Shown here in pieces: positions 1 to 64,000 of a stretch of DNA of 64,000 bases. Location of the stretch: assembly GCA_022539475.1 (NCBI GenBank), contig VCMS01000359.1, positions 1 through 64,000 on the forward strand, read 5' to 3'. A program made the translations under genes and the position numbers. This DNA is from Gracilaria domingensis. Lineage: Eukaryota > Rhodophyta > Florideophyceae > Gracilariales > Gracilariaceae. The notes below the pieces were generated by a model that was given only the letters and a program-made list of their open reading frames with translations, did not search any database and was not told the origin of the DNA. Within the stretch, counting starts at the first letter, position 1; each line of letters opens with the position of its first letter.

Positions 1-1
1 T

Positions 2-2505
2 TCTCCAAAGACAATCTGTGATCGACTGGGATTCGGTATCAGTGAGGTCGTATGGGCATGGAGTTGTTTTGCGGCTCATCTTGGATACACGAACGTTCAG
101 CACATGGTGAAACCATACATTTACATGAATATGCAGACGTTGAAGTATACAGCGCTAGAGACACGGGAGTCTGGTTATGCCCCGCCGAGCCAGAGTACTC
201 GATTCAACACAAAGGATGTGCCACAGAGCAGTACTAGTGGATCGGTGGAGACCTTGAGTGATGAATGCGATACAAACCTGCGAATACTGGCTAAGGAGTT
301 TTTGACAGACCTCGAAACCATATGCACCCACGATAGCCTCTATAGCTTACGGGTTGATCAGATGAGGAACTGGATAGAGTTTTCGGAGATACGGATGGAT
401 ACCGTATCTAGCTCTGACTCCGGTGAGTTGCCTGCTCGATTTCAGAAGTTTTCGGAGTTGCTATGGAAACCGATACAGGATATGCGTCATGCGGCAGGGT
501 TCCATGTCGGCATTCACGCGAAACCTGATATTGAACTGACGAAAACCCCTAAAACTTCCGGTAATGCCGAACCTTCTTCGACCAAGTCTGCCCCACCCCC
601 ACCTCGTCGAGAGTATATGAACCTCGTGAGCTCCGATAGCGACGAGTTCGAGAAGCCGGTGAATCTTGCGGAGCATGAATCTCGGGTTGCTGGTTACAAC
701 ATCCAAAAGACTGGTATTGAGCCGCCCATGAAGGGGATATCCAGTCTCCTTCGAATGAATATGGACAAGGTGTGGAAGGGGATGAGAAAGTCACACTTTG
801 TAGCGTACAACTGTGACATGAAGGACCTGAGGCACACACACGAAACGTTTGTGAATCAGAGTGAGATTTTATGGGGTGAGGCACAGCTTGTCCTAACAGA
901 CCCTCCCTTTAACACTCGAAGGAAGAGGAACAAACGGAATAGTGGTCACGATGTCTTCAGTGAGGAAGACATGATCCGTACGGCTGACTTAATAAGTTCC
1001 GCGCTTCGGTCAGGTGGGCACTTCATTATATTCTGTGCCATGGCACAGTTTCATGTGTGGCACAGGATACTTTCGGAAACGGCGAGTACGAAAGATGAAG
1101 CTGGAAGCGAAGGTAAACCAGAACTCATGCCTTCGTTTAAAGTGGATGCGAATCCACTGGTGTTCATCCGGGATCGCAGTAATGTTGGAGGGAATCCACG
1201 GAAGTTTGGGATACAGCCCGTAACGGAGTACGCCGTTCATGGGGTGAAGCGTGGATTGCGACCATCGGAGGAAGCCAGTCTTACTCCATTTGAGGAGAAC
1301 AATTTCATTCCTTCCACTTTCCCGGCTAACAGGAATGTAATTGACCGGGTGCCCAAACCGAGGGCGGGGGAGTGGTTGACATGGAAGGTACATGAGCCAG
1401 GTAGCTCAGTACCAGGTGGGCAGTACATAAGACCGGAGCAGAAGTCGAGGGAGTTGATGAAGGAGTTGATATGTCGCTTCACAAGACCGGGTGATCTTGT
1501 CATGGACATGTTCGCGGGAACTTTTTCTACGGGTATGGCGTGCCTATCGCTGACAAAGCATAGGAAGTTCTTGGGGTGCGAGAAGAATAGGCCATGTTTC
1601 AGCCATGCGAAGCACCATCTAACGACTCTTATGGCCGAAGTTATTCGGGGGGGAAGAATGACATCCTGGTTGAACAGGAGGTGGTGGATGCGGCTTCAAC
1701 GACCTATGAACGGGTTCCACATCGGGACCGAGGTCGGCTTGAATGGGAGGCTCCATTTGGTTACCCCCAGTACCAAGTGATGCCTGGACATATTACTCAG
1801 TTCCTAGGAAGATACTGGAAGGACTGGGACTTTGTCGACAAGTGTGGAGAGCGTACTGTAGATCTTTGGGAGGAGAAGTACCGAGGAGCTCTGAATCTTA
1901 TGGATATGCATATGCTGTTGACTGTTGAAGCCAATCGATATCGCTTACATATAGCATCTTCTAAGATCCGACATCCCCGTGCTGGTATGGGGGTGTTCAC
2001 GGAACATAAGATATTGGCTGGGGAAACTATCTGTCATTTCTATGGAACTTTGGTATACACGGATCTGACGAACCGGAAGGAAAGACACTTAACGTATGGA
2101 AGTGGCTGTCTCGGAGCAACTCCAGTGCGGTACAAGTTGTTTTCTATGATGGTCACTGTGACTGGTACGGAGTTTCTGCACCTGAGGAACAGACCAGGAC
2201 AGGCTCAGGATAGAAAGGAGAGCGAAGTCTACATTGTCCCGGCGCCTTTTTGTATCGGGGGCTACATTAACGACGCCGGATATCATGCCGGGGATCCCGA
2301 TTTATCGGAGCCCCGGTCAAACAGGACTCGAAGTGCCAATGTGCAGGTGGTGGAAGCGAAGTCCGTGATACAGTTCAAGTCAGACCTTTCTAACTATGCT
2401 CTACTTCGTTGTAGAGCAGTAAGAGATATTGAGAGGGGCGAAGAGTTGTATTTCGACTACGGAGAGCAGTACGCCTGGGACTGGGCTCTGACATTGGAGC
2501 AATAG
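2..2505 (+). pseudogene. DNA methyltransferase-SET domain fusion, copy A (5'-partial, broken)
   Basis: The reading frame is open from base 2 to 1,780. The product has an N-terminal low-complexity region, then a beta-class DNA methyltransferase: motif IV LVLTDPPF lies near 893-910 and the SAM motif DMFAGTFSTG near 1,504-1,533. The order DPPF before FxGxG is that of beta-group amino-methyltransferases, and DPPF favours adenine N6 over cytosine N4. A SET domain follows in another frame (about 1,650-2,505) with AGMGVF, an insert containing YIND, RSANV, and the C-terminal GEELYFDYG. Relative to copy B, one base is missing near 1,650 (CGGGGGGG against CGCGGGGGG), which separates the SET part from the methyltransferase frame. 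Copy B shows the two domains in one frame, so the fusion is ancestral to these copies. The upstream part lies outside the window. The target sequence of the methyltransferase and the substrate of the SET domain cannot be inferred. Confidence 0.85.
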
Positions 2506-2754
2506 ATGAGTTCAGTAGCGAATACAAAGTAAATATGCTTGTGAGTGTTGCAGCTGCCTGCAATACGCGTTGTTGTACATGTACACTGGAGCTCTTCATC
2601 TGTAACGGCGATATTTGCGACCCATTGGGCACCTCAAATTCCTAAAAAGCAGGAACTGCGGAGTCTCCCGGAATATCTGAACCATGCACCCCCCCCCCAC
2701 CCCCTCCCCCCCTCCCCAACAATTTCGTTTCATTACCCTGTTTATCTCCACAGC

Positions 2755-5149
2755 ATGGGTATAACGCCGAGAAAGCGAAATAGTACGCAGCGGAACAAGA
2801 GTGGACAGAAGAAGAGAAGAGCATCGGATGATACGAATCAGGCTACAAGCACCGCACTTCCTAAACGGAAGTCGTCCTCGACGAAGGAGAGAGTCAGTGG
2901 GCGTCCTTCTACAGGACTCTCTCGCCCATCTCGCAGCGGAGCGTCTTCCGGGATTGCGTCAAGAATTCGTGGATCAGCGAACGATGTCGTGCCGTCAACT
3001 GCCGATAATGCAAATCGTGCATCTGTCTCTGCTCCTCAAGAAGATGAGGTAACTCGGCCAGCGGGTCAGGACAGGAGGGCATGACAACTGGAACCGAAGA
3101 GGTTCGTATGACACCAAAACCTTCATGTCCCCGGCCGATATCGAAGACCGGAGCTACTGGGGCGCGGGTTACGCCGCCCAGTGGATCTGGACAACAAGGG
3201 ACAATGACGAGAAGTCGTGAGAGTCCTAGTATATTAAGATCGTCACGTCCATCCCTCTCTTCTAGAACTGGGGCCGCTATGAATCGTATCATGCCTCGCA
3301 ATGGGTCCGGACAAGGGAGAAACACAATAAGAAATCGAGAGACAACTGATAGACGAGTTACTTTTCGACCTTCCCCTCTTTCCAGAACGGGGGCCGTTGC
3401 AGCTCGTACGAGGCCCAATTCATCTGATATACCATGCCATGGAGGAGGACATACACGGGAGTTGGAGCTCGGAGCCGTGCCAAGGGTGGACACAGAACGC
3501 CTGCAGCCTCTCGTGGCTAAGGCTATGGCACATGAGGATAGTTCCGATAACGAAATAACACCGAATCCTGCGGCATTACCGGGGCCTGTCGCCGAAGAAG
3601 CTAGGGAAATAACGGAAGATATCCAAACTGGTGTGAATTCAAGCTCTATGAACAGACCTGATCTTTTAAATGAACTGAATTGCTTGAAAGAAAAGGTTAA
3701 GACGCTACAAGAGGACTTGATGGTTCGGGGAATTCTAGTGAAGGTCGCCCAAGAGCAGAGTACGGCTTTGAAAAAGAGGCTTGAAGAGAAGGATCTAGTC
3801 ATTGAAGGGCTAAGAGGGGCACTGAAACAGGAGGGAGATAGGAGTACACGTGCTGGTGAACCTGGGCAGACAGGTCGAAAGAAGCATAAAATTGAGGTGT
3901 GCGACGAGTTTCGAGGGGTTGCTCGAGCAGTGTATCACAACATGCTGACGTGGGCAAGGAGAGAAACAAGTGAGCTATGGCTCGAAGGTGAGTCGCTCAC
4001 CCGAAATTGGGGTAACCGTGCCGAGAAGGTGGAAGACGCAACTGAGAGTGGGGAAGGGCTTATTGAGCCGGAGGAAGGTGGTTCATACATGGTTCCTAAA
4101 AACCCCGTGGAGCTCTTGGGCAGTTTTGGCATGTTCACACCGTCGGTAGAGGGGGGCCAGATGCTTTGCTGAAGAAAATGGTTGAAAGCGAGTTGAAGGA
4201 GTTGAGCTGGGAAGGTATTAGAAAAGCATCTCTTACCGACAGGTGTATACTGGAACTTTGTGCAGATATGTGCCTTAGGCAGAGAATGCGGCAGACCATG
4301 AGTGACGTCGTGGGCGTTCGTAAGAGAAATACGAGGGATAAACTATTTCTGCTCCTGGGGTACGATCTGATTTGGAGAAGAACAAAGCTGGTAGAAGAGA
4401 ATGCTGACGAACTCACAATGCAGTTGAAGGAAGCGCAGGAGAACATACTGCGTCTTGACGAAAATGGTGTACCGAACACTTCATGGTGGAGAAAAGCCCC
4501 ATTTGTTCGTCTAAAGTACTCCAATGCGGACAATGTCGAGGATATGCCGACGGAAGATCAAGACTTGTTCTTCCGAAACCGTGTCGGGGTACAAGTGCTG
4601 AAGGAGTTTATTGGGTATGATGTGGAAGACAAGGATACGGGCACCTTTTTAGATGGCACAATACTGTTGCTCGCACGTTTGGACGCTTGGGTGTTGACGG
4701 TTGTGAGCCTTCTAAGTACGGATGTGTCAAGGGGTGGCCAGAGACAGAAACTGTTTACAAAGAAGTTTGCTGAACTGCTACCTCTGTGTTTAAAGAATGT
4801 TCTGGGGGATGTTAGGCAACATGTCTTGAGGACCAATTCCAGCGAGTTTCATAATTTTGGAACGACAACGGAAGATTGGACTAAGGTTCTTGGTAATGAC
4901 ATGAGAGAGGCTACATTTGGATATCGAATGCCGTCGAACGGAAGACTTTACCTCACTGTGAAAGAACAATTTTTTATTGACAGTGTGAGCCGAAGATTGG
5001 GGTCTATTAGCGATTGCTTCGTTGGTGAATGCGAGGAAGGGGATATGGAGTTCAAGGAAATGGACATGAACGATTTCGGAATTAACACAGGATCACAAGA
5101 AAAGGCACCACAAGGTGAACATGTAGAAGATGGAGCCCTTAATGTTTAA
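2755..5149 (+). pseudogene. Element-encoded basic/coiled-coil protein, copy A (two frame breaks)
   Basis: The start is the ATG at 2,755, just after a long C-rich pyrimidine tract (about 2,689-2,718) and TTATCTCCACAG, which looks like a 3' splice site and may mark a 5'-UTR intron. The N-terminus is Lys/Arg/Ser/Pro-rich and likely disordered, with nuclear-localisation-like runs (KKRRAS). About residues 190-280 form a Leu/Glu/Lys-rich coiled coil (LNELNCLKEKVKTLQEDL and on). The C-terminal ~350 residues are globular and unrecognised. Compared with copy B, one C is missing near 3,060 and one G is missing in the G-run near 4,150, so the product reads in three frames. The stop overlaps the stop of the convergent transposase gene. 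By position this is an accessory protein of the transposon. Its function is unknown. Confidence 0.7.
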
Positions 5150-8100
5150 GGCTGTACAAGATCAACGTGCTCAGTTGGTCCTTCATCTGAATCATGATAG
5201 AATCGATTGATGTAGAATCGGTGTTGGAACCATTGAAGTGGAGGACAAAAAGGTGGAGCAGGGTAGTTTGATCGAACAACATGGACAGTTCCCTGTAGTG
5301 CAGAAGCCGGAACCATCCCGTACCAAGGAGTTAACTCTACGATAGTCTCCGCTTTGGAATGACGAGGGAACGGAAGAGTGTGGTTCTTTTCATCGTTTGT
5401 AGCCCACCGTAAAGATATGCATTTCAATATGTGGTCGATGTTTGTTGCGGGGGGTAAAACCTCGAAATACCGGACGAATGCCACCTCTGGTGCGGTAAGT
5501 GCAGAATCAAGGAGAGATATTCGAATCAGAGCGACTACCTGGGCAACCCAAGTCTCTGAATCTTCTCCGCTTACCAATACAGTGGAAAACTTTGGCTTTC
5601 TACTGGGACCAAATGCTGGAGAAGCGAAGACACGTTGGATGATGGGGTATTTGGGTCGTCCCAGCTTAAGTGCCTTAGAAGACGAATCGAAGTGTTCAAG
5701 AGTCGGAACGAAACCGCCTTTCACGACGGCCGAATTCACCAGAGTTATCCTTGTCTTTTCTGGGAAGTATGTAATAGAGTGCTCATCCAGTGTTTCTTTC
5801 ACGAGACTGAGGAAAGGAGGAAGGGCCTGTTCACCAATTTGATCAAGAATCGACCTTGTGTCCGTACTTGAGAACATTTCTCTAACAGCAGTCCATGTTT
5901 TTGAACTGGACATACTTGAAACACAATGTTGAAGAGCTCGTAAAGTGAAAGAACGCCCTCTCATTGCAAACCGAGGAAGCTGTGTGGAAGTTCCTGGTAA
6001 ACCTGGATTACGCTGGTAAGGAGTATTGCCATTCCATTGCTTTCTAACATGTCCGTGCTCAATGGAGCGAATAGTCTCCTCCACAGCCGTTGCTGTTCTT
6101 CTGGACGTCTTTTTGTAGTGTCTTTTAAATAGCAGGTGTGCATGTTCGTATATGCCTGCGTCGTAATACTTGATACTTCCCAGACGGCGAATATCGTCCA
6201 CGAGATGATCGAGAAGATGAAACTTCAGAGTTCCCAGTCTGGAGGGATGAAAATCCGCCAGAGTCTTTGTTGCGGAACGCTTGAAGGCTTCAATCTCCGA
6301 ACTAAGACACAGGAGAGAGCTTTCAGTCCAATACGGGTCACGATTGTATCTGAATAAGGTCGAGAGCAAGTCCGAGTACTGAGAGAAAACGGTTGTGATT
6401 GGGGCAACGTCCTGTTCTCCACAGCATATGTCAAAGAATGCTCCTATGAAGGGAAAGACCATGTCAAGTGCTTTGTAGTTTTTGGCCTCCAGCATTCCAC
6501 GGAGACCGTCTTTCGTGAAGATACCATTCAAAGATTTGCCTTTCTCCTGCGTGGAGAAATCGATATGTAAACCTTTGGCAGGAGAATCGCGTTCTATGGC
6601 AGCTAGAATTGCGTTTGCATGGTTGAGGAGTTGGGTGCGTATCGTTCGAAATGAACGCGATGCAGATGTTCCTAATGTGGTGCACAGGGTGTCTGACTGC
6701 AGTCTCTCGATTGTGGCCGTTTTTATCAACTTTGAGATGCCGAGATGCAAGTTGTGTAATGGTTCGAATGAGAACAGACTGTATGGAGACAATCCCGGGA
6801 TCATTCCAAGGCTTACGGAAGTTTCGAGGAACGAAGGAATGAGAGATATGGAATTTGAACGCATCAGAGTATCCGCTTGAGATCTCCTCTCCCTCGCACG
6901 ACGTGGACGTCTTTCCGCCTCGTCTTTTTGTGCATGTTGCAAGATAGCTGTGTATGTCTTTCGGATGCTTTTCGTGTGCTTTTGAGAACGTCCGTTGAAT
7001 GAGGTGGGAATAGGACTGCATAAAGATGAGCGAGGGGCTTTGCATCTATGACACGGGCTTTCCGTTTTGGTGCCATGAAGAATAGACAGAATGTCCTTAG
7101 CCTCAGGAATATCCGCACAATAACTTGCAAGCAGAGGATGGCACACTCGACTTAGTTTGTCTTCGCCGATGAACTGAAAACCTTTCTGCGTGAGATTTAG
7201 AATGGGCTCCAGGACTTGACGAAGAGATTCTTGAAGGATTTGCATCCTGGACTCGCGTAGAGACTTGCTAGAAACAAATGGCATTGCGTCTGCTTCAGAT
7301 GCGGAAACCTCGATCAGTGTGGTAGGGAAGTATGCCACTACTGTGAGGTCATCACGGATACACTTACGGCGAAGCTGGTCGGAGAAGTTGAGAAATATGA
7401 GGTGAAGAGGATAGGCGGTAACCGATGTTTGCTTTAGAGTTGTTGAAGACTTATCGGTGTATACCTGCAGAAGACCTACGAAAGATTCACTGTAACTTAT
7501 TTCTTGGGAGTACCACACTATTCTACTATCCAAAGAGCCCATGACCATTTCCTTAAGTTTTGAGGTGGCGTCTCTTGCGAGAGAGCCGGACATGGGGTGA
7601 GATATTTTCGTGGAGTGGGTCTGAGGTATAGGGTGGAAGAATGTGTTTTCGTTGTTAGCCAACTGGAGCTGTTTCACAAGTGTCTGAACGGGGTCTCTCG
7701 TGTAGAGGGTGGCGCTGAACTTACATCCTTCTGGCGAGACAGTTCTGCGATTGAAACCGTCCTTTGAGGCGTATCGTTCGAAAATGGCCTTCTTCAGTTC
7801 TGTACAGCGCTTGGAACTTGTTATGGTCTCGTTGAATCGCTTTTGCGAGAATCGCGGGTCCCGAAGTAGCCCAATTAGCTCGTCCGCCTCACGATGACCA
7901 AGGTTGGAAGCTACTGAAGCCAGACAAACCGTGAGATAATGCATATGCAAATCACCGAGGGCCTCCTCAGAAGGCACTGGGCGGGAACTGCTTCCGTGTT
8001 CTCGCTCTAATGACGCGGGAGCCGGGGAAGGAGAAACACAATGCAAAGTGTCCGGAATGGGAGGGGCGCACGGAGTGGGGTCGACGATGTCCTCGGACAC

Positions 8101-8409
8101 TGGAGGCTCGGGAAGGCGACAAGGGGCAGTGACCGTTTCGGAAGATGCGGGCGCGGGTGCGGAAAGCTTGAGACGCTTGCTTCTCCGAATGGGCCGGCTA
8201 TTGTCGTCTTCCAGCGCTGCTTTCAGACGAAACGGGCAATGGTTGACATGCTGTTGAAGGGATAAGACTCCTCGGCGAGTAACGAAGGGGCACCCACGCT
8301 TCTTATGTGTACAGTAGTAGACCATGGGAAGAAGAACTGAACGAGAAACGACGACAAAGACTGCAAGGGAAGGGCGTCCGAAGGGAGAAGGAGGTCGAGC
8401 GACAGTCAA
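5146..8409 (-). CDS. Plavaka-type (KDZ/CACTA-related) transposase, copy A
   Basis: One uninterrupted frame encodes 1,087 aa. The probable true start is the ATG at 8,322 (MVYYCTHKK), because the upstream extension begins at a non-ATG codon and the ATG used by copy B is not conserved. The N-terminus has a C2HC-like zinc finger (YYCTHKKRGCPF...HVNHC). Plavaka-like hallmarks follow: LLQVYTDKSSTTLKQTSVTAYPLHL, then TVVAYFPTT, a Cys pair in ESPCHRCKAP, LHNLHLGISK, and near the C-terminus KFHLLDHLVDDIRRLGS with YEHAHLLFKRHYKKTSRR. These match the DDE-type core order seen in Plavaka/KDZ transposases. It is convergent with the coiled-coil gene. Copies A and B differ at about 30 aligned residues by eye, with no stop in either. 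It should drive cut-and-paste movement of the element. Activity cannot be judged here. Confidence 0.85.
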   Translation of the reverse strand: MTVARPPSPFGRPSLAVFVVVSRSVLLPMVYYCTHKKRGCPFVTRRGVLSLQQHVNHCPFRLKAALEDDNSRPIRRSKRLKLSAPAPASSETVTAPCRLPEPPVSEDIVDPTPCAPPIPDTLHCVSPSPAPASLEREHGSSSRPVPSEEALGDLHMHYLTVCLASVASNLGHREADELIGLLRDPRFSQKRFNETITSSKRCTELKKAIFERYASKDGFNRRTVSPEGCKFSATLYTRDPVQTLVKQLQLANNENTFFHPIPQTHSTKISHPMSGSLARDATSKLKEMVMGSLDSRIVWYSQEISYSESFVGLLQVYTDKSSTTLKQTSVTAYPLHLIFLNFSDQLRRKCIRDDLTVVAYFPTTLIEVSASEADAMPFVSSKSLRESRMQILQESLRQVLEPILNLTQKGFQFIGEDKLSRVCHPLLASYCADIPEAKDILSILHGTKTESPCHRCKAPRSSLCSPIPTSFNGRSQKHTKSIRKTYTAILQHAQKDEAERRPRRARERRSQADTLMRSNSISLIPSFLETSVSLGMIPGLSPYSLFSFEPLHNLHLGISKLIKTATIERLQSDTLCTTLGTSASRSFRTIRTQLLNHANAILAAIERDSPAKGLHIDFSTQEKGKSLNGIFTKDGLRGMLEAKNYKALDMVFPFIGAFFDICCGEQDVAPITTVFSQYSDLLSTLFRYNRDPYWTESSLLCLSSEIEAFKRSATKTLADFHPSRLGTLKFHLLDHLVDDIRRLGSIKYYDAGIYEHAHLLFKRHYKKTSRRTATAVEETIRSIEHGHVRKQWNGNTPYQRNPGLPGTSTQLPRFAMRGRSFTLRALQHCVSSMSSSKTWTAVREMFSSTDTRSILDQIGEQALPPFLSLVKETLDEHSITYFPEKTRITLVNSAVVKGGFVPTLEHFDSSSKALKLGRPKYPIIQRVFASPAFGPSRKPKFSTVLVSGEDSETWVAQVVALIRISLLDSALTAPEVAFVRYFEVLPPATNIDHILKCISLRWATNDEKNHTLPFPRHSKAETIVELTPWYGMVPASALQGTVHVVRSNYPAPPFCPPLQWFQHRFYINRFYHDSDEGPTEHVDLVQP

Positions 8410-9048
8410 TATCGACGTGTTGCTCAGAACGGAGAATATATTTTGAGTTTAAATCACGTGCTTTCGTTCAAAAAGGAACGTAGGTACACGTCGACCTCAA
8501 CACAAGGGTGTACTTCTCGTATTATCTACCACTAGTTATAAACCTGTGGTTTCCCAACGTTGTACGCTGTACACTTGTCCAATCTCGCACAGAAAAATAA
8601 ATCTCTTCCCTTCGCCGCCGCCGCCGCGCCTCCGACGTCCGAACTTCCGTTACCGTCGTGAGCCATGCCATCGATATCATCGCGTTATACTCCGCTCCGT
8701 CGTACTTTTTCCCGCCCTCCACTTTATGGAGGCTCCATAAAGTAGAGGGCGGAAGAAAGTAGGACGGAGTCATCCGTATCTCAGGGATGTATTCCGTGCA
8801 GTCTTTTCGTACGTTCTCTCATATCCTTCCACGTATCTTTGCTCTAAACTAACCAATCCTCACCGCGTTTCTTCGCGCTCTGCGACATGGAAACGGCAGG
8901 AAATAAGCTAATCACCCTCAACTTCTTCTATTTGTTCAAGATATAGAACGAGTTGAAGGGTGAAAACGGGAACCCGGTAACTCAAACCGACGACTGTAAG
9001 TACGCGACCAATAGTTCATTTCGTTGCGCCATAGGCTCTAGCTCTGCC
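8410..9048. other. Transposase upstream region with AT-rich leader
   Basis: This is the 5' flank of transposase copy A. It is conserved with 32,070-32,640 at about the first 280 bases and then diverges, because copy B holds extra hairpin sequence. The tract just upstream of the gene contains AAAATATATTC (minus strand), a possible TATA-type promoter. No gene is seen here. Confidence 0.5.
8697..8767. repeat. Imperfect 34-bp-arm hairpin
   Basis: Left arm 8,697-8,730 and right arm 8,734-8,767 are near-perfect reverse complements around a GGC loop. The apex stem is ACTTTATGGA / TCCATAAAGT. The corresponding place in the right arm (about 32,312-32,375) has the same outer stem but a different apex. 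The stem is therefore conserved while its tip has changed. Confidence 0.8.
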
Positions 9049-9800
9049 TGTTCGGGATAGGCGATTCTGGTACTTGGTTGAGACATAGGTTTCTGTCTCG
9101 TTTATCGCATCTTGCGGTATGTTTGCTGCATGGGCATTCTCGGTGTCGTTGCTTGTGAGTTCTTGCTTCGAGACCTTTCGCGTTTTACGATGAATGGTGG
9201 GCTGGTAATCTAACCGATCACTTTCCTTCTTCTTCTTCCTTTTGCGAGTTACTAGGTCCCTCGACTTTTCTAGCGCAACGTTTCTGTTTTGCTTTATCAA
9301 TGGTACGTTCCATCGCAATTCAAATGTTTCCAACGGAGCATTGACTAACCTATGGATACTTTCTGCTTGCGTATACAGGTAAACGACCAATTTTATTTCA
9401 TCTCTCCAGATCCATCATCGATCTTGAGAGACAAAATGAAATTGGTCGTTTTACTGTCTGACTGTTCGGGATAGGCGATTCTGGTACTTGTTTGGGATAT
9501 AGGCTAGATTCTCGTTTATCTCGTCTTGCGGTATGTTTGCTGCATGGGCATTCTCGGTGTCCTTGGTTGTGAGTTCTCGCTTCGACACCTTTCGCGGTTT
9601 ACGATGATATGGTCGGCTGGTAATCTAACCGATCCCTTTCCTGCTTCTTCTTCCGTATGCGAGTTACCAGGTCCCTCGACTTTTCTAGCGCAACGTTTCT
9701 GTTTCGTTTTATCAATGGTACGTTCCATCGCATTTCAAATGTATCTAACGGATCATTGACTAACTTATGGATACTTTCTGCTTGCGTATACAGGTAAATG
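9049..9800. repeat. Two direct ~350-bp repeats in the element tail
   Basis: Units at about 9,049-9,385 and 9,464-9,800 both start with TTCGGGATAGGCGATTCTGG and both run to CTTGCGTATACAGG, with scattered differences. The right arm carries the same array in reverse, with one full unit (31,544-31,890) and one truncated unit (31,920-32,066). Small minus-strand ORFs in the units are not in the same frame from copy to copy, so I do not treat them as genes. Confidence 0.85.
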
Positions 9801-9840
9801 ACTTTTGATGCGGACGTAGCTCACGAGTTGCAGGTGCAGG

Positions 9841-9925
9841 TTCCTCAAGTAGGGAACCATGCATCTGGGCATGGTTCCCTACATGAGGAACGGAGAGGAT
9901 GAGGCGCTTCGCGCCTCATCCTCTC
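9841..9925. repeat. Pair of adjacent perfect or near-perfect hairpins
   Basis: The first hairpin has 22-bp arms (9,841-9,862 and 9,869-9,890) with one mismatch and a 6-nt loop. The second has perfect 15-bp arms GAGAGGATGAGGCGC (9,893-9,907) and 9,911-9,925 around TTC. Both are conserved in the right arm at 31,418-31,450 and 31,457-31,498. They lie between the transposase and the end of the shared sequence, as subterminal structure of the element would. Confidence 0.85.
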
Positions 9926-10424
9926 GGAGTGCGTATGTGTTCTACCGATCCAGCACTATGGTGAAGGTGCAGTCTGCAGCATCTGCCGCAGATTGCGCCT
10001 ACACCCGCTCCATTATGGGGAAATGGTACCTGTAATATAGCGAAGTAGTGGTTAGCAAAAGCGGTCGATAGAAGAATAGATACGAATAAAACGGTATGAT
10101 TTCATAATGGGGATCATCTGTACTAGCACTAGTATTCCATGCGTTGCAGGGTATCATTCCGCAGAAGGTATCGTGTAATGTGCACCTCAATGGAAACTGA
10201 ACCTAGACTTCGCGAAATACGGTTCAGGTAGCCCTCGACTAAAGAACTAGCACGAGTGGAAAACCCCCCAGTATTTACTCCACAGAGATTCTGGACGACC
10301 CAAGCAATTATCTGCAAATTTTGAAATAATTGATCTCGATATTTTTTCAAAAAATTTACTGGACGACCCTTGCCAATTTCTGGACGACCCTCGCCAAAAA
10401 CTAGCATCTGCAAGAGACAGACGC
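9926..10424. mobile_element. End segment of element, copy A
   Basis: This is the last ~500 bases of the left arm. It contains three copies of the decamer GGTCGTCCAG (on the minus strand) close to the boundary, two of them about 20 bp apart and one further in. The same three sit in the right arm at 30,954-31,053. A 94-codon frame here is shared by both arms but has no recognisable domain. It may be a chance frame preserved by recent duplication. The boundary at 10,424 is sharp. Confidence 0.6.
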
Positions 10425-11438
10425 TTCAAATCCAGAGAGCTTTGCAACTTTGCCCTGCCCGACAGCGAATTCGTGCTTTTCAATGATCCTCGAACTGTTT
10501 CTCATGGTTGAACTGTCCAGCACTACCTTAGTGGCTTGCTTTCGAAGTAGTATCTTCCTTATGGGAAAATTGACCTCGTCGGGAACACTCCATTCTTTGT
10601 ATACCTCTTGTGACAAATACATTTTTCAGACAGTATAAGAACCTCAACTTGACTCTGCTTTACCTCTACCAACTTGTAACATGTCCCATGGTGTGGGACA
10701 TGTTACAAAATGGAGGTGTTTCTTACGCGTGTCACTTGGAATGTCTACGTAGCGGGCTACTGTAATTCTACCGGGAGGAGAACTGATGACCGCTGCGAGA
10801 AGGATTTAATTTCCTGGCACGCAGAAGAGGTTTTATTTCTGTCGCTCGAATTGTGGCAGGTCAATCGCAACATCGACGCCGGCAGCCGCTTCCTTCACCT
10901 TCAGACCTAACAGCTGGGCGCACTGGGTTTCTCGTGGCAGCAGCAGAACACACTTCCAAGTGTCATTGTTTGTTTGTGCGTTGCTCTGTTCTGTTTTTGG
11001 ATACCTTGCATCTACACGGGATTTGTCTCTACAGTTTGTTACAGAAGCATTGCTTCTTGAAGAGGAAAGCATCATTGGTACTTATCTATGCCGAAATTTG
11101 ATATGCGAATCAGCGAAACGCGGGGCTCAGTAAGGTGTGATTAATCACGCCGGCATTTGGTGTTCATTTACTCTTTCGATTTCTGAAGACAGGAACAAAA
11201 TCTAATCTAACAGCTCGAGCGACATGATGAAGGCTGTTTCGTTGTTTTTGTGGTTCGTTTCTACGGCCCACACTATATGCTTCTCACTATTTTTGGATTC
11301 CCCCTAACGGGGCTAGCTTCAACATTGATCTGTCATTCTGGATTCGTCTCGCTTTCTTCATATTCTCTTACGAACGCCTTGAAGGAACTCGTCAATTTTG
11401 TTACGATTTACGGGATCGTTTTGCGTTCTGTCTACGAA
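10425..11438. other. Spacer start, no recognised gene; one perfect hairpin
   Basis: The unique sequence just outside the left arm has no convincing gene. A perfect 15-bp-arm hairpin, TTGTAACATGTCCCA at 10,674-10,688 with its complement at 10,694-10,708, is the one clear structure. A minus-strand frame at 10,401-10,622 crosses the arm boundary and is therefore chimeric. Confidence 0.6.
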
Positions 11439-13821
11439 TTAATAACGTCTCAGAATGTCAATCACGGCTATGACCCTATCAACACAACCAATATTTTCCA
11501 GAGATCTCACAGTATTTCGATGGTCTTTCGTATAGACGACTCCATTCGTTGAGTCGACAATGAGTCTATAGTGCCATGACACATCAATTAACACCCCTCT
11601 TACTGTTCTTTTTCTGCCATTTTCATGAAGCTTCAGAACTAGTTCGAATATCTGGCGCACTAAACCGTAATACATATCTGGGTCACGAATTTCTCGATCG
11701 GGTTGTGCGTCCTGTGCTACAAAGTGAGCAGCAACATGGTACTTGTGTCGGGCAGAATTCTTCTTGGCAATAAAGCGTTGAAGCAATCCCTAGTTTCCAA
11801 GGAAATCGTTCCACACTCTTTCAGTACGGTTGCGCTTCCGAACATCTTTGAAGACTTGATAGTGAATGAAGAAAGTGGAATGTTGAAGTTCTCACACATG
11901 AACCGAAGCAGGGCTCCTCTCAAATCATGTGACACATTTCGACATGGAAATCCAACACCGTGGCATCGAACAGCAGCAGCAATATCGTTAATTATAATCT
12001 CACTGTTTCTTGCTGTACTTGAAGAGTACCCGTCATGGACATTCCTCATATACCAATCTTCTGCCTCGGTTGTGCTGCCATTGTTCGTAAGCTTGAGGGC
12101 GAGAAGTCTAAAGCTCTTGTGATATATGTGGGAGCCAATATGAAAACTGCTCTATACCCTTCTTCCAACTTCGCGGACTAGTTTCTCCACAATGAACTGC
12201 CAGGAGAGCGGAAGTGGCCCACATTCTCTAAGAAGGTCAGACAGATGAAGTATGGCGTGCGTGGTTTGTGTGAAGCAAAATGAATCGGAATCAGATTGAT
12301 AGAATAGGCTAAGACCCTCACGTACGACTCCTAAGCTGCATATTTCATTGCGCGTACCTGTTCCGGTCTGCACTCATACGAAAAAGAAAGCGAGACAACC
12401 CTTGCGCTGGGCGCCGCCAGAAGAACCACCTCTTTTTGGACCCCATATCGGTGGAGAAAGTTCACTAAGTACACCTCAGCATGACGCCGCAAATCTTCTG
12501 CTTTGTATTGGCAAACGGGCTCCAGAGAAAAAATTGATCGTCACCATGAACTCGGTATAGCATTGGTCGATTCTTTCATAGACTTATTGATCTTCTCCAA
12601 AGTATCATCTGATATGCAGTAACTGGGTTTTGGGAGACCGCTTCCAGTTTACAGTGCGATCCTGTGACCAGACGAGAAACATGTTTCACCCCACCCAACA
12701 GAACGAGATGCATAGCATCGTATGGAAAGGAAAACACATATTCGAGCTTCAAATGGGATAAGACCGAGCGTCTCTTGATGCCACTTTCTGCAATTATGCT
12801 TCTTTTCTCTATCGTATCAAGCTGTCTCTCGCGCGAAATCTTGCGCAATGTCAGCATCACATCCTTGCTTTGGCGGCTTCCGCGCACTTCATTTCAATGA
12901 AATTCCGATTGCTTTGAACGTTACCAGATCTGAAAAGGTTCTGGATGTCCTTCGGACTTATTTCAGGAACAGCACAGCTACTTCGACATTGCCTTACGTA
13001 CGTCTTTTTATTGAGACAGAAGCAACAGAAGATGGTACCGTTATGCCCAACATATCTAAACACATTGGAAGCCGCACGCCATTCTGCTATGAAATATAAG
13101 AGAAAGGCCTTTATTGCCCTCAACTTTTGATCGTAACATGATATCCGTACTCCCTTTTTCAAGTTTCTCAATGTCTTGCACAAAATTCTTCAAGAAAGGT
13201 CTCAAAGTATTCTGAATCATGACTACCTGGAATAACGGCATGGATGATTGCATTTGATTCTTTGCTTCGTACTTTTATGTCAAAGTTTAGAATTGTTGAT
13301 ACCACCGGTCATGTCGAGAGTGCAGTTCCGTCTCTGCGCTTTCCACACTCAAAGCTGCCAGTCGAAAGTGTGAAGAGGGCAAATATCTACTCATTCTCTA
13401 TCCAATCCTGCGAGGTTGACTCATGCAATCTGAAGAATGTTGCACTTGGTAGTGATAATGATGAGGTTCTTGTTCGCTTGGATTAGAAATACTGCTGCAT
13501 GCGCCGGCAGCCATTCATGATTTCCTCGAACGTCTCCTTAGCATTGCAGAGACCTTTTATTGCGGAAGACATTTTCAGGAACCAGAACGACTCTGTCTTG
13601 AACGGTTCACTGCATACTGGGAAGCAATTCATTTTCTTTGCGCTTCCACATTGAGCAGCATGACCACGAGGACACATTTCGGCTTTGGACTTGCACAGCA
13701 ACGACTTTCTAATTGAATAGGAATTGAGGCTTTTAAGTGAAAACCTGGATGACAGGGGTCTGATGTTCAGAAACCTTTGAAGTGCCCTTTGCAAAACGTT
13801 CGACATCTCGGCCGTGTACAA
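11439..13821 (-). mobile_element. EnSpm/CACTA-type (tnp2-like) transposase fossil
   Basis: A chain of minus-strand frames in N-to-C order shows the family's landmarks. At 13,483-13,821 is a Cys/His segment (CPRGHAAQCGSAKK). At 13,056-13,253 is LRPFLKNFVQDIEKL, and at 12,857-13,183 is YVGHNGTIFCCFC, the zinc-binding 'gH.G...C..C' motif. At 12,576-12,887 is GIKRRSVL with PYDAMHLVLLGGVKH. At 12,152-12,373 is a DUF4218-like THAILHLSDLLRECGPLPLS. The last piece, at 11,439-11,786, is the DUF4218-distal region. The coding sequence is broken into about six frames by stops and indels, so the copy is dead. No terminal repeats were found by eye. It is older and more decayed than the arm element. Confidence 0.75.
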
Positions 13822-16400
13822 GAAGGCAGCGAGTCTTTCAAAGCTTCCTGCGTCTCACACTTTGGATATATGCTGCTATGTGAACTGGCATAGAGTTTCT
13901 AGTTATCGGAAATGGAAATGTTCTAGATATCTCTATCATCGACGTTCTCAACTGAAGGTATCAAATACTCGTCCAAAGCACTTGACTCCACGACTCTAGA
14001 ATTCTGTTCCACGCTGGGAACTGCTTCAAGCTCTCATTGTTTTGAAATTGAAATCGATCAATAGGCACACTCCTGAATTCTGAGGACGAGAAGTTGTGTA
14101 TCACATCTTGTAGTGCGTTAGTCCCGTTTTGTGTACGAGAAAAATACTGACTGTTATCTGTCGCAAGAATTTCGCCGCAGGCTGATGCAGCAGCTTCTTG
14201 AACTTCTATTTCTCTCCCAGAAATCACTGGTGCTACGCTCCGCGTTTCCCATCTTCATCTTCTTCGAACTATTGGCTCCACTATTTCTTCTATCGCTCCC
14301 TGCTGCTCGGATGGAAGAGGGATGTATACTTCGCGCAACTGAAACGGAGCAAAGTCATCACCACTTGTCTCCCATCTACATCATTTGCGTCTACTCTGTT
14401 CCTCCACGAATATGACAGGAGGTCACCTATTTAACGCGACGATTCTGTAAATTGTACAAAAGGAGTACTTGGAGCAATGGAGAAGTAGGGGATACCGCCC
14501 ACATTCAGAACTGTTATTGATGAGTTTGGAAATTCCAGGAGGTCAAAGATCGATGAAAACTTTTAGTTTTTCAAAATTATTCGAAGAGGTTTCGGTTCGA
14601 CCCATTTCATTCTGCTCAAGGCAGCGCGGGCTCTTCGATACGTCCGTCACCTTAAGGCTCCCCTGTCTTCTCACTCGCACCTTTTTCCAAATGAATCCGC
14701 TCCACCTCAGCAACGGAGAGATTGAACAGCTCAAAGAACCAGTTTTTTGTCCCCTTTTTGATCTAGGAATACATCAACTGTTCCTCTTCATCCTCCGCTT
14801 CGGCATCACATATCTTCGAGACAGAATGTGCATCAGATAGATCCTCAAAAACAAGTCTAATACGACCCAGTATATGAACAAATTATGATCCAGACGCCGT
14901 TCATTTTTTAGGACAATGGCTGCACTAGAAGAGTTCGAAAGATGTACTGAGAAAATCTTCCAAAACTGACCAAAGACGGCACGTATTGTGACCAAATCCA
15001 AGCAAGTATATGAGTCCCATGAAAGTATAATATCTGCCGTAAAGATGTCCAAGTGAGGCGTTTCGAACCCATCCCAAGAAGGTCTTACACATGGCTTTCT
15101 TATAGTTTCCAAGGACGCAAAATCTATTTATGAACTAGACAGGAAACGAACATTTCTTGTCCAGGATGAGCGCTTAAGCTCGTCTTTTAATACTATGAAA
15201 AGGTTGTAAAAGATGTCTAAGAAAGAACGAAATTAGTACAAACTTTATACTAATGTGCGGACCTTATAATAGTAGGAACAGTGCAAAGAAGTACTTTGAA
15301 CATTGCGAAATGAGATGCGAATAACGTCAGATTCGGAGTCCTATGTTACCAATTTGGAATCCGAATCTGCCCATAGAGCAGCGATGCATGGGATGTCCCA
15401 TGAAGCAGCAAGATTGAAAAAGCAACACGATCAACCCCATGTAGCTTTTGAGAAAGCTGTACTTCTGGTGAAAAAAGGGATGAAGGAATCATGAGAATAT
15501 GGGTGGTTAGATAGAACAGTTCAAACAGGTACAGATCGTCGGGTAAGTAAGTGTGATTCTCTAGCTCACGAAAGAATTGCTCACCGATATTTCGGATTGT
15601 TCAACAATGAGAAATGAAAATCCGTACATCAACCTTCTAGGTGTTGGCGCGGTCTATTGCGTTCTGCGCTGGAACTTGCATCACGTAAGAGTGGGTTCCT
15701 AAACTTTGTGGTACGTCCTTATTCTGATCGCTGAGCTCGACGGCGGTGGTTTGGTGGGCTCACATCTTGGATGCAGCTTTCTTTCTCGGAAACCTCTACA
15801 TCTCTCCATCTCTTTCTCCCCTTTCCCCGCAGGCGTCGGGCAGCTTTCTTTGATGACCGCTGACCGCAGCTTTTTCGGCCATGCTTGCGACCACGTTAGC
15901 ATAACGGGACGGAATCGACGCCACAGCCTCATCCGCTTGATCTACCTTCTTTCGCACAGTAGCAGATAAATCATTGTCACCTTCCGATGAGCCGTCGCTA
16001 AGCACTCCTCCATCACTTATAGATGAGAGACCATTAGACACGAAATACTGATCAGAACGTACTCGCCTATCTGCTTCGTCTTTTCCCCTTCGCGAACGCA
16101 TCCCATTACATGCGATTGGAGCACGAGTGTTTGGCCTCCCGTTTGCAGCGCAAACCCTGTCTGAGAGATTTCCATCAGATGGAACACGTTGAAGCGTATC
16201 AACACAGACATTTGGGTCGTGAGCAACCTCGTGAGCAACGGCGTCATTGCTCGCTAAATCAGTGAACTCACCAGTGCTTCTGTGCTGATCAGTTCCATTG
16301 GAAGACTTTTCCTGCAACGTGGTACGGCAAGTTCTATTCACATGAAGACGTTGTTCACCATTCACTTCGTGACCCGCGTTTTCATATTCGGCTTGAACCC
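13822..16400. other. No recognised gene
   Basis: Short frames only. A 189-codon minus-strand frame at 15,796-16,365 is Ser/Asp/Arg-rich and has no recognisable domain. It could be a disordered protein or chance. The stretch nearest 13.8 kb may still contain the decayed 5' end of the EnSpm fossil. Confidence 0.4.
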
Positions 16401-16790
16401 TTGATCGAGCCCTTGGGTCCGCTTCGTTGCGGTTTGCCGAGGGTTGTGACTGTTGTCAGATTCGATCGAGATTGGTCTTCCAGTTCAACTTATATTACTC
16501 ATACACCCCGTGTGAAGAAAGAGAAGGACGGGGATTATGTGCCTTGTCCCTGCCGAGTCACAACAGCATTAGAATACAGCCCATATATCAAGATGCTGTC
16601 CGAGGAGTCACCGGAATGTCTGTATGGCACGACGAAAAACCTCCCCCATGTTTCACTTAATCTTGGAGACTTGTTGATAAGCGGCGCATATGAACCGCAG
16701 CAATCTCATACTGAAGAAAACGTAGCTGACATCATCTTGAAGAGGGCGATAGTGCGATTACGGATGCTTCTTGAGCATGCGAAGCTTTAA
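16401..16790 (+). CDS. Hypothetical ORF, 129 codons
   Basis: The frame contains a Lys/Asp-rich stretch with a Cys pair (YVPCPC), ends in a basic, helix-prone segment (LKRAIVRLRMLLEHAKL), and precedes the decayed gene at 17.0 kb on the same strand. No family was recognised. It may be a 5' piece of that gene or chance. There is no promoter or splice evidence. Confidence 0.25.
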   Translation: MIEPLGPLRCGLPRVVTVVRFDRDWSSSSTYITHTPRVKKEKDGDYVPCPCRVTTALEYSPYIKMLSEESPECLYGTTKNLPHVSLNLGDLLISGAYEPQQSHTEENVADIILKRAIVRLRMLLEHAKL

Positions 16791-16998
16791 GTGCCACCAT
16801 AAGGTGTTGCTGACAACAGTATGGCGCTTGAACGGCGGGTCTTCTTCCAGAAGGGGCGGATGCTAACAGAAACGCCTCAGCCGTAAACGTGATCATTTGT
16901 GAAGAAAATTGCAACGGCGTTCGTGAGGGAGATAGAAAAGTTATATTATCGCTGGACACAAGTCCGCGACTTTGAATATTGGTCGATGGTCGAGAAGC

Positions 16999-18185
16999 CA
17001 GCATAATTGGATGATTTGATTTGGAACCTTGCAAAGTTGTTGGACGTTGTGTATAGAGGGAAAGTTGCACAGTCAATGCCAGGTGAGGGCGATATGAAAG
17101 CAAGATTAGTATATGAAGATGTCGTCATGGGGCTGAAAGAGCTAATGAAGGAGAGGAAGATTCTCTATTATGACGTAGTCGAGTTTGATATAGGATGCAA
17201 TCCGAGGTTTGTGCAGCGATATGCACCGAGCTTGAAACCTCAACCGGACTTTATCACTCTTTCTAAGGCGGAATTGGCACGGTTGCGGAGATGGAAAGAG
17301 TGGCAGAAGATGAGGGCTTGGTTGAAGGGATGCGATGATCAGAGAGCTGATTTAGAGGTTGATGAACAAATTGGCGATAGTATTACAATTGTTACCCTTG
17401 GTACGACGGTAAATCAAAAATGGGGACGACGAACAGTCACACTGTGACTCACACAGATTTACTCAAAGTAGGGCGTTACCGGGCGAAACAACGTGAGACG
17501 TGGCTAGCGTGGGGGGCGGAACGGTTTCACCGATCGTTGAACGAGTTGGAGGTGGCTAATCGGGGTACCCTTGGTACAAAGGTATAGTACTGAGATGTCC
17601 AGGATGTTTGTGCTCTATCGGAATATTGGGCTTCGGAAGAAAGACGAACTGCACATGGACGCGTTTGAACTTTTGCACCGCGTGGTCTGCGAAAGCATCA
17701 ACGTCCCATACGATTCTCTGACAATAGAGCGTTTTGCTCAGGAGGTGAACCCAGACCATTAGTTGAAGCCTGTGCTAAACCAGTTGCAAGGCATAGAGCG
17801 AGGCGACGGGCTGGGTCAAATGGTGAGCCATCCGGCGTTGGATGAATACTTGATTGGAGAACTACTGGCGAATAGGGCCGATGCGTCGAATTATATGGCA
17901 GGCGCGAGCAAGCTCTCTCAGCTGTTGATGACTACAAACAAGTCGCATGGTATTGCCGACGCGAGCGAACCGTCTCAACTATTGATCACTACTAATACGT
18001 CGCAGTACATGCGAGACGAGAGTGAACCGTCTCAATCGTTGACCACTATTAACACGTCGCAGGAGATGCCGGATGTACACAGACTATCCGAGGAAGTGAA
18101 TAACGTGTCTCACGACGTGCCTCAAATGTCGCATAAGAAGGAAGAGTTGCTAGTTTCGGTACCGTCCTCGGCAAAAATTGTATAG
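16999..18185 (+). pseudogene. Decayed coding region of unknown family
   Basis: Successive plus-strand frames (17,007-17,447, then a shifted frame to about 17,580, then 17,571-17,762 and 17,763-18,185) have protein-like composition and follow one another with almost no gap. Early parts are charged and Trp-containing (RRWKEWQKMRAWLKG; TWLAWGAERFHRSLNELE), followed by LRKKDELHMDAFELLHRVV, then a Ser/Thr-rich repeat tail. At least three breaks separate them. I do not recognise the family. A short accessory gene of a mobile element is possible. It sits between the EnSpm fossil and low-information sequence. Confidence 0.45.
17903..18070 (+). repeat. Three imperfect 54/57-bp coding repeats
   Basis: The repeat encodes units of the pattern (A/E)S-(K/E)-xSQ-LL-TTN-S, as in SKLSQLLMTTNKS, SEPSQLLITTNTS and SEPSQSLTTINTS. 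Codons diverge between units while the peptide pattern is kept, which suggests the segment was once translated. Confidence 0.7.
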
Positions 18186-20221
18186 CAGTTTGCATATTTA
18201 GAGAGGAGCACATTCTTGGGATGTTTAGAAGCGTCCGAAAATTAGATTTACAGCTGTGACGTGGATTACACAACGTTATTGTCGTCGAGTCAGCAGCCGC
18301 CTTACCGACGCCCATCAGCTCGATGACTACAAGCGTGAGCAACCAATGATGTTAGCACTACTAGAATCTTTATGAATAAGCAAGGTGACACAGGTGATGT
18401 CAGGCTCAGAGACACATGGAAAGTTCAGGTAAAACACGGTTGACGTGTTCACGAGACCAGTATTGAGTAGGACCATCTCCTTGATCAGTTCCAGATAGAT
18501 TCGATTGAAGCATGATTTATATATATATGGAACAGTTACACAAAGCACAGCCATTGCACGACTTACAGCGCCCGTGTGGGGGGAGGACAGTGCCGTTAAA
18601 AGGTCAAGCGAGAGAAAAATTCTGGTTGAGAGAGAAGACGTAATGGTTATTAGCAGTTTATCAGCAGCTGGGCCCATATAAGAGCCAATGACGGTGTGAA
18701 GCTCTTGCTCTCTAACAAGTACCCTGTCCAACCAGTCGGAAATGGCTGCAAAACTAAAGCCGCAAAGCGCGAGGTCATACTCATTGTTCATTATCCGATT
18801 TCAAATTACTGGGGAGATTGATTTTCGTCCACAGGTGACCATGCTTGGTATTTCCCTGTACTGATTTGGGGCTGGAGATCTCGATCTTGCTCTGCTCTCA
18901 TACGCCAATGACTCATACCATAGACGCAGAGCAGTGAAGCTGTGTTATGAAGAAAACATATAATTTGCTTTCCTATACGCTTATGCTTTCGGTTACGGGT
19001 AGTCACGATGTGGGTAATTGAGCTTAGTATTATTTGGCTAGCGACAAGATTTCGCACTTCCGATGAGAGCATGACATGGTTTTATTGACTGCAATTAGGT
19101 TCTGCACTTAAGGCATATTCACGCAGACAAAGGACGTTAATGCATGAGTGCTATGATGAATGTTGATTCCATTGCCAAGCAGTGCACGACAATTATTCCT
19201 TTCTACCGGGTTGATTTCCAGTATCACGGTGGCATGATAACTGAACGTGCAAATCAACAGCCACGGAGAACTCAAGGGTCGTAGAAGCCACAGTAATTGC
19301 TACTCAAGTGGCATCTTCCGCGTATTCTTCGGTGGTGAATGCAGCTCTTTCTTCACAGCAGCACAACGAAGTGCACCAATGAGGTTTGGGTTACTTTCAT
19401 TTTGGAGTATGACTTAGTCTTCATGTGTGAGAATCTCAAGTTTTCCTGTTGTTCCCAACAGCCGAACCAATGCGTATTCTTCTTTAAGGGCATGATATTG
19501 GATTTGCGGTTCTTTTTCACTATGTTTGATATCAATAATCTTTGGATCATGACCATAGCAAACATATGTTTTGGCGTCACTTTCTTCATCTCTCTGGACA
19601 CGTACACCTGCAAGTGAAGCAGGAACCTCGTCCTTCTTCACCGAGGCTAATTCAAGTCGATCCAACCTCATTATGACGTCCTCATTCCCTGTAGTGACGT
19701 GCGCATTCACTGTGTAGCTTGAGTGTTGACGAAAGTCTTGCAATGCGTAACTCAAAACAGCTCGTTGATGAATGCTACTCGTTTATTCACATTGATATCA
19801 ACCAGCACAGCTTTCTTCGCACGTTTGGCTCTCTGCCGAGATTCTTTTGGTAGATTTATCCAAATCGTTGAATTTTTTTACCATGTGCCGCAAGGACAAG
19901 CGCTGCCTATGTCAAAGGAAGCTTTAAGGATGATATTGAAGTCTTATTAACAACCTCACGCTTCTCTTCTTGTTGAGTGAGACAACAATGTTCCGGCTGC
20001 AGATACCTTTCGGCAGTTGTTTGGCTCCGATTCAATCAACCCACAATCAATAGTCTTCATCCAAGTCTTAGATTCTCAAGCACTAAGCTTCTATGGGCGT
20101 CAAATAAACGCATTGAAGCATATTCTGCACTGGAAGAGAGTAGGAATGAGTAGTTATGGAACGCTGATGTCACACTTACGGAAGATGGAATGTTATGTCG
20201 AAGCATGAACCAAGCGAAATT
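18186..20221. other. No recognised gene
   Basis: Short frames on both strands. The longest is a 154-codon minus-strand frame at 18,327-18,791 that is rather hydrophobic and matches no family I know. A minus-strand frame at 19,414-19,755 is charged but unrecognised. I see no clear promoter, repeat or RNA gene. Confidence 0.4.
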
Positions 20222-20350
20222 CTTTCGAGGTAAAATGGTGCAATCCCAAGTACCCACATACGGGTCACATTTTGAGCATTTAGCAGGCAAGGCGGTCACA
20301 TTTTTGAATTATTCTGAACCAACAGAGCCTATAGCCATGGTTCACAGGGA
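20222..20350 (+). repeat. Dispersed repeat, copy 1
   Basis: About 120 bp here match 54,228-54,345 (opposite strand) with moderate divergence, sharing for example CACATACGGGTCACATTTTG and GCGGTCACATTTT. The two copies lie more than 30 kb apart, in unrelated surroundings. A conserved frame (TYGSHFEH..G.AVTF.NY) crosses both, but no protein family is apparent. Confidence 0.7.
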
Positions 20351-22088
20351 AACACTTAAGCATTTTTACACGGGCATCATAATATAGTACTGGATAACCT
20401 TCCTCCATCTGCTTCAGATCGCGAATACTCTCGCTGGTATATGTCTCAAAGTATTTCGGACCATGTTCATACGGTATCACGGTGTTCGCTTAATGCAATT
20501 AGAAGCTCTTCTTCGATGCCCAGGTCTGTAATTCAGAATCGTTAACACGACAGGCCGCGCTGAGACTGGGTGTCACCTTCTGTTCTTCGCACATTGAAAA
20601 CCATCTCAAAACAATATAATGAATATGAATAGGGTGTCAATCTTTGGATTCAACTGTCTGCAGACATTTTTCGTGACGTCTTATGAACATCTGGACATGA
20701 TAATATTCGTGTTTGTGTATCTTGGAAAGATCTAGGTCAAACCATGTCCTTGCGGTTATAAATCCACTAATCATTGCTTAGAATGTTTCTCGTGCGCGAA
20801 AGAGTGCTTTCAAGGCGGATGAGGGCTTTAAGAACCACTAGTGCTCTCTATCAAATTTGAATCACAAACAGGGCAAACTTTGCCTTCTGTAACTCTCCTG
20901 CGCAAGCTGTATGACCGTTCAAGCACATTGTAACATGTTACCTCTCGATGTGAGCCTTCTTAATCGCATTCGAAATGAATGTTCTGTAAGAGAAAAGGAA
21001 ACTGAGTGAGAATACTTTTATCAATCGCCCGTTTGCTGTTTGCGACACACTGTAGACTTCTGCATCGTATGTGAACGCCACTAGTACTTCATATTCTCGC
21101 TCTTTTTGCCCCTTTTATTTTTCAAAAAGGCTCAGAATACCGTATGCTGAAATGTTCCGAGGACTGCGAGAATGTAACGAGAGAGTTACTGATACTTCCA
21201 AAGCGATATAGAGATTCTTCTTGTGACAAATGTACAGAAGAATTTATTAGGTCTTGTGTGTAAGGTGCTCGAGTAATTTCATTCAAGAGAGAAAATTGCG
21301 TATCTCGCAGTGGATCCATTGGATTGGGCGTCGTTGACAAGCGAAGCTGCACATTTACCATTTTCTTATCTTTTGCGACATCACCAACATCGTGTCTCCC
21401 AATTGACGGTTCTTCCTCTTTATTCTGGTACTCTCGTTCATCCTTCGAATCTTGACCATCTGAGCCTTCTACTATGTTCACCGCAATAGAGTTCTTTGCA
21501 ATATTTCCCATCTTTTCTGCCAGGTTCACTCTCGTTTATATTCACATCATTCTCAGAACTTTCAAGTTCTCTACTATCGAGTGGCTTGTTGCTCATAGAG
21601 ATTTCTCATCTAATCCGCTTCCGTACTCTCATATCGAACGCATGTAATGCAATTGTTTGAGTGACATGGTAAGTTCCGGAAAACATGCATCTATCGCGAA
21701 GTACACTGAGAATATGGTACAAGATTTTGAAGCACAGTATCTGCCTCACCTACTTTGCGAACTTCGAAATTTTGGTTTCTTCAAAAGAAGAAACTTTTCG
21801 AAATGTTGTCCTTTTTCACTTCATCCTCATGGCTTTCTCTTCACGTACTTAAGCTTCCCGCGCGCTCGCTGCATTTCCGTCAGTTGAGAACCTCACCTCT
21901 CCCTGGGTCTGGAGATTGGAGGCATTCCCTCGCAGGGTTGGATAAACTGCGTATACTTCGCCTATTGCAGGACACTGATATATTCTTAAACCTTGAGGCA
22001 CTTTCAGAGTACGTATGACTTTCATTGTGTCGCGTACTTACTTATCGCCAGCTACTAATGGCTTCGGGTAGATGTTTTCTTATTTAGC
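20351..22088. other. No recognised gene
   Basis: There is a 135-codon minus-strand frame at 21,122-21,529 of charged, disordered composition. Nothing is recognised in the rest. Confidence 0.35.
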
Positions 22089-23101
22089 ATGAGTTTCGGA
22101 ACCTTGCATCGCGTGACGGTGTATAGTGCGATTGAGCATGACAATATGAATGCATCTTTTCGAGCATGTAACCAGAATTTCATCCATAACCGAAACAGGA
22201 ATAGGCCTTCCGACGCGAGCATTGCGAGAGCCAGAGCTGCTCATCAAGCTGATCATGGTCTTGGAAGAAATGTGCCTCTCCCGAACTCAGTCATGATTCC
22301 CACGGCAGCAATGAGAAGAACGCTACCTGACATGATAGACCGGGAGTTCTTACCAGTACAGATGCGTCTGCTAGTGCTGTGTGTAACAGACGTGTTTAGC
22401 AGCAGATGGGACGCAAGCAGGAGGAGATAACTAAAGACTATCCGATTTGTCCTTCAATGTCCAATGAAATCACGGATGATTCCCGCATGTTTCTATATCA
22501 GCGCCTAGGTTTGAAACGCGGTACACGAATGTTTAGTGCTTTGCAGAAAAATCTTCGGTCTCAACTGCTCCAAGTCAAACGAAATCTCATTGAAATTTTT
22601 CGTGTTTTAGCAGCGGCGCAGAACATCTGGGTCGTAAAACAGTTCATTAAGGAAGCAGTACAGAGACACAAGAACGCAACGACCGAGGCTCTGAAGCGAG
22701 AAGCTTAAGAGGCAGCAGAACGTTCACCAGCTAGGGCACGAGGTGGAAACGATGTCGGAACCATTCAGATGGCCCATGTCACCGATCAAAACTTCAGCAT
22801 TCCCGCTGTCGATGAGCCAATTGGAGAAGAGCACATCCCCGAAATAAGATCAGACCTTTGTAACGCTGGCAACGGCGATGGGGAGAGGATGGTAGGAACA
22901 GGATTGTCACACAATAGCATCAACGACGTTGAAGAAGATCATGAAGACATCGAAGACTTTGCGAAGAACAATGAAAAGGAATCCGAACGCCAATTTGGTG
23001 AGGTACCGAATGAAAAAGCAGATGATGAGGTAGGCCTCGAGAAGAGTCATTCTATAAAAAATGATATTTCGGGTCGATCCGCACTCGATTCATGTTTCTG
23101 A
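22089..23101 (+). pseudogene. Decayed unrecognised coding region
   Basis: Three successive plus-strand frames (22,089-22,430; 22,406-22,708; 22,769-23,101) have protein-like composition. The second is basic and helical (MFSALQKNLRSQLLQVKRNLIEIFRVLAAAQNIWV). The third is strongly acidic and disordered (EEDHEDIEDFAKNNEKESE). They overlap or abut, as expected of one gene broken by small indels. No domain was recognised. Confidence 0.35.
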
Positions 23102-24059
23102 AGCAGTGCTCGGAATGAAGGAAATCAGAAGTCTGGAACGTCTATGAAAGGTGTGTCTCAGGACGATGGAGAAAAGCGCCGTTACAAAAGGAGAATCGCG
23201 CTATGAAACCTTCTCGTGGTTATATTTTAGGTAATAAGCAGCCTCGAAACGCACCAAAGAAACTTCTTCATGAGACTTCGATCAATAATAATGCTGGCAA
23301 GACGGGTCCCAATCCTTCGCCTGTTCGTCCTTTGAAATCTTCTAATATTCGCGATAAAGATAGAAATGAGATCTAGGTGCGCCTTGATTCCAATGTGCTT
23401 TGTAAGCAAAATGGAACGAAGGCGAAGAAGGAGAGAGAGAGTACTTACGCATTACCTTCTTCTAGTAGTCAAGATGGAGCACTTGATTTTTCATAGTGAA
23501 CGGCTTTGTGGGTTTACTTGATGATTAATGAGACGGTTATTCATAATAATTGCCAACGTACAACTACAGGACATAATAGGATTTAATTTGAAAGCATTTG
23601 ATCCCATCTAGGGCAGCATGAGTCTGTTCTTCGCTACAACTGCGACCAAGTATGGACCGTAGGAGAGATCCAAAACCGGTCAGTCTTCAAACTGAAAAGA
23701 ATACTTGATACGTTCCAAGTTTGACCCATGCTTTGTACCCTATTTGAATGACAATGAACTGCATGTGACTTACATGAAAGGGTCCAGTTTCGGCCATCAT
23801 GAGCTTGTACTGCGTACAAGCACCACAAGATCCTTGAGAGACATTATAACTAAAAGTAATGGCCAAAATATACCGATATCTGACTCTTGGTACTCCGCAT
23901 GTGGCTCTCCATAGCTCTGAATGGGCCCTAGATGGTCCTCTGTGGGAACCAAATAAATCCAAATATCGGTCTATACTGTGTGATATACATAGGTTGCGTT
24001 CAGGCCATATGAAGTAATATTGTAGGTCTTCTGAATAACGAAATCGTTCGTTCCAAACT
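23102..24059. other. No recognised gene
   Basis: Short frames only. The plus strand has small Lys/Asn-rich pieces (for example after 23,203), which may be the tail of the preceding decayed region. Nothing is identifiable. Confidence 0.35.
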
Positions 24060-24775
24060 TAACGACATAATGGAAACGTACTTGGGCCTTAAAATTTGTG
24101 TGCGAATTCCCTAAATCCCCTAATCCTCTAAATAAAGCCACTTAGCCACCTACCTCCCTGGGAGTAAGGCACTGCCCCATCCAGGCGCAGCCCAAAAAAC
24201 CACCCATATTTTGAAATCCATGAAGCATTCTACCTAAACTAATGTATTCTCTTAGAGTTTCATGTCCCCTAAAATCCAGCCAAACTCTAGAATACTAAAG
24301 GCATTGTATCAAGAAAATAAGTAACCTGCTAAAACCTACCGAGTACAGACTCCATACTAACTAGAAACCGCCATTACAAGAATTCCACAACCCATCTTAT
24401 CTATACTCCATGTATCCTTCATATCCTAAAATCCACCCTAAGAAATCCTACCTATATACACTGTATCGTGTAACCATCTTATTTAAAATTTCCATGTATC
24501 CTTCATATATAAAATCTTGCCTTAGGACATAATACAATCCATAACCCATCTTATCTGTAATCCATGTATCCTTCATATCCTAAACTTTCCCTTGAGGTAT
24601 CCTACCTATATCTAGTGTATCGTAAAACCATCTTATCTGTATATTCATCGTATAGTGCGTATCATGAAATCGCGGCATTAGACATCCTACAATCCATAAC
24701 CCATCTTATCAACAATACATGTCTCTCTCATATCCTAAAAGTCCCCCATAGGAATTCCTACCAATGTATTTTAAA

Positions 24776-24975
24776 GAATCCTGTCACTTCAGATTCGCTG
24801 ATGCTTGCATTTACTATTGTGGTGTGCAGCCGGAGTCTTCTCACAGGCAGTGCCACGTGATTGGCTGGAGTGTGCAACTGTGGTGCCCCTGGTGTGCACA
24901 TCTCCGTACGCTCCGCAAAAGTTTTATATTTCTAAACATTAAGAGTTAAAATTTCCGTACGAATTAGCGTTGTGT
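24776..24975. repeat. ~200-bp satellite unit, copy 1
   Basis: This is the most diverged of three copies. It shares GCTTGC-TT-ACTATTGTGGTG, GATTGGCTGGAG, and the strongly conserved end AACATTAAGAGTTAAAA followed by TCCGTACGAA. Confidence 0.65.
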
Positions 24976-26231
24976 TCGAGGTACAGTAAGGCACTCAGCC
25001 ACCTAATTCCTTGGAAGCAATCCGCAGCCGCATTCCGGCTGACCCTAAAAATATCCACACACTATGAAATCCATAACACGTACTACCTAAAGCAATGTAT
25101 TCTACTAGAATTTCATGTATCCTAAAATCTCACTATACTCTAAAATCTTTCAAGCATTGTATGAAGAAAAGAAGTATTCTGTTGAAATCCAACGAGTACA
25201 TACTGCACACCTGCTATAAACTGCCACTACAAGAAATCCATAAACGATCTTATCTATAATCCATGTATCCTTCATATCCTAAAATCCACCATTTATCCTC
25301 TTTCTATATCTAATGTATCCTATGACCCATAAATCTCTAAACCCCCATACAAGAAATAAAAAAAGCATCTTTTCTGTATTCAGTTTACCATGCATATTCT
25401 AAAATCCACCTATATACCATCCTATCTCTAATCAAAGTATCCTGCACAAATAGCGGGAGCAGCCATTTTTATCGATCTTGTATTAAAAGTTTTGTATTTA
25501 TGTAAAACAATAAAGCCGAAAAGAAGGCAAGGGATAAGTAATTGAAAGATACAGCCGATAAAATCATATAATAGATTCATGGATTAAGGCCAACAGTGAC
25601 TGGTTTTGGCACTACTACCTCTCAGTGTCATCTAGGGACACTAAGTGTTGCTATTTATCGAATGTTTTGCTGCATTTACTGCTGTGTCGAGGGATTGTTA
25701 CTGCTGTTTTTGTTCTATTGTCTACCGTTGGTATTTGTTGTCTATGTTCGTTCATCTGGCCCAGGTACCGCTTTCGCCCTTGTATGAAGATTATTTCTAG
25801 CACATCTGCGTGCGTCGCTCCACTGTCGTGCCTGTTCCCACTCGTTGGCATGTCTGTAGCTGTGGTGTGTAGCTCTGGTGTGCTGCGCCGTGGGCTTTTT
25901 ACAGTGAACATGGTTCTCTTTTCCGCATTCGTCCTGGTTCAGATCACGTTCCATTTCTGTTCTTTCTATCTCACCTCTGTAGATATAGCCAGCTACCGTC
26001 TCCGCCATTACGTTCTGCTTTACTCAAAATTGGAGTAAGGACAGAGACCTCTATCGCTGAGTCTATCCCATGCAGGGGAGTAGGACGCCGACATTCTAGT
26101 GCTGAATTCTGATCGAGCCAAGCGCAATGTTTTGCCCTACAAAATCCATAAGCATCTTATCTAACATCAATGTATCATTCATATTCTAAACGTCAGCCAT
26201 CGAACATCGTACTCATATCCAATTTATCCTA

Positions 26232-26430
26232 AGACATCCTATCACTTTAGAGTACTTAATGCTTGCCGTTACTATTGTGGTGGGAAGGCGACGTACCCTC
26301 ACTCGCACAACCACTTGATTCGCTGGAGGGTGCACCTGAGATGCACTTGATGTGCACAACTTGGTACGCTCTTCAAAGTTTAAATATTTGTAAACATTAA
26401 GAGTTAAAACTTCTGTACGAACCAGTACTT
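26232..26430. repeat. ~200-bp satellite unit, copy 2
   Basis: It is nearly collinear with 27,085-27,285 and shares CATTAAGAGTTAAAAC and the central GATTCGCTGGAGG. A minus-strand frame of 74 codons is conserved between copies 2 and 3, with both synonymous and non-synonymous changes. I read this as recent duplication, not selection. Confidence 0.8.
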
Positions 26431-26564
26431 TGTCCAATTTACTATATTCTAGAAATCACAGCATACTCTAAAATTCTTAGAACATTGTATCAAGAAAATA
26501 AGTACCCTCATGAAATCCAACGAGTGTCTAGTCCACACATGCTATACACCGCCTGTAATAACAC

Positions 26565-26985
26565 ACCATGCACCATATTATCTACAGTCAATGTATCCTT
26601 CCTATCCTAAAAACCCCTAAAGACATCGAACCGTAATCCAATAAATGCGGATACTACGTAATCGAATGTATCCAAAGAGTTTTACACATCTACACTCCTC
26701 ACACCATGAACCATATTATCTACAGTCAATGTATCCTTCATATTACAAAATCCCCTAAAGAAATCGAACCGTAATCCAGTAAATCCGAGTACTACGTAAT
26801 CGAATGTATCCAAAGACTTTTACACATCCGCACTCCTCACACCATGAACCATATTATCTATAGTCAATGTATCCTTCATATTCTAAAATCGCCTAAAGAC
26901 ATCCAACCGTAATCCAATAAATCCGAATACTACATAATCCAATGTATCGAAAGACTTTTACAAATCTACACTCCTCATAACACAT
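26565..26985. repeat. 138-bp tandem repeat, three units
   Basis: The phrase CCATATTATCTA recurs at 26,573, 26,711 and 26,849, an exact 138-bp spacing. The units also share CGAACCGTAATCCA and AATGTATCCAAAGA with few differences. A fourth, more decayed unit may follow at about 26,985-27,060. Confidence 0.9.
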
Positions 26986-27084
26986 CATACCGTAATCCAA
27001 TATCTCCAAATAATATGTAACCCAATGTATCCAAAGAGTTTTAAACCTCTGCACTTCTTTGAATATCTAACATCCATCTCTATA

Positions 27085-27285
27085 TATGACGCCTATCACT
27101 TTAGAATACTTAATGCTTGCCGTTAGTATTCTGGTGGGAAGGCGGCGTAACCTCACTCGCACAACCACCTGATTCGCTGGAGGATGCTCCTGACATGCAC
27201 TTAATGTGCATACCACGGTACGCTCTTCAAAGTTTAAATATTTGTAAACATTAAGAGTTAAAACTCCTGTACGAACTAGCACTTT
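27085..27285. repeat. ~200-bp satellite unit, copy 3
   Basis: It matches 26,232-26,430 along its full length. Copies 2 and 3 flank the 138-bp array, giving a higher-order arrangement of about 0.85 kb. Confidence 0.8.
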
Positions 27286-28060
27286 GTCCAAATTACAGTA
27301 TTTCAGAAATCACAGCATACGCCCTAATCCTTATAACATTGTATCAAGAAAATAAGTACCCTCATGAAAGCTAACCAGTTTCTAACCTTAATCCCCTATA
27401 CACCGCCTGTAACAACACACCCTAAACCATATTATCTATGGTCGATGTATCCTTCATATTCCCTAATCCCCTAAATCCGAATACTACCTAATCCAATGTA
27501 TCCAAAGACTTTTGAACATGTAAACTCCTCATAATTCCCCTAAATCCCCTATTCCAATATATCCAAATACTAGTTAATCTAATGTATCGAAAGGCCCTTA
27601 AACCTCTAAACTTCTTTGAATCTTTAACATCCACCTCTATATACGATGCAATATCTAAAGACTTTTGAACATGTAAACTCCTCATAAAACATCATACCGT
27701 AATCCAATATATCAAAAGACTAGGTAATCTAATGTATCCAAAGACCTGTGAATCTCTAAACTTCTTTGAATCTCTAAAATCCACCTCTATATACGATGCT
27801 ATATGTACCCAATATATGCACCTCAAATAGCCTCAGTAGCCATTTATATCAAACTTGGATGACAAGCTTTTCTTTTGTAGAACGATCACGCCGCATGGAA
27901 AGCAACCGATACATGATTCAAAGATACAAAGGATAAAAGAATATAATTGATTCATGGACTTCTAAAAACATTCCCAATCTCATGTATCTAAAGTCCACCA
28001 GTACTAAAAACCTATGAAAGATTATACATGAATCAAATGTATCCCTCTATCATCCCGACC

Positions 28061-28234
28061 ATATAGATGTAAGAACCCCAATGCGCCACAGTCTCCTCTG
28101 CTGCACCGTCCACGCGCCTGCTACCTTCCTAACCTCCTGCCTCCCTTTTCTGCTCTGAAAGATCTGCTTCTCTTCCCCGCACCTCTTTCGCAATCAGCCA
28201 CCTCGTCGAGGGCAAAGACATTTCTCTACCTCAC
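28061..28234. other. Transition out of the satellite block
   Basis: A short pyrimidine-rich stretch separates the AT-rich repeats from coding-like sequence. No gene is seen. Confidence 0.4.
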
Positions 28235-29040
28235 ATGGAAAGTTACCAAGACGCAATTCGATCTTCGCACTTAGGCACGAGTATTTCGGAACTCCACGAT
28301 ATGCTACTCCGTTTAAATATATCTTCAGGAGGGGATAAAGTTTTTTACGCATGTGCAGTCGAGCGTCAGAAGTCGTAAACGATGTACCGGATGAAATACA
28401 ACAAGAGTTAAAAGAATGCCGTTCGCGTTCGACAAATTCTAATCGGGTAACTAACGCGGTCAAGAAAATTTTGGGGAGCTTTTGGAGAGGACTTCGCGGC
28501 CTCCCTACGACGCAAAGAATTGAAGAGCTCAATGGCAAGAAGAGTTTGGGGAAGGAAGCTGCTCTAGTGATATCGTGGATTTATAAGCTAAAGGAAACAT
28601 GTCCTTCTTGGATCTGTGACTTGCCGTTGATGTTTCTAGCATGTGCTACTGGTTTTCAGTGGTATGTTCTAACTTTTATGTACCGCGAAATTGCGACCTG
28701 GCTGCCGGAAGATGGAGACATGAAAATAATTTGGATGTCTAAACTGAAGGCAAAGCATGAGAAGGACTTTATGAAGTTATTTCTGACAAGTTGAAAGGAT
28801 CATATTCCCAGAATTCCGCTGTAAACCTTGGTTATGACCCATTTTGCAGCGAGTGAAGTCCGAAAAATGTTCAAAAAATTAAATATGTGGCCAAAATGTA
28901 GGCACAATGTTGTCTCATGTCTCGAACCAATTTTCGAAAAAACAATTCATGGTATGGTTCATGGTCGAATTTACACCGCAACGACAGGGCTACTAATGAA
29001 GCCGTTTCTGGCCCATATTTGGTATGTTCGATATCATTGA
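28235..29040 (+). pseudogene. Decayed unrecognised coding region
   Basis: A frame begins at the ATG at 28,235 (MESYQDAIRSSHLGTSISEL) and then continues in a second frame at 28,351-28,794 and a third at 28,828-29,040. The middle part has a basic coiled or helical stretch (VTNAVKKILGSFWRGLRGLP) and a hydrophobic segment around DLPLMFLACATGFQWYVLTFMY. The last has FKKLNMWPKCRHNVVSCLEPIFE. Composition and order suggest one decayed gene with about two breaks. No family was recognised. Confidence 0.4.
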
Positions 29041-30050
29041 GAATGGTCAACAAATGGGACGCTCAGAAGCCGCGGTGATATATGGTTACCTCTGCCAGTA
29101 ATGCTGTGTGTGCATGGTCAGTGTTAGGCCCATAGACTGGCTCCGGCATGGAACCGTGTATGGAGCTGTCTGCCATGGCTCGACAATTTAGCTCTACAAG
29201 GCTGGCAGGATTGCAGACGCATCACAACGATACAAGCATTTGCAGCTTGTACCAACGCCTCTCATGCTCCTGTCGGCAGGATACACCCGTTTGAAAGGGT
29301 TGTGTCGTTGGACATCACTTGCGGGAAGCCATACCAGTCTCCTCACTTTCCCTACGCACACATGTCGATAAGAATGGGGGAGAGTGCGTCAGCAGCGAAA
29401 GACGGGGGGCTATCGCCATGCCGCCTCTGCGACCACATCCCGACATATATATCTTCTTGATTTGGGAGCACCGCCGATCGCTCAACCCGAGCAACCTCTC
29501 TCTCTCTGACCGGCAGGAAATAGTTCAGTACAAGAGCGCCAACCGTTTCCCTACAATCTCCTCAGCACAAACCGCTGAATGATGATGATACCGAGACCGA
29601 AGGAATGTTTTGAGGATCTCAGCGTCAGTTCGTTAGGATTTGCGAGTTGTCCTTTGGTCAAAACCGAGCGCACGTGGGAGAATGTGAAGAGACTGGATGA
29701 GAGAACTGTGCTCAAAGCGACTACTGTTCCAGATGAGAGTTAGATCTAGCACCAAATTGTCAACGCTTGATTCACAATGTTCGTTTTCTGTCCGCTTGAG
29801 ATTCTCGGAGTGCAAGCAATTGACAATGTGAACTTGACATGATGCAATTCATCAAATTTGTGCTCTGTTTGGGACAGCCTGATCAGATTAGCCAGCCACG
29901 GACACTAGCCGATACGGCTATACGAGCGCATCGCAGAAGCAAGCTAGTTCACCTTCGATGACCCAAAGACTCACCTATCTTACTCCCCATTGGCAGTATT
30001 TCGTCTGTTTGTGCTAAAGTTGCATCAGCCCACAAGAGCTCTCCACCAGC
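29041..30050. other. No recognised gene
   Basis: Short frames only. The plus-strand frame at 29,319-29,582 has no domain. The region precedes the strictosidine-synthase-like pseudogene and should contain its promoter, but none is evident. Confidence 0.4.
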
Positions 30051-30930
30051 ATGATGATCCTCGTTTTTATGCTTTTGCTGCTGTCGACTGCGCTTTGGCT
30101 TGTTAGAAAGCCCCTGCATCCGCTCCATTTTTTCGGCGAGCAGCCCCCCTCCTTGTCTCAAGTCGAATCTAACACAGGAATCTGAACCCAGAACGATCTA
30201 CTAGCATCCGCAATCAACCTACCACAAAACCCAAAGCTTGTTTCACCAGAAACTGCATTTGTTCGCGATTCTGACTGCAAGAAATTCGTCACTGACGCGC
30301 GTGGAATCATCTGGACCGTAGCTCAAAACAGGTCAGCATATAAACCTTACGCAGTTACTGGGGGTGCATTGCTAGGCGATGCTTTTGATCCCTAAACTGG
30401 GGCCCTCTATGTACGCGACTCTACACATGGCATTCTTCGGGTGCCGCCCGATCCGAGCAAAGCTCATACAGAGATTGTGGCTCCTGCATTGTCGTCCGAT
30501 CCATTAGATGAAATCACCTATTGCGATGACGTACATGTAACCTCTGATGGGAAAGTGTACTTCACATCTGTCACCAAGCTGTTCCCACAACGCGACATGC
30601 ATATCCCTCATTCTAACACGTACGGAACATATGTCTCAGACGTCTTGTACGGCTCTCCATCTGTGCGCCTACTTCTGTATGATCCAGAAACAATGGAAAC
30701 CACACAACTTGCAGACGGTATAGCCTTTGCCAACGGAATTGCGGTACATCCTAGCGGCAACTACGCTCTCTTTGCAGAAACTACGACCATGAAAATTTGG
30801 AAGGTATGGCTCCGAGGTGACAAGTGTGGCGAGAGACAAGTGCTGGTAGAACTGCTAGGTTTTCCTGATGGAATCTCATATGACTCTGTGGGAAAGCAGT
30901 TTTGGGTAACCCTCTACGGCGTCTGTCTCT
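30051..30930 (+). pseudogene. Strictosidine-synthase-like / APMAP-family beta-propeller, 3'-truncated
   Basis: A single reading frame runs from ATG 30,051 to the element junction, interrupted only by TGA at 30,183 and TAA at 30,393. It opens with an uncharged membrane anchor (MMILVFMLLLLSTALWLV), as in APMAP-type proteins. Family landmarks follow: NPKLVSPETAFVRDSD, ARGIIWTVAQ, PYAVTGGALLGDAFDP, GALYVRDSTHGILRV, LLLYDPETMETTQLADGIAF, ANGIAVHPSGNYALFAET and GFPDGISYDSVGKQFWVTL. About 290 residues remain, against roughly 370 or more in family members. The missing C-terminal blades lie beyond about 30,919, where shared element sequence begins, so the reading frame continues into element DNA. The frame is otherwise well kept, so inactivation is probably recent. 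Confidence 0.8.
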
Positions 30931-31214
30931 TGCAGATGCTAGTTTTTGGCGAGGGTCGTCCAGAAATTGGCAAGGGTCGTCCAGTAAATTTTTTGAAAAA
31001 ATATCGAGATCAATTATTTCAAAATCTGCAGATAATTGCTTGGGTCGTCCAGAATCGCTGTGCAGTAAATACTGGTGGGTTTTCCACTCGTGCTAGTTCT
31101 TTAGTCGAGGGCTACCTGAACTGTATTTCGCGAAGCCTAGGTTCAGTTTCCATTAAGGTGCACATTACACGATACCTTCTGCGGAATGATACCCTGCAAC
31201 GCATGGAATACTAG

Positions 31215-32640
31215 TGCTAGTACAGATGATGCCCATTATGAAATCATACCGTTTTATTCGTATCTATTCTTCTATCGACCGCTTCTGCTAACCACTACTT
31301 CGCTATATTACATGTACCATTTCCCCATGATGGATCGGGTGTAGGCGCAATCTGCGGCAGATGCCGCAGAGGGCACCTGCACCAAATTGCGGTAACGGTA
31401 GAACACATACGCACTCCGAGAGGATGAGGCGCGAAGCGCCTCATCCTCTCCGTTCGTCATGTAGGGAACCATGCCCAGATGCATGGTTCCCTACTTGAGA
31501 AACCTGCACCTGCAACTCGTGAGCTACGTACGCATCAAAAGTCATTTACCTGTATACGCAAGCGGAAAGTATCCATAAGTTAGTCAATGATCCGTTGGAT
31601 ACATTTGAAATGCGATGGAACGTACCATTGATAAAGCAAAACAGAAACGTTGCGCTAGAAAAGTCGAGGGACCTAGTAACTCGCAAAATGAAAAAGAAGA
31701 AGGAAAGGGATCGGTTAGATTACCAGCCCACCATCATCGTAAAGCGCGAAAGGTGTCGAAGCGAGAACTCACAACCAAGGACACCAAGAATGCCCATGCA
31801 GCAAACATACCTCAAGATGCGATAAACGAAAGAGCAGCCTATGTCCCAACCAAGTACCAGAATCGCCTATCCCGAACAGCCAGAGATCGATCTTGAGAGA
31901 CGAAATGAAATTGGTCGTTTTCCTGTATACGCAAGCAGAAAGTATCCATAAGTTAGTCAATGCTCCGTTGGATACAGTTGAAATGCGATAGAACGTACCA
32001 TTGATAAGAGCAAAACAGAAACGTTGCGCTAGAAAAGTCGAGGGACCTAGTAACTCGCAAAAGTAACCCAAAGCCTTTTTCCTGCCGTTTACATGTCGCA
32101 GAGCGCGAAGAGACGTGGTGAGGATTGGTTAGTTTAGAACAAAGATACGTAGAAGGAAATGGAAGCACGTACGAAAAGACTGCATGGAATACATTCGTGA
32201 GATACGGATGCTGTCCGCTTTATGGAGGCGTCCGACGAGGGCGGAGAAAGAGAATGAGGTACGCTTCATGTCCGCTTAATGGAATCCATTCTCAGCACGC
32301 TACTTCGTAATCCGTCGTACTTTTTTCCGCCCTCGAACTTCGTAGCGAGTGCGAGGGCGGAAAAACGTACGACGGAGCGGAGTAGAACGCGAGGATGGCA
32401 CGGATCACGACGGTAACAAAAGGTCGGACGTCGGACGGGCAGGGGCGGCGGCGGAGGGAAGAGATTTATTTTTCTGTGCGAGATTGGACAAGTGTACAGC
32501 GTACAACGTTGGGAAACCAGAGGTTTATAACCAGTGGTAGATAATACGAGAAGTACACCCTTGTGTTGAGGTCGACGTGTACCTACGTTCCTTTTTGAAC
32601 GAAAGCACGTGATCTAAATTCAAAATATATTCTCCGTTCT
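31215..32640. mobile_element. Hairpin-rich tail of element, copy B
   Basis: It holds the same structures as the left arm in mirror order. Hairpins lie at 31,418-31,450 and 31,457-31,498. There is one full 350-bp unit (31,544-31,890) and one truncated unit (31,920-32,066). A stretch with two further imperfect stem elements built on TCCGCTTTATGGA / TCCGCTTAATGGA and the CCGTCGTAC stem follows at about 32,210-32,375. No gene beyond short frames. The 280 bases before the transposase closely match copy A and likely hold its promoter. Confidence 0.75.
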
Positions 32641-32644
32641 CACC

Positions 32645-35600
32645 ATGACGTCGATCTTGACTGTCACTCGACCTCCTTCTCCCTTCTTACGACGTTCTCT
32701 TGCAGTCTTTGTCGTCGTTTCTCGTTCTTTTCTTCTTCCCATGGTCTACTACTGTACACATAAGAAGCGTGGGTGCCCCTTCGTTACTCGCCGAGGAGTC
32801 TTATCTCTTCAACAGCATGTCAACCATTGCCCGTTTCGTCTGAAAGCAGCGCTGGGAGACGACAATAGCCGGGCCATTCGGAGAAGCAAGCGTCTCAAGC
32901 TTTCCGCGCCCGCGCCTGCATCTTCCGAAACGGTCACTGCCCCTTGTCGCCTTCCAGAGCCTCCAGTGTCCGAGGACATCGTCGACCCCACTCCGTGCGC
33001 CCCTCCCATTCCGGACACTTCGCATTGTGTTTCTCCTTCCCCGGGTCCCGCGTCATTAGAGCGAGAACACGGAAGCAGTTCCCGCCCAGTGCCTTCTGAG
33101 GAGGCCCTTGGTGATTTGCATATGGATTATCTCACGGTTTGTCTGGCTTCAGTAGCTTTCAACCTTGGTCATCGTGAGGCGGACGAGCTAATTGGGCTAC
33201 TTCGGGACCCGCGATTCTCGCAAAAGCGATTCAACGAGACCATAACAAGTTCCAAGCGCTGTACAGAACTGAAGAACGCCATTTTCGAACGATACGCCTC
33301 AAAGGACTGTTTCAATCGCAGAACTGTCTCGCCAGAAGGATGTACGTTCAGCGCCACCCTCTACACGAGAGACCCCGTTCAGACACTTGTGAAACAGCTC
33401 CAGTTGGCTAACAACGAAAACACATTCTTCCACCCTATACCTCAGACCCACTCCACGAAAATATCTCACCCCATGTCCGGCTCTCTCGCAAGAGACGCCA
33501 CCTCAAAACTTAAGGAAATGGTCATGGGCTCTTTGGATAGTAGAATAGTGTGGTACTCTCAAGAAATAAGTTACAGTGAATCTTTCGTAGGTCTTCTGCA
33601 GGTATACACCGATAAGTCTTCAACAACTCTAAAGCAAACATCGGTTACCGCCTATCCTCTTCACCTCATATTTCTCAACTTCTCCGACGAGCTTCGCCGT
33701 AAGTGTATCCGTGATGACCTCACAGTAGTGGCATACTTCCCTACCACACTGATCGAGGTTTCCGCATCTGAAGCAGATGCAATGCCATTTGTTTCTAGCA
33801 AGTCTCTACGCCAGTCCAGGATGCAAATCCTTCAAGAATCTCTTCGTCAAGTCCTGGAGCCCATTCTAAATCTCACGCAGAAAGGTTTTCAGTTCATCGG
33901 CGAAGACAAAATAAGTCGAGTTTGCCATCCTCTGCTTGCAAGTTATTGTGCGGATATTCCTGAGGCTAAGGACATTCTGTCCATTCTTCATGGGACCAAA
34001 ACGGAAAGCCCGTGTCATAGATGCAAAGCCCCTCGCTCATCTTTATGCAGTCCTATTCCCACCTCATTCAACGGACGTTCTCAAAAGCACACGAAAAGCA
34101 TCCGAAAGACATACACAGCTATCTTGCAACATGCACAAAAAGACGAGGCGGAAAGACGTCCACGTCGTGCGAGGGAGAGGAGATCTCAAGCGGATACTCT
34201 GATGCGTTCAAATTCCATATCTCTCATTCCTTTGTTCCTCGAAACTTCCGTAAGCCTTGGAATGATCCCGGGATTGTCTCCATACAGTCTGTTCTCATCC
34301 GAACCATTACACAACTTGCATCTCGGCATCTCAAAGTTGATAAAAACGGCCACAATCGAGAGACTGCAGTCAGACACCCTGTGCACCACAATAGGAACAT
34401 CTGCATCGCGTTCATTTCGAACGATACGCACCCAACTCCTCAACCATGCAAACGCAATTCTAGCTGCCATAGAACGCGACTCTCCTGCCAAAGGTTTACA
34501 TATCGATTTCTCCACGCAGGAGAAAGGCAAATCTTTGAATGGTATCTTCACGAAAGACGGTCTCCGTGGAATGCTGGAGGCCAAAAACTACAAAGCACTT
34601 GACATGGTCTTTCCCTTCACAGGAGCATTCTTTGACATATGCTGTGGAGAACAGGACGTTGCCCCAATCACAACCGTTTTCTCTCAGTACTGGGACTTGC
34701 TCTCGACCTTATTCAGATACAATCGTGACCCGTATTGGACTGAAAGCTCTCTCCTGTGTCTTAGTTCGGAGATTGAAGCCTTCAAGCGTTCCGCAACAAA
34801 GACTCTGGCGGATTTTCATCCCCCCAGACTGAGAACTCTGAAGTTTCATCTTCTCGATCATCTCGTGGACGATATTCGCCGTCTGGGAAGTATCAAGTAC
34901 TACGACGCAGGCATATACGACCATGCACACCTGCTATTTAAGAGACACTACAAAAAGACGTCCAGAAGAACAGCAACGGCTGTGGAGGAGACTATTCGCT
35001 CCATTGAGCACGGACATGTTAGAAAGCAATGGAATGGCAATACTCCTTACCAGCGTAATGCAGGTTTACCAGGAACTTCCACACAGCTTCCTCGGTTTGC
35101 AATGAGAGGGCGTTCTTTCACTTTACGAGCTCTTCAACATTGTGTTTCAAGTATGTCCAGTTCAAAAACATGGACTGCTGTTAGAGAAATGTTCTCAAGT
35201 ACGGACACAAGGTCGATTCTTGATCAAATTGGTGAACAGGCCCTTCCTCCTTTCCTCAGTCTCGTGAAAGAAACACTGGATGAGCACTCTATTACATACT
35301 TCCCAGAAAAGACAAGGATAACTCTGGTGAATTCGGCCCTCGTGAAAGGCGGTTTCGTTCCGACTCTTGAACACTTCGATTCGTCTTCTAAGGCACTTAA
35401 GCTGGGACGACCCAAATACCGCATCATCCAACGTGTCTTCGCTTCTCCAGCATTTGGTCCCAGTAGAAAGCCAAAGTTTTCCACTGTATTGGTAAGCGGA
35501 GAAGATTCAGAGACTTGGGCTGCCCAGGTAGTCGCTCTGATTCGAATATCTCTCCTTGATTCTGCACTTACCGCACCAGAGGTGGCATTCGTCCGGTATT

Positions 35601-35920
35601 TCGAGGTTTTACCCCCCGCAACAAACATCGACCACATATTGAAATGCATATCTTTACGGTGGGCTACAAACGATGAAAAGAACCACACTCTTCCGTTCCC
35701 TCGTCATTCCAAAGCGGAGACTATCGTAGAGTTAACTCCTTGGTACGGGATGGTTCCGGCTTCTGCACTACAGGGAACTGTCCATGTTGTTCGATCAAAC
35801 TACCCTGCTCCACCTTTTTGTCCTCCACTTCAATGCTTTCAACACCGATTCTACATCAATCGATTCTATCATGATTCAGATGAAGGACCAACTGAGCACG
35901 TTGATCTTGTACAGCCTTAA
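32645..35920 (+). CDS. Plavaka-type (KDZ/CACTA-related) transposase, copy B
   Basis: An intact frame of 1,091 codons from an ATG in the context CACCATGAC. The downstream ATG at 32,740 (MVYYCTHKK) is the start shared with copy A. The domain order matches copy A: C2HC-type finger at residues ~34-66, a disordered Pro/Ser region to ~155, then the core with VYTDKSSTTLKQTS, HGTKTESPCHRCKAP, EPLHNLHLGISK and KFHLLDHLVDDIRRLGS. Copy B has YDHAHLLF where copy A has YEHAHLLF. That is a conservative change at a position that is usually Glu in the family motif. The stop TAA overlaps the homologous stop site of the coiled-coil gene. Both copies stay open while the companion genes are broken. Confidence 0.85.
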   Translation: MTSILTVTRPPSPFLRRSLAVFVVVSRSFLLPMVYYCTHKKRGCPFVTRRGVLSLQQHVNHCPFRLKAALGDDNSRAIRRSKRLKLSAPAPASSETVTAPCRLPEPPVSEDIVDPTPCAPPIPDTSHCVSPSPGPASLEREHGSSSRPVPSEEALGDLHMDYLTVCLASVAFNLGHREADELIGLLRDPRFSQKRFNETITSSKRCTELKNAIFERYASKDCFNRRTVSPEGCTFSATLYTRDPVQTLVKQLQLANNENTFFHPIPQTHSTKISHPMSGSLARDATSKLKEMVMGSLDSRIVWYSQEISYSESFVGLLQVYTDKSSTTLKQTSVTAYPLHLIFLNFSDELRRKCIRDDLTVVAYFPTTLIEVSASEADAMPFVSSKSLRQSRMQILQESLRQVLEPILNLTQKGFQFIGEDKISRVCHPLLASYCADIPEAKDILSILHGTKTESPCHRCKAPRSSLCSPIPTSFNGRSQKHTKSIRKTYTAILQHAQKDEAERRPRRARERRSQADTLMRSNSISLIPLFLETSVSLGMIPGLSPYSLFSSEPLHNLHLGISKLIKTATIERLQSDTLCTTIGTSASRSFRTIRTQLLNHANAILAAIERDSPAKGLHIDFSTQEKGKSLNGIFTKDGLRGMLEAKNYKALDMVFPFTGAFFDICCGEQDVAPITTVFSQYWDLLSTLFRYNRDPYWTESSLLCLSSEIEAFKRSATKTLADFHPPRLRTLKFHLLDHLVDDIRRLGSIKYYDAGIYDHAHLLFKRHYKKTSRRTATAVEETIRSIEHGHVRKQWNGNTPYQRNAGLPGTSTQLPRFAMRGRSFTLRALQHCVSSMSSSKTWTAVREMFSSTDTRSILDQIGEQALPPFLSLVKETLDEHSITYFPEKTRITLVNSALVKGGFVPTLEHFDSSSKALKLGRPKYRIIQRVFASPAFGPSRKPKFSTVLVSGEDSETWAAQVVALIRISLLDSALTAPEVAFVRYFEVLPPATNIDHILKCISLRWATNDEKNHTLPFPRHSKAETIVELTPWYGMVPASALQGTVHVVRSNYPAPPFCPPLQCFQHRFYINRFYHDSDEGPTEHVDLVQP

Positions 35921-38311
35921 ACATTAAGGGCTCCATCCTCTACATGTTCACCTTGTGGTGCCTTTTCTTGTGATCCTGTGTTAATTCCGAAATCGTTCAT
36001 GTCCATTTCCTTGAACTCCATATCCCCTTCCTCGCATTCACCAACGAAGCAATCGCTAATAGACCCCAATCTTCGGCTCACACTGTCAATAAAAATTGTT
36101 CTTTCACAGTGAGGTAAAGTCCTCCGTTCGACGGCATTCGATATCCAAATGTAGCCTCTCTCATGTCATTACCAAGAACCTTAGTCCAATCTTCCGTTGT
36201 CGTTCCAAAATTATGAAACTCGCTGGAATTGGTCCTCAAGACACGTTGCCTAACATCCCCCAGAACATTCCTTAAACACAGAGGTAGCAGTTCGGCAAAC
36301 TTCTTTGTAAACAGTTTCTGTCTCTGGCCACCCCTTGACACATTCGTACTTAGAAGGCTCACAACCGTCAACACCCAAGCGTCCAAACGTGCGAGCAACA
36401 GTATTGTGCCATCTAAAAAGGTGCCCGTATCCTTGTCTTCCACATCATACCCAATAAACTCCTTCAGCACTTGTACCACGACACGGTTTCGGAAGAACAA
36501 GTCTTGATCTTCCGTCGGCATATCCTCGACATTGTCCGCATTGGAGTACTTTAGACGAACAAATGGGGCTTTTCTCCACCATGAAGTGTTCGGTACACCA
36601 TTTTCGTCAACACGCAGTATGTTCTCCTGCGCTTCCTTCAACTGCATTGTGAGTTCGTCAGCATTCTCTTCTACCAGCTTTGTTCTTCTCCAAATCAGAT
36701 CGTACCCCAGGAGCAGAAATAGTTTATCCCTCGTATTTCTCTTACGAACGCCCACGACGTCACTCATGGTCTGCCGCATTCTCTGCCTAAGGCACATATC
36801 TGCACAAAGTTCCAGTATACACCTGTCGGTAAGAGATGCTTTTCTAATACCTTCCCAGCTCAACTCCTTCAACTCGCTTTCAACCATTTTCTTCAGCAAA
36901 GCATTTGGCCCCCCCTCTACCGACGGTGTGAACATGCCAAAACTGCCCAAGAGCTCCACGGGGTTTTTAGGAACCATGTATGAACCACCTTCCTCCGGCT
37001 CAATAAGCCCTTCCCCACTCTCAGTTGCGTCTTCCACCTTCTCGGCACGGTTACCCCAATTTCGGGTGAGCGACTCACCTTCGAGCCATAGCTCACTTGT
37101 TTCTCTCCTTGCCCACGTCAGCATGTTGTGATACACTGCTCGAGCAACCACTCGAAACTCGTCGCACACCTCAATTTTATGCTTCTTTCGACCTGTCTGC
37201 CCAGGTTCACCAGCACGTGTACTCCTATCTCCCTCCTGTTTCAGTGCCCCTCTTAGCCCTTCAATGACTAGATCCTTCTCTTCAAGCCTCTTTTTCAAAG
37301 CCGTACTCTGCTCTTGGGCGACCTTCACTAGAATTCCCCGAACCATCAAGTCCTCTTGTAGCGTCTTAACCTTTTCTTTCAAGCAATTCAGTTCATTTAA
37401 AAGATCAGGTCTGTTCATAGAGCTTGAATTCACACCAGTTTGGATATCTTCCGTTATTTCCCTAGCTTCTTCGGCGACAGGCCCCGGTAATGCCGCAGGA
37501 TTCGGTGTTATTTCGTTATCGGAACTATCCTCATGTGCCATAGCCTTAGACACGAGAGGCTGCAGGCATTCTGTGTCCACCCTTGGCACGGCTCCGAGCT
37601 CCAACTCCCGTTTCTGTCCTCCTCCATGGCATGGTATATCAGATGAATTGGGCCTCGTACGAGCTGCAACGGCCCCCGTTCTGGAAAGAGGGGAAGATCG
37701 AAAAGTAACTCGTCTATCAGTTGTCTCTCGATTTCTTATTGTCTTTCTTCCTTGTCCGGACCCATTGCGAGGCATGATACGGTTCATAGCGGCCCCAGTT
37801 CTAGAAGACAGGGATGGACGTGACGATCTTAATATACTAGGGCTCTCACGACTTCTCGTCATTGTCCCTTGTTGTCCAGATCCACTGGGCGGCGTAACCC
37901 GCGCCCCAGTAGCTCCGGTCTTCGATATCGGCCGGGGACATGAAGGTTTTGGTGTCATACGAACCTCTTCGGTTCCAGTTGTCATGCCCTCCTGTCCTGA
38001 CCCGCTGGGCCGAGTTACCTCATCTTCTTGAGGAGCAGAGACAGATGCACGATTTGCATTATCGGCAGTTGACGGCACGACCTCGTTCGCTGATCCACGA
38101 ATTCTTGACGCAATCCCGAAGACGCTCCGCTGCGAGATGGGCGAGAGAGTCCTGTAGAAGGACGCTCACTGACTCTCTCCTTCGTCGAGGACAACTTCCG
38201 TTTAGGAAGTGCGGTGGTTGTAGCCTGATTCGTATCATCCGATGCTCTTCTCTTCTTCTGTCGACTCTTGTTCCGATGCGTACTATTTCGCTTTCTCGGC
38301 GTTATACCCAT
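35917..38311 (-). pseudogene. Element-encoded basic/coiled-coil protein, copy B (two frame breaks)
   Basis: The ATG is at 38,311 (MGITPRKRNSTHRNKS). The basic N-terminus is separated from the main frame by one missing base near 38,110 (CTTCGGG against CTTCCGGG in copy A). The main frame then runs open from 38,078 to 36,078 (666 codons) through the Ser/Pro/Arg-rich region, the coiled coil and most of the globular C-terminus. A five-T run near 36,090 (six T in copy A) ends it about 50 residues before the stop used by copy A. Copy B keeps in one frame the two stretches that are shifted in copy A. Function unknown. The likely role is an accessory to transposition or chromatin binding. Confidence 0.7.
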
Positions 38312-38339
38312 GTTGTGGAGATAAACAGGGTAATGAAAC

Positions 38340-38378
38340 GAAATTGTTGGGGAGGGGGGAGGGGGTGGGGGGGGGTGC
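38340..38378. repeat. G/C homopolymer-rich leader of the coiled-coil gene
   Basis: On the minus strand this is an almost pure C tract with few T/A interruptions, followed by AACAATTTCGTTTCATTACCC and a CCACAA just before the ATG. In copy A the equivalent sequence ends in CCACAG, a possible intron acceptor. The tract length differs between copies, as expected of an unstable homopolymer. Confidence 0.6.
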
Positions 38379-38557
38379 ATGGTTCAGATATTCCGGGAGA
38401 CTCCGCAGTTCCTGCTTTTTAGGAATTTGAGGTGCCCAATGGGTCGCAAATATCGCCGTTACAGATGAAGAGCTCCAGTGTACATGTACAACAACGCGTA
38501 TTGCAGGCAGCTGCAACACTCACAAGCATATTTACTTTCTATTGGTACTGAACTCAT

Positions 38558-41500
38558 CTATTGCTCCAATGTCAGAGCCCAGTCCCAGGCGTACTGCTCT
38601 CCGTAGTTGAAATACAACTCTTCGCCCCTCTCAATATCTCTTACAGCTCTACAACGAAGTAGAGCATAGTTAGAAAGGTCTGACTTGAACTGTATCACGG
38701 ACTTCGCTTCCACGACCTGCACATTGGCACTTCGAGTCCTGTTTGACCGGGGCTCCGATAAATCGGGATCCCCGGCATGATATCCGGCGTTGTTAATGTA
38801 GCCCCCGATACAAAAAGGCGCCGGGACAATGTAGACTTCGCTCTCCTTTCTATCCTGAGCCTGTCCTGGTCTGTTCCTCAGGTGCAGAAACTCCGTACCA
38901 GTCACAGTGACCATCATAGAAAACAACTTGTACCGCACTGGAGTTGCTCCGAGACAGCCACTTCCATACGTTAAGTGTCTTTCTTTCCGGTTCGTCAGAT
39001 CCGTGTATACCAAAGTTCCATAGAAATGACAGATAGTTTCCCCAGCCAATATCTTATGTTCCGTGAACACCCCCATACCAGCACGGGGATGTCGAATCTT
39101 AGAAGATGCTATATGTAAGCGATAGCGATTGGCTTCAACAGTCAACAGCATATGCATATCCATAAGATTCAGAGCTCCTCGGTACTTCCCCTCCCAAAGA
39201 TCTACAGTACGCTGTCCACACTTCTCGACAAAGTCCCAGTCCTTCCAGTATCTTCCTAGGAACTGAGTAATATGTCCAGGCATCACTTGGTACTGGGGGT
39301 AACCAAATGGAGCCTCCCATTCAAGCCGACCTCGGTCCCGATGTGGAACCCGTTCATAGGTCGTTGAAGCCGCATCCACCACCTCCTGTTCAACCAGGAT
39401 GTCATTCTTCCCCCCGCGAATAACTTCGGCCATAAGAGTCGTTAGATGGTGCTTCGCATGGCTGAAACATGGCCTATTCTTCTCGCACCCCAAGAACTTC
39501 CTATGCTTTGTCAGCGATAGGCACGCCATACCCGTAGAAAAAGTTCCCGCGAACATGTCCATGACAAGATCACCCGGTCTTGTGAAGCGACATATCAACT
39601 CCTTCATCAACTCCCTCGACTTCTGCTCCGGTCTTATGTACTGCCCACCTGGTACTGAACTACCTGGCTCATGTACCTTCCATGTCAACCACTCCCCCGC
39701 TCTCGGTTTGGGCACCCGGTCAATTACATTCCTGTTAGCCGGGAAAGTGGAAGGAATGAAATTGTTCTCCTCAAATGGAGTAAGACTGGCTTCCTCCGAT
39801 GGTCGCAATCCACGCTTCACCCCATGAACGGCGTACTCCGTTACGGGCTATATCCCAAACTTCCGTGGATTCCCTCCAACATTACTGCGATCCCGGATGA
39901 ACACCAGTGGATTCGCATCCACTTTAAACGAAGGCATGAGTTCTGGTTTACCTTCGCTTCCAGCTTCATCTTTCGTACTCGCCGTTTCCGAAAGTATCCT
40001 GTGCCACACATGAAACTGTGCCATGGCACAGAATATAATGAAGTGCCCACCTGACCGAAGCGCGGAACTTATTAAGTCAGCCGTACGGATCATGTCTTCC
40101 TCACTGAAGACATCGTGACCACTATTCCGTTTGTTCCTCTTCCTTCGAGTGTTAAAGGGAGGGTCTGTTAGGACAAGCTGTGCCTCACCCCATAAAATCT
40201 CACTCTGATTCACAAACGTTTCGTGTGTGTGCCTCAGGTCCTTCATGTCACAGTTGTACGCTACAAAGTGTGACTTTCTCATCCCCTTCCACACCTTGTC
40301 CATATTCATTCGAAGGAGACTGGATATCCCCTTCATGGGCGGCTCAATACCAGTCTTTTGGATGTTGTAACCGGCAACCCGAGATTCATGCTCCGCAAGA
40401 TTCACCGGCTTCTCGAACTCGTCGCTATCGGAGCTCACGAGGTTCATATACTCTCGACGAGGTGGGGGTGGGGCAGACTTGGTCGAAGAAGGTTCGGCAT
40501 TACCGGAAGTTTTAGGGGTTTTCGTCAGTTCAATATCAGGTTTCGCGTGAATGCCGACATGGAACCCTGCCGCATGACGCATATCCTGTATCGGTTTCCA
40601 TAGCAACTCCGAAAACTTCTGAAATCGAGCAGGCAACTCACCGGAGTCAGAGCTAGATACGGTATCCATCCGTATCTCCGAAAACTCTATCCAGTTCCTC
40701 ATCTGATCAACCCGTAAGCTATAGAGGCTATCGTGGGTGCATATGGTTTCGAGGTCTGTCAAAAACTCCTTAGCCAGTATTCGCAGGTTTGTATCGCATT
40801 CATCACTCAAGGTCTCCACCGATCCACTAGTACTGCTCTGTGGCACATCCTTTGTGTTGAATCGAGTACTCTGGCTCGGCGGGGCATAACCAGACTCCCG
40901 TGTCTCTAGCGCTGTATACTTCAACGTCTGCATATTCATGTAAATGTATGGTTTCACCATGTGCTGAACGTTCGTGTATCCAAGATGAGCCGCAAAACAA
41001 CTCCATGCCCATACGACCTCACTGATAGCGAATCCCAGTCGATCACAGTTGTCTTTGGAGAACGACGTAAAAGTGGGTATGTACACAGATGGTGCATGGT
41101 TCACTTTTCGTTTCTTTTTCGGTTGTTTCTTCTTCATCATCGGATGTTGTCGTTCTCTCCCATTATNTGGCCGAGGTATGAATAAGTAATACGACCTCAA
41201 ATGGGTTCACAGCTGTTGTGGGATGAACACTGTCGTCTTCAGAACCTGCTTTCTCCTGGTCATGAAATAACCAACCAGGCATCGCACCGGTAGGTATATA
41301 CCCATATCCATAGAGAGAAGGAAAAAATCGCGGAGACTCTGGTCCTCATCCCCGTCCTTCTTGTCAAGAAGCTTCGTTACAAGATATCGTTGTTCCACAG
41401 GTTTGTTATTCACAACACTCTTTCGCAGCTGTTGCAGTGTCAAGTTCTGCAGGTTCTTGGAGTTAGTGGCCTCCTCAAACATCTTCCTTGCCTCCGGAAT

Positions 41501-41691
41501 ATCCTTATAGTTCTCGGCGCAGAACTCTATTAACCCTCTAAACCCCACGTCCCGTGGCGATCAGGGCCTCCATCGCTGTTTGCCAAAGCATCGCGAAGAA
41601 CCAAGAAAAGTCTGACATATGCATGGAACGCCGGAGGCGGAGCACTCATGTCGATAGGATGTATCTCCTCTCCAACATCGGTGGAATCCAT
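38558..41691 (-). pseudogene. DNA methyltransferase-SET domain fusion, copy B
   Basis: The probable start is the ATG at 41,691 (MDSTDVGEEIHPIDM), only about 20 bp from the palindrome. The N-terminal ~170 residues are unrecognised (GLIEFCAENYKDIPEARKMFEEA) and interrupted near 41,545 by a frame change and by TGA at 41,207-41,209. A Lys-rich stretch (KKKQPKKKRK) follows, then the beta-class methyltransferase with DPPF and DMFAGTFSTG, and the SET domain ending GEELYFNYG (copy A has YFDYG). A TAG at 39,848-39,850 replaces the CAG Gln codon of copy A. Methyltransferase and SET are in one frame here, which proves the fusion. Base 41,166 is N, so the TGA region may be unreliable. SET acts on protein Lys and the methyltransferase on DNA. 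Both targets are unknown. Confidence 0.8.
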
Positions 41692-42039
41692 CGCTTCAGC
41701 GCAAACAACGGAGGCGAGCCTTTAAATGGCGACTTACGCTGGGCACCCCCGCTTTCGGCAGCTCCTCCCAGCGCACTGCCAGTCTCGTCCGTGTCCGTGT
41801 CCGCTCGGAGCGATAGGCGGTGGGCGATAGCGTCGCGTGTCGGAGCGATAGCGTCGCGTGTCGGCCACGTCGCGATTCGGAGCTATTGCAACGGTCCCGT
41901 ATTGTGCTAAAAGTCGCGGATCAAGTGGGTGTGAAGCGCTAGTTTTCTCTAGTTTGATATATGTGCACGGCGTGTGCAGCGAAATCACTGCCGGAAGTGC
42001 CGGGAGGAGTGTTTTGGGAGGTCTCCGGAAGGCGCCGGA

Positions 42040-42720
42040 ATGTGGCCAGAACGTGCCCGCGGGCGGGAGGGGTCGGTCGTGTTAGGGTAGCTACCCTAAC
42101 ACGACCGGACCCCCCCGCCCGCGGGCATAAAATCGCACATTTTTCAAAAAATCGCCAAAACGTGCCCGCGGGCGGGGGGGTCCAGTCGTGTTAGGGTAGC
42201 TACCCTAACACGACCGACCCCCCCCGCCCGCGCGCACGTTTTGGACGATTTTTTGACACCCTCCGGAGACCTCCCAAAACACTCCTCCCGGCACTTCCTG
42301 TACCCACTGCGTCACCTCAGTGCACCATCCCGGAAATTAGGGAGTGTCTGGAGGGTGAGAAGACGGGATGGTCACCTCAGTGCACCATCCCGGAAATTAG
42401 GGAGTGTCTGGAGGGTGAAGATGACGGGATGGTGCACTAAGGTGACGCAGTGGGTACAGGAAGTGCCGGGAGGAGTGTTTTGGGAGGTCTCCGGAGGGTG
42501 CCAAAAATCGTCCAAAACGTGCCCGCGGGCGGGGGAGGTCGGTCGTGTTAGGGTAGCTACCCTAACACGACCGACCCCCCCCCGCCCGCGGCACGTTTTG
42601 GGCGATTTTTTGAAAAATGTGCGATTTTATGCCCGCGGGCGGGGGGGTCCGGTCGTGTTAGGGTACCTACCCTAACACGACCGACCCCCCCCGCCCGCGG
42701 GCACGTTCTGGCCACATTCT
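42040..42720. repeat. Four cruciform modules in the palindrome
   Basis: Each module has a 34-bp palindrome whose core is TTAGGGTAGCTACCCTAA, at 42,074-42,107, 42,183-42,216, 42,540-42,573 and 42,650-42,683 (the last with a GTACC variant centre). Each core is flanked by inverted G-run/C-run blocks and by the 10-bp palindrome GCCCGCGGGC next to ACGTG or CACGT. Each full module can fold into a hairpin of about 40 bp. Two modules lie on each side of the large palindrome's axis. Confidence 0.9.
42311..42430. repeat. 60-bp direct repeat at the palindrome axis
   Basis: Two head-to-tail copies (42,311-42,370 and 42,371-42,430) share GTCACCTCAGTGCACCATCC and GGAAATTAGGGAGTGTCTGG. They occupy the loop of the large palindrome, the only part that is direct rather than inverted. 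Confidence 0.9.
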
Positions 42721-43127
42721 GGCACCTTCCCGGGACCTCGCAAAACACGCCGCCGCGCAGTGATTTCGCTACACCCGGCCGCCGGTACGTTGGCGCCGCT
42801 GTCCACGTGTATTTGCGGGAGTAGGCTGTACATGGAAGTGAATGAGTGTACTCTTGACTACTATGCAAAGCATTTGAAGAGCATGATTGAGAACGCGACC
42901 ATTGCTCGCGTGAGTCATCATTGCGCGAACTCCACGACTCTAAAGCGTACAATCAGTGTGCGAGCGGCCACGGACAGGACACGGACGAGACTGGCAGTGC
43001 GCTGGGAGGAGCTGCCGAAAGCGGGGGTGCCCAGCGTAAGTCGCCATTTAAAGGCTCGCTCCGTTCTTGTATCGTCCAGAGCGAGCGTATTGTTGATATA
43101 CACCTTTCACTGCAATAGCTGTTCAAC

Positions 43128-43823
43128 ATGAAGCCAACTCGTGTTCGAAAGCGTACGCAAAGCGTGACTCCTCGCACTCGGCGGAGCACTCGATTATTGC
43201 AAGGTGGAATGCGGGTTTCTCTGCAGATGGATATTGAGGATGAAGGAAAGGTGATAGTCGGGGAAGCGTTGTTGCATGGAATTGGAAGTGTTCTACGCCG
43301 CGAGTTGCACGGGAAGCAATTGGACCCAGGTCTTGTGGTGGTTCATAATATTCTCATCAGTCGAAGCGGTCAGACGTTCTACCCTTACCGGGCGGAGGGC
43401 CTGGATCTTCCACAATATATCCAGGATCTCCGGACGGCCGCTCCTTGGGATGAGAAAATGATGGAACCGGTGGCAGCCAGCATTCCGGCGTCGAAGCGAG
43501 GAACGGTGAGCGCTATGAGTGAGGTGATGACGCCGACAAGCCGCACGGAGCCAATTCGAAGTTCATCAACACCGAGAGGTAGCGCATCAGTAGCACCTCC
43601 GCGGGCAGGTCCGTCGTCTGTTACGAAGCGGTCTATGGAGACGAGAGCATCCCCAGCTACGAAGCGGACAGGTCAAACAGAGTCTACCTCCGCTACGAAG
43701 CCCACTGCGTCGAAAAGGGCTTCTCCTGCGATGAATCAGACCGTCGACACAAGGGGATCTTCTGCGTCGAAACAGACGGTTCAGCAGGGACGGCTGTGCA
43801 AGAGGAGGAAGATGAGATCATGA
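43128..43823 (+). CDS. Basic Ser/Thr/Lys-rich protein, start of the divergent unit
   Basis: The ATG at 43,128 follows the palindrome. The first ~20 residues are basic (MKPTRVRKRTQS). A globular stretch, about residues 25-110, follows (MRVSLQMDIEDEGKVIVGEALLHGIGSVL...FYPYRAEGLDLPQYIQDLR). From about residue 120 comes a disordered region with repeated TKR/SATK-type motifs. The frame ends at 43,823 while the next frame is already open, so this is probably the N-terminal part of one larger protein with the ParB-like segment rather than a separate gene. No family was recognised. Confidence 0.5.
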   Translation: MKPTRVRKRTQSVTPRTRRSTRLLQGGMRVSLQMDIEDEGKVIVGEALLHGIGSVLRRELHGKQLDPGLVVVHNILISRSGQTFYPYRAEGLDLPQYIQDLRTAAPWDEKMMEPVAASIPASKRGTVSAMSEVMTPTSRTEPIRSSSTPRGSASVAPPRAGPSSVTKRSMETRASPATKRTGQTESTSATKPTASKRASPAMNQTVDTRGSSASKQTVQQGRLCKRRKMRS

Positions 43824-44891
43824 AAGGTCCCCTTCCAGACGCGGATGCGCAATCCGCGCAAGGAGCTGGTCCATCTGTACCCCAAACTGCACCAGAAACT
43901 GCGGAGCAGCAGGACGATGACGTTGTGTTTCTGTCCGCAAGAATGGCACGTTCAAGTGTTTCTGGCGAGCGGTCTGGAACACAAGGGACACCTACTCGGA
44001 GCAAGACGTACAGACGAATTCGTCAGAAGGTACCAAAGGTGAACCTCAATTACTACCGGATGGTTGTTGTTACTGTTGACATCACTCTGGTGGACACTCC
44101 GCCCAATTTACTCCGTGGAGTAAGTAGACGCCACGTTGAAGCCCTTGTGAAGAGTATGGAGGAGCGGGGGATATTTCAGTCGATGGGTTCTCCAGTGGTG
44201 GCCTTACAAGATGCTACTACGGGAGAGAGGGATACTGACAAGGGACGCCTAACGAAGAAGTGCTTCATTGTAGATGGTTTGCATCGTCTGAAAGCTATAC
44301 AATATTTGGCAGCGACTGGTGCACCGAAGTGGAAGCGATTAGCAAGTTTTGGCGTTGCAATCTGCTGATACGAAGAGATGGGAGACCCATTGGGATGAAG
44401 GAATTGTTATGTGTTGCTCGTACCTCAATGAGTCGACGAGTACCATGCGAAGGATGATGTTTGCAGACAAGATACACTCTATAGTTAGTGTGGTCGCCAT
44501 TCTAATTGAAGATGTTGAGGGGGTGACGCCGGCAGACGTGGATCCTGCAGAAGTGACAGAAGTGTTGAAGGAGAGCCAACTGATTGGGACTGTGCAAGAG
44601 CGTCAGTACCTGAGATATGCCAATGTCGCCCTGCAACTCATGTCTCGTGAGGGAATGCTGGCCCATTTCGAGGATATATGTGAGACTGTGAGTGACATAG
44701 GTCTCACACATCTGTCCCATACTCCGCTATATGTTTTGGATGCCGAGGAGTTTTCCTTCATTCTTGATTGTCTTCAGATGTTTCTATTGAAGGGCAAGTC
44801 GACGAAGACAAAGCAATGGAAAAGCTTTGAGGAGGTTCGAGGTTTCTTTTATGATAGAGCAGTTCTCTGTTCCGCGCGGCTAGAGCAGTGA
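43796..44891 (+). CDS. ParB/sulfiredoxin-like domain protein (two overlapping frames)
   Basis: The frame 43,796-44,368 has an acidic start (EEEDEIMKGPLPDADAQ) and then a ParB-like fold: GVSRRHVEALVKSMEERGIFQS and, after a variable loop, the signature VDGLHRLKAIQYLAATG, equivalent to the G-E/D-x-R-x-x-A box of ParB-type domains. A second frame (44,349-44,891) carries on with a helical domain (TMRRMMFADKIHSIVSVVAIL; LREYANVAL-like helices), which is typical of the helical region after ParB boxes. The frames join near 44,360 and the second ends at TGA 44,889-44,891, overlapping the next frame by 4 nt. ParB-fold domains bind or cut DNA or hydrolyse CTP. Which applies here is unknown. One-base indels may have split a single gene. 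Confidence 0.55.
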
Positions 44892-47041
44892 GGAATGAAC
44901 TGAACGAGGAAGAGTCCATGGAAGTGTTCCTGAAACGCGAAGTCAGTCTTTCTGCCCCATCGAATGAAGATGACGTTGAAGACCCAGACAACAACGCAGC
45001 TGTGTATCAGTTCCTTTTGGGACAAGTTGTGAACTTCAACACATTGCCGCGTGTTCGGAGCAGGACGAGCTCAATTAGAACTGCCACGACTTCCGTTCAG
45101 AATCGATTGCGGACGATGCTCAAGGTAATTCCGCCCCCCGCACCAGTGAAGCAGTCCGTGACGAAGAGGAGGACTCCCGCTGCTGCTGCTGCAACATCTG
45201 CCAGTGAAGAAGGGGAGCCGCGAAGAAGTGCACGAGAACGGGCGCAGGTGAGTTATAGGGAAATTGAGCACGGCCGAAATCGAGGTGCCATAGAAGTTCT
45301 GGATAGCTCTGAAGAAGAACAGCGGGCTCCGCCGAGGAAGAAACGGAGAAAGACTTTCACACAACAGATGAGATCTACTCTGAACAGCATGACACCGGAT
45401 GACCTGATGTCTCAACTAAATGAACATGTGCTGAGAGGAAGGTCGATGAAGGTTCAGTTCGTGGCATTGGGAGAGGGAGCGAATGCAGAGAACGCAGGCA
45501 GTTCTGCATTTGTGGATGACGATGAGCTTCTTTCTGTGACAGTTCCACGGGTTGTCACCGTCGAGAAAGATGCTGCGCCAGACGATCAGCAAGAGACAGG
45601 TGGGGGGTCATTTGATGACGAGTTACCTACAGCTCTTCCGGAATATGAGGAGCACGGACTTGTTCGAGGTGACCCATATGATGGCCCACCGAACCCATCA
45701 TGGTGCGGGTATGCCAGGCTGAGACCGCAGGAATGGCAAGGGAAGAACGTAATTGAGCACAAGGACCCCTGGCTCAGAGTCATTCACTTGCCGAAGGGAC
45801 ATAGGTCGGAGCTGCTAAGTGTCTCGAATCTCAGAGATGTACACCATCTTGTCTTTTGGCACGCTGCAAGGGCTGAACATCGCCTACGGGCGGAGACATT
45901 TGGTATGCAGTATCCCCGTACTCGACCGACAGGTATGGATGATGAAGAGGTGCTGTGGGTTGCTGCGAAGGAGCATGACGAATTTGGGCAAATGTTCTTC
46001 GCCCGAATGCAAGCTGAGCTAAGGCAGAATGGATATTGCGTGCTTGATGGTTTTGCGACGGATAATGGTGTCCCTAAATGGGAGGAGTTGGAAGAAGTTC
46101 GGGAGTTCGGAGATGTGTCGGGGAAGTTGGTGGACTTCTTCGAGAATGAGTATGGAGCGATGCCGGATATACGGAAAGGAGAGGAACAGAAGTCGTTTGT
46201 TCAAATAATCAACGATGATGAAGGATGGAAGGACGGTAGCGATGGACCATTTGAGGGGAGAGTGATGTCGACACGTTGGGGTACGGTGGAGAAGCCGGAG
46301 GATAATGAGGAGCTCAGGTGGGTTGTAAGGTCGCGTGCTTTACTTGATGTTCGAATGGGTACAATTGCTGCGGCTTTGGGACTATGGGACAATGAAAGGG
46401 AAGCTGTGAAGATGTACACTCCGAAAACTGGTGGTCGATTTCTGGGGACGACGAGAAAGTGCAAGCGCCAGACGCTGCACACCGACTTCAGTGGTCTGGT
46501 TACGAAGGAAACAATGAATACTGGCAACCCCGGATACTTTGTAATGGCCTATGGGAAAGAGGGCTTTCCTCTCTGGGTGAGCGCTGGAAGCCATCAACTG
46601 GTGGGGATGAACAACCAACAGTTGCGAGTGATGTCGGAGGTGTATCCAGCGAAGAAGATAATCATCCCACCGTACTCTGTATTCGTGGGCCGTGGTGATG
46701 TGACACATGCTGGAGCAAGTGGGAAGGACAAGGTGGATAGGCCCGAGTCTATGGATTTGCTGGTTAGATACCACATGTACATGGTACCAGAGGGCTACGC
46801 ACTACCTGATGCTGTTCATCGGGTGCGGGATTTCCGACCCACGTTTGTCAATGGTGACGAGGAGAAGGAGGCGGAGGATGAACTGTTGTCCGATAAGGAG
46901 GGTGGGGTGGTTGACATGGACGAAGACCAAGTGGTCGTGGAGATTGGTGTGGAAGCGGACGCCGGTAGAACCGAAGTGCTCGAGAGTAGTAGTGATGACG
47001 ATTTGCCAATAATGAGGCTGCGAGCGCCTCGAAGTGGATGA
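44888..47041 (+). CDS. 2-oxoglutarate/Fe(II) dioxygenase-like protein
   Basis: The frame opens with GTG in a GTGA overlap with the previous stop. The first ATG is at 44,918. Residues 1-300 are acidic or basic and disordered, with NLS-like KKRRKTF. A conserved-looking region from about residue 290 (NPSWCGYARLRPQEWQG) precedes a double-stranded beta-helix domain at about residues 500-640. It has the metal ligands LHTDF (H-x-D) and GDVTHAG (distal His), and the cosubstrate-type Arg in LLVRYHMY. Around these are TTRKCKRQ, PGYFVMAYG, PLWVSAGSHQL and IPPYSVFVGRGD. All three iron ligands are present. This is the layout of TET/JBP- and AlkB-like enzymes, but the exact subfamily is not determined. DNA, RNA or protein could be the substrate. 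The C-terminus is acidic. Confidence 0.7.
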   Translation: MRNELNEEESMEVFLKREVSLSAPSNEDDVEDPDNNAAVYQFLLGQVVNFNTLPRVRSRTSSIRTATTSVQNRLRTMLKVIPPPAPVKQSVTKRRTPAAAAATSASEEGEPRRSARERAQVSYREIEHGRNRGAIEVLDSSEEEQRAPPRKKRRKTFTQQMRSTLNSMTPDDLMSQLNEHVLRGRSMKVQFVALGEGANAENAGSSAFVDDDELLSVTVPRVVTVEKDAAPDDQQETGGGSFDDELPTALPEYEEHGLVRGDPYDGPPNPSWCGYARLRPQEWQGKNVIEHKDPWLRVIHLPKGHRSELLSVSNLRDVHHLVFWHAARAEHRLRAETFGMQYPRTRPTGMDDEEVLWVAAKEHDEFGQMFFARMQAELRQNGYCVLDGFATDNGVPKWEELEEVREFGDVSGKLVDFFENEYGAMPDIRKGEEQKSFVQIINDDEGWKDGSDGPFEGRVMSTRWGTVEKPEDNEELRWVVRSRALLDVRMGTIAAALGLWDNEREAVKMYTPKTGGRFLGTTRKCKRQTLHTDFSGLVTKETMNTGNPGYFVMAYGKEGFPLWVSAGSHQLVGMNNQQLRVMSEVYPAKKIIIPPYSVFVGRGDVTHAGASGKDKVDRPESMDLLVRYHMYMVPEGYALPDAVHRVRDFRPTFVNGDEEKEAEDELLSDKEGGVVDMDEDQVVVEIGVEADAGRTEVLESSSDDDLPIMRLRAPRSG

Positions 47042-47305
47042 GAATGAGATGATTAGTAAACTATGTGTGTCTTGCGAGTATTAAGAGTAGTATACTATTA
47101 CAAGGCTATACATATGAACATAGAAAAGGTGCGGCAGGCTGGTAATTGAACAAATGCCAAACGTCTTTGATCCAGTTGCGTCTAATTGCAACATGCCAAA
47201 TGCTCGGTATCGTTAACATCATTGGTGGCACCAGTCAATTCGCAATTGAACATGTAGCGTCCTAACATTTCTGAAACTGCACTTAAGGTTGCTCTTAAGA
47301 GAAGT

Positions 47306-48217
47306 ATGAAACTGAGAAGTCTATACAGTTCCTGTCTATGCGGTACTTGTGGCAGTATGGTGACTGTATCAGGAAAAATGGCAGAGGAACAGAGAGACTT
47401 GGCAGAAATTTCACCAAATATCTTGTCTAAGTTCATATATGCCAATGGTTACGGTATATTAAGTTCCGTTGATGGAACGTTGAGAAGAGAAGGAGAGTCA
47501 ATTCCAGAAGAAGTTGTGAAGTGTATGAAGTTCATTGACGAACGTGTTGGTTTCGGACTTGTAACAGGGGGTGATGTGGGCGACGTGGAGGGGAAAATGG
47601 AAGGACTCGGAGACTATAAGTTTGGTGTCTCGGCGAATCATGGAGCTTTCCTGCGTTTCTCTGACGAGAGGGAAATTAAGGGTGCATTCAATGATCACAC
47701 CCTTGACCACACTGTTGACGGACTACTGTTCCTGGCAAGGGATTTGAATAGGAGGCATGGTATTGTGAATGATGATGACAAGGGGTTCGTGGAGACCAGA
47801 AGTGATAGTGGCCTTCCCAATTTCGTGTACAACAAACTGTGGCAGTGGAAGGAAGAAGTGGATTCTGCTATTGGGGACCTGTTGCAGAAGATGGATGCGT
47901 TTGTTATCTATCCCGGCGATAAAAGTTGCGAAATTGTGGACAAGCGATACACAAAAGGAAGCGGAGGAGAAAATCTTGTGGATAATGAACCGAGATTTAT
48001 TGATACGGATGACGTCGTGACGTTCGGAAGTGCTTTCAGCGACGGGCCTTTGCATGAGGTAGGCGTGTACGGCGTTCACGTCAAAGAAGATTGTATCCCG
48101 GGTGGAGTACACAACCTGTTCGAAAGCGTGGAGGATGTACATTCGACAATTATGTTGGTGGCTCTGTTGTACGGCTACGAGGAAAAGCAGCACGATAAAA
48201 ACCACCATGATTCATAA
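47306..48217 (+). CDS. HAD-family phosphatase-like protein lacking the nucleophile
   Basis: Open frame of 303 aa. The HAD type-IIB layout is clear: motif I region ILSSVDGTLRREG, motif II VGFGLVTGGD, and motif IV TFGSAFSDGPLHE. It is closely related to the convergent neighbour, which reads VISDVDGTLKRAG and VAFGNASNDGPLYE. At 47,465-47,467 a TCC Ser replaces the nucleophile Asp of DxD, and both Asn of motif IV GNxxND are Ser here. Catalysis by the usual aspartyl-phosphate route should therefore be lost. The 28-residue N-terminal extension contains two Cys (SSCLCGTCG). Substrates in this family are sugar phosphates such as trehalose-6-phosphate, but the paralogue's substrate is unknown. It could be a regulator or sugar-phosphate sensor. 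Confidence 0.7.
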   Translation: MKLRSLYSSCLCGTCGSMVTVSGKMAEEQRDLAEISPNILSKFIYANGYGILSSVDGTLRREGESIPEEVVKCMKFIDERVGFGLVTGGDVGDVEGKMEGLGDYKFGVSANHGAFLRFSDEREIKGAFNDHTLDHTVDGLLFLARDLNRRHGIVNDDDKGFVETRSDSGLPNFVYNKLWQWKEEVDSAIGDLLQKMDAFVIYPGDKSCEIVDKRYTKGSGGENLVDNEPRFIDTDDVVTFGSAFSDGPLHEVGVYGVHVKEDCIPGGVHNLFESVEDVHSTIMLVALLYGYEEKQHDKNHHDS

Positions 48218-48269
48218 AAGGGTATTGAGATATATACGACACTTTTATTACTGAGATCTCATATCATAG

Positions 48270-49142
48270 CTAAGTATTAAAGGCATCGTAGCACTTGAAA
48301 CAAATTCCAAGAGCATTTCTAAACCATTGACACTTGCATTTTCTGTACCCGTACAGTTCTGCCACCCTTCTGATGGTCTCATGCACGTCCTCCACCCCAT
48401 CAACAAGATATGTTACCGCTGGTGGAGGGTCGTCTCCCTTCACATGAACTGCGAGGGTTGCCATTTCATATAGAGGACCATCATTGGAAGCATTCCCGAA
48501 AGCAACGATTAAATGTGTGTCGAACTGGGGGTCGTTTTCAACCAAGGCTAGCGCCCCACTATTTTTCGTGAAACGAATGTCCCCTATGTCACAGTTTTCA
48601 TCTTGCGGGTACGCAACCAGGTTCGGAAAGGATGTCAACACTTTTGAAATACCGGAGTTAGCTTCTGTTTTCCACTTCGACAGTCCATTGTACGTGAAGT
48701 TAGGGAGTCCACTGTCTTTTCTAGTGCTCACCACTGCTTGTTGACGCTCTTCGTGAAGTCCGTGCGATTCATTTAAGGAGAGTGCAAGTCTCTCAAGTTC
48801 GGCTGCACATCTTTCGTAGCCTTCCCTGTCAAGGTCCTGATCAATTTCGGTACCATTGGATAATCTCACCCGTGCGCCTTGGTTTCCAGAGATGCCAAAA
48901 GTGTAGCCACCCAGGTGCTCCATGAAACTCTCGGCATCCTCTATATCTCGCTCAGTAGCAATTCCGAAACCAACGAGTGCGTTGATGTACTTCATGCATT
49001 TGACTGTTTCGGCAGGAATGTTCTCCCCAGCTCTTTTCAGAGTACCGTCAACATCACTAATCACGGCGTAGCCTTTTTCGAATATTTCGTTAGCCAGCTG
49101 CTGAGGAGTTACTTCTTGGGCTCTAACTTCTGAGTTATACAT
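48270..49142 (-). CDS. HAD-family (type IIB, trehalose/sugar-phosphate phosphatase-like) protein
   Basis: 290 aa from ATG 49,142. Motif I is SDVDGTLKR (nucleophile Asp and general acid Asp present). Motif II is VGFGIATERD. A Lys is found in IRFTKNSGA, and motif IV is FGNASNDGPLYEMA. Length and order fit Cof/trehalose-phosphatase-type HAD IIB enzymes. A ~50-residue Cys-containing tail (YRKCKCQWFRNALGICFKCYD) could bind metal and is absent from the paralogue. It converges with its paralogue with about 50 bp between stops, so the pair arose by inverted duplication. No signal peptide, so probably cytosolic. The specific substrate is unknown. Confidence 0.75.
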   Translation of the reverse strand: MYNSEVRAQEVTPQQLANEIFEKGYAVISDVDGTLKRAGENIPAETVKCMKYINALVGFGIATERDIEDAESFMEHLGGYTFGISGNQGARVRLSNGTEIDQDLDREGYERCAAELERLALSLNESHGLHEERQQAVVSTRKDSGLPNFTYNGLSKWKTEANSGISKVLTSFPNLVAYPQDENCDIGDIRFTKNSGALALVENDPQFDTHLIVAFGNASNDGPLYEMATLAVHVKGDDPPPAVTYLVDGVEDVHETIRRVAELYGYRKCKCQWFRNALGICFKCYDAFNT

Positions 49143-49769
49143 GTTTTGAAAGCTTTCGAAAGGGTTCGTTTTGCAAATGGGTGTGGGTATACGAATGAGA
49201 AGGATGTGATTGATGTTTACAAGGTGTTTCGTAGTATAAAAAGAGTCTAAGAACGACCATATACGGGTATTGTAGTACTGTTTTAAAACGTTACTAGGAG
49301 GAGAAGTTTTTGCATCGATTTGAAGTAAAGAAAGGATGATTTAGTCATAAATTATATGCACGGGTTCAAGTGGGTAAAGAAAACTGTAAATATCTTTAAC
49401 ATGAGCTTAGAAATCAAGAAGAGTAAAACAACCTCCATTACGGGTTGAAACCCATAAAAGGTTTACCTTACTTTATACGGGTGCCCCAAGTAATGCAAAC
49501 GCTTAGTTCTTCAGAAATATCACAATTTTTGTACTTGTTTCGTTACTAGTATCGTGCACTTTAATGATATGGAATGACCATTTTCTATCTAGCAAAATCC
49601 TAGCGAAGTATTAGTGATAAGGGATGTAGGATTTAAAGGGGCATATTTGAACCACAGAAGGACGAACAATATAAGTAATGTAATAGGAACAGGTCATTTC
49701 GATAAAGTAACTTTTATGTTTAACTATCTCTAAAAGGTTTACAACACCGAAAAGTCATGTGTTCTAACC
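49143..49769. other. Intergenic, AT-rich, no gene seen
   Basis: No frame longer than a few tens of codons. It contains the presumptive promoter of the minus-strand HAD gene (a GTATAAAA-like run read on either strand at about 49,236) and the 3' flank of the next minus-strand gene. Confidence 0.5.
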
Positions 49770-50672
49770 TCAAAGCTGGGGGAATGGGGAGGGGGATAAC
49801 TTTTCCTTAACAACGTTGACGTAGTTTGTATGAAAAGGAGCGGGGTCACCGCCTACAATGTTTCTTTCTTGGCGGGAAAAGTCGTAGAAGTACGCGTTCC
49901 TAAACTGAAAGTCGGAGAAAGAAGTAGGGAAGCCAATGAGAGTTTTCCCATATGCAAGAAGTCGCCCAACGGTCTCTTCCAGGTTGAAAGTAGTACCTGT
50001 CTTAAGCGAAACTATCTTCAACAGCTCTTTCATTATTGTGAGCACAACCGTACTGCACTCCGTAGCGACTACGTCCATAGGAATGAAACCTCTTGAAGCC
50101 CCGACGATGTTGAACGCTGATAGCCACACGAGCTTCTCATAATAGCTTACGAGAAATGTGTCTTCGTCGACAACCCCGCAAGTGAGACCCATAGACCTAA
50201 ACCTGTCTGCAACGTTGGAGGCCCACTTTCCTGTTGCGACAGTGAGACCATCCGGACTTTGAGGAGTGACACCATCCTGCGGAGCTGCGTTTCTTGAGGG
50301 GACACCAACGTATAGGACAACTTTTGAACATGTGTCCACACCGAGCTTCGAAACCAATGGTATGATGTCTCCATTCTGGAAGAAAACGAGATTCTCTCTG
50401 AGCGAATAAGGGCAAGCCTGAATTACGGTCTCCAGGGTGTTCGTTCTTCCACAAACTAGTATCGGTACATCAGAAAGATGAGAGGTAGCAGCCATGCTGC
50501 AGAATTCGTGTGCGGAAATGACCGTATCTTCTTCGTTCGCCAGCATGGTACCTATACGCCCCCTTCCAACAATAACGGCCCGAGTCCTTCGGGCGGGAGA
50601 TGAGGTCTGAGGGACGTCAGAGTATCTGGGACTCGGAGGCGGAGTGGGAGGCATGTCGCACTGGGAGTTCAT
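49770..50672 (-). CDS. Ketopantoate-reductase-like (ApbA/PanE family) NAD(P)-binding protein
   Basis: The frame is open to 50,873, but I choose ATG 50,672 (MNSQCDMPPTPPPSPRYSD) because the 67 residues upstream are Ser/Phe-rich and read like a translated leader. The dinucleotide-binding start is VIVGRGRIGTML (consensus GxGxxG). There follows LVCGRTNTL, the middle VLYVGVPSRN, and the family's C-domain motif YEKLVWLSAFNIVGA, where Lys and Asn are the residues used in ketopantoate reductase (KLxxNxxxN-like). The end is FHTNYVNVV. The family reduces 2-oxo acids such as ketopantoate in pantothenate synthesis. The actual substrate may differ. No transit peptide is obvious from the chosen start. Confidence 0.65.
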   Translation of the reverse strand: MNSQCDMPPTPPPSPRYSDVPQTSSPARRTRAVIVGRGRIGTMLANEEDTVISAHEFCSMAATSHLSDVPILVCGRTNTLETVIQACPYSLRENLVFFQNGDIIPLVSKLGVDTCSKVVLYVGVPSRNAAPQDGVTPQSPDGLTVATGKWASNVADRFRSMGLTCGVVDEDTFLVSYYEKLVWLSAFNIVGASRGFIPMDVVATECSTVVLTIMKELLKIVSLKTGTTFNLEETVGRLLAYGKTLIGFPTSFSDFQFRNAYFYDFSRQERNIVGGDPAPFHTNYVNVVKEKLSPSPFPQL

Positions 50673-51069
50673 TGCAAGTGTTCGAATGTTTTTGTGTGAC
50701 GATAGAAATGGAAGATGGGGCGGAGAACTGCTGGGGTAAAGAGTGATACTTAAGTAAAAACGGTTAGGAAGCGCAGAACGGGAACATGGTTCACTTTGTG
50801 AAAGTGAGCGAAATGTATGATATGTGATTGTACTGAATGAATGATAGGGCTTGTATGAGACGACAAGCCACAAAGTGTGATGATGTTTTATGAAAGGTAG
50901 GTGGAAGAGTAGAAAGTGTGCAATGAATGAAACTGATTTCGAACCTGAGTTGTAAAGTAGTTGTAAAGTACGAGTTACGGGGAGCTTGAATACAGGATGA
51001 AAGGAGCCATTTTGGCTTCATAAATGACGTGAACGGGTTCTATAGCTTCACTTGGATTGCCATAATTAA

Positions 51070-51390
51070 AAGGATGGAGTTGGATTGCGCCCGAATACGT
51101 CTATAAAGGTCGTAGAAGCACTTATGAACGAAGGAGTTGTAGACATGTTATTGTTGATGACGGTGGAGCCAGGGTTTGGAGGACAGGCGTTTATGGAGGG
51201 TGTTCTTGACAAGGTGCGACATGCAAGGGAGTTGTACCCAAGAATAGGGATACAGGTGGATGGGGGTATTGGACTGAGTACTGTGAAAGGAGTAGTGAAG
51301 GCCGGTGCAAACATTTCAGTTGCAGGATCTGCCATCTTTGGCTCGAGTAACCCAGCTCATGTCATAGCTGGTTTTCGAAAGGTTGGTTAG
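51070..51390 (+). pseudogene. RPE: Ribulose-phosphate 3-epimerase, C-terminal fragment
   Basis: The frame is open from 51,070, after an in-frame TAA at 51,067. It reads GVGLRPNTSIKVVE, VVDMLLLMTVEPGFGGQ, IGIQVDGGIGLSTVKGVVKAGANISVAGSAIFG. These are the second-half motifs of RPE: the catalytic Asp in VDGG and the phosphate-binding GG/AGS loops. RPE has about 220 residues, of which about 105 remain. The first half, with the metal-binding HxD, is not found upstream within 1 kb. A preceding AATTAAAAG could be an acceptor site for a distant exon, so an intron-split gene is the alternative. RPE works in the pentose phosphate and Calvin cycles. Confidence 0.75.
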
Positions 51391-51440
51391 AGATAGTAGC
51401 ATAAATTTATTGTTTATTACATTGTTACCTTTACGTGTTA

Positions 51441-51564
51441 TCACGACTATATTCTCCGTCTCCATTGGAGATGTATTTCTCTTGTATCACAACCGGGAAA
51501 GGATGTGAGAGAACATAAATATATCCCCAGTGGACGCTGAGAGGGAGGATGAACTACTCTACGT
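51441..51564. repeat. Long imperfect hairpin, unit 1 of 3
   Basis: The 5' arm (about 51,441-51,494) pairs with the 3' arm (about 51,502-51,564). TATCACAACC pairs at the apex side with GGATGTGAGA, and further out TCCATTGGAGA pairs with TCCCCAGTGGA. The loop is short (GGAAA). Confidence 0.65.
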
Positions 51565-51571
51565 GCTACCA

Positions 51572-51678
51572 TTGTTACCCATCTGGTGTCGAGTGGTGAC
51601 ATATACTTTTTTTGTCACAACCCACAAAGGATGTGACGGAAGAAGAACATGCCCCCAGTCGAGACAGAGGGTGAGCAA
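51572..51678. repeat. Long imperfect hairpin, unit 2 of 3
   Basis: Same scheme as unit 1. TTGTTACCCATCTGG and GTCACAACC on the 5' side pair with GGATGTGAC and CAGAGGGTGAGCAA on the 3' side. Its centre is about 126 bp from the centre of unit 1. Confidence 0.65.
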
Positions 51679-51701
51679 CTCTAAGTACAATCACTAGTCC
51701 C

Positions 51702-51800
51702 TAGCTTGCCTCCACTGGCAATATCTTCCTGTTTTGCTATAACCATCGAGTGAGGTTATGGTGGAAGAGAAAAATATCGCCGGTCGAGGCGAGGTGGGTG
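51702..51800. repeat. Long imperfect hairpin, unit 3 of 3
   Basis: CTATAACC (5' side) pairs with GGTTATGG (3' side), where units 1-2 have CACAACC and GGATGTG. Base changes on both arms keep the stem. The outer parts CCTCCACTGGCAATATCTT and AATATCGCCGGTCGAGGCGAGG also pair. Its centre is about 122 bp from the centre of unit 2. Confidence 0.65.
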
Positions 51801-52023
51801 GGGACTATGTGAAGAGGGGACAGAGAGATGGCGCTTAAATATTGGAAGGTGCGGAGGTGTACAGTAGATGTTTTGGCGGGAAATGGGATGAGGGAAACAG
51901 GGACAATCATGGTGCTGGATATAGCCCGTGTGGTTGGACAGTGGGGGTGGACAGCACAGTTTAGCTCGATTGCACTGTATCGCAGCGGAAACTTCGATCC
52001 AACTACTACTTCTTTTTCTGAAG

Positions 52024-52952
52024 ATGTCGAACGGATACGTGAAGAATGAGGAGCTGTTGGCGCTGTTGGAGGGGGAGGAGGTACCGCAGACGCCGTCACC
52101 AAAGCGGGAAGAGGACGTGATTACGGCGGCTGGTCGGATGTCGCAGAAGAAGGAAGTGGCCGATGAAGGAAAGAAGTGTGAGGCGAGGAGAGGGGATGGT
52201 GATGAGGTGGAGAAGGGGGTAGAATTGGAGGGGGAGGGGGTCGCAATGGAGAGAAGGGGTGCGGTGCATCTGAGTCAGTTAGAGGTTGGAGACCAGATAG
52301 AGAGTGGGGGCGGAGAGGGTGACAGGGAGATGCGGTTTGTGGGGGAGATGAAGGCGAGGGTGGGGATGTTGGGGTTGGTGATGAAGGAGCAACTGGACGA
52401 TGGAATTGTGGAGATGTAACGGAAATGGGCGGTGTGGTGCTGAGTGGGGGTGGTAGTGGTGTTTCGGTTGAGGCGATTTCGAGCCTGCGGAATTCGTTGT
52501 CGGTATTGGGAGTGGAGATGAGAAATCATGTGTATGGGATAGTGGAGTGTGCGGGAAGGGAGGTTGGAGAGTTGCGGGAGGAGAATAGGGTTCTGAACGA
52601 GAGGTTGGACGTGCTGGAGAAGGAGGTGAAGGAGCTGTGCAAGAGGCAAAGATTGGTGGAAGAGGAGACGGTGAAAGGAGGTGTGGAGGGAAAGACGGAG
52701 AAGGGAAGTGTGGGAAGGGTGGCGGTGCAGAAGGGGTCTCCTGTGACACCGAAGACAAAGGGTGGTGGGGTTGGGGATGGGAAGAGCCGTCTGAAGAAGA
52801 GGCGTAAGGAGATGAAGAAGGTGGTGGAGGAGGTGCCGCGGGAGGGAGTGGGAGCTCCGGTGGTGACTGGGTTTAGGAGTGCGGCGGAGGTAGCGCGGAC
52901 TGCGAAGGGGATTCTGAGGGGACAGGAGGAGAGAAGGATGGGATGGATTTGA
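52024..52952 (+). CDS. Glu/Gly-rich coiled-coil protein, two frames
   Basis: ATG 52,024 (MSNGYVKNEELLALLEGEEV) opens a frame to TAA 52,417-52,419. The next frame is 52,425-52,952. The first half is acidic and disordered. The second has a heptad-like coiled coil (SLRNSLSVLGVEMRNHVYGIV; VGELREENRVLNERLDVLEKEVKELCKRQ) and a basic C-terminus (KSRLKKRRKEMKKV). The two frames meet around GAGATGTAACGGAAATG with a one-base offset and together would have the architecture of one protein. No family was recognised. The triple hairpin lies directly upstream. High purine content makes the opposite strand open over most of this range, but that Pro/His/Ser-rich frame is a shadow. Confidence 0.5.
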
Positions 52953-53391
52953 AGCCGTTTTGGGGCGAGGCGGGTATACGAGAAAGGGGAGAGTTGTGCA
53001 CCTGACTTCTACAAAATGAACGCGTGATGGGCGAGAAATGGGTAAATAGCGGGGGTGGTGTGGACTGGGAAGAAGTGATGGGATGATTGAGGTGGGATGA
53101 GTTGCGATTGGCATTGCAACATGGGAGAAAATGGAAACGCAAACTAGCACGAGTGCAGTTTTGAGAGAGGGTCGCGGAAAAGAGTGAATGGGGTGGTGCG
53201 GCGAAGTAGAACCTCTACAAAAACTAGGGGACCCAAGAACTAAACTGCGCGAGATGGAATTTAATATTCCAAAATTTCTTGATTTTTTGAGTGCCAGCCT
53301 CTGCTACCCCCTCGCGCGCCCCAAATAGACCCAAAATTAGCTTAGTTTCCAAAGCGAACAGACTATATTCCACTTTGCAGAACACAGACGT
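52953..53391. other. No gene seen
   Basis: Purine-rich at first, then more AT-rich. Only short frames, and nothing recognised. Confidence 0.4.
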
Positions 53392-54127
53392 GTGGGGTCA
53401 CGCATGATTGAGAATCCGCATTCGGAGTATTGGATGCTCCTCATCGCCGAATGGGCCGCTCGCGTTGCCCCGTTCATGCTATGGGAAGCATACGACCAGA
53501 ACCGTGTTTGGTATTTGCCTCCGAGGTTACGGAATGTGATTAGATCACTGGACTTATACACCGCGCTCGGTTTGGACGACAACGTCAGCGAGGTCATCAG
53601 CCTTATCGATCTCATCGATTCCATTGATTGGATTACCGTTCCGGCGGAAAACGTCCCCAGAGGCGCTCGTTCGCACTACGACCGTTCGCCAGGGCGAAGA
53701 CATCCGGGTGCCGGTGACTACGTGTATTACGATCCCTGGGAGGGAATTACCGTCCCGAAGGAGCGGGCTCTCGTCCTACGCGGATTTCCTCGAGTGGTTC
53801 CGAGCGATCACCCTATTGGGTTCATGTTTTCCGACAACTATTACTGCGTAGCAGAGGAGGACGATCCAATGGTAGATGATACTGTGGAAGACCCGACAAC
53901 GGGAGGTCCGTCGGCGGCTTCCGCAGTAGTTCCGGTCGTCGGAGGGGCGGCTGCACCAGTGGCTCCTTTCGGTTGAGGCGTGGGCCTTTCGCAGGGGAAT
54001 ATGACCCTTGTGTGATAGCGGTGCGCAACCAACTCCTCGGACTTGGGGTTCCGGTTCCACCAGATATGTACGACCTCGGCCAGCTGTTGGCATTGGGCGC
54101 GCAGGCTTTCGCGAGTCAGCCTCCCTA
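53392..54127 (+). CDS. Hypothetical protein, unrecognised
   Basis: The frame 53,392-53,976 (ATG at 53,404) encodes IENPHSEYWMLLIAEWAARVAPFMLW, a Trp/Tyr-rich region (YVYYDPWEGITVPKERALVLRGF), an acidic patch (EEDDPMVDDTVED), and an Ala/Val/Gly-rich tail. Just beyond, a second frame stays open to the TAA at about 54,125-54,127 (EYDPCVIAVRNQLLGLGVPV; MYDLGQLLALGAQAF). It reads like a continuation displaced by a one-base change. I know no family with this order. The surroundings are otherwise gene-poor. Confidence 0.4.
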
Positions 54128-54639
54128 AGCGGGGCCGTCCAACCCTGGAGGTGTTGGTCCTTTGACAGGATGGCAGTGATCCCAACGGTGGGTTCCCTCC
54201 ATGATGGGCTGTGGTAGGCTCTCCCTGTAAACCCTGGTTATAGGCTGTGTTGCCCCAAAATAATTCCAAAATGTGACCGCCGTACCTGCTACATGCTCAA
54301 AATGTGACCCGTATGTGGCCACCTGGGACTGCAGCAATTTTTCCAATTTATTTTTTGTCCCCATATGAGAACGAATATGGTTCCGCCGGGTGTCCCGAGC
54401 TGTGTACGATCTCCTGGTGACATTTCGGTAGAACTTTGCCCCCAATGAATGCAGGTACTGCCCACATACTGCACTGGGCTTTCAAATGAAGCACGCGCTC
54501 GTCTCTTACGGCCACACCGCCACCCCATCTCTTCCCCGCGCCCAGAACGCTCCTACGACCACACCTACACCCCATCTCGTCCTCGCGCCTCGAACGCTTT
54601 TCCAAGATCGTTTTCCCTCGCCCATGCCGCGGTTTGCAC
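54128..54639. repeat. Repeat-bearing gap: dispersed repeat copy 2 and a short tandem duplication
   Basis: On the minus strand 54,345-54,228 is the second copy of the repeat at 20,222-20,350. Further on, about 54,500-54,600 holds two direct ~51-bp copies sharing ACACC-CACCCCATCTC and the CGCGCC-GAACGCT end. No gene was recognised. Confidence 0.6.
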
Positions 54640-54905
54640 CCCGTGCGCATCTCTACGTTGGCATCGCACGATGTCGACTGCTGCCTCATGCCCGAGGTGA
54701 TCTTCTAACTGGACGGCAAGGCCGGCCTGTTTGAGAACATTGAGAACAGGCTGCGATCCGAGCGCCCCATGGTCTCCGTCGTGGCCGACGGAGCTGGTGT
54801 AGAGCTCATTGAGCGCGAAATGCCCTCTGATGGGGTTGATGCCTCGGGAAACAAGAAGCTGCCTGATGTGGGGCTGTGGCTCCTGCGTTCGTGGCTAATG
54901 TTCTC
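54640..54905 (+). pseudogene. PFK: Phosphofructokinase fragment
   Basis: One frame reads RISTLASHDVDCCLMPEVIF, then TAA at 54,706-54,708, then LDGKAGLFENIENRLRSERP, MVSVVADGAGVELIE, and DASGNKKLPDVGLWLL. These are the LASxDVDxCLIPE, VVAEGAG and DASGN-DIGxWL motifs of plant/algal-type 6-phosphofructokinases. About 85 residues survive of an enzyme of more than 400. It is more GC-rich than its surroundings. Beyond DVGLWLL the frame goes on without family resemblance. It is a dead fragment, probably of a host gene captured or duplicated and then broken. The glycolytic gene itself is not in this window. Confidence 0.75.
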
Positions 54906-55360
54906 CAACATCTTTGCCCCACTGAATTGTGCTGGAGAAACCTTGCTCCGTGAATACGTCTGCTGTGTTGTCTTCCTTTCAAGCGTATTCGTGCGATAAG
55001 ACAACATCACTTCTGCAAAGGCAAGGAATATTATTATTCGAGGCATTCGAGCATGCTTTTCATGCGAATTATTCGTCGATTGATACTAACCTTGTTATTC
55101 TTCGAACAGCGGGAAATTTGCAATTTATGGGTCGCCGCTACTTATCTTCTTCCAGGGAAGGCTCTAATTTCACCACTCTTGGGGAACACAAACTTTCCCA
55201 AGTCCAAAGCGCAATTGGGGCTCAGGGATCAATTGCTGATGTCAACCCCGACAGAAATTTCTGTTGCTAATGGTCATGGCATGAATGAAGAAGCGCGAAC
55301 AAAATAGAAGTCGAAGAAGCACGGCCCTTATGGAGAGAAAATAAGCGAAAGGAACTCGCA
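54906..55360. other. No gene recognised
   Basis: Only short frames. One spans 54,929-55,270 on the plus strand with no domain. No repeats were seen. Confidence 0.35.
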
Positions 55361-55846
55361 ATGAAATGGGCGAGGGCAGCTAGTTCGAAGCGCGGCCGAA
55401 AGCGTACGATGTTTCCTCATCACCATCCGATCATTGGCCATCGTGTACAGGTTGTTTCAGCAAACCCTCCGTTGCACTCTTCACTTTCATTCTCAACTTC
55501 ATCGGAAATGACAAGCGCATTGCCGGTGTCGTCATTCTTGCATAATCCAAGCGCTACGGACGATCTGCATGTTTCTTCCAGTGAGATTACGTCTGCCGTC
55601 GTTATGTCAATCGGAGCATCGGTCTCGGAGCCCATATCTACGCCAGTTGCGATGTCAAGCCCGGGGCAGATATCTGATTCTTTTCCCCTATCATCTGTCC
55701 CAATCCTCTCATCCGTTGCTGTTCCAGCGGTGCCTGCTTTGAAAATGCAACATGTACAATCTTCGAACTTTGGAGCTGGGCACGATCCTGACACAGGATT
55801 TAACCCACTTTCTTTGAACGCCTCTCACCAGTTCTCCACCTTGTAA
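55361..55846 (+). CDS. Hypothetical Ser/Pro/Val-rich protein
   Basis: 161 codons with a basic start (MKWARAASSKRGRKRTMF) and then a Ser/Thr/Val/Pro-rich, likely disordered body (SSVPILSSVAVPAVPALK). No domain. The reverse strand is open for 124 codons over the same range, so chance cannot be excluded. It lies directly before another disordered ORF in a different frame. Confidence 0.3.
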   Translation: MKWARAASSKRGRKRTMFPHHHPIIGHRVQVVSANPPLHSSLSFSTSSEMTSALPVSSFLHNPSATDDLHVSSSEITSAVVMSIGASVSEPISTPVAMSSPGQISDSFPLSSVPILSSVAVPAVPALKMQHVQSSNFGAGHDPDTGFNPLSLNASHQFSTL

Positions 55847-55871
55847 CAGCAGAAAGAGCCCCCAGAATGGC

Positions 55872-56348
55872 ATGAATGCGACAACGGTGAGTAAAATGCC
55901 TGCCGAAGACAGCTCTATTGCTGTGTACGAAACTGTTCCCCATAATCGGAGAGATCAACTTCAGATTTCCGGTGCTACAACATCTATCGCTACCGCAGCT
56001 GTGGTTTGTGCGACAGACTTGAAGGAGTCTCGAGTGCAACAAAGTGGAGTGTCCAACGACATTATTGAGAGAGGAGAGTCAAAGATGCACTCCACCGGAC
56101 CAGTCATTGGCACCTCATCTCACGTTAAAGCTGATTGCGAAAGTGGAGCAGATCAAGCGATTGGCGGGGAAGGACAAAGCTCTAGGGGCGACAAGGAAGA
56201 AGCGGATTATGCTGTTCAAACGCCTGTAACCGAGCAATCAGAGGATGTTCGTGCTGACGAACGTACCAACGAACTAGACGCTAGGGGGACAATTCTCATG
56301 ATGGAACATGAAACACAGAACAGAAAATCTTCTCCCGGCAGTGAATGA
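55872..56348 (+). CDS. Hypothetical acidic disordered protein
   Basis: 158 codons, rich in Ser/Glu/Asp/Gly, with no hydrophobic core or domain. It may be one gene with 55,361-55,846, joined by an intron or broken by a frameshift, since the gap is 25 bases. No splice sites stand out. Confidence 0.3.
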   Translation: MNATTVSKMPAEDSSIAVYETVPHNRRDQLQISGATTSIATAAVVCATDLKESRVQQSGVSNDIIERGESKMHSTGPVIGTSSHVKADCESGADQAIGGEGQSSRGDKEEADYAVQTPVTEQSEDVRADERTNELDARGTILMMEHETQNRKSSPGSE

Positions 56349-57196
56349 ACTGCAAAACAATTCGAAGAGCAAGGAAAGCGGGCTCAGGAGAATGGGCTGG
56401 AAAGGAGTTTGAGGATACACAAGAGTCTTTCCAAGAGGACTGCGGCGATGATCTAATGAATTATTTGACTTGGCAGAGCCTAGGTAGCATTGAAAACCCG
56501 TAAACCGAATAGACCTCATGCATCCGGAAGAACCTGTTATTGCTCCGTGTCGTGCACTAGGTGGTACGAGGTCCTTGTGGATTCTGTTTCTGGCTATAGA
56601 GGTACATATAGCGACATTTGCTAGGCCATCGACACTGTTTACTCTTTGTTTCAGGAAATGTAACCCCATAGCTATATATTGTAGTGTAGATTGATTTGAG
56701 ACTTCGACATTGCGTTGTCATATGACAATGGATGTCACAGCTTTCTACCGAGATCAAGAAACCCGCGCAATATCGAATGGGCAAACAAACTCTGAGCTTC
56801 GATGTGGTTGTGTTACATAGTTATCATGATGCTGCCGATAGATGCACCGCGACGAGGACATTGCATGGTGATCTTTTTGTCACAGAAGAGTTGCTGCCTC
56901 CTTTGGTCTTGGTAGGCCCCTGAGTTTCCCTCTCTCGGATTTGAAACTTACCTGAAGGTGTTCTCGAGAGCGAACCTGTGGGTATTTACCATCTTTTGTA
57001 GTGTCTACTGCACTTCTTCACTAAACCCTTCCGTCGCATATAACAATATCAGAGCAGAGATTGATGATGTGCGTAGGCGCCTACAGGCGATACAGTCCTG
57101 ACGGGCCAGATCCGCGCATCATACTGAAAATGAAACCATGATCTTCCCATCTTAACTGATAGGTTCATCTGAAGAGACTAGAGATGTACGCACATT
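56349..57196. other. No gene recognised
   Basis: Short frames only. The plus-strand frame 56,732-56,923 is unrecognised. Confidence 0.35.
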
Positions 57197-58277
57197 CTAT
57201 CCGAAGAACCTGCGGACGGTACCGTAGGCGTGTCCGACTGCGGTTCGCATGTTACTTTGAATTTCATTCAAGAGTCTCTCCTCGTCCGTCAACTCCACAT
57301 CCATACCATCCCAATCGCATGGGGCTTCGCTGTTATTATCGAACGAATTGAAACCTTGTGCCGATGGCTGAGTATCGTCGATAAAGTACAGCTTTCCTTC
57401 TTGATTTCTCAACCCCAAAATCCATTGCCTGCCACCATATCACATAATGGACGACATTTGTGCTATTAGAACAACTATGTCCGATAGGATGAAAACCGGA
57501 GTTCTTACAAACCAACGTAAAACGTCAGCAGCTGAGATAGAACTGGGATGCTGCAGTCCTGATATCCCGGATTTGTCCCTTCCAGGTAGATTTGAAACTG
57601 GAGGTCTTACTAAGCTTTGATGTCGATCTTCTCCACCCTGGTGCGAGCTGCATCCTTGAGGCTCTGAATCTTCTCGGTCTTTGGAAGGTTCAGAATCAAA
57701 TTCGGCTCTCATGTGAGAAAAGAGGGACGTCGTGTCCATTCCATTAGCTGGTTGTCCTCCCATTGCCTCTTTGTTGTCTATGCCATCCAGCGCTGGATTC
57801 CTAGCGTCAAAATAGGAGTGACCTGGGTACGAATCTGTAGAGCCCCGAGATGAATGACTTGGATCATACGGCGGTTCTGAACTGGACCATTCTTTCCGAC
57901 TCTCATTGTAAATGCTAGAGTTTGTTCTACCTGAGCCAAGCGCTGTATTTTGTCGGTCGCCATGCAGTGGAGTTTTGATGCTTTCCATATGTGGTGATTG
58001 ATTGGGTACAACAGCACGGAATGACTCTCGACGACGTTTTAAGCATCAAAGAAGTGGGTACTACATCTCTTGCAGCTACAAGAGCCAGCTTTCTGTACGA
58101 AAGCTGAGCTCCTACCCGCTCACCTGTAACCAAAGGCAAAGATATTGCTACAACCACTGCAGCTAAAAACAAAGGTGGTATAGAAGATCTCCGATAATCA
58201 CGGTGTGAGCATGTCACAGGGAAGGCATGAGAGCTTCGGTTTTTGACAAGCGGTGGCGGCAGTGAATGAAAAGCCAT
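57197..58277 (-). CDS. Putative secreted or plastid-targeted protein, gene model uncertain
   Basis: From ATG 58,277 the frame starts MAFHSLPPPLVKNRSSHAFP and has a hydrophobic segment (IPPLFLAAVVVAISLPLV) followed by TGERVGAQLSYRKLALVAARDVV, like a signal or transit peptide with a cleavage region. A second frame, from 57,988, is Ser/Asp-rich and ends in a hydrophobic helix (VFILSDIVVLIAQM) at TGA 57,440-57,442. The same frame continues past that stop with YFIDDTQPSAQG, DVELTDEERLLNEIQSNM and a basic end (TVRRFFG). A GTAAGAAC with a downstream CTAAT and GGCAG surrounds the stop and could be an ~80-nt intron, but that splice would not keep the frame. A decayed gene or another splice pattern is equally likely. 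No family was recognised. Confidence 0.35.
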
Positions 58278-58603
58278 CTCTAGCACGTTTCACGTTTGAA
58301 TATGCTTTTGCATGAAAAGTTCAGTGAGTAGGCTTTTTCAGCCCTTGTGCGTCTCTGAACAGCAGCTCATCGTTGCGGGGCTGTTACAGGGAGCTCTTTA
58401 AGGCGATGAAGCCGACGAGGTATTCTGCTATGCGTATGGTACCAGGAAGCGAAAGAGCCAGGCCTAATTCTTTCAAACACCGCTCCATCCAAGGAGTAGA
58501 CTTCTCACGTCTGGGATTCGATAAATCATCTGAATTGTCTGTATATTATTTTAGGGTAGCTATCGATTTCAATCGGCATTATTTAGGATGATCCGATTAT
58601 CTC
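58278..58603. promoter_or_regulatory. Divergent intergenic region
   Basis: It separates the minus-strand putative secreted protein from the plus-strand ClpP-like gene and should hold both promoters. No specific element was recognised. A 72-codon frame at 58,373-58,591 is unsupported. Confidence 0.3.
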
Positions 58604-58765
58604 ATGGAACCTTTAATGTTCGCACCAGCTGACCAGGTCCGCAGGCTTTCTCAAGTCGTTACTCCTCACCGTCCCAGGTTGTTGCTCATTCCTAATTTCC
58701 CGACAGCCGTTGTAAGGCGGGTATCTTCACGAGGTCGTCCATTTTCTACACATCAGAAGCTGCGC

Positions 58766-59269
58766 ATGGTTGGTTGCCATGCTACATTTGTTGGGTTCCA
58801 TGCAATCCGGCTACCCTGTCGTCGGCTGAGGCGAACAAGAGCTTGCGAAGCTCGACCAGCACTACGTTCCCCTGTAAGAATGGCTGGCGGAGTACCGAAG
58901 GTTTCGTATAAGGCACCTGGCGCCCAGAACCATGAATTTATAGACATCTTCAACCGTCTCTACCGAGAACGAATTATATATGGGGGACAGGACCTCGACG
59001 ATGAGTCTGCGAATCAAATTATTGCAGTTCTGCTCTACCTAAAGAACTACGATGCCAAAGTGAACGTCTCAATGTATTTCAATTGCCCCGGTGGCACAAT
59101 ACCTGCAGGTGTGGCTGTCTATGACTGCATGCAAGCTATGAAATACCCCGTGGTAACATTGAATTTAGGCTTAGCTGCTTCTATGAGCGCCAATATGGTA
59201 GGAATTGCTGACATTGACATAGAAATTGACGGGGTGGCTGTCATTGAGACCACTGCGGATGGAGAGTGA
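58766..59269 (+). CDS. Plastid-type ClpP-like protease subunit, shortened
   Basis: I choose ATG 58,766 (MVGCHATFVGFHAIRLPC), although the frame is open from 58,604. About 35 Arg/Ala-rich residues look like a transit peptide. The Clp core then begins at GGVPKVSYKAPG, the style of cyanobacterial and plastid ClpP/ClpR. There follow NRLYRERIIYGGQDLDDESANQIIAVLLYL and FNCPGGTIPAGVAVYDCMQ. The catalytic Ser is present in GLAASMS. Immediately after it the sequence jumps to DIDIEID, which resembles the family's later DIEIEA helix, and then ends. The intervening block of about 30-35 residues, containing the catalytic His (the MIHQP region), is absent, as is the C-terminal third. The encoded protein could not be an active protease. 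Clp complexes degrade stromal proteins. Confidence 0.7.
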   Translation: MVGCHATFVGFHAIRLPCRRLRRTRACEARPALRSPVRMAGGVPKVSYKAPGAQNHEFIDIFNRLYRERIIYGGQDLDDESANQIIAVLLYLKNYDAKVNVSMYFNCPGGTIPAGVAVYDCMQAMKYPVVTLNLGLAASMSANMVGIADIDIEIDGVAVIETTADGE

Positions 59270-60190
59270 AAAACGGGCGGGCTACGGAGAGGTGTGCCAC
59301 TCGGACTTGCACTCACGCTTGAAGTTGGCGTTGCTGTTGGGAAACGTAGCGGAGAGCAGGACGCGTACGGATGAAGGCTCTCTATCCTCTTGGCGGGCGG
59401 AAACGCGATCCCCGGTTTCTTGGCTATTACTGCGAACATAAGAAAAGTAATCCAAGTTCTTATCTTCATTGTCGCGTAATATGATGACGGGCTGCTTGCT
59501 GCAGAATTGTACAGTTTCGGGCGATAGGTTCTGAGGAAGCATACCAATAGGTGACAGAAGCCGGTACACACCTCTTTCAAATACCGTCGGTACTGGTTGG
59601 CTAGGTGCCCTTCGACACTTAGAAATATGCTCTGGAGTCTCTCGCCTGCCGTACGATAGTAGCGATATATGGTGAGCGCGGTTGAAATAGGTACTTCGCT
59701 ACTATCAAATCGAAATCAACATTTGAGCAAAGCGACGCTTCTGTAAGCTTTTCATTGCTACTTACATGATAGATTGGTATGTGCTCATGCGATCTTCAAG
59801 AATCTGCTTGATCATATCGGTTTTGAAGATGCCGTGATTTTGTCCCCTTTTCGGGGGCGTCTTGACGTTCTTGCGGGTGTTGCGAGGAATGCATCATGGT
59901 GTGATATGCAATTCTGCTGAAACGATCACACATTCTCCAAACCGAGAAGAGCGGGAAATGATCAATTTCCAAGGGTATCGACAACAAAAGAAACTACCGT
60001 TGGTTTCTGAAATGTTAAGTACCGGTCCTCATTGCTCTCGCGGTTGCTTTTGTGCTGTACTTTACTTTTGGTCGAAGGTCAATCTAGTCTCTCTTCTATA
60101 CTTCCAGGGAAGATTGACTCCAAAGATTCAGTTGGTCTCCCATGGGGTAAAGTGTGATACTTTTCTTCATCGGTAAGTTTATCGCATAAA
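59270..60190. other. No gene recognised
   Basis: Short frames on both strands, and nothing resembles the missing part of ClpP. AT-rich toward the right. Confidence 0.35.
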
Positions 60191-60640
60191 TTCGAAAGAC
60201 GTGAGACGCTGAGTATCGCTCCGTGCACTACAATACCCACGTCAGCGTCGCGCGCGAGCCCATTCCCATGCCGCCGCTCGTGCTCACCGTCATGTCGCCC
60301 GAAGCCTCCTAAATTGCCATCTCTTGCCTCTACGCGTGCATCCCGTACCTGTTTGCCATCGCTACCAGCCTCTCGTACGCGCCGTGCTCCGAGATTGTGC
60401 ACATTTGCTTGGAAATCTACAACCTCGACTGGAACAAGCGCGGTGGCGGCAATCAGGCGCTGACGATACCAACCGCGATGGCACCATCAGCATTTGGGTG
60501 CTCGCCTCTATGCGCAATAAACAGTAAAACGAGAGCAAAACGCTGTCCGTCGGCCCCGAGTCATGGATCGAGGAGATTGTGCGCAGCCCACACGTGGAAT
60601 AAAGCGCGCGCGCCGGCCCTTTTCCTGTCGTGGGGTGGCG
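60190..60640 (+). pseudogene. GC-rich decayed coding block, unrecognised
   Basis: An abruptly GC-rich block. In one plus frame it reads YNTHVSVAREPIPMPPLVLT, a stop, then IAISCLYACIPYLFAIAT and EIVHICLEIYNLDWN. In a shifted frame it continues DDTNRDGTISIWVLASM, and then GPESWIEEIVRSPHVE. The codon choice is strongly GC-ending, unlike the flanks, as in the phosphofructokinase fragment. This suggests a broken exon of a host gene. I cannot name the family. The minus-strand Arg/Pro-rich frames across it are shadows. Confidence 0.4.
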
Positions 60641-61325
60641 GCGGCAACGTGACCGATGACGAGGGCGATGCAATGGCCACCAATGCTGCTCATCCCTTTC
60701 TGGCGGAAAGGACGGCGCCCAAGCCCAGCTGCTGCTATCACTGGGTCTTGCGCGTCGCGGGCGGTGACGCGCGTGCGTGGGAGTCTCGCGGACTTGATGA
60801 CAGTTCGCGTGCCGCGTTTGTACGCCTTGAGCCGACGACTGGCTACCATATGAGAGCGCGTAAGGCCGAAGTGTTGATATGCCGTACAAATCTGTCTTGT
60901 GTGGCATGGGAGTCGTTGAAACCCCTAGAGGCGCTTCCGGGACCTCTTACAGCTGTCGATTTCTGTCTTATCAAGTTCATATCGCGCAGTCGATGAGAGA
61001 TGGGGGTCTTTACGTGCAATGCAGCTCATGGGTCTCTTCGAATGTTTCAGTTTGTCAATTTGTGAGCAGAACCCACTTTGCCTCCGGACAGGACGTGCGG
61101 TACGGAAAAAGATCGCGGTGTGTCGCACTACAACGCACGTTGTTGTGAAATCCGTGTCGCGTTTGAAATCGGTTCCAATGCTGATCGGTTAAGGTGACTT
61201 GGGGCCTCAATGACAGTTCTCTGAATCTTGAAAGAATGGTGAAAACAGTAGAATGTGCGGAGTTAGAGCTTGTGAGAGAGGATCAGGTGGATTGCGCAAT
61301 CACCGTAACATAGGCAGCGCTTGAC
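60641..61325. other. No gene recognised
   Basis: The first ~250 bases remain GC-rich and may belong to the preceding decayed block. The rest is featureless. Confidence 0.35.
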
Positions 61326-63223
61326 GTGATTGAATCCGAGTTGGAGAAAGGCCGGGAACTGAAGAAAGGAATGGAGGCATCACGCCGAAACTGCCTCCGC
61401 GTTCCCGTCTCTAGGGCACTCTTTCATGTGCAAAGTTCAATCTTCTTCTTGCATCACCCAACCCTCTCTAGTCAAAGGGTGTCGGAACTGCTGGGCCGAT
61501 ATAAGACAGCTTTTAGCCATATCGAACAGTCCGAATGTCCTCGAGGCGATTTACGTCATGAGCTTGTCATGGAGTTTCGGGGCGCAGTCTTGTCGCTTCG
61601 ATTTCTTTTGGTTTTCTTGATAGGCGACTGGCCAAACATTTGGTATACCTTATGGACTTGTGAAGGTTCATGGCAGCCTCGACTTCCAACGAGCGAGAAC
61701 TTCCTTGAACGTGATGATGATGACTTGAACTCTATGACTTCTGGATGCAGCTCACTAGCACCAGATTCAGGGTCGATTGAAGCATTGCGTCATGTCGCAA
61801 GCAATCCTGCGATCTTGAGCATCTCACCAACTCTGAGACACATATGCAGGTACCTTAGAACACCATCGATTTCTATGATAGAACACGCCGCTGGTTTCAG
61901 TGCAGTTATTACTAACGACTCCATCGGGACTCCAATGCTTTCCGTTAGCGCCGACGATCCTCTCGCTGTGATTCGGATTCACCCCGCCCTCGGTTCCACT
62001 CTTGGTTCTGCCTCGGCTGCGTACCTGTGCGGGCATTTAGCATCTCATGCGGCGGAATTTGCGCGTGGAACGGCCGAAACGAACAAACACAAGCATCACC
62101 GAAGAGCACCTGCTCTCTTGGCGATCGATTGTGAGGAAGGGTATGACAATTCTTTTCGACTGGTACGGGCTTCTGAAATGTTGGAGCAACTCGCGGAAGG
62201 TGTAATGTCACAGTGGTTACCTCTGCGTGTATTAGGCTCAGAAGCGAATGCAAACAACTTTTCTCAACTTGACGAGGGAGCAGGCGTTTCTGTTGACTTC
62301 TGGACTGCCCTCGGTTGCTTACCGAAACACGCACCTATGCCTTCCGAAGCAGCAACAGTGGTGGCTACAGAGATGGCAGCCGCTGCTTCCAAGGCTGCGA
62401 TAGAGGCGGCGGAGCAAAAAACTGGTGGCTGGAGAAGACGCAAGAGGAATGAACCAAGGGGCCTGTGGGAAGCACAGCTGCAAAGGAGGGACTGAAGTTA
62501 TTCGATACAACATCCGCAGACTCGTTGTATGGAGCGTATCCGATTAGGTTCTCTTCCTCCGCTCAGGGCCCATGGTCTGGAACAGGAAAACATGCTTCGC
62601 CTTCTCGCGAGGACAGGGCGCTTTTCAGAACTCTGTGTGTAAGCGCAACGGATCCTCCCTCAGTCATTGTTGCGACGCCGAGAGGAATACAGGAAATTGT
62701 ACCTTCGTCATACGCGAGTATGCCGGCAGGATTCCGTTTGCACCACAAGTCTAAGCGCATGAAGGATGGAGAAGGGAAGCACGAACGATTAGAAGCTTTA
62801 GAAAAAGATAGGAATCGAGAGTTGACAGAGAGCGCACCGGACGATGACGACTCTTTCTTGAGTTCGTTCGATGGGTTTGGTGAGGGTCCATATGTTCCTT
62901 TGGACATGAGTGGGTGCAATGAGGTGAACTACTCGCAGCGGTCCGGCCGTGTTAGTGGACGAAAAGCAGTGTGGAGATACCAGGTGGAGGCGACAACGCT
63001 GGCGTCGCATCCGCTTCGACGAAGGTTCGCTTCTGGGGGAACGGATGGGGTTGTTAGACTGTGGGACTTTGCAGATCCCATTTCACTGGCTTCGTTCAGG
63101 GATGATCGTTTCGGGCGTGTGACTGATCTGTGCTTCTCAGCGTATGGAAACACGTTGATGGCTGTGTATTCTTCCGGGCATGTAACAATATGGGACGAAT
63201 TGGATATGTACAGATACAGCTAA
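61326..63223 (+). pseudogene. DMXL/rabconnectin-3-like C-terminal region with WD40 units
   Basis: Two overlapping frames (61,326-62,495 and 62,465-63,223) make up this piece. The first contains a helical region (SIEALRHVASNPAILSISPT) and an Ala-rich end. The second has VIVATPRGIQEI, an acidic linker, and then AVWRYQVEATTLASHPLRRRF, FASGGTDGVVRLWDFADP and VTDLCFSAYGNTLMAVYSSG with VTIWDELD. The 'LASHP...SG..DG.V.LW' step is a hallmark of the C-terminal propeller of DMX-like proteins (RAVE-type V-ATPase assembly factors). Only about two WD units are present before TAA, where the family has more. The frame change near 62,470-62,495 is either a one-base lesion or an unrecognised intron. The start at 61,326 is only the frame limit, and real coding probably begins nearer 61,650. 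Confidence 0.6.
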
Positions 63224-63227
63224 CTAT

Positions 63228-63958
63228 AGCTCAAAGCTGCAGGATGCAGTCCTAAGAAGAGTCTGATTGCTCAACTACTAACAGGAGGATGGGCATGGCA
63301 ACTTGTGTCCTCTCTAGAAGAACTTCATGAGTTCGTTGGGAGCATGTTTTTGCGAAATGCTTTCGCAAGTTCGTACGGGGCATGGCGTGGCCTTGTTGCC
63401 TCACCTCCATCTTTATCTACAATAACTTCTGATCGTGAAAGTGCACCTGCAACTGAGGACATTGCAATGAATGGGATCAGTTTCGCGAATCTGTTCGGTA
63501 TTCAGAGTTCGCAGAATGTATTCGCCAGATTAATGGCGAAGTCAGAAGCGCAGTTTGCGAAGGAGTTTCAATCTGATGAAAAACATGGCCTTGCCGAAGA
63601 TGATCACGGCGTGCTAGATTTGTCAAAGCTTGAATCGAGACTTGGTGTGGTAACTGTAGCTGGCTTATCTCGTTCGGAGCAGAGCGTCTTGGAGGCTATT
63701 GCGAGAGCGACAGCATCCGTGAGTGCCATTCTAAGTTACTTGGTTGTTCTTGGCGCAAGGTTTGCTGTTTTGGCATCCTGTTACAAAGAGCTTTCAAGAG
63801 ACACTTCTTTGCCACTTTCAATTGTGTCAAATGCAGTACATTCGTCGTCATCTGACGAAGTTTTGGATTTCCTTCTTCCTCAAAGGACTGCTGGCCAACC
63901 CTTTTCGAGGGAAAGGGCAAGATTTTGGGACAGTGCGAAGGCTTTGGGGGCGGGTTAG
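63228..63958 (+). pseudogene. DMXL/Rav1-like central (Rav1p_C-type) region, broken, reaching toward the right edge
   Basis: The frame is open from 63,230 to TAG 63,956-63,958. It reads GGWAWQLVSSLEELHEFVGSMF, ..., LSRSEQSVLEAIARATASV, SYLVVLGARFAVLASCYKEL and ARFWDSAKALGAG, then the stop, then WLSTVSG. In Rav1/DMXL proteins this segment ends LG.GWWL, so the TAG occupies the place of the first Trp codon (TGG to TAG). In an intact protein this central domain lies before the C-terminal WD40 region, yet here it comes after it. The window ends 42 bases later, so the continuation is unknown. Confidence 0.6.
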
Positions 63959-64000
63959 TGGTTGAGCACGGTATCTGGTTGTAGGAGTTCAGCCGAGTGC

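What the first reader, a model, noticed from the sequence alone, without database searches (positions are those of the whole stretch)
30919..47041. Candidate large transposon with a chromatin-modification cassette
A Plavaka-type transposase, a coiled-coil protein and a DNA methyltransferase-SET fusion are duplicated as one unit. In the right copy, a ParB-like and a 2OG/Fe(II) dioxygenase unit starts from the other side of a shared palindrome. Fungal KDZ-type elements are known to travel with TET/JBP dioxygenases. Here the element would pair a possible eraser with a DNA writer and a protein-lysine writer. That the right-hand unit belongs to the element is inferred from the palindrome only, because the left copy is cut by the window edge.
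Basis: partly seen in the sequence, partly recalled or inferred. Interest (0 to 1): 0.85.

Follow-up and report, generated by a model that had tools for sequence, protein, structure and literature searches.

The report
Seaweed transposon with epigenetic toolkit
A red seaweed genome carries hundreds of copies of a jumping gene, 22 kilobases long at full size, that brings its own DNA- and protein-methylating enzyme and an oxidising enzyme joined to a probable DNA-binding part, so it may rewrite the chromatin marks that normally silence such elements.

Summary
The finding holds and grows. The window (Gracilaria domingensis) holds a 22.5-kb Plavaka-type DNA transposon at 30,920-53,390; the genome has 561 left and 572 right ends. 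Short copies show 2-bp target duplications; only 4 of 17 long end pairs do, and the window copy does not.

The right-hand unit belongs to it: 23 of 37 testable methyltransferase-SET sites have the dioxygenase site 3-10 kb away on the expected side, none on the other; a 10.3-kb deletion derivative with matching flanks keeps the starts of both genes.

'ParB' and 'dioxygenase' are one 1,305-aa protein; the methyltransferase-SET is one 1,045-aa protein with a CcrM-like adenine-methylase domain. The window's copies of both are broken; intact ones exist elsewhere. No TET/JBP match was found, and Plavaka is not KDZ.

Inferred, not shown: the enzymes mark and unmark the element to keep it expressed, the ParB part reading palindromes between the two genes. 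Fungal TET-carrying Plavaka and oomycete SET-carrying transposons are known; my searches found no report of this combination. No activity data exist.

The parts
30920..53390 (+). Whole transposon, 22,471 bp, Plavaka-type, inserted next to a strictosidine-synthase-like reading frame
   Evidence: All 8 left ends fetched start here; right boundary at 53,390 in three places; 561 left and 572 right ends in the genome at <=2 mismatches
30920..30934 (+). Left end, imperfect 15-bp terminal inverted repeat CGTCTGTCTCTTGCA
   Evidence: reversed-pattern control 0
53376..53390 (+). Right end TGCAGAACACAGACG, imperfect inverted match to the left end
   Evidence: reversed-pattern control 0
32645..35920 (+). 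Plavaka transposase, 1,091 aa from the ATG, long open frame in both window copies; C2C and H3H motifs present
   Evidence: Pfam PF18759 E 4.6e-19, left copy, motifs
36078..38165 (-). Coiled-coil-like protein (by eye), 695-aa open frame, no Pfam match
   Evidence: sequence
38558..41691 (-). Beta-class DNA N6-adenine methyltransferase-type domain fused to SET; 1,045 aa when intact; in the window broken by an in-frame stop at 39,848 and a frame break near 41.2 kb
41704..43068 (.). Central imperfect palindrome between the two divergent genes; four 18-bp cores at 42,082, 42,191, 42,548 and 42,658; its outer arms mirror the 5' flanks of both genes
43128..47041 (+). ParB/sulfiredoxin-fold + 2OG-Fe(II) dioxygenase protein, 1,305 aa when intact; frame changes three times between 43.6 and 44.9 kb in the window
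47258..48217 (+). HAD-IIB (Cof-type) hydrolase-like gene
   Evidence: PF08282 22.7 bits against 20.9; 283 genomic sites
48270..49340 (-). Second HAD-IIB hydrolase-like gene
   Evidence: PF08282 43.9 bits against 20.9
49770..51017 (-). Possible Rossmann-type NAD(P)-binding protein (GRGRIG; assignment from a recalled motif only)
   Evidence: sequence; no Pfam or NCBIfam match
52025..52952 (+). Right-end gene of unknown family, broken here (start approximate), 309 aa in the 10.3-kb derivative
1..10424 (-). Second, inverted copy of the left half, cut by the contig start

Best explanation
Shown: this is a high-copy DNA transposon of the Plavaka/CMC type in the red alga Gracilaria domingensis, 22.5 kb at full size. 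Between its ends it carries a transposase, an adenine-methylase-SET fusion and, on the other side of a mirrored central region, a ParB-fold/2OG-dioxygenase fusion, plus accessory genes. One 10.3-kb internal deletion derivative, read in full, keeps both ends and the central region and has matching 2-bp flanks. Inferred: the two divergent genes form a self-marking kit against silencing. The methylase-SET protein puts adenine-N6 methylation on element DNA and methyl-lysine on nearby chromatin protein, of the kind seen in transcription-permissive chromatin elsewhere in eukaryotes. The ParB part of the other protein recognises or loads at the palindromes and brings an oxygenase that removes or oxidises a repressive mark. 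Together they would keep the transposase gene expressed as copies accumulate. The mark removed, the SET target and the ParB site are guesses.
Against: I have no methylation, chromatin or expression data. The main text of the 6mA survey gave 0 hits for 'red alga' and 'rhodophy'. The dioxygenase gene gives pooled pN/pS 1.0 over 7 copies, so within this genome it looks neutral. The nearest listed dioxygenase folds are small-molecule enzymes. 90 of 99 listed methylase and 59 of 61 listed dioxygenase matches lack the full stop-free frame. 13 of 17 long end pairs lack matching flanks. The leading ParB fold matches are long alignments with large rmsd (9-24 A). SET matches do not choose between activating and repressive lysine targets. 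Binding of ParB to the palindrome is untested.
Confidence: 0.45

Rival explanations
1. Self-restraint or competitor silencing: the methylase-SET fusion writes repressive marks on its own family, limiting copy number or fixing it as heterochromatin.
Against: Would not by itself explain the dioxygenase; 561-572 ends suggest a poorly restrained family.
Confidence: 0.2
2. Transposition control: methylation state and a ParB clamp at the central palindrome act in cis on excision or replication timing (like Dam control of bacterial transposons, recalled), not on host silencing.
For: The one 10.3-kb derivative read in full keeps the ends and the central palindrome region while losing most coding sequence; all 50 listed exact palindromes (contigs C2-C37) lie within 15 kb of an exact element end, chance level not computed.
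Against: Only 14 of 28 paired elements, and 0 of the 7 longer than 19 kb, hold an exact 26-mer, though copies do hold it at <=1 mismatch; does not call for a SET domain.
Confidence: 0.15
3. The oxygenase, HAD and Rossmann-like genes are metabolic cargo and only the methylase-SET is epigenetic; ParB is a passenger domain.
For: Closest listed dioxygenase folds are natural-product enzymes; HAD-IIB hydrolases lie beside it; pN/pS 1.0.
Against: ParB and dioxygenase are fused in 12 relatives carrying the region, and the gene shares the mirrored central region with the methylase.
Confidence: 0.12
4. The 22-kb class is an assembly or recombination chimera of shorter elements rather than one transposon.
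For: Only 4 of 17 long end pairs (13-24 kb) have matching 2-bp flanks, and the window copy does not.
Against: 3 of 3 short pairs and one nested copy match; 4 of 17 exceeds the 1 in 16 expected by chance (P about 0.02); one matching long pair (C6, 21.4 kb) contains the dioxygenase gene; the 10.3-kb derivative with TG/TG flanks contains colinear parts of five 22-kb genes.
Confidence: 0.05

Closest known systems
TET-positive Plavaka transposons of Agaricales fungi (Agaricus bisporus, Gymnopus confluens; PMC12730594)
   Same: Plavaka-type transposase, 2-bp target duplications, an oxygenase gene inside the element
   Different: Here a red alga; ends CGTCTG..CAGACG rather than TGT..ACA or CATCA..TGATG; oxygenase without TET/JBP match and fused to a ParB fold; an adenine-methylase-SET fusion in addition
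SET-carrying HarbingerS and MuDR elements of Phytophthora (cited in PMC12730594, introduction)
   Same: A DNA transposon with a SET histone-methyltransferase gene
   Different: Other transposase superfamilies; the passage does not say the SET gene is fused to a DNA methylase
Bdelloid rotifer N4CMT (PMC8885841, passages)
   Same: PF01555 beta-class bacterial-type amino-methylase in a eukaryote, joined to a chromatin domain
   Different: Described as a captured bacterial gene of the host, N4-cytosine, chromodomain reader instead of SET writer
Chondrus crispus 'adenine specific DNA methyltransferase' (P0035, 1,000 aa) and 24 other relatives found
   Same: 19 of 25 carry both PF01555 and SET by precomputed Pfam
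   Different: Genomic context not seen; Pyropia relative P0055 shows no SET in Pfam

Membership tests
Plavaka (CMC-type DNA transposon) | Plavaka transposase domain PF18759 | tested here: met
   69.3 and 68.2 bits against 26.3
Plavaka (CMC-type DNA transposon) | C(2)C and H(3-4)H motifs (definition from PMC12730594, introduction) | tested here: met
   CHRC at residue 457 and HLLDH at 735 of the transposase; position relative to the catalytic residues not mapped
Plavaka (CMC-type DNA transposon) | 2-3 bp target-site duplication and terminal inverted repeats | tested here: met
   2 bp in 3 of 3 10-kb pairs and a nested copy; in 4 of 17 long pairs; imperfect 15-bp inverted ends
Fungal PlavakaA / PlavakaB | Termini TGT..ACA or CATCA..TGATG | tested here: not met
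   Ends are CGTCTG..CAGACG
KDZ transposons | KDZ transposase | tested here: not met
   Only Plavaka is reported for the transposase at E <= 0.1 (that Pfam holds a KDZ model is recalled); PMC12730594 states Plavaka shows no similarity to KDZ
TET/JBP dioxygenase | Sequence match to the TET/JBP family | tested here: not met
   No such Pfam match at E <= 1 in 19 alignment members or in the intact 1,305-aa protein; that Pfam holds a TET/JBP model is recalled
TET/JBP dioxygenase | Fold closest to TET/JBP structures | tested here: inconclusive
   TET is not among the 50 rows shown by either program, which does not exclude it
2OG-Fe(II) dioxygenase | 2OG-dioxygenase fold with HxD...H and 2OG-binding Arg | tested here: met
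   enzyme activity not tested
ParB/sulfiredoxin fold | ParB-like N-terminal fold | tested here: met
   ParB/Spo0J and ParB/Srx models top the viral fold search on a homologue model, with large rmsd; a single-domain match (phage VK48) aligns 105 columns at 3.2 A, E 9.6e-3; DG-HR 12 of 12; no ParB Pfam match
ParB/sulfiredoxin fold | CTP binding and parS-type DNA binding | not testable with these tools
   needs biochemistry
Beta-class N6-adenine DNA methyltransferase | DPP[YF] motif before motif I; CcrM-like fold | tested here: met
   adenine versus cytosine specificity not assayed
SET lysine methyltransferase | SET domain with catalytic Tyr | tested here: met
   PF00856 32-34 bits against 22.4; Tyr 23 of 25 aligned; where SET usually reads NH (recalled), N stands in 23 and D in 22 of 25; activity not tested

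The most novel reading that the evidence does not exclude
A eukaryotic transposon that carries a complete, sequence-addressed chromatin-reprogramming system: a bacterial-type adenine methylase fused to a lysine methylase as a double writer of an active state, and a ParB-guided oxygenase eraser that loads at a parS-like palindrome array built into the element, so that each insertion imposes its own epigenetic state on the host genome.
Probability: 0.25. Interest if true: 0.93.

Novelty: new variant of a known kind. Interest (0 to 1): 0.8.

Why it matters
Transposons that carry one gene acting on epigenetic marks are known (PMC12730594, introduction). One that pairs a DNA-plus-protein writer with an oxygenase joined to a DNA-binding fold would let one test whether selfish DNA can impose, and not only escape, an epigenetic state. 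It offers a possible source of 6mA in red algae and a naturally linked methylase-SET enzyme for biochemistry. Relatives of the methylase-SET protein in Chondrus and in many unnamed database sources suggest an old, widespread system.

Tried and rejected
KDZ membership: rejected. TET/JBP for the dioxygenase: no sequence support; TET does not appear among the listed fold matches, which does not exclude it. Idea that copies cluster at chromosome ends because many hits lie at contig ends: dropped, since long repeats break assemblies and many copies lie inside contigs. Idea that C264 and C192 carry other right-hand units: rejected, these are LTR-retrotransposon-like frames at the palindrome (recognised by eye). 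Idea that 10.3-kb copies are a separate family: rejected for C26, the only one read in full. Profile search of the ParB-dioxygenase alignment against PDB sequences found nothing credible. Sigma-70 promoter scan of the centre: nothing, and not apt for a eukaryote.

Literature searches that showed no account of this element in red algae. These cover open-licence PMC only and show capped lists (for example 20 of 2,944, 5 of 5,428), so absence is not established.

Results against a tidy picture: of the ten fetched copies, C230 is truncated at window-equivalent 35,043, the second C359 copy is rearranged, and the right part varies (about 1 kb missing in C378, an inverted piece in C262). Exact palindrome 26-mers were absent from all 7 paired elements over 19 kb; at <=1 mismatch they are present in all 10 fetched right sides.

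Rows dropped: one search used the 46 of 211 methylase sites that were exact and on contigs up to C169, against the exact dioxygenase sites listed up to C169; 9 of the 46 lay too near a contig start to test. In one search the right-end test used 16 dioxygenase copies on contigs up to C67; 9 of 16 had an exact right end 6.1-6.8 kb downstream and 7 did not. One search used 50 exact left ends (contigs to C37), 28 of which found a right end within 26 kb. One search aligned the 25 relatives with one Gracilaria protein; one search used 16 of the 20 relatives plus three window pieces.
Full report
What the window is. The window is contig C359:1-64,000 of a 77.9-Mb assembly in 680 contigs. It is Gracilaria domingensis, a red alga: contig C22 is 1,013,300 bases long, the length given for the longest contig of a named G. 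domingensis protein that matches the dioxygenase gene at 99% over 49% of the query (P0012), and the published genome is 78 Mb (PMC10388701, passages).

Observation. The inverted duplication, transposase, methylase-SET, palindrome and right-hand unit are all present. The methylase-SET gene in the window carries an in-frame stop at 39,848 and is broken near 41.2 kb; the right-hand gene changes frame three times. Intact versions exist elsewhere: a 1,045-aa methylase-SET frame (L049) and 1,305-aa ParB-dioxygenase frames in two copies.

Termini. All 8 left ends in the fetched loci (6 from the ten chosen copies, 2 from nested elements) start at the equivalent of 30,920, and 3 right ends stop at 53,390. 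The other chosen copies did not reach a left end: C264 meets the contig end, C230 is truncated at 35,043, the second C359 copy is rearranged, and the fetched piece of C114 stops short of its own end. The ends are CGTCTGTCTCTTGCA and TGCAGAACACAGACG, an imperfect inverted repeat. With at most two mismatches there are 561 left ends and 572 right ends in the genome; the reversed patterns give none.

Target duplications. Twenty pairs of ends were read. All 3 pairs near 10.3 kb have matching 2-bp flanks (CA, TG, AA). A copy nested inside another copy splits a known sequence and duplicates CT. Of 17 longer pairs (13-24 kb), 4 match and 13 do not; chance would give about 1 (P of 4 or more about 0.02). 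One of the 4, C6 at 21.4 kb, contains the dioxygenase gene. The window copy does not match. I read the mismatches as assembly joins or recombination between near-identical long repeats, which is an inference and the main weakness of the structural case.

The right-hand unit belongs. Seven of the ten fetched copies continue through the palindrome into the ParB-dioxygenase gene. In C264 and C192 an LTR-retrotransposon-like insertion sits there, and in C419 a related Plavaka element. Over 37 testable methylase sites, 23 have an exact dioxygenase site 3-10 kb away on the expected side, most near the predicted 7.4 kb, and none on the wrong side; the other 14 may be contig ends, deletions, insertions or sequence changes. 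Of 16 dioxygenase copies, 9 have an exact right end 6.1-6.8 kb downstream. The 10.3-kb copy in C26, with TG/TG flanks, consists of window segments 30,920-33,582, 40,644-41,816, the palindrome region, 42,520-44,266 and 49,501-53,390, in that order. It is an internal deletion derivative that keeps the start of both divergent genes and parts of the transposase, Rossmann-like and right-end genes, and has lost the 695-aa gene and both HAD genes. Module counts at two mismatches are transposase 267, methylase 211, dioxygenase 235 and HAD 283.

Linkage elsewhere. P0013 (ParB-dioxygenase) and P0033 (methylase-SET) both report four contigs and a longest contig of 20,528 bases. They probably lie on the same contig; I could not fetch it.

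Selection. Against intact frames, pooled pN/pS is 0.26 for methylase-SET (3 copies, 15 synonymous and 14 other changes), 0.46 for its first half (11 copies), 0.74 for transposase (6 copies) and 1.0 for ParB-dioxygenase (7 copies). The methylase-SET gene thus looks maintained; the dioxygenase gene within this genome does not, although its active site is conserved over deep divergence. Many copies were picked by similarity to the window, which biases these figures.

Centre. The stretch between the two start codons (41,691 and 43,128) holds an imperfect palindrome, 41,704-43,068. Its inner arms are 94% alike over 332 columns, and its outer arms 97% over 100. Both genes thus have mirrored 5' flanks, which suggests joint control (inference). 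All 50 listed exact core palindromes (contigs C2-C37) lie within 15 kb of an exact element end and 32 lie inside a pair of ends; the chance level was not computed. 14 of 28 paired elements hold an exact 26-mer, but none of the 7 longer than 19 kb does. At <=1 mismatch the core is present 1-5 times in all 10 fetched right sides and 4 times in the window copy.

Comparison with the literature. PMC12730594 (abstract, introduction, section 3.2 and the first of two parts of the discussion read) describes TET-carrying Plavaka elements in fungi with 2-3 bp duplications, separates Plavaka from KDZ, and cites SET genes in oomycete transposons. PMC8885841 (passages) describes a captured PF01555 methylase acting with histone methylation in rotifers. 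PMC12695648 (passages) links 6mA with H3K4me3 in several eukaryotes; a find for red algae gave nothing. PMC12502185 (passages) on Gracilaria sex chromosomes gave no hit for Plavaka. I found no report of this element in the searches listed under Tried and rejected.

Verdict. The element and its gene content are well supported. That the proteins mark and unmark chromatin for the element's benefit is my preferred reading at about 0.45. It is a new variant of a known kind: an epigenetically armed transposon with an unusual set of tools, in a lineage where I found none described.

Noticed in passing
L010 and L014 (contigs C264, C192): LTR-retrotransposon-like frames sit at the palindrome region of two element copies; possibly a preferred landing site.
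   Followed up: partly
30396-30919: A strictosidine-synthase/SMP-30-like reading frame (Pfam PF03088) is cut by the element's left end; the frame at the right flank was not compared with it.
   Followed up: no
24135-27807: Low-GC block of nested tandem and dispersed repeats (138-bp and about 853-bp spacing), strong negative GC skew.
   Followed up: no
P0023 (database protein): A ParB-dioxygenase relative carries an added Ulp1-type protease domain.
   Followed up: no
P0019 (G. domingensis FGB62_382g03): A second, divergent dioxygenase relative (36% identity) in the same species, suggesting another element family.
   Followed up: no
P0013 and P0033: A ParB-dioxygenase and a methylase-SET relative both report a longest contig of 20,528 bases, so the two genes are probably linked in another organism.
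   Followed up: partly
window 47258-49340: Two HAD-IIB hydrolase-like genes in convergent orientation inside the transposon, role unknown.
   Followed up: partly
contig C359 (window contig) 99267-101869: A third methylase-SET copy lies on the same contig beyond the window.
   Followed up: partly
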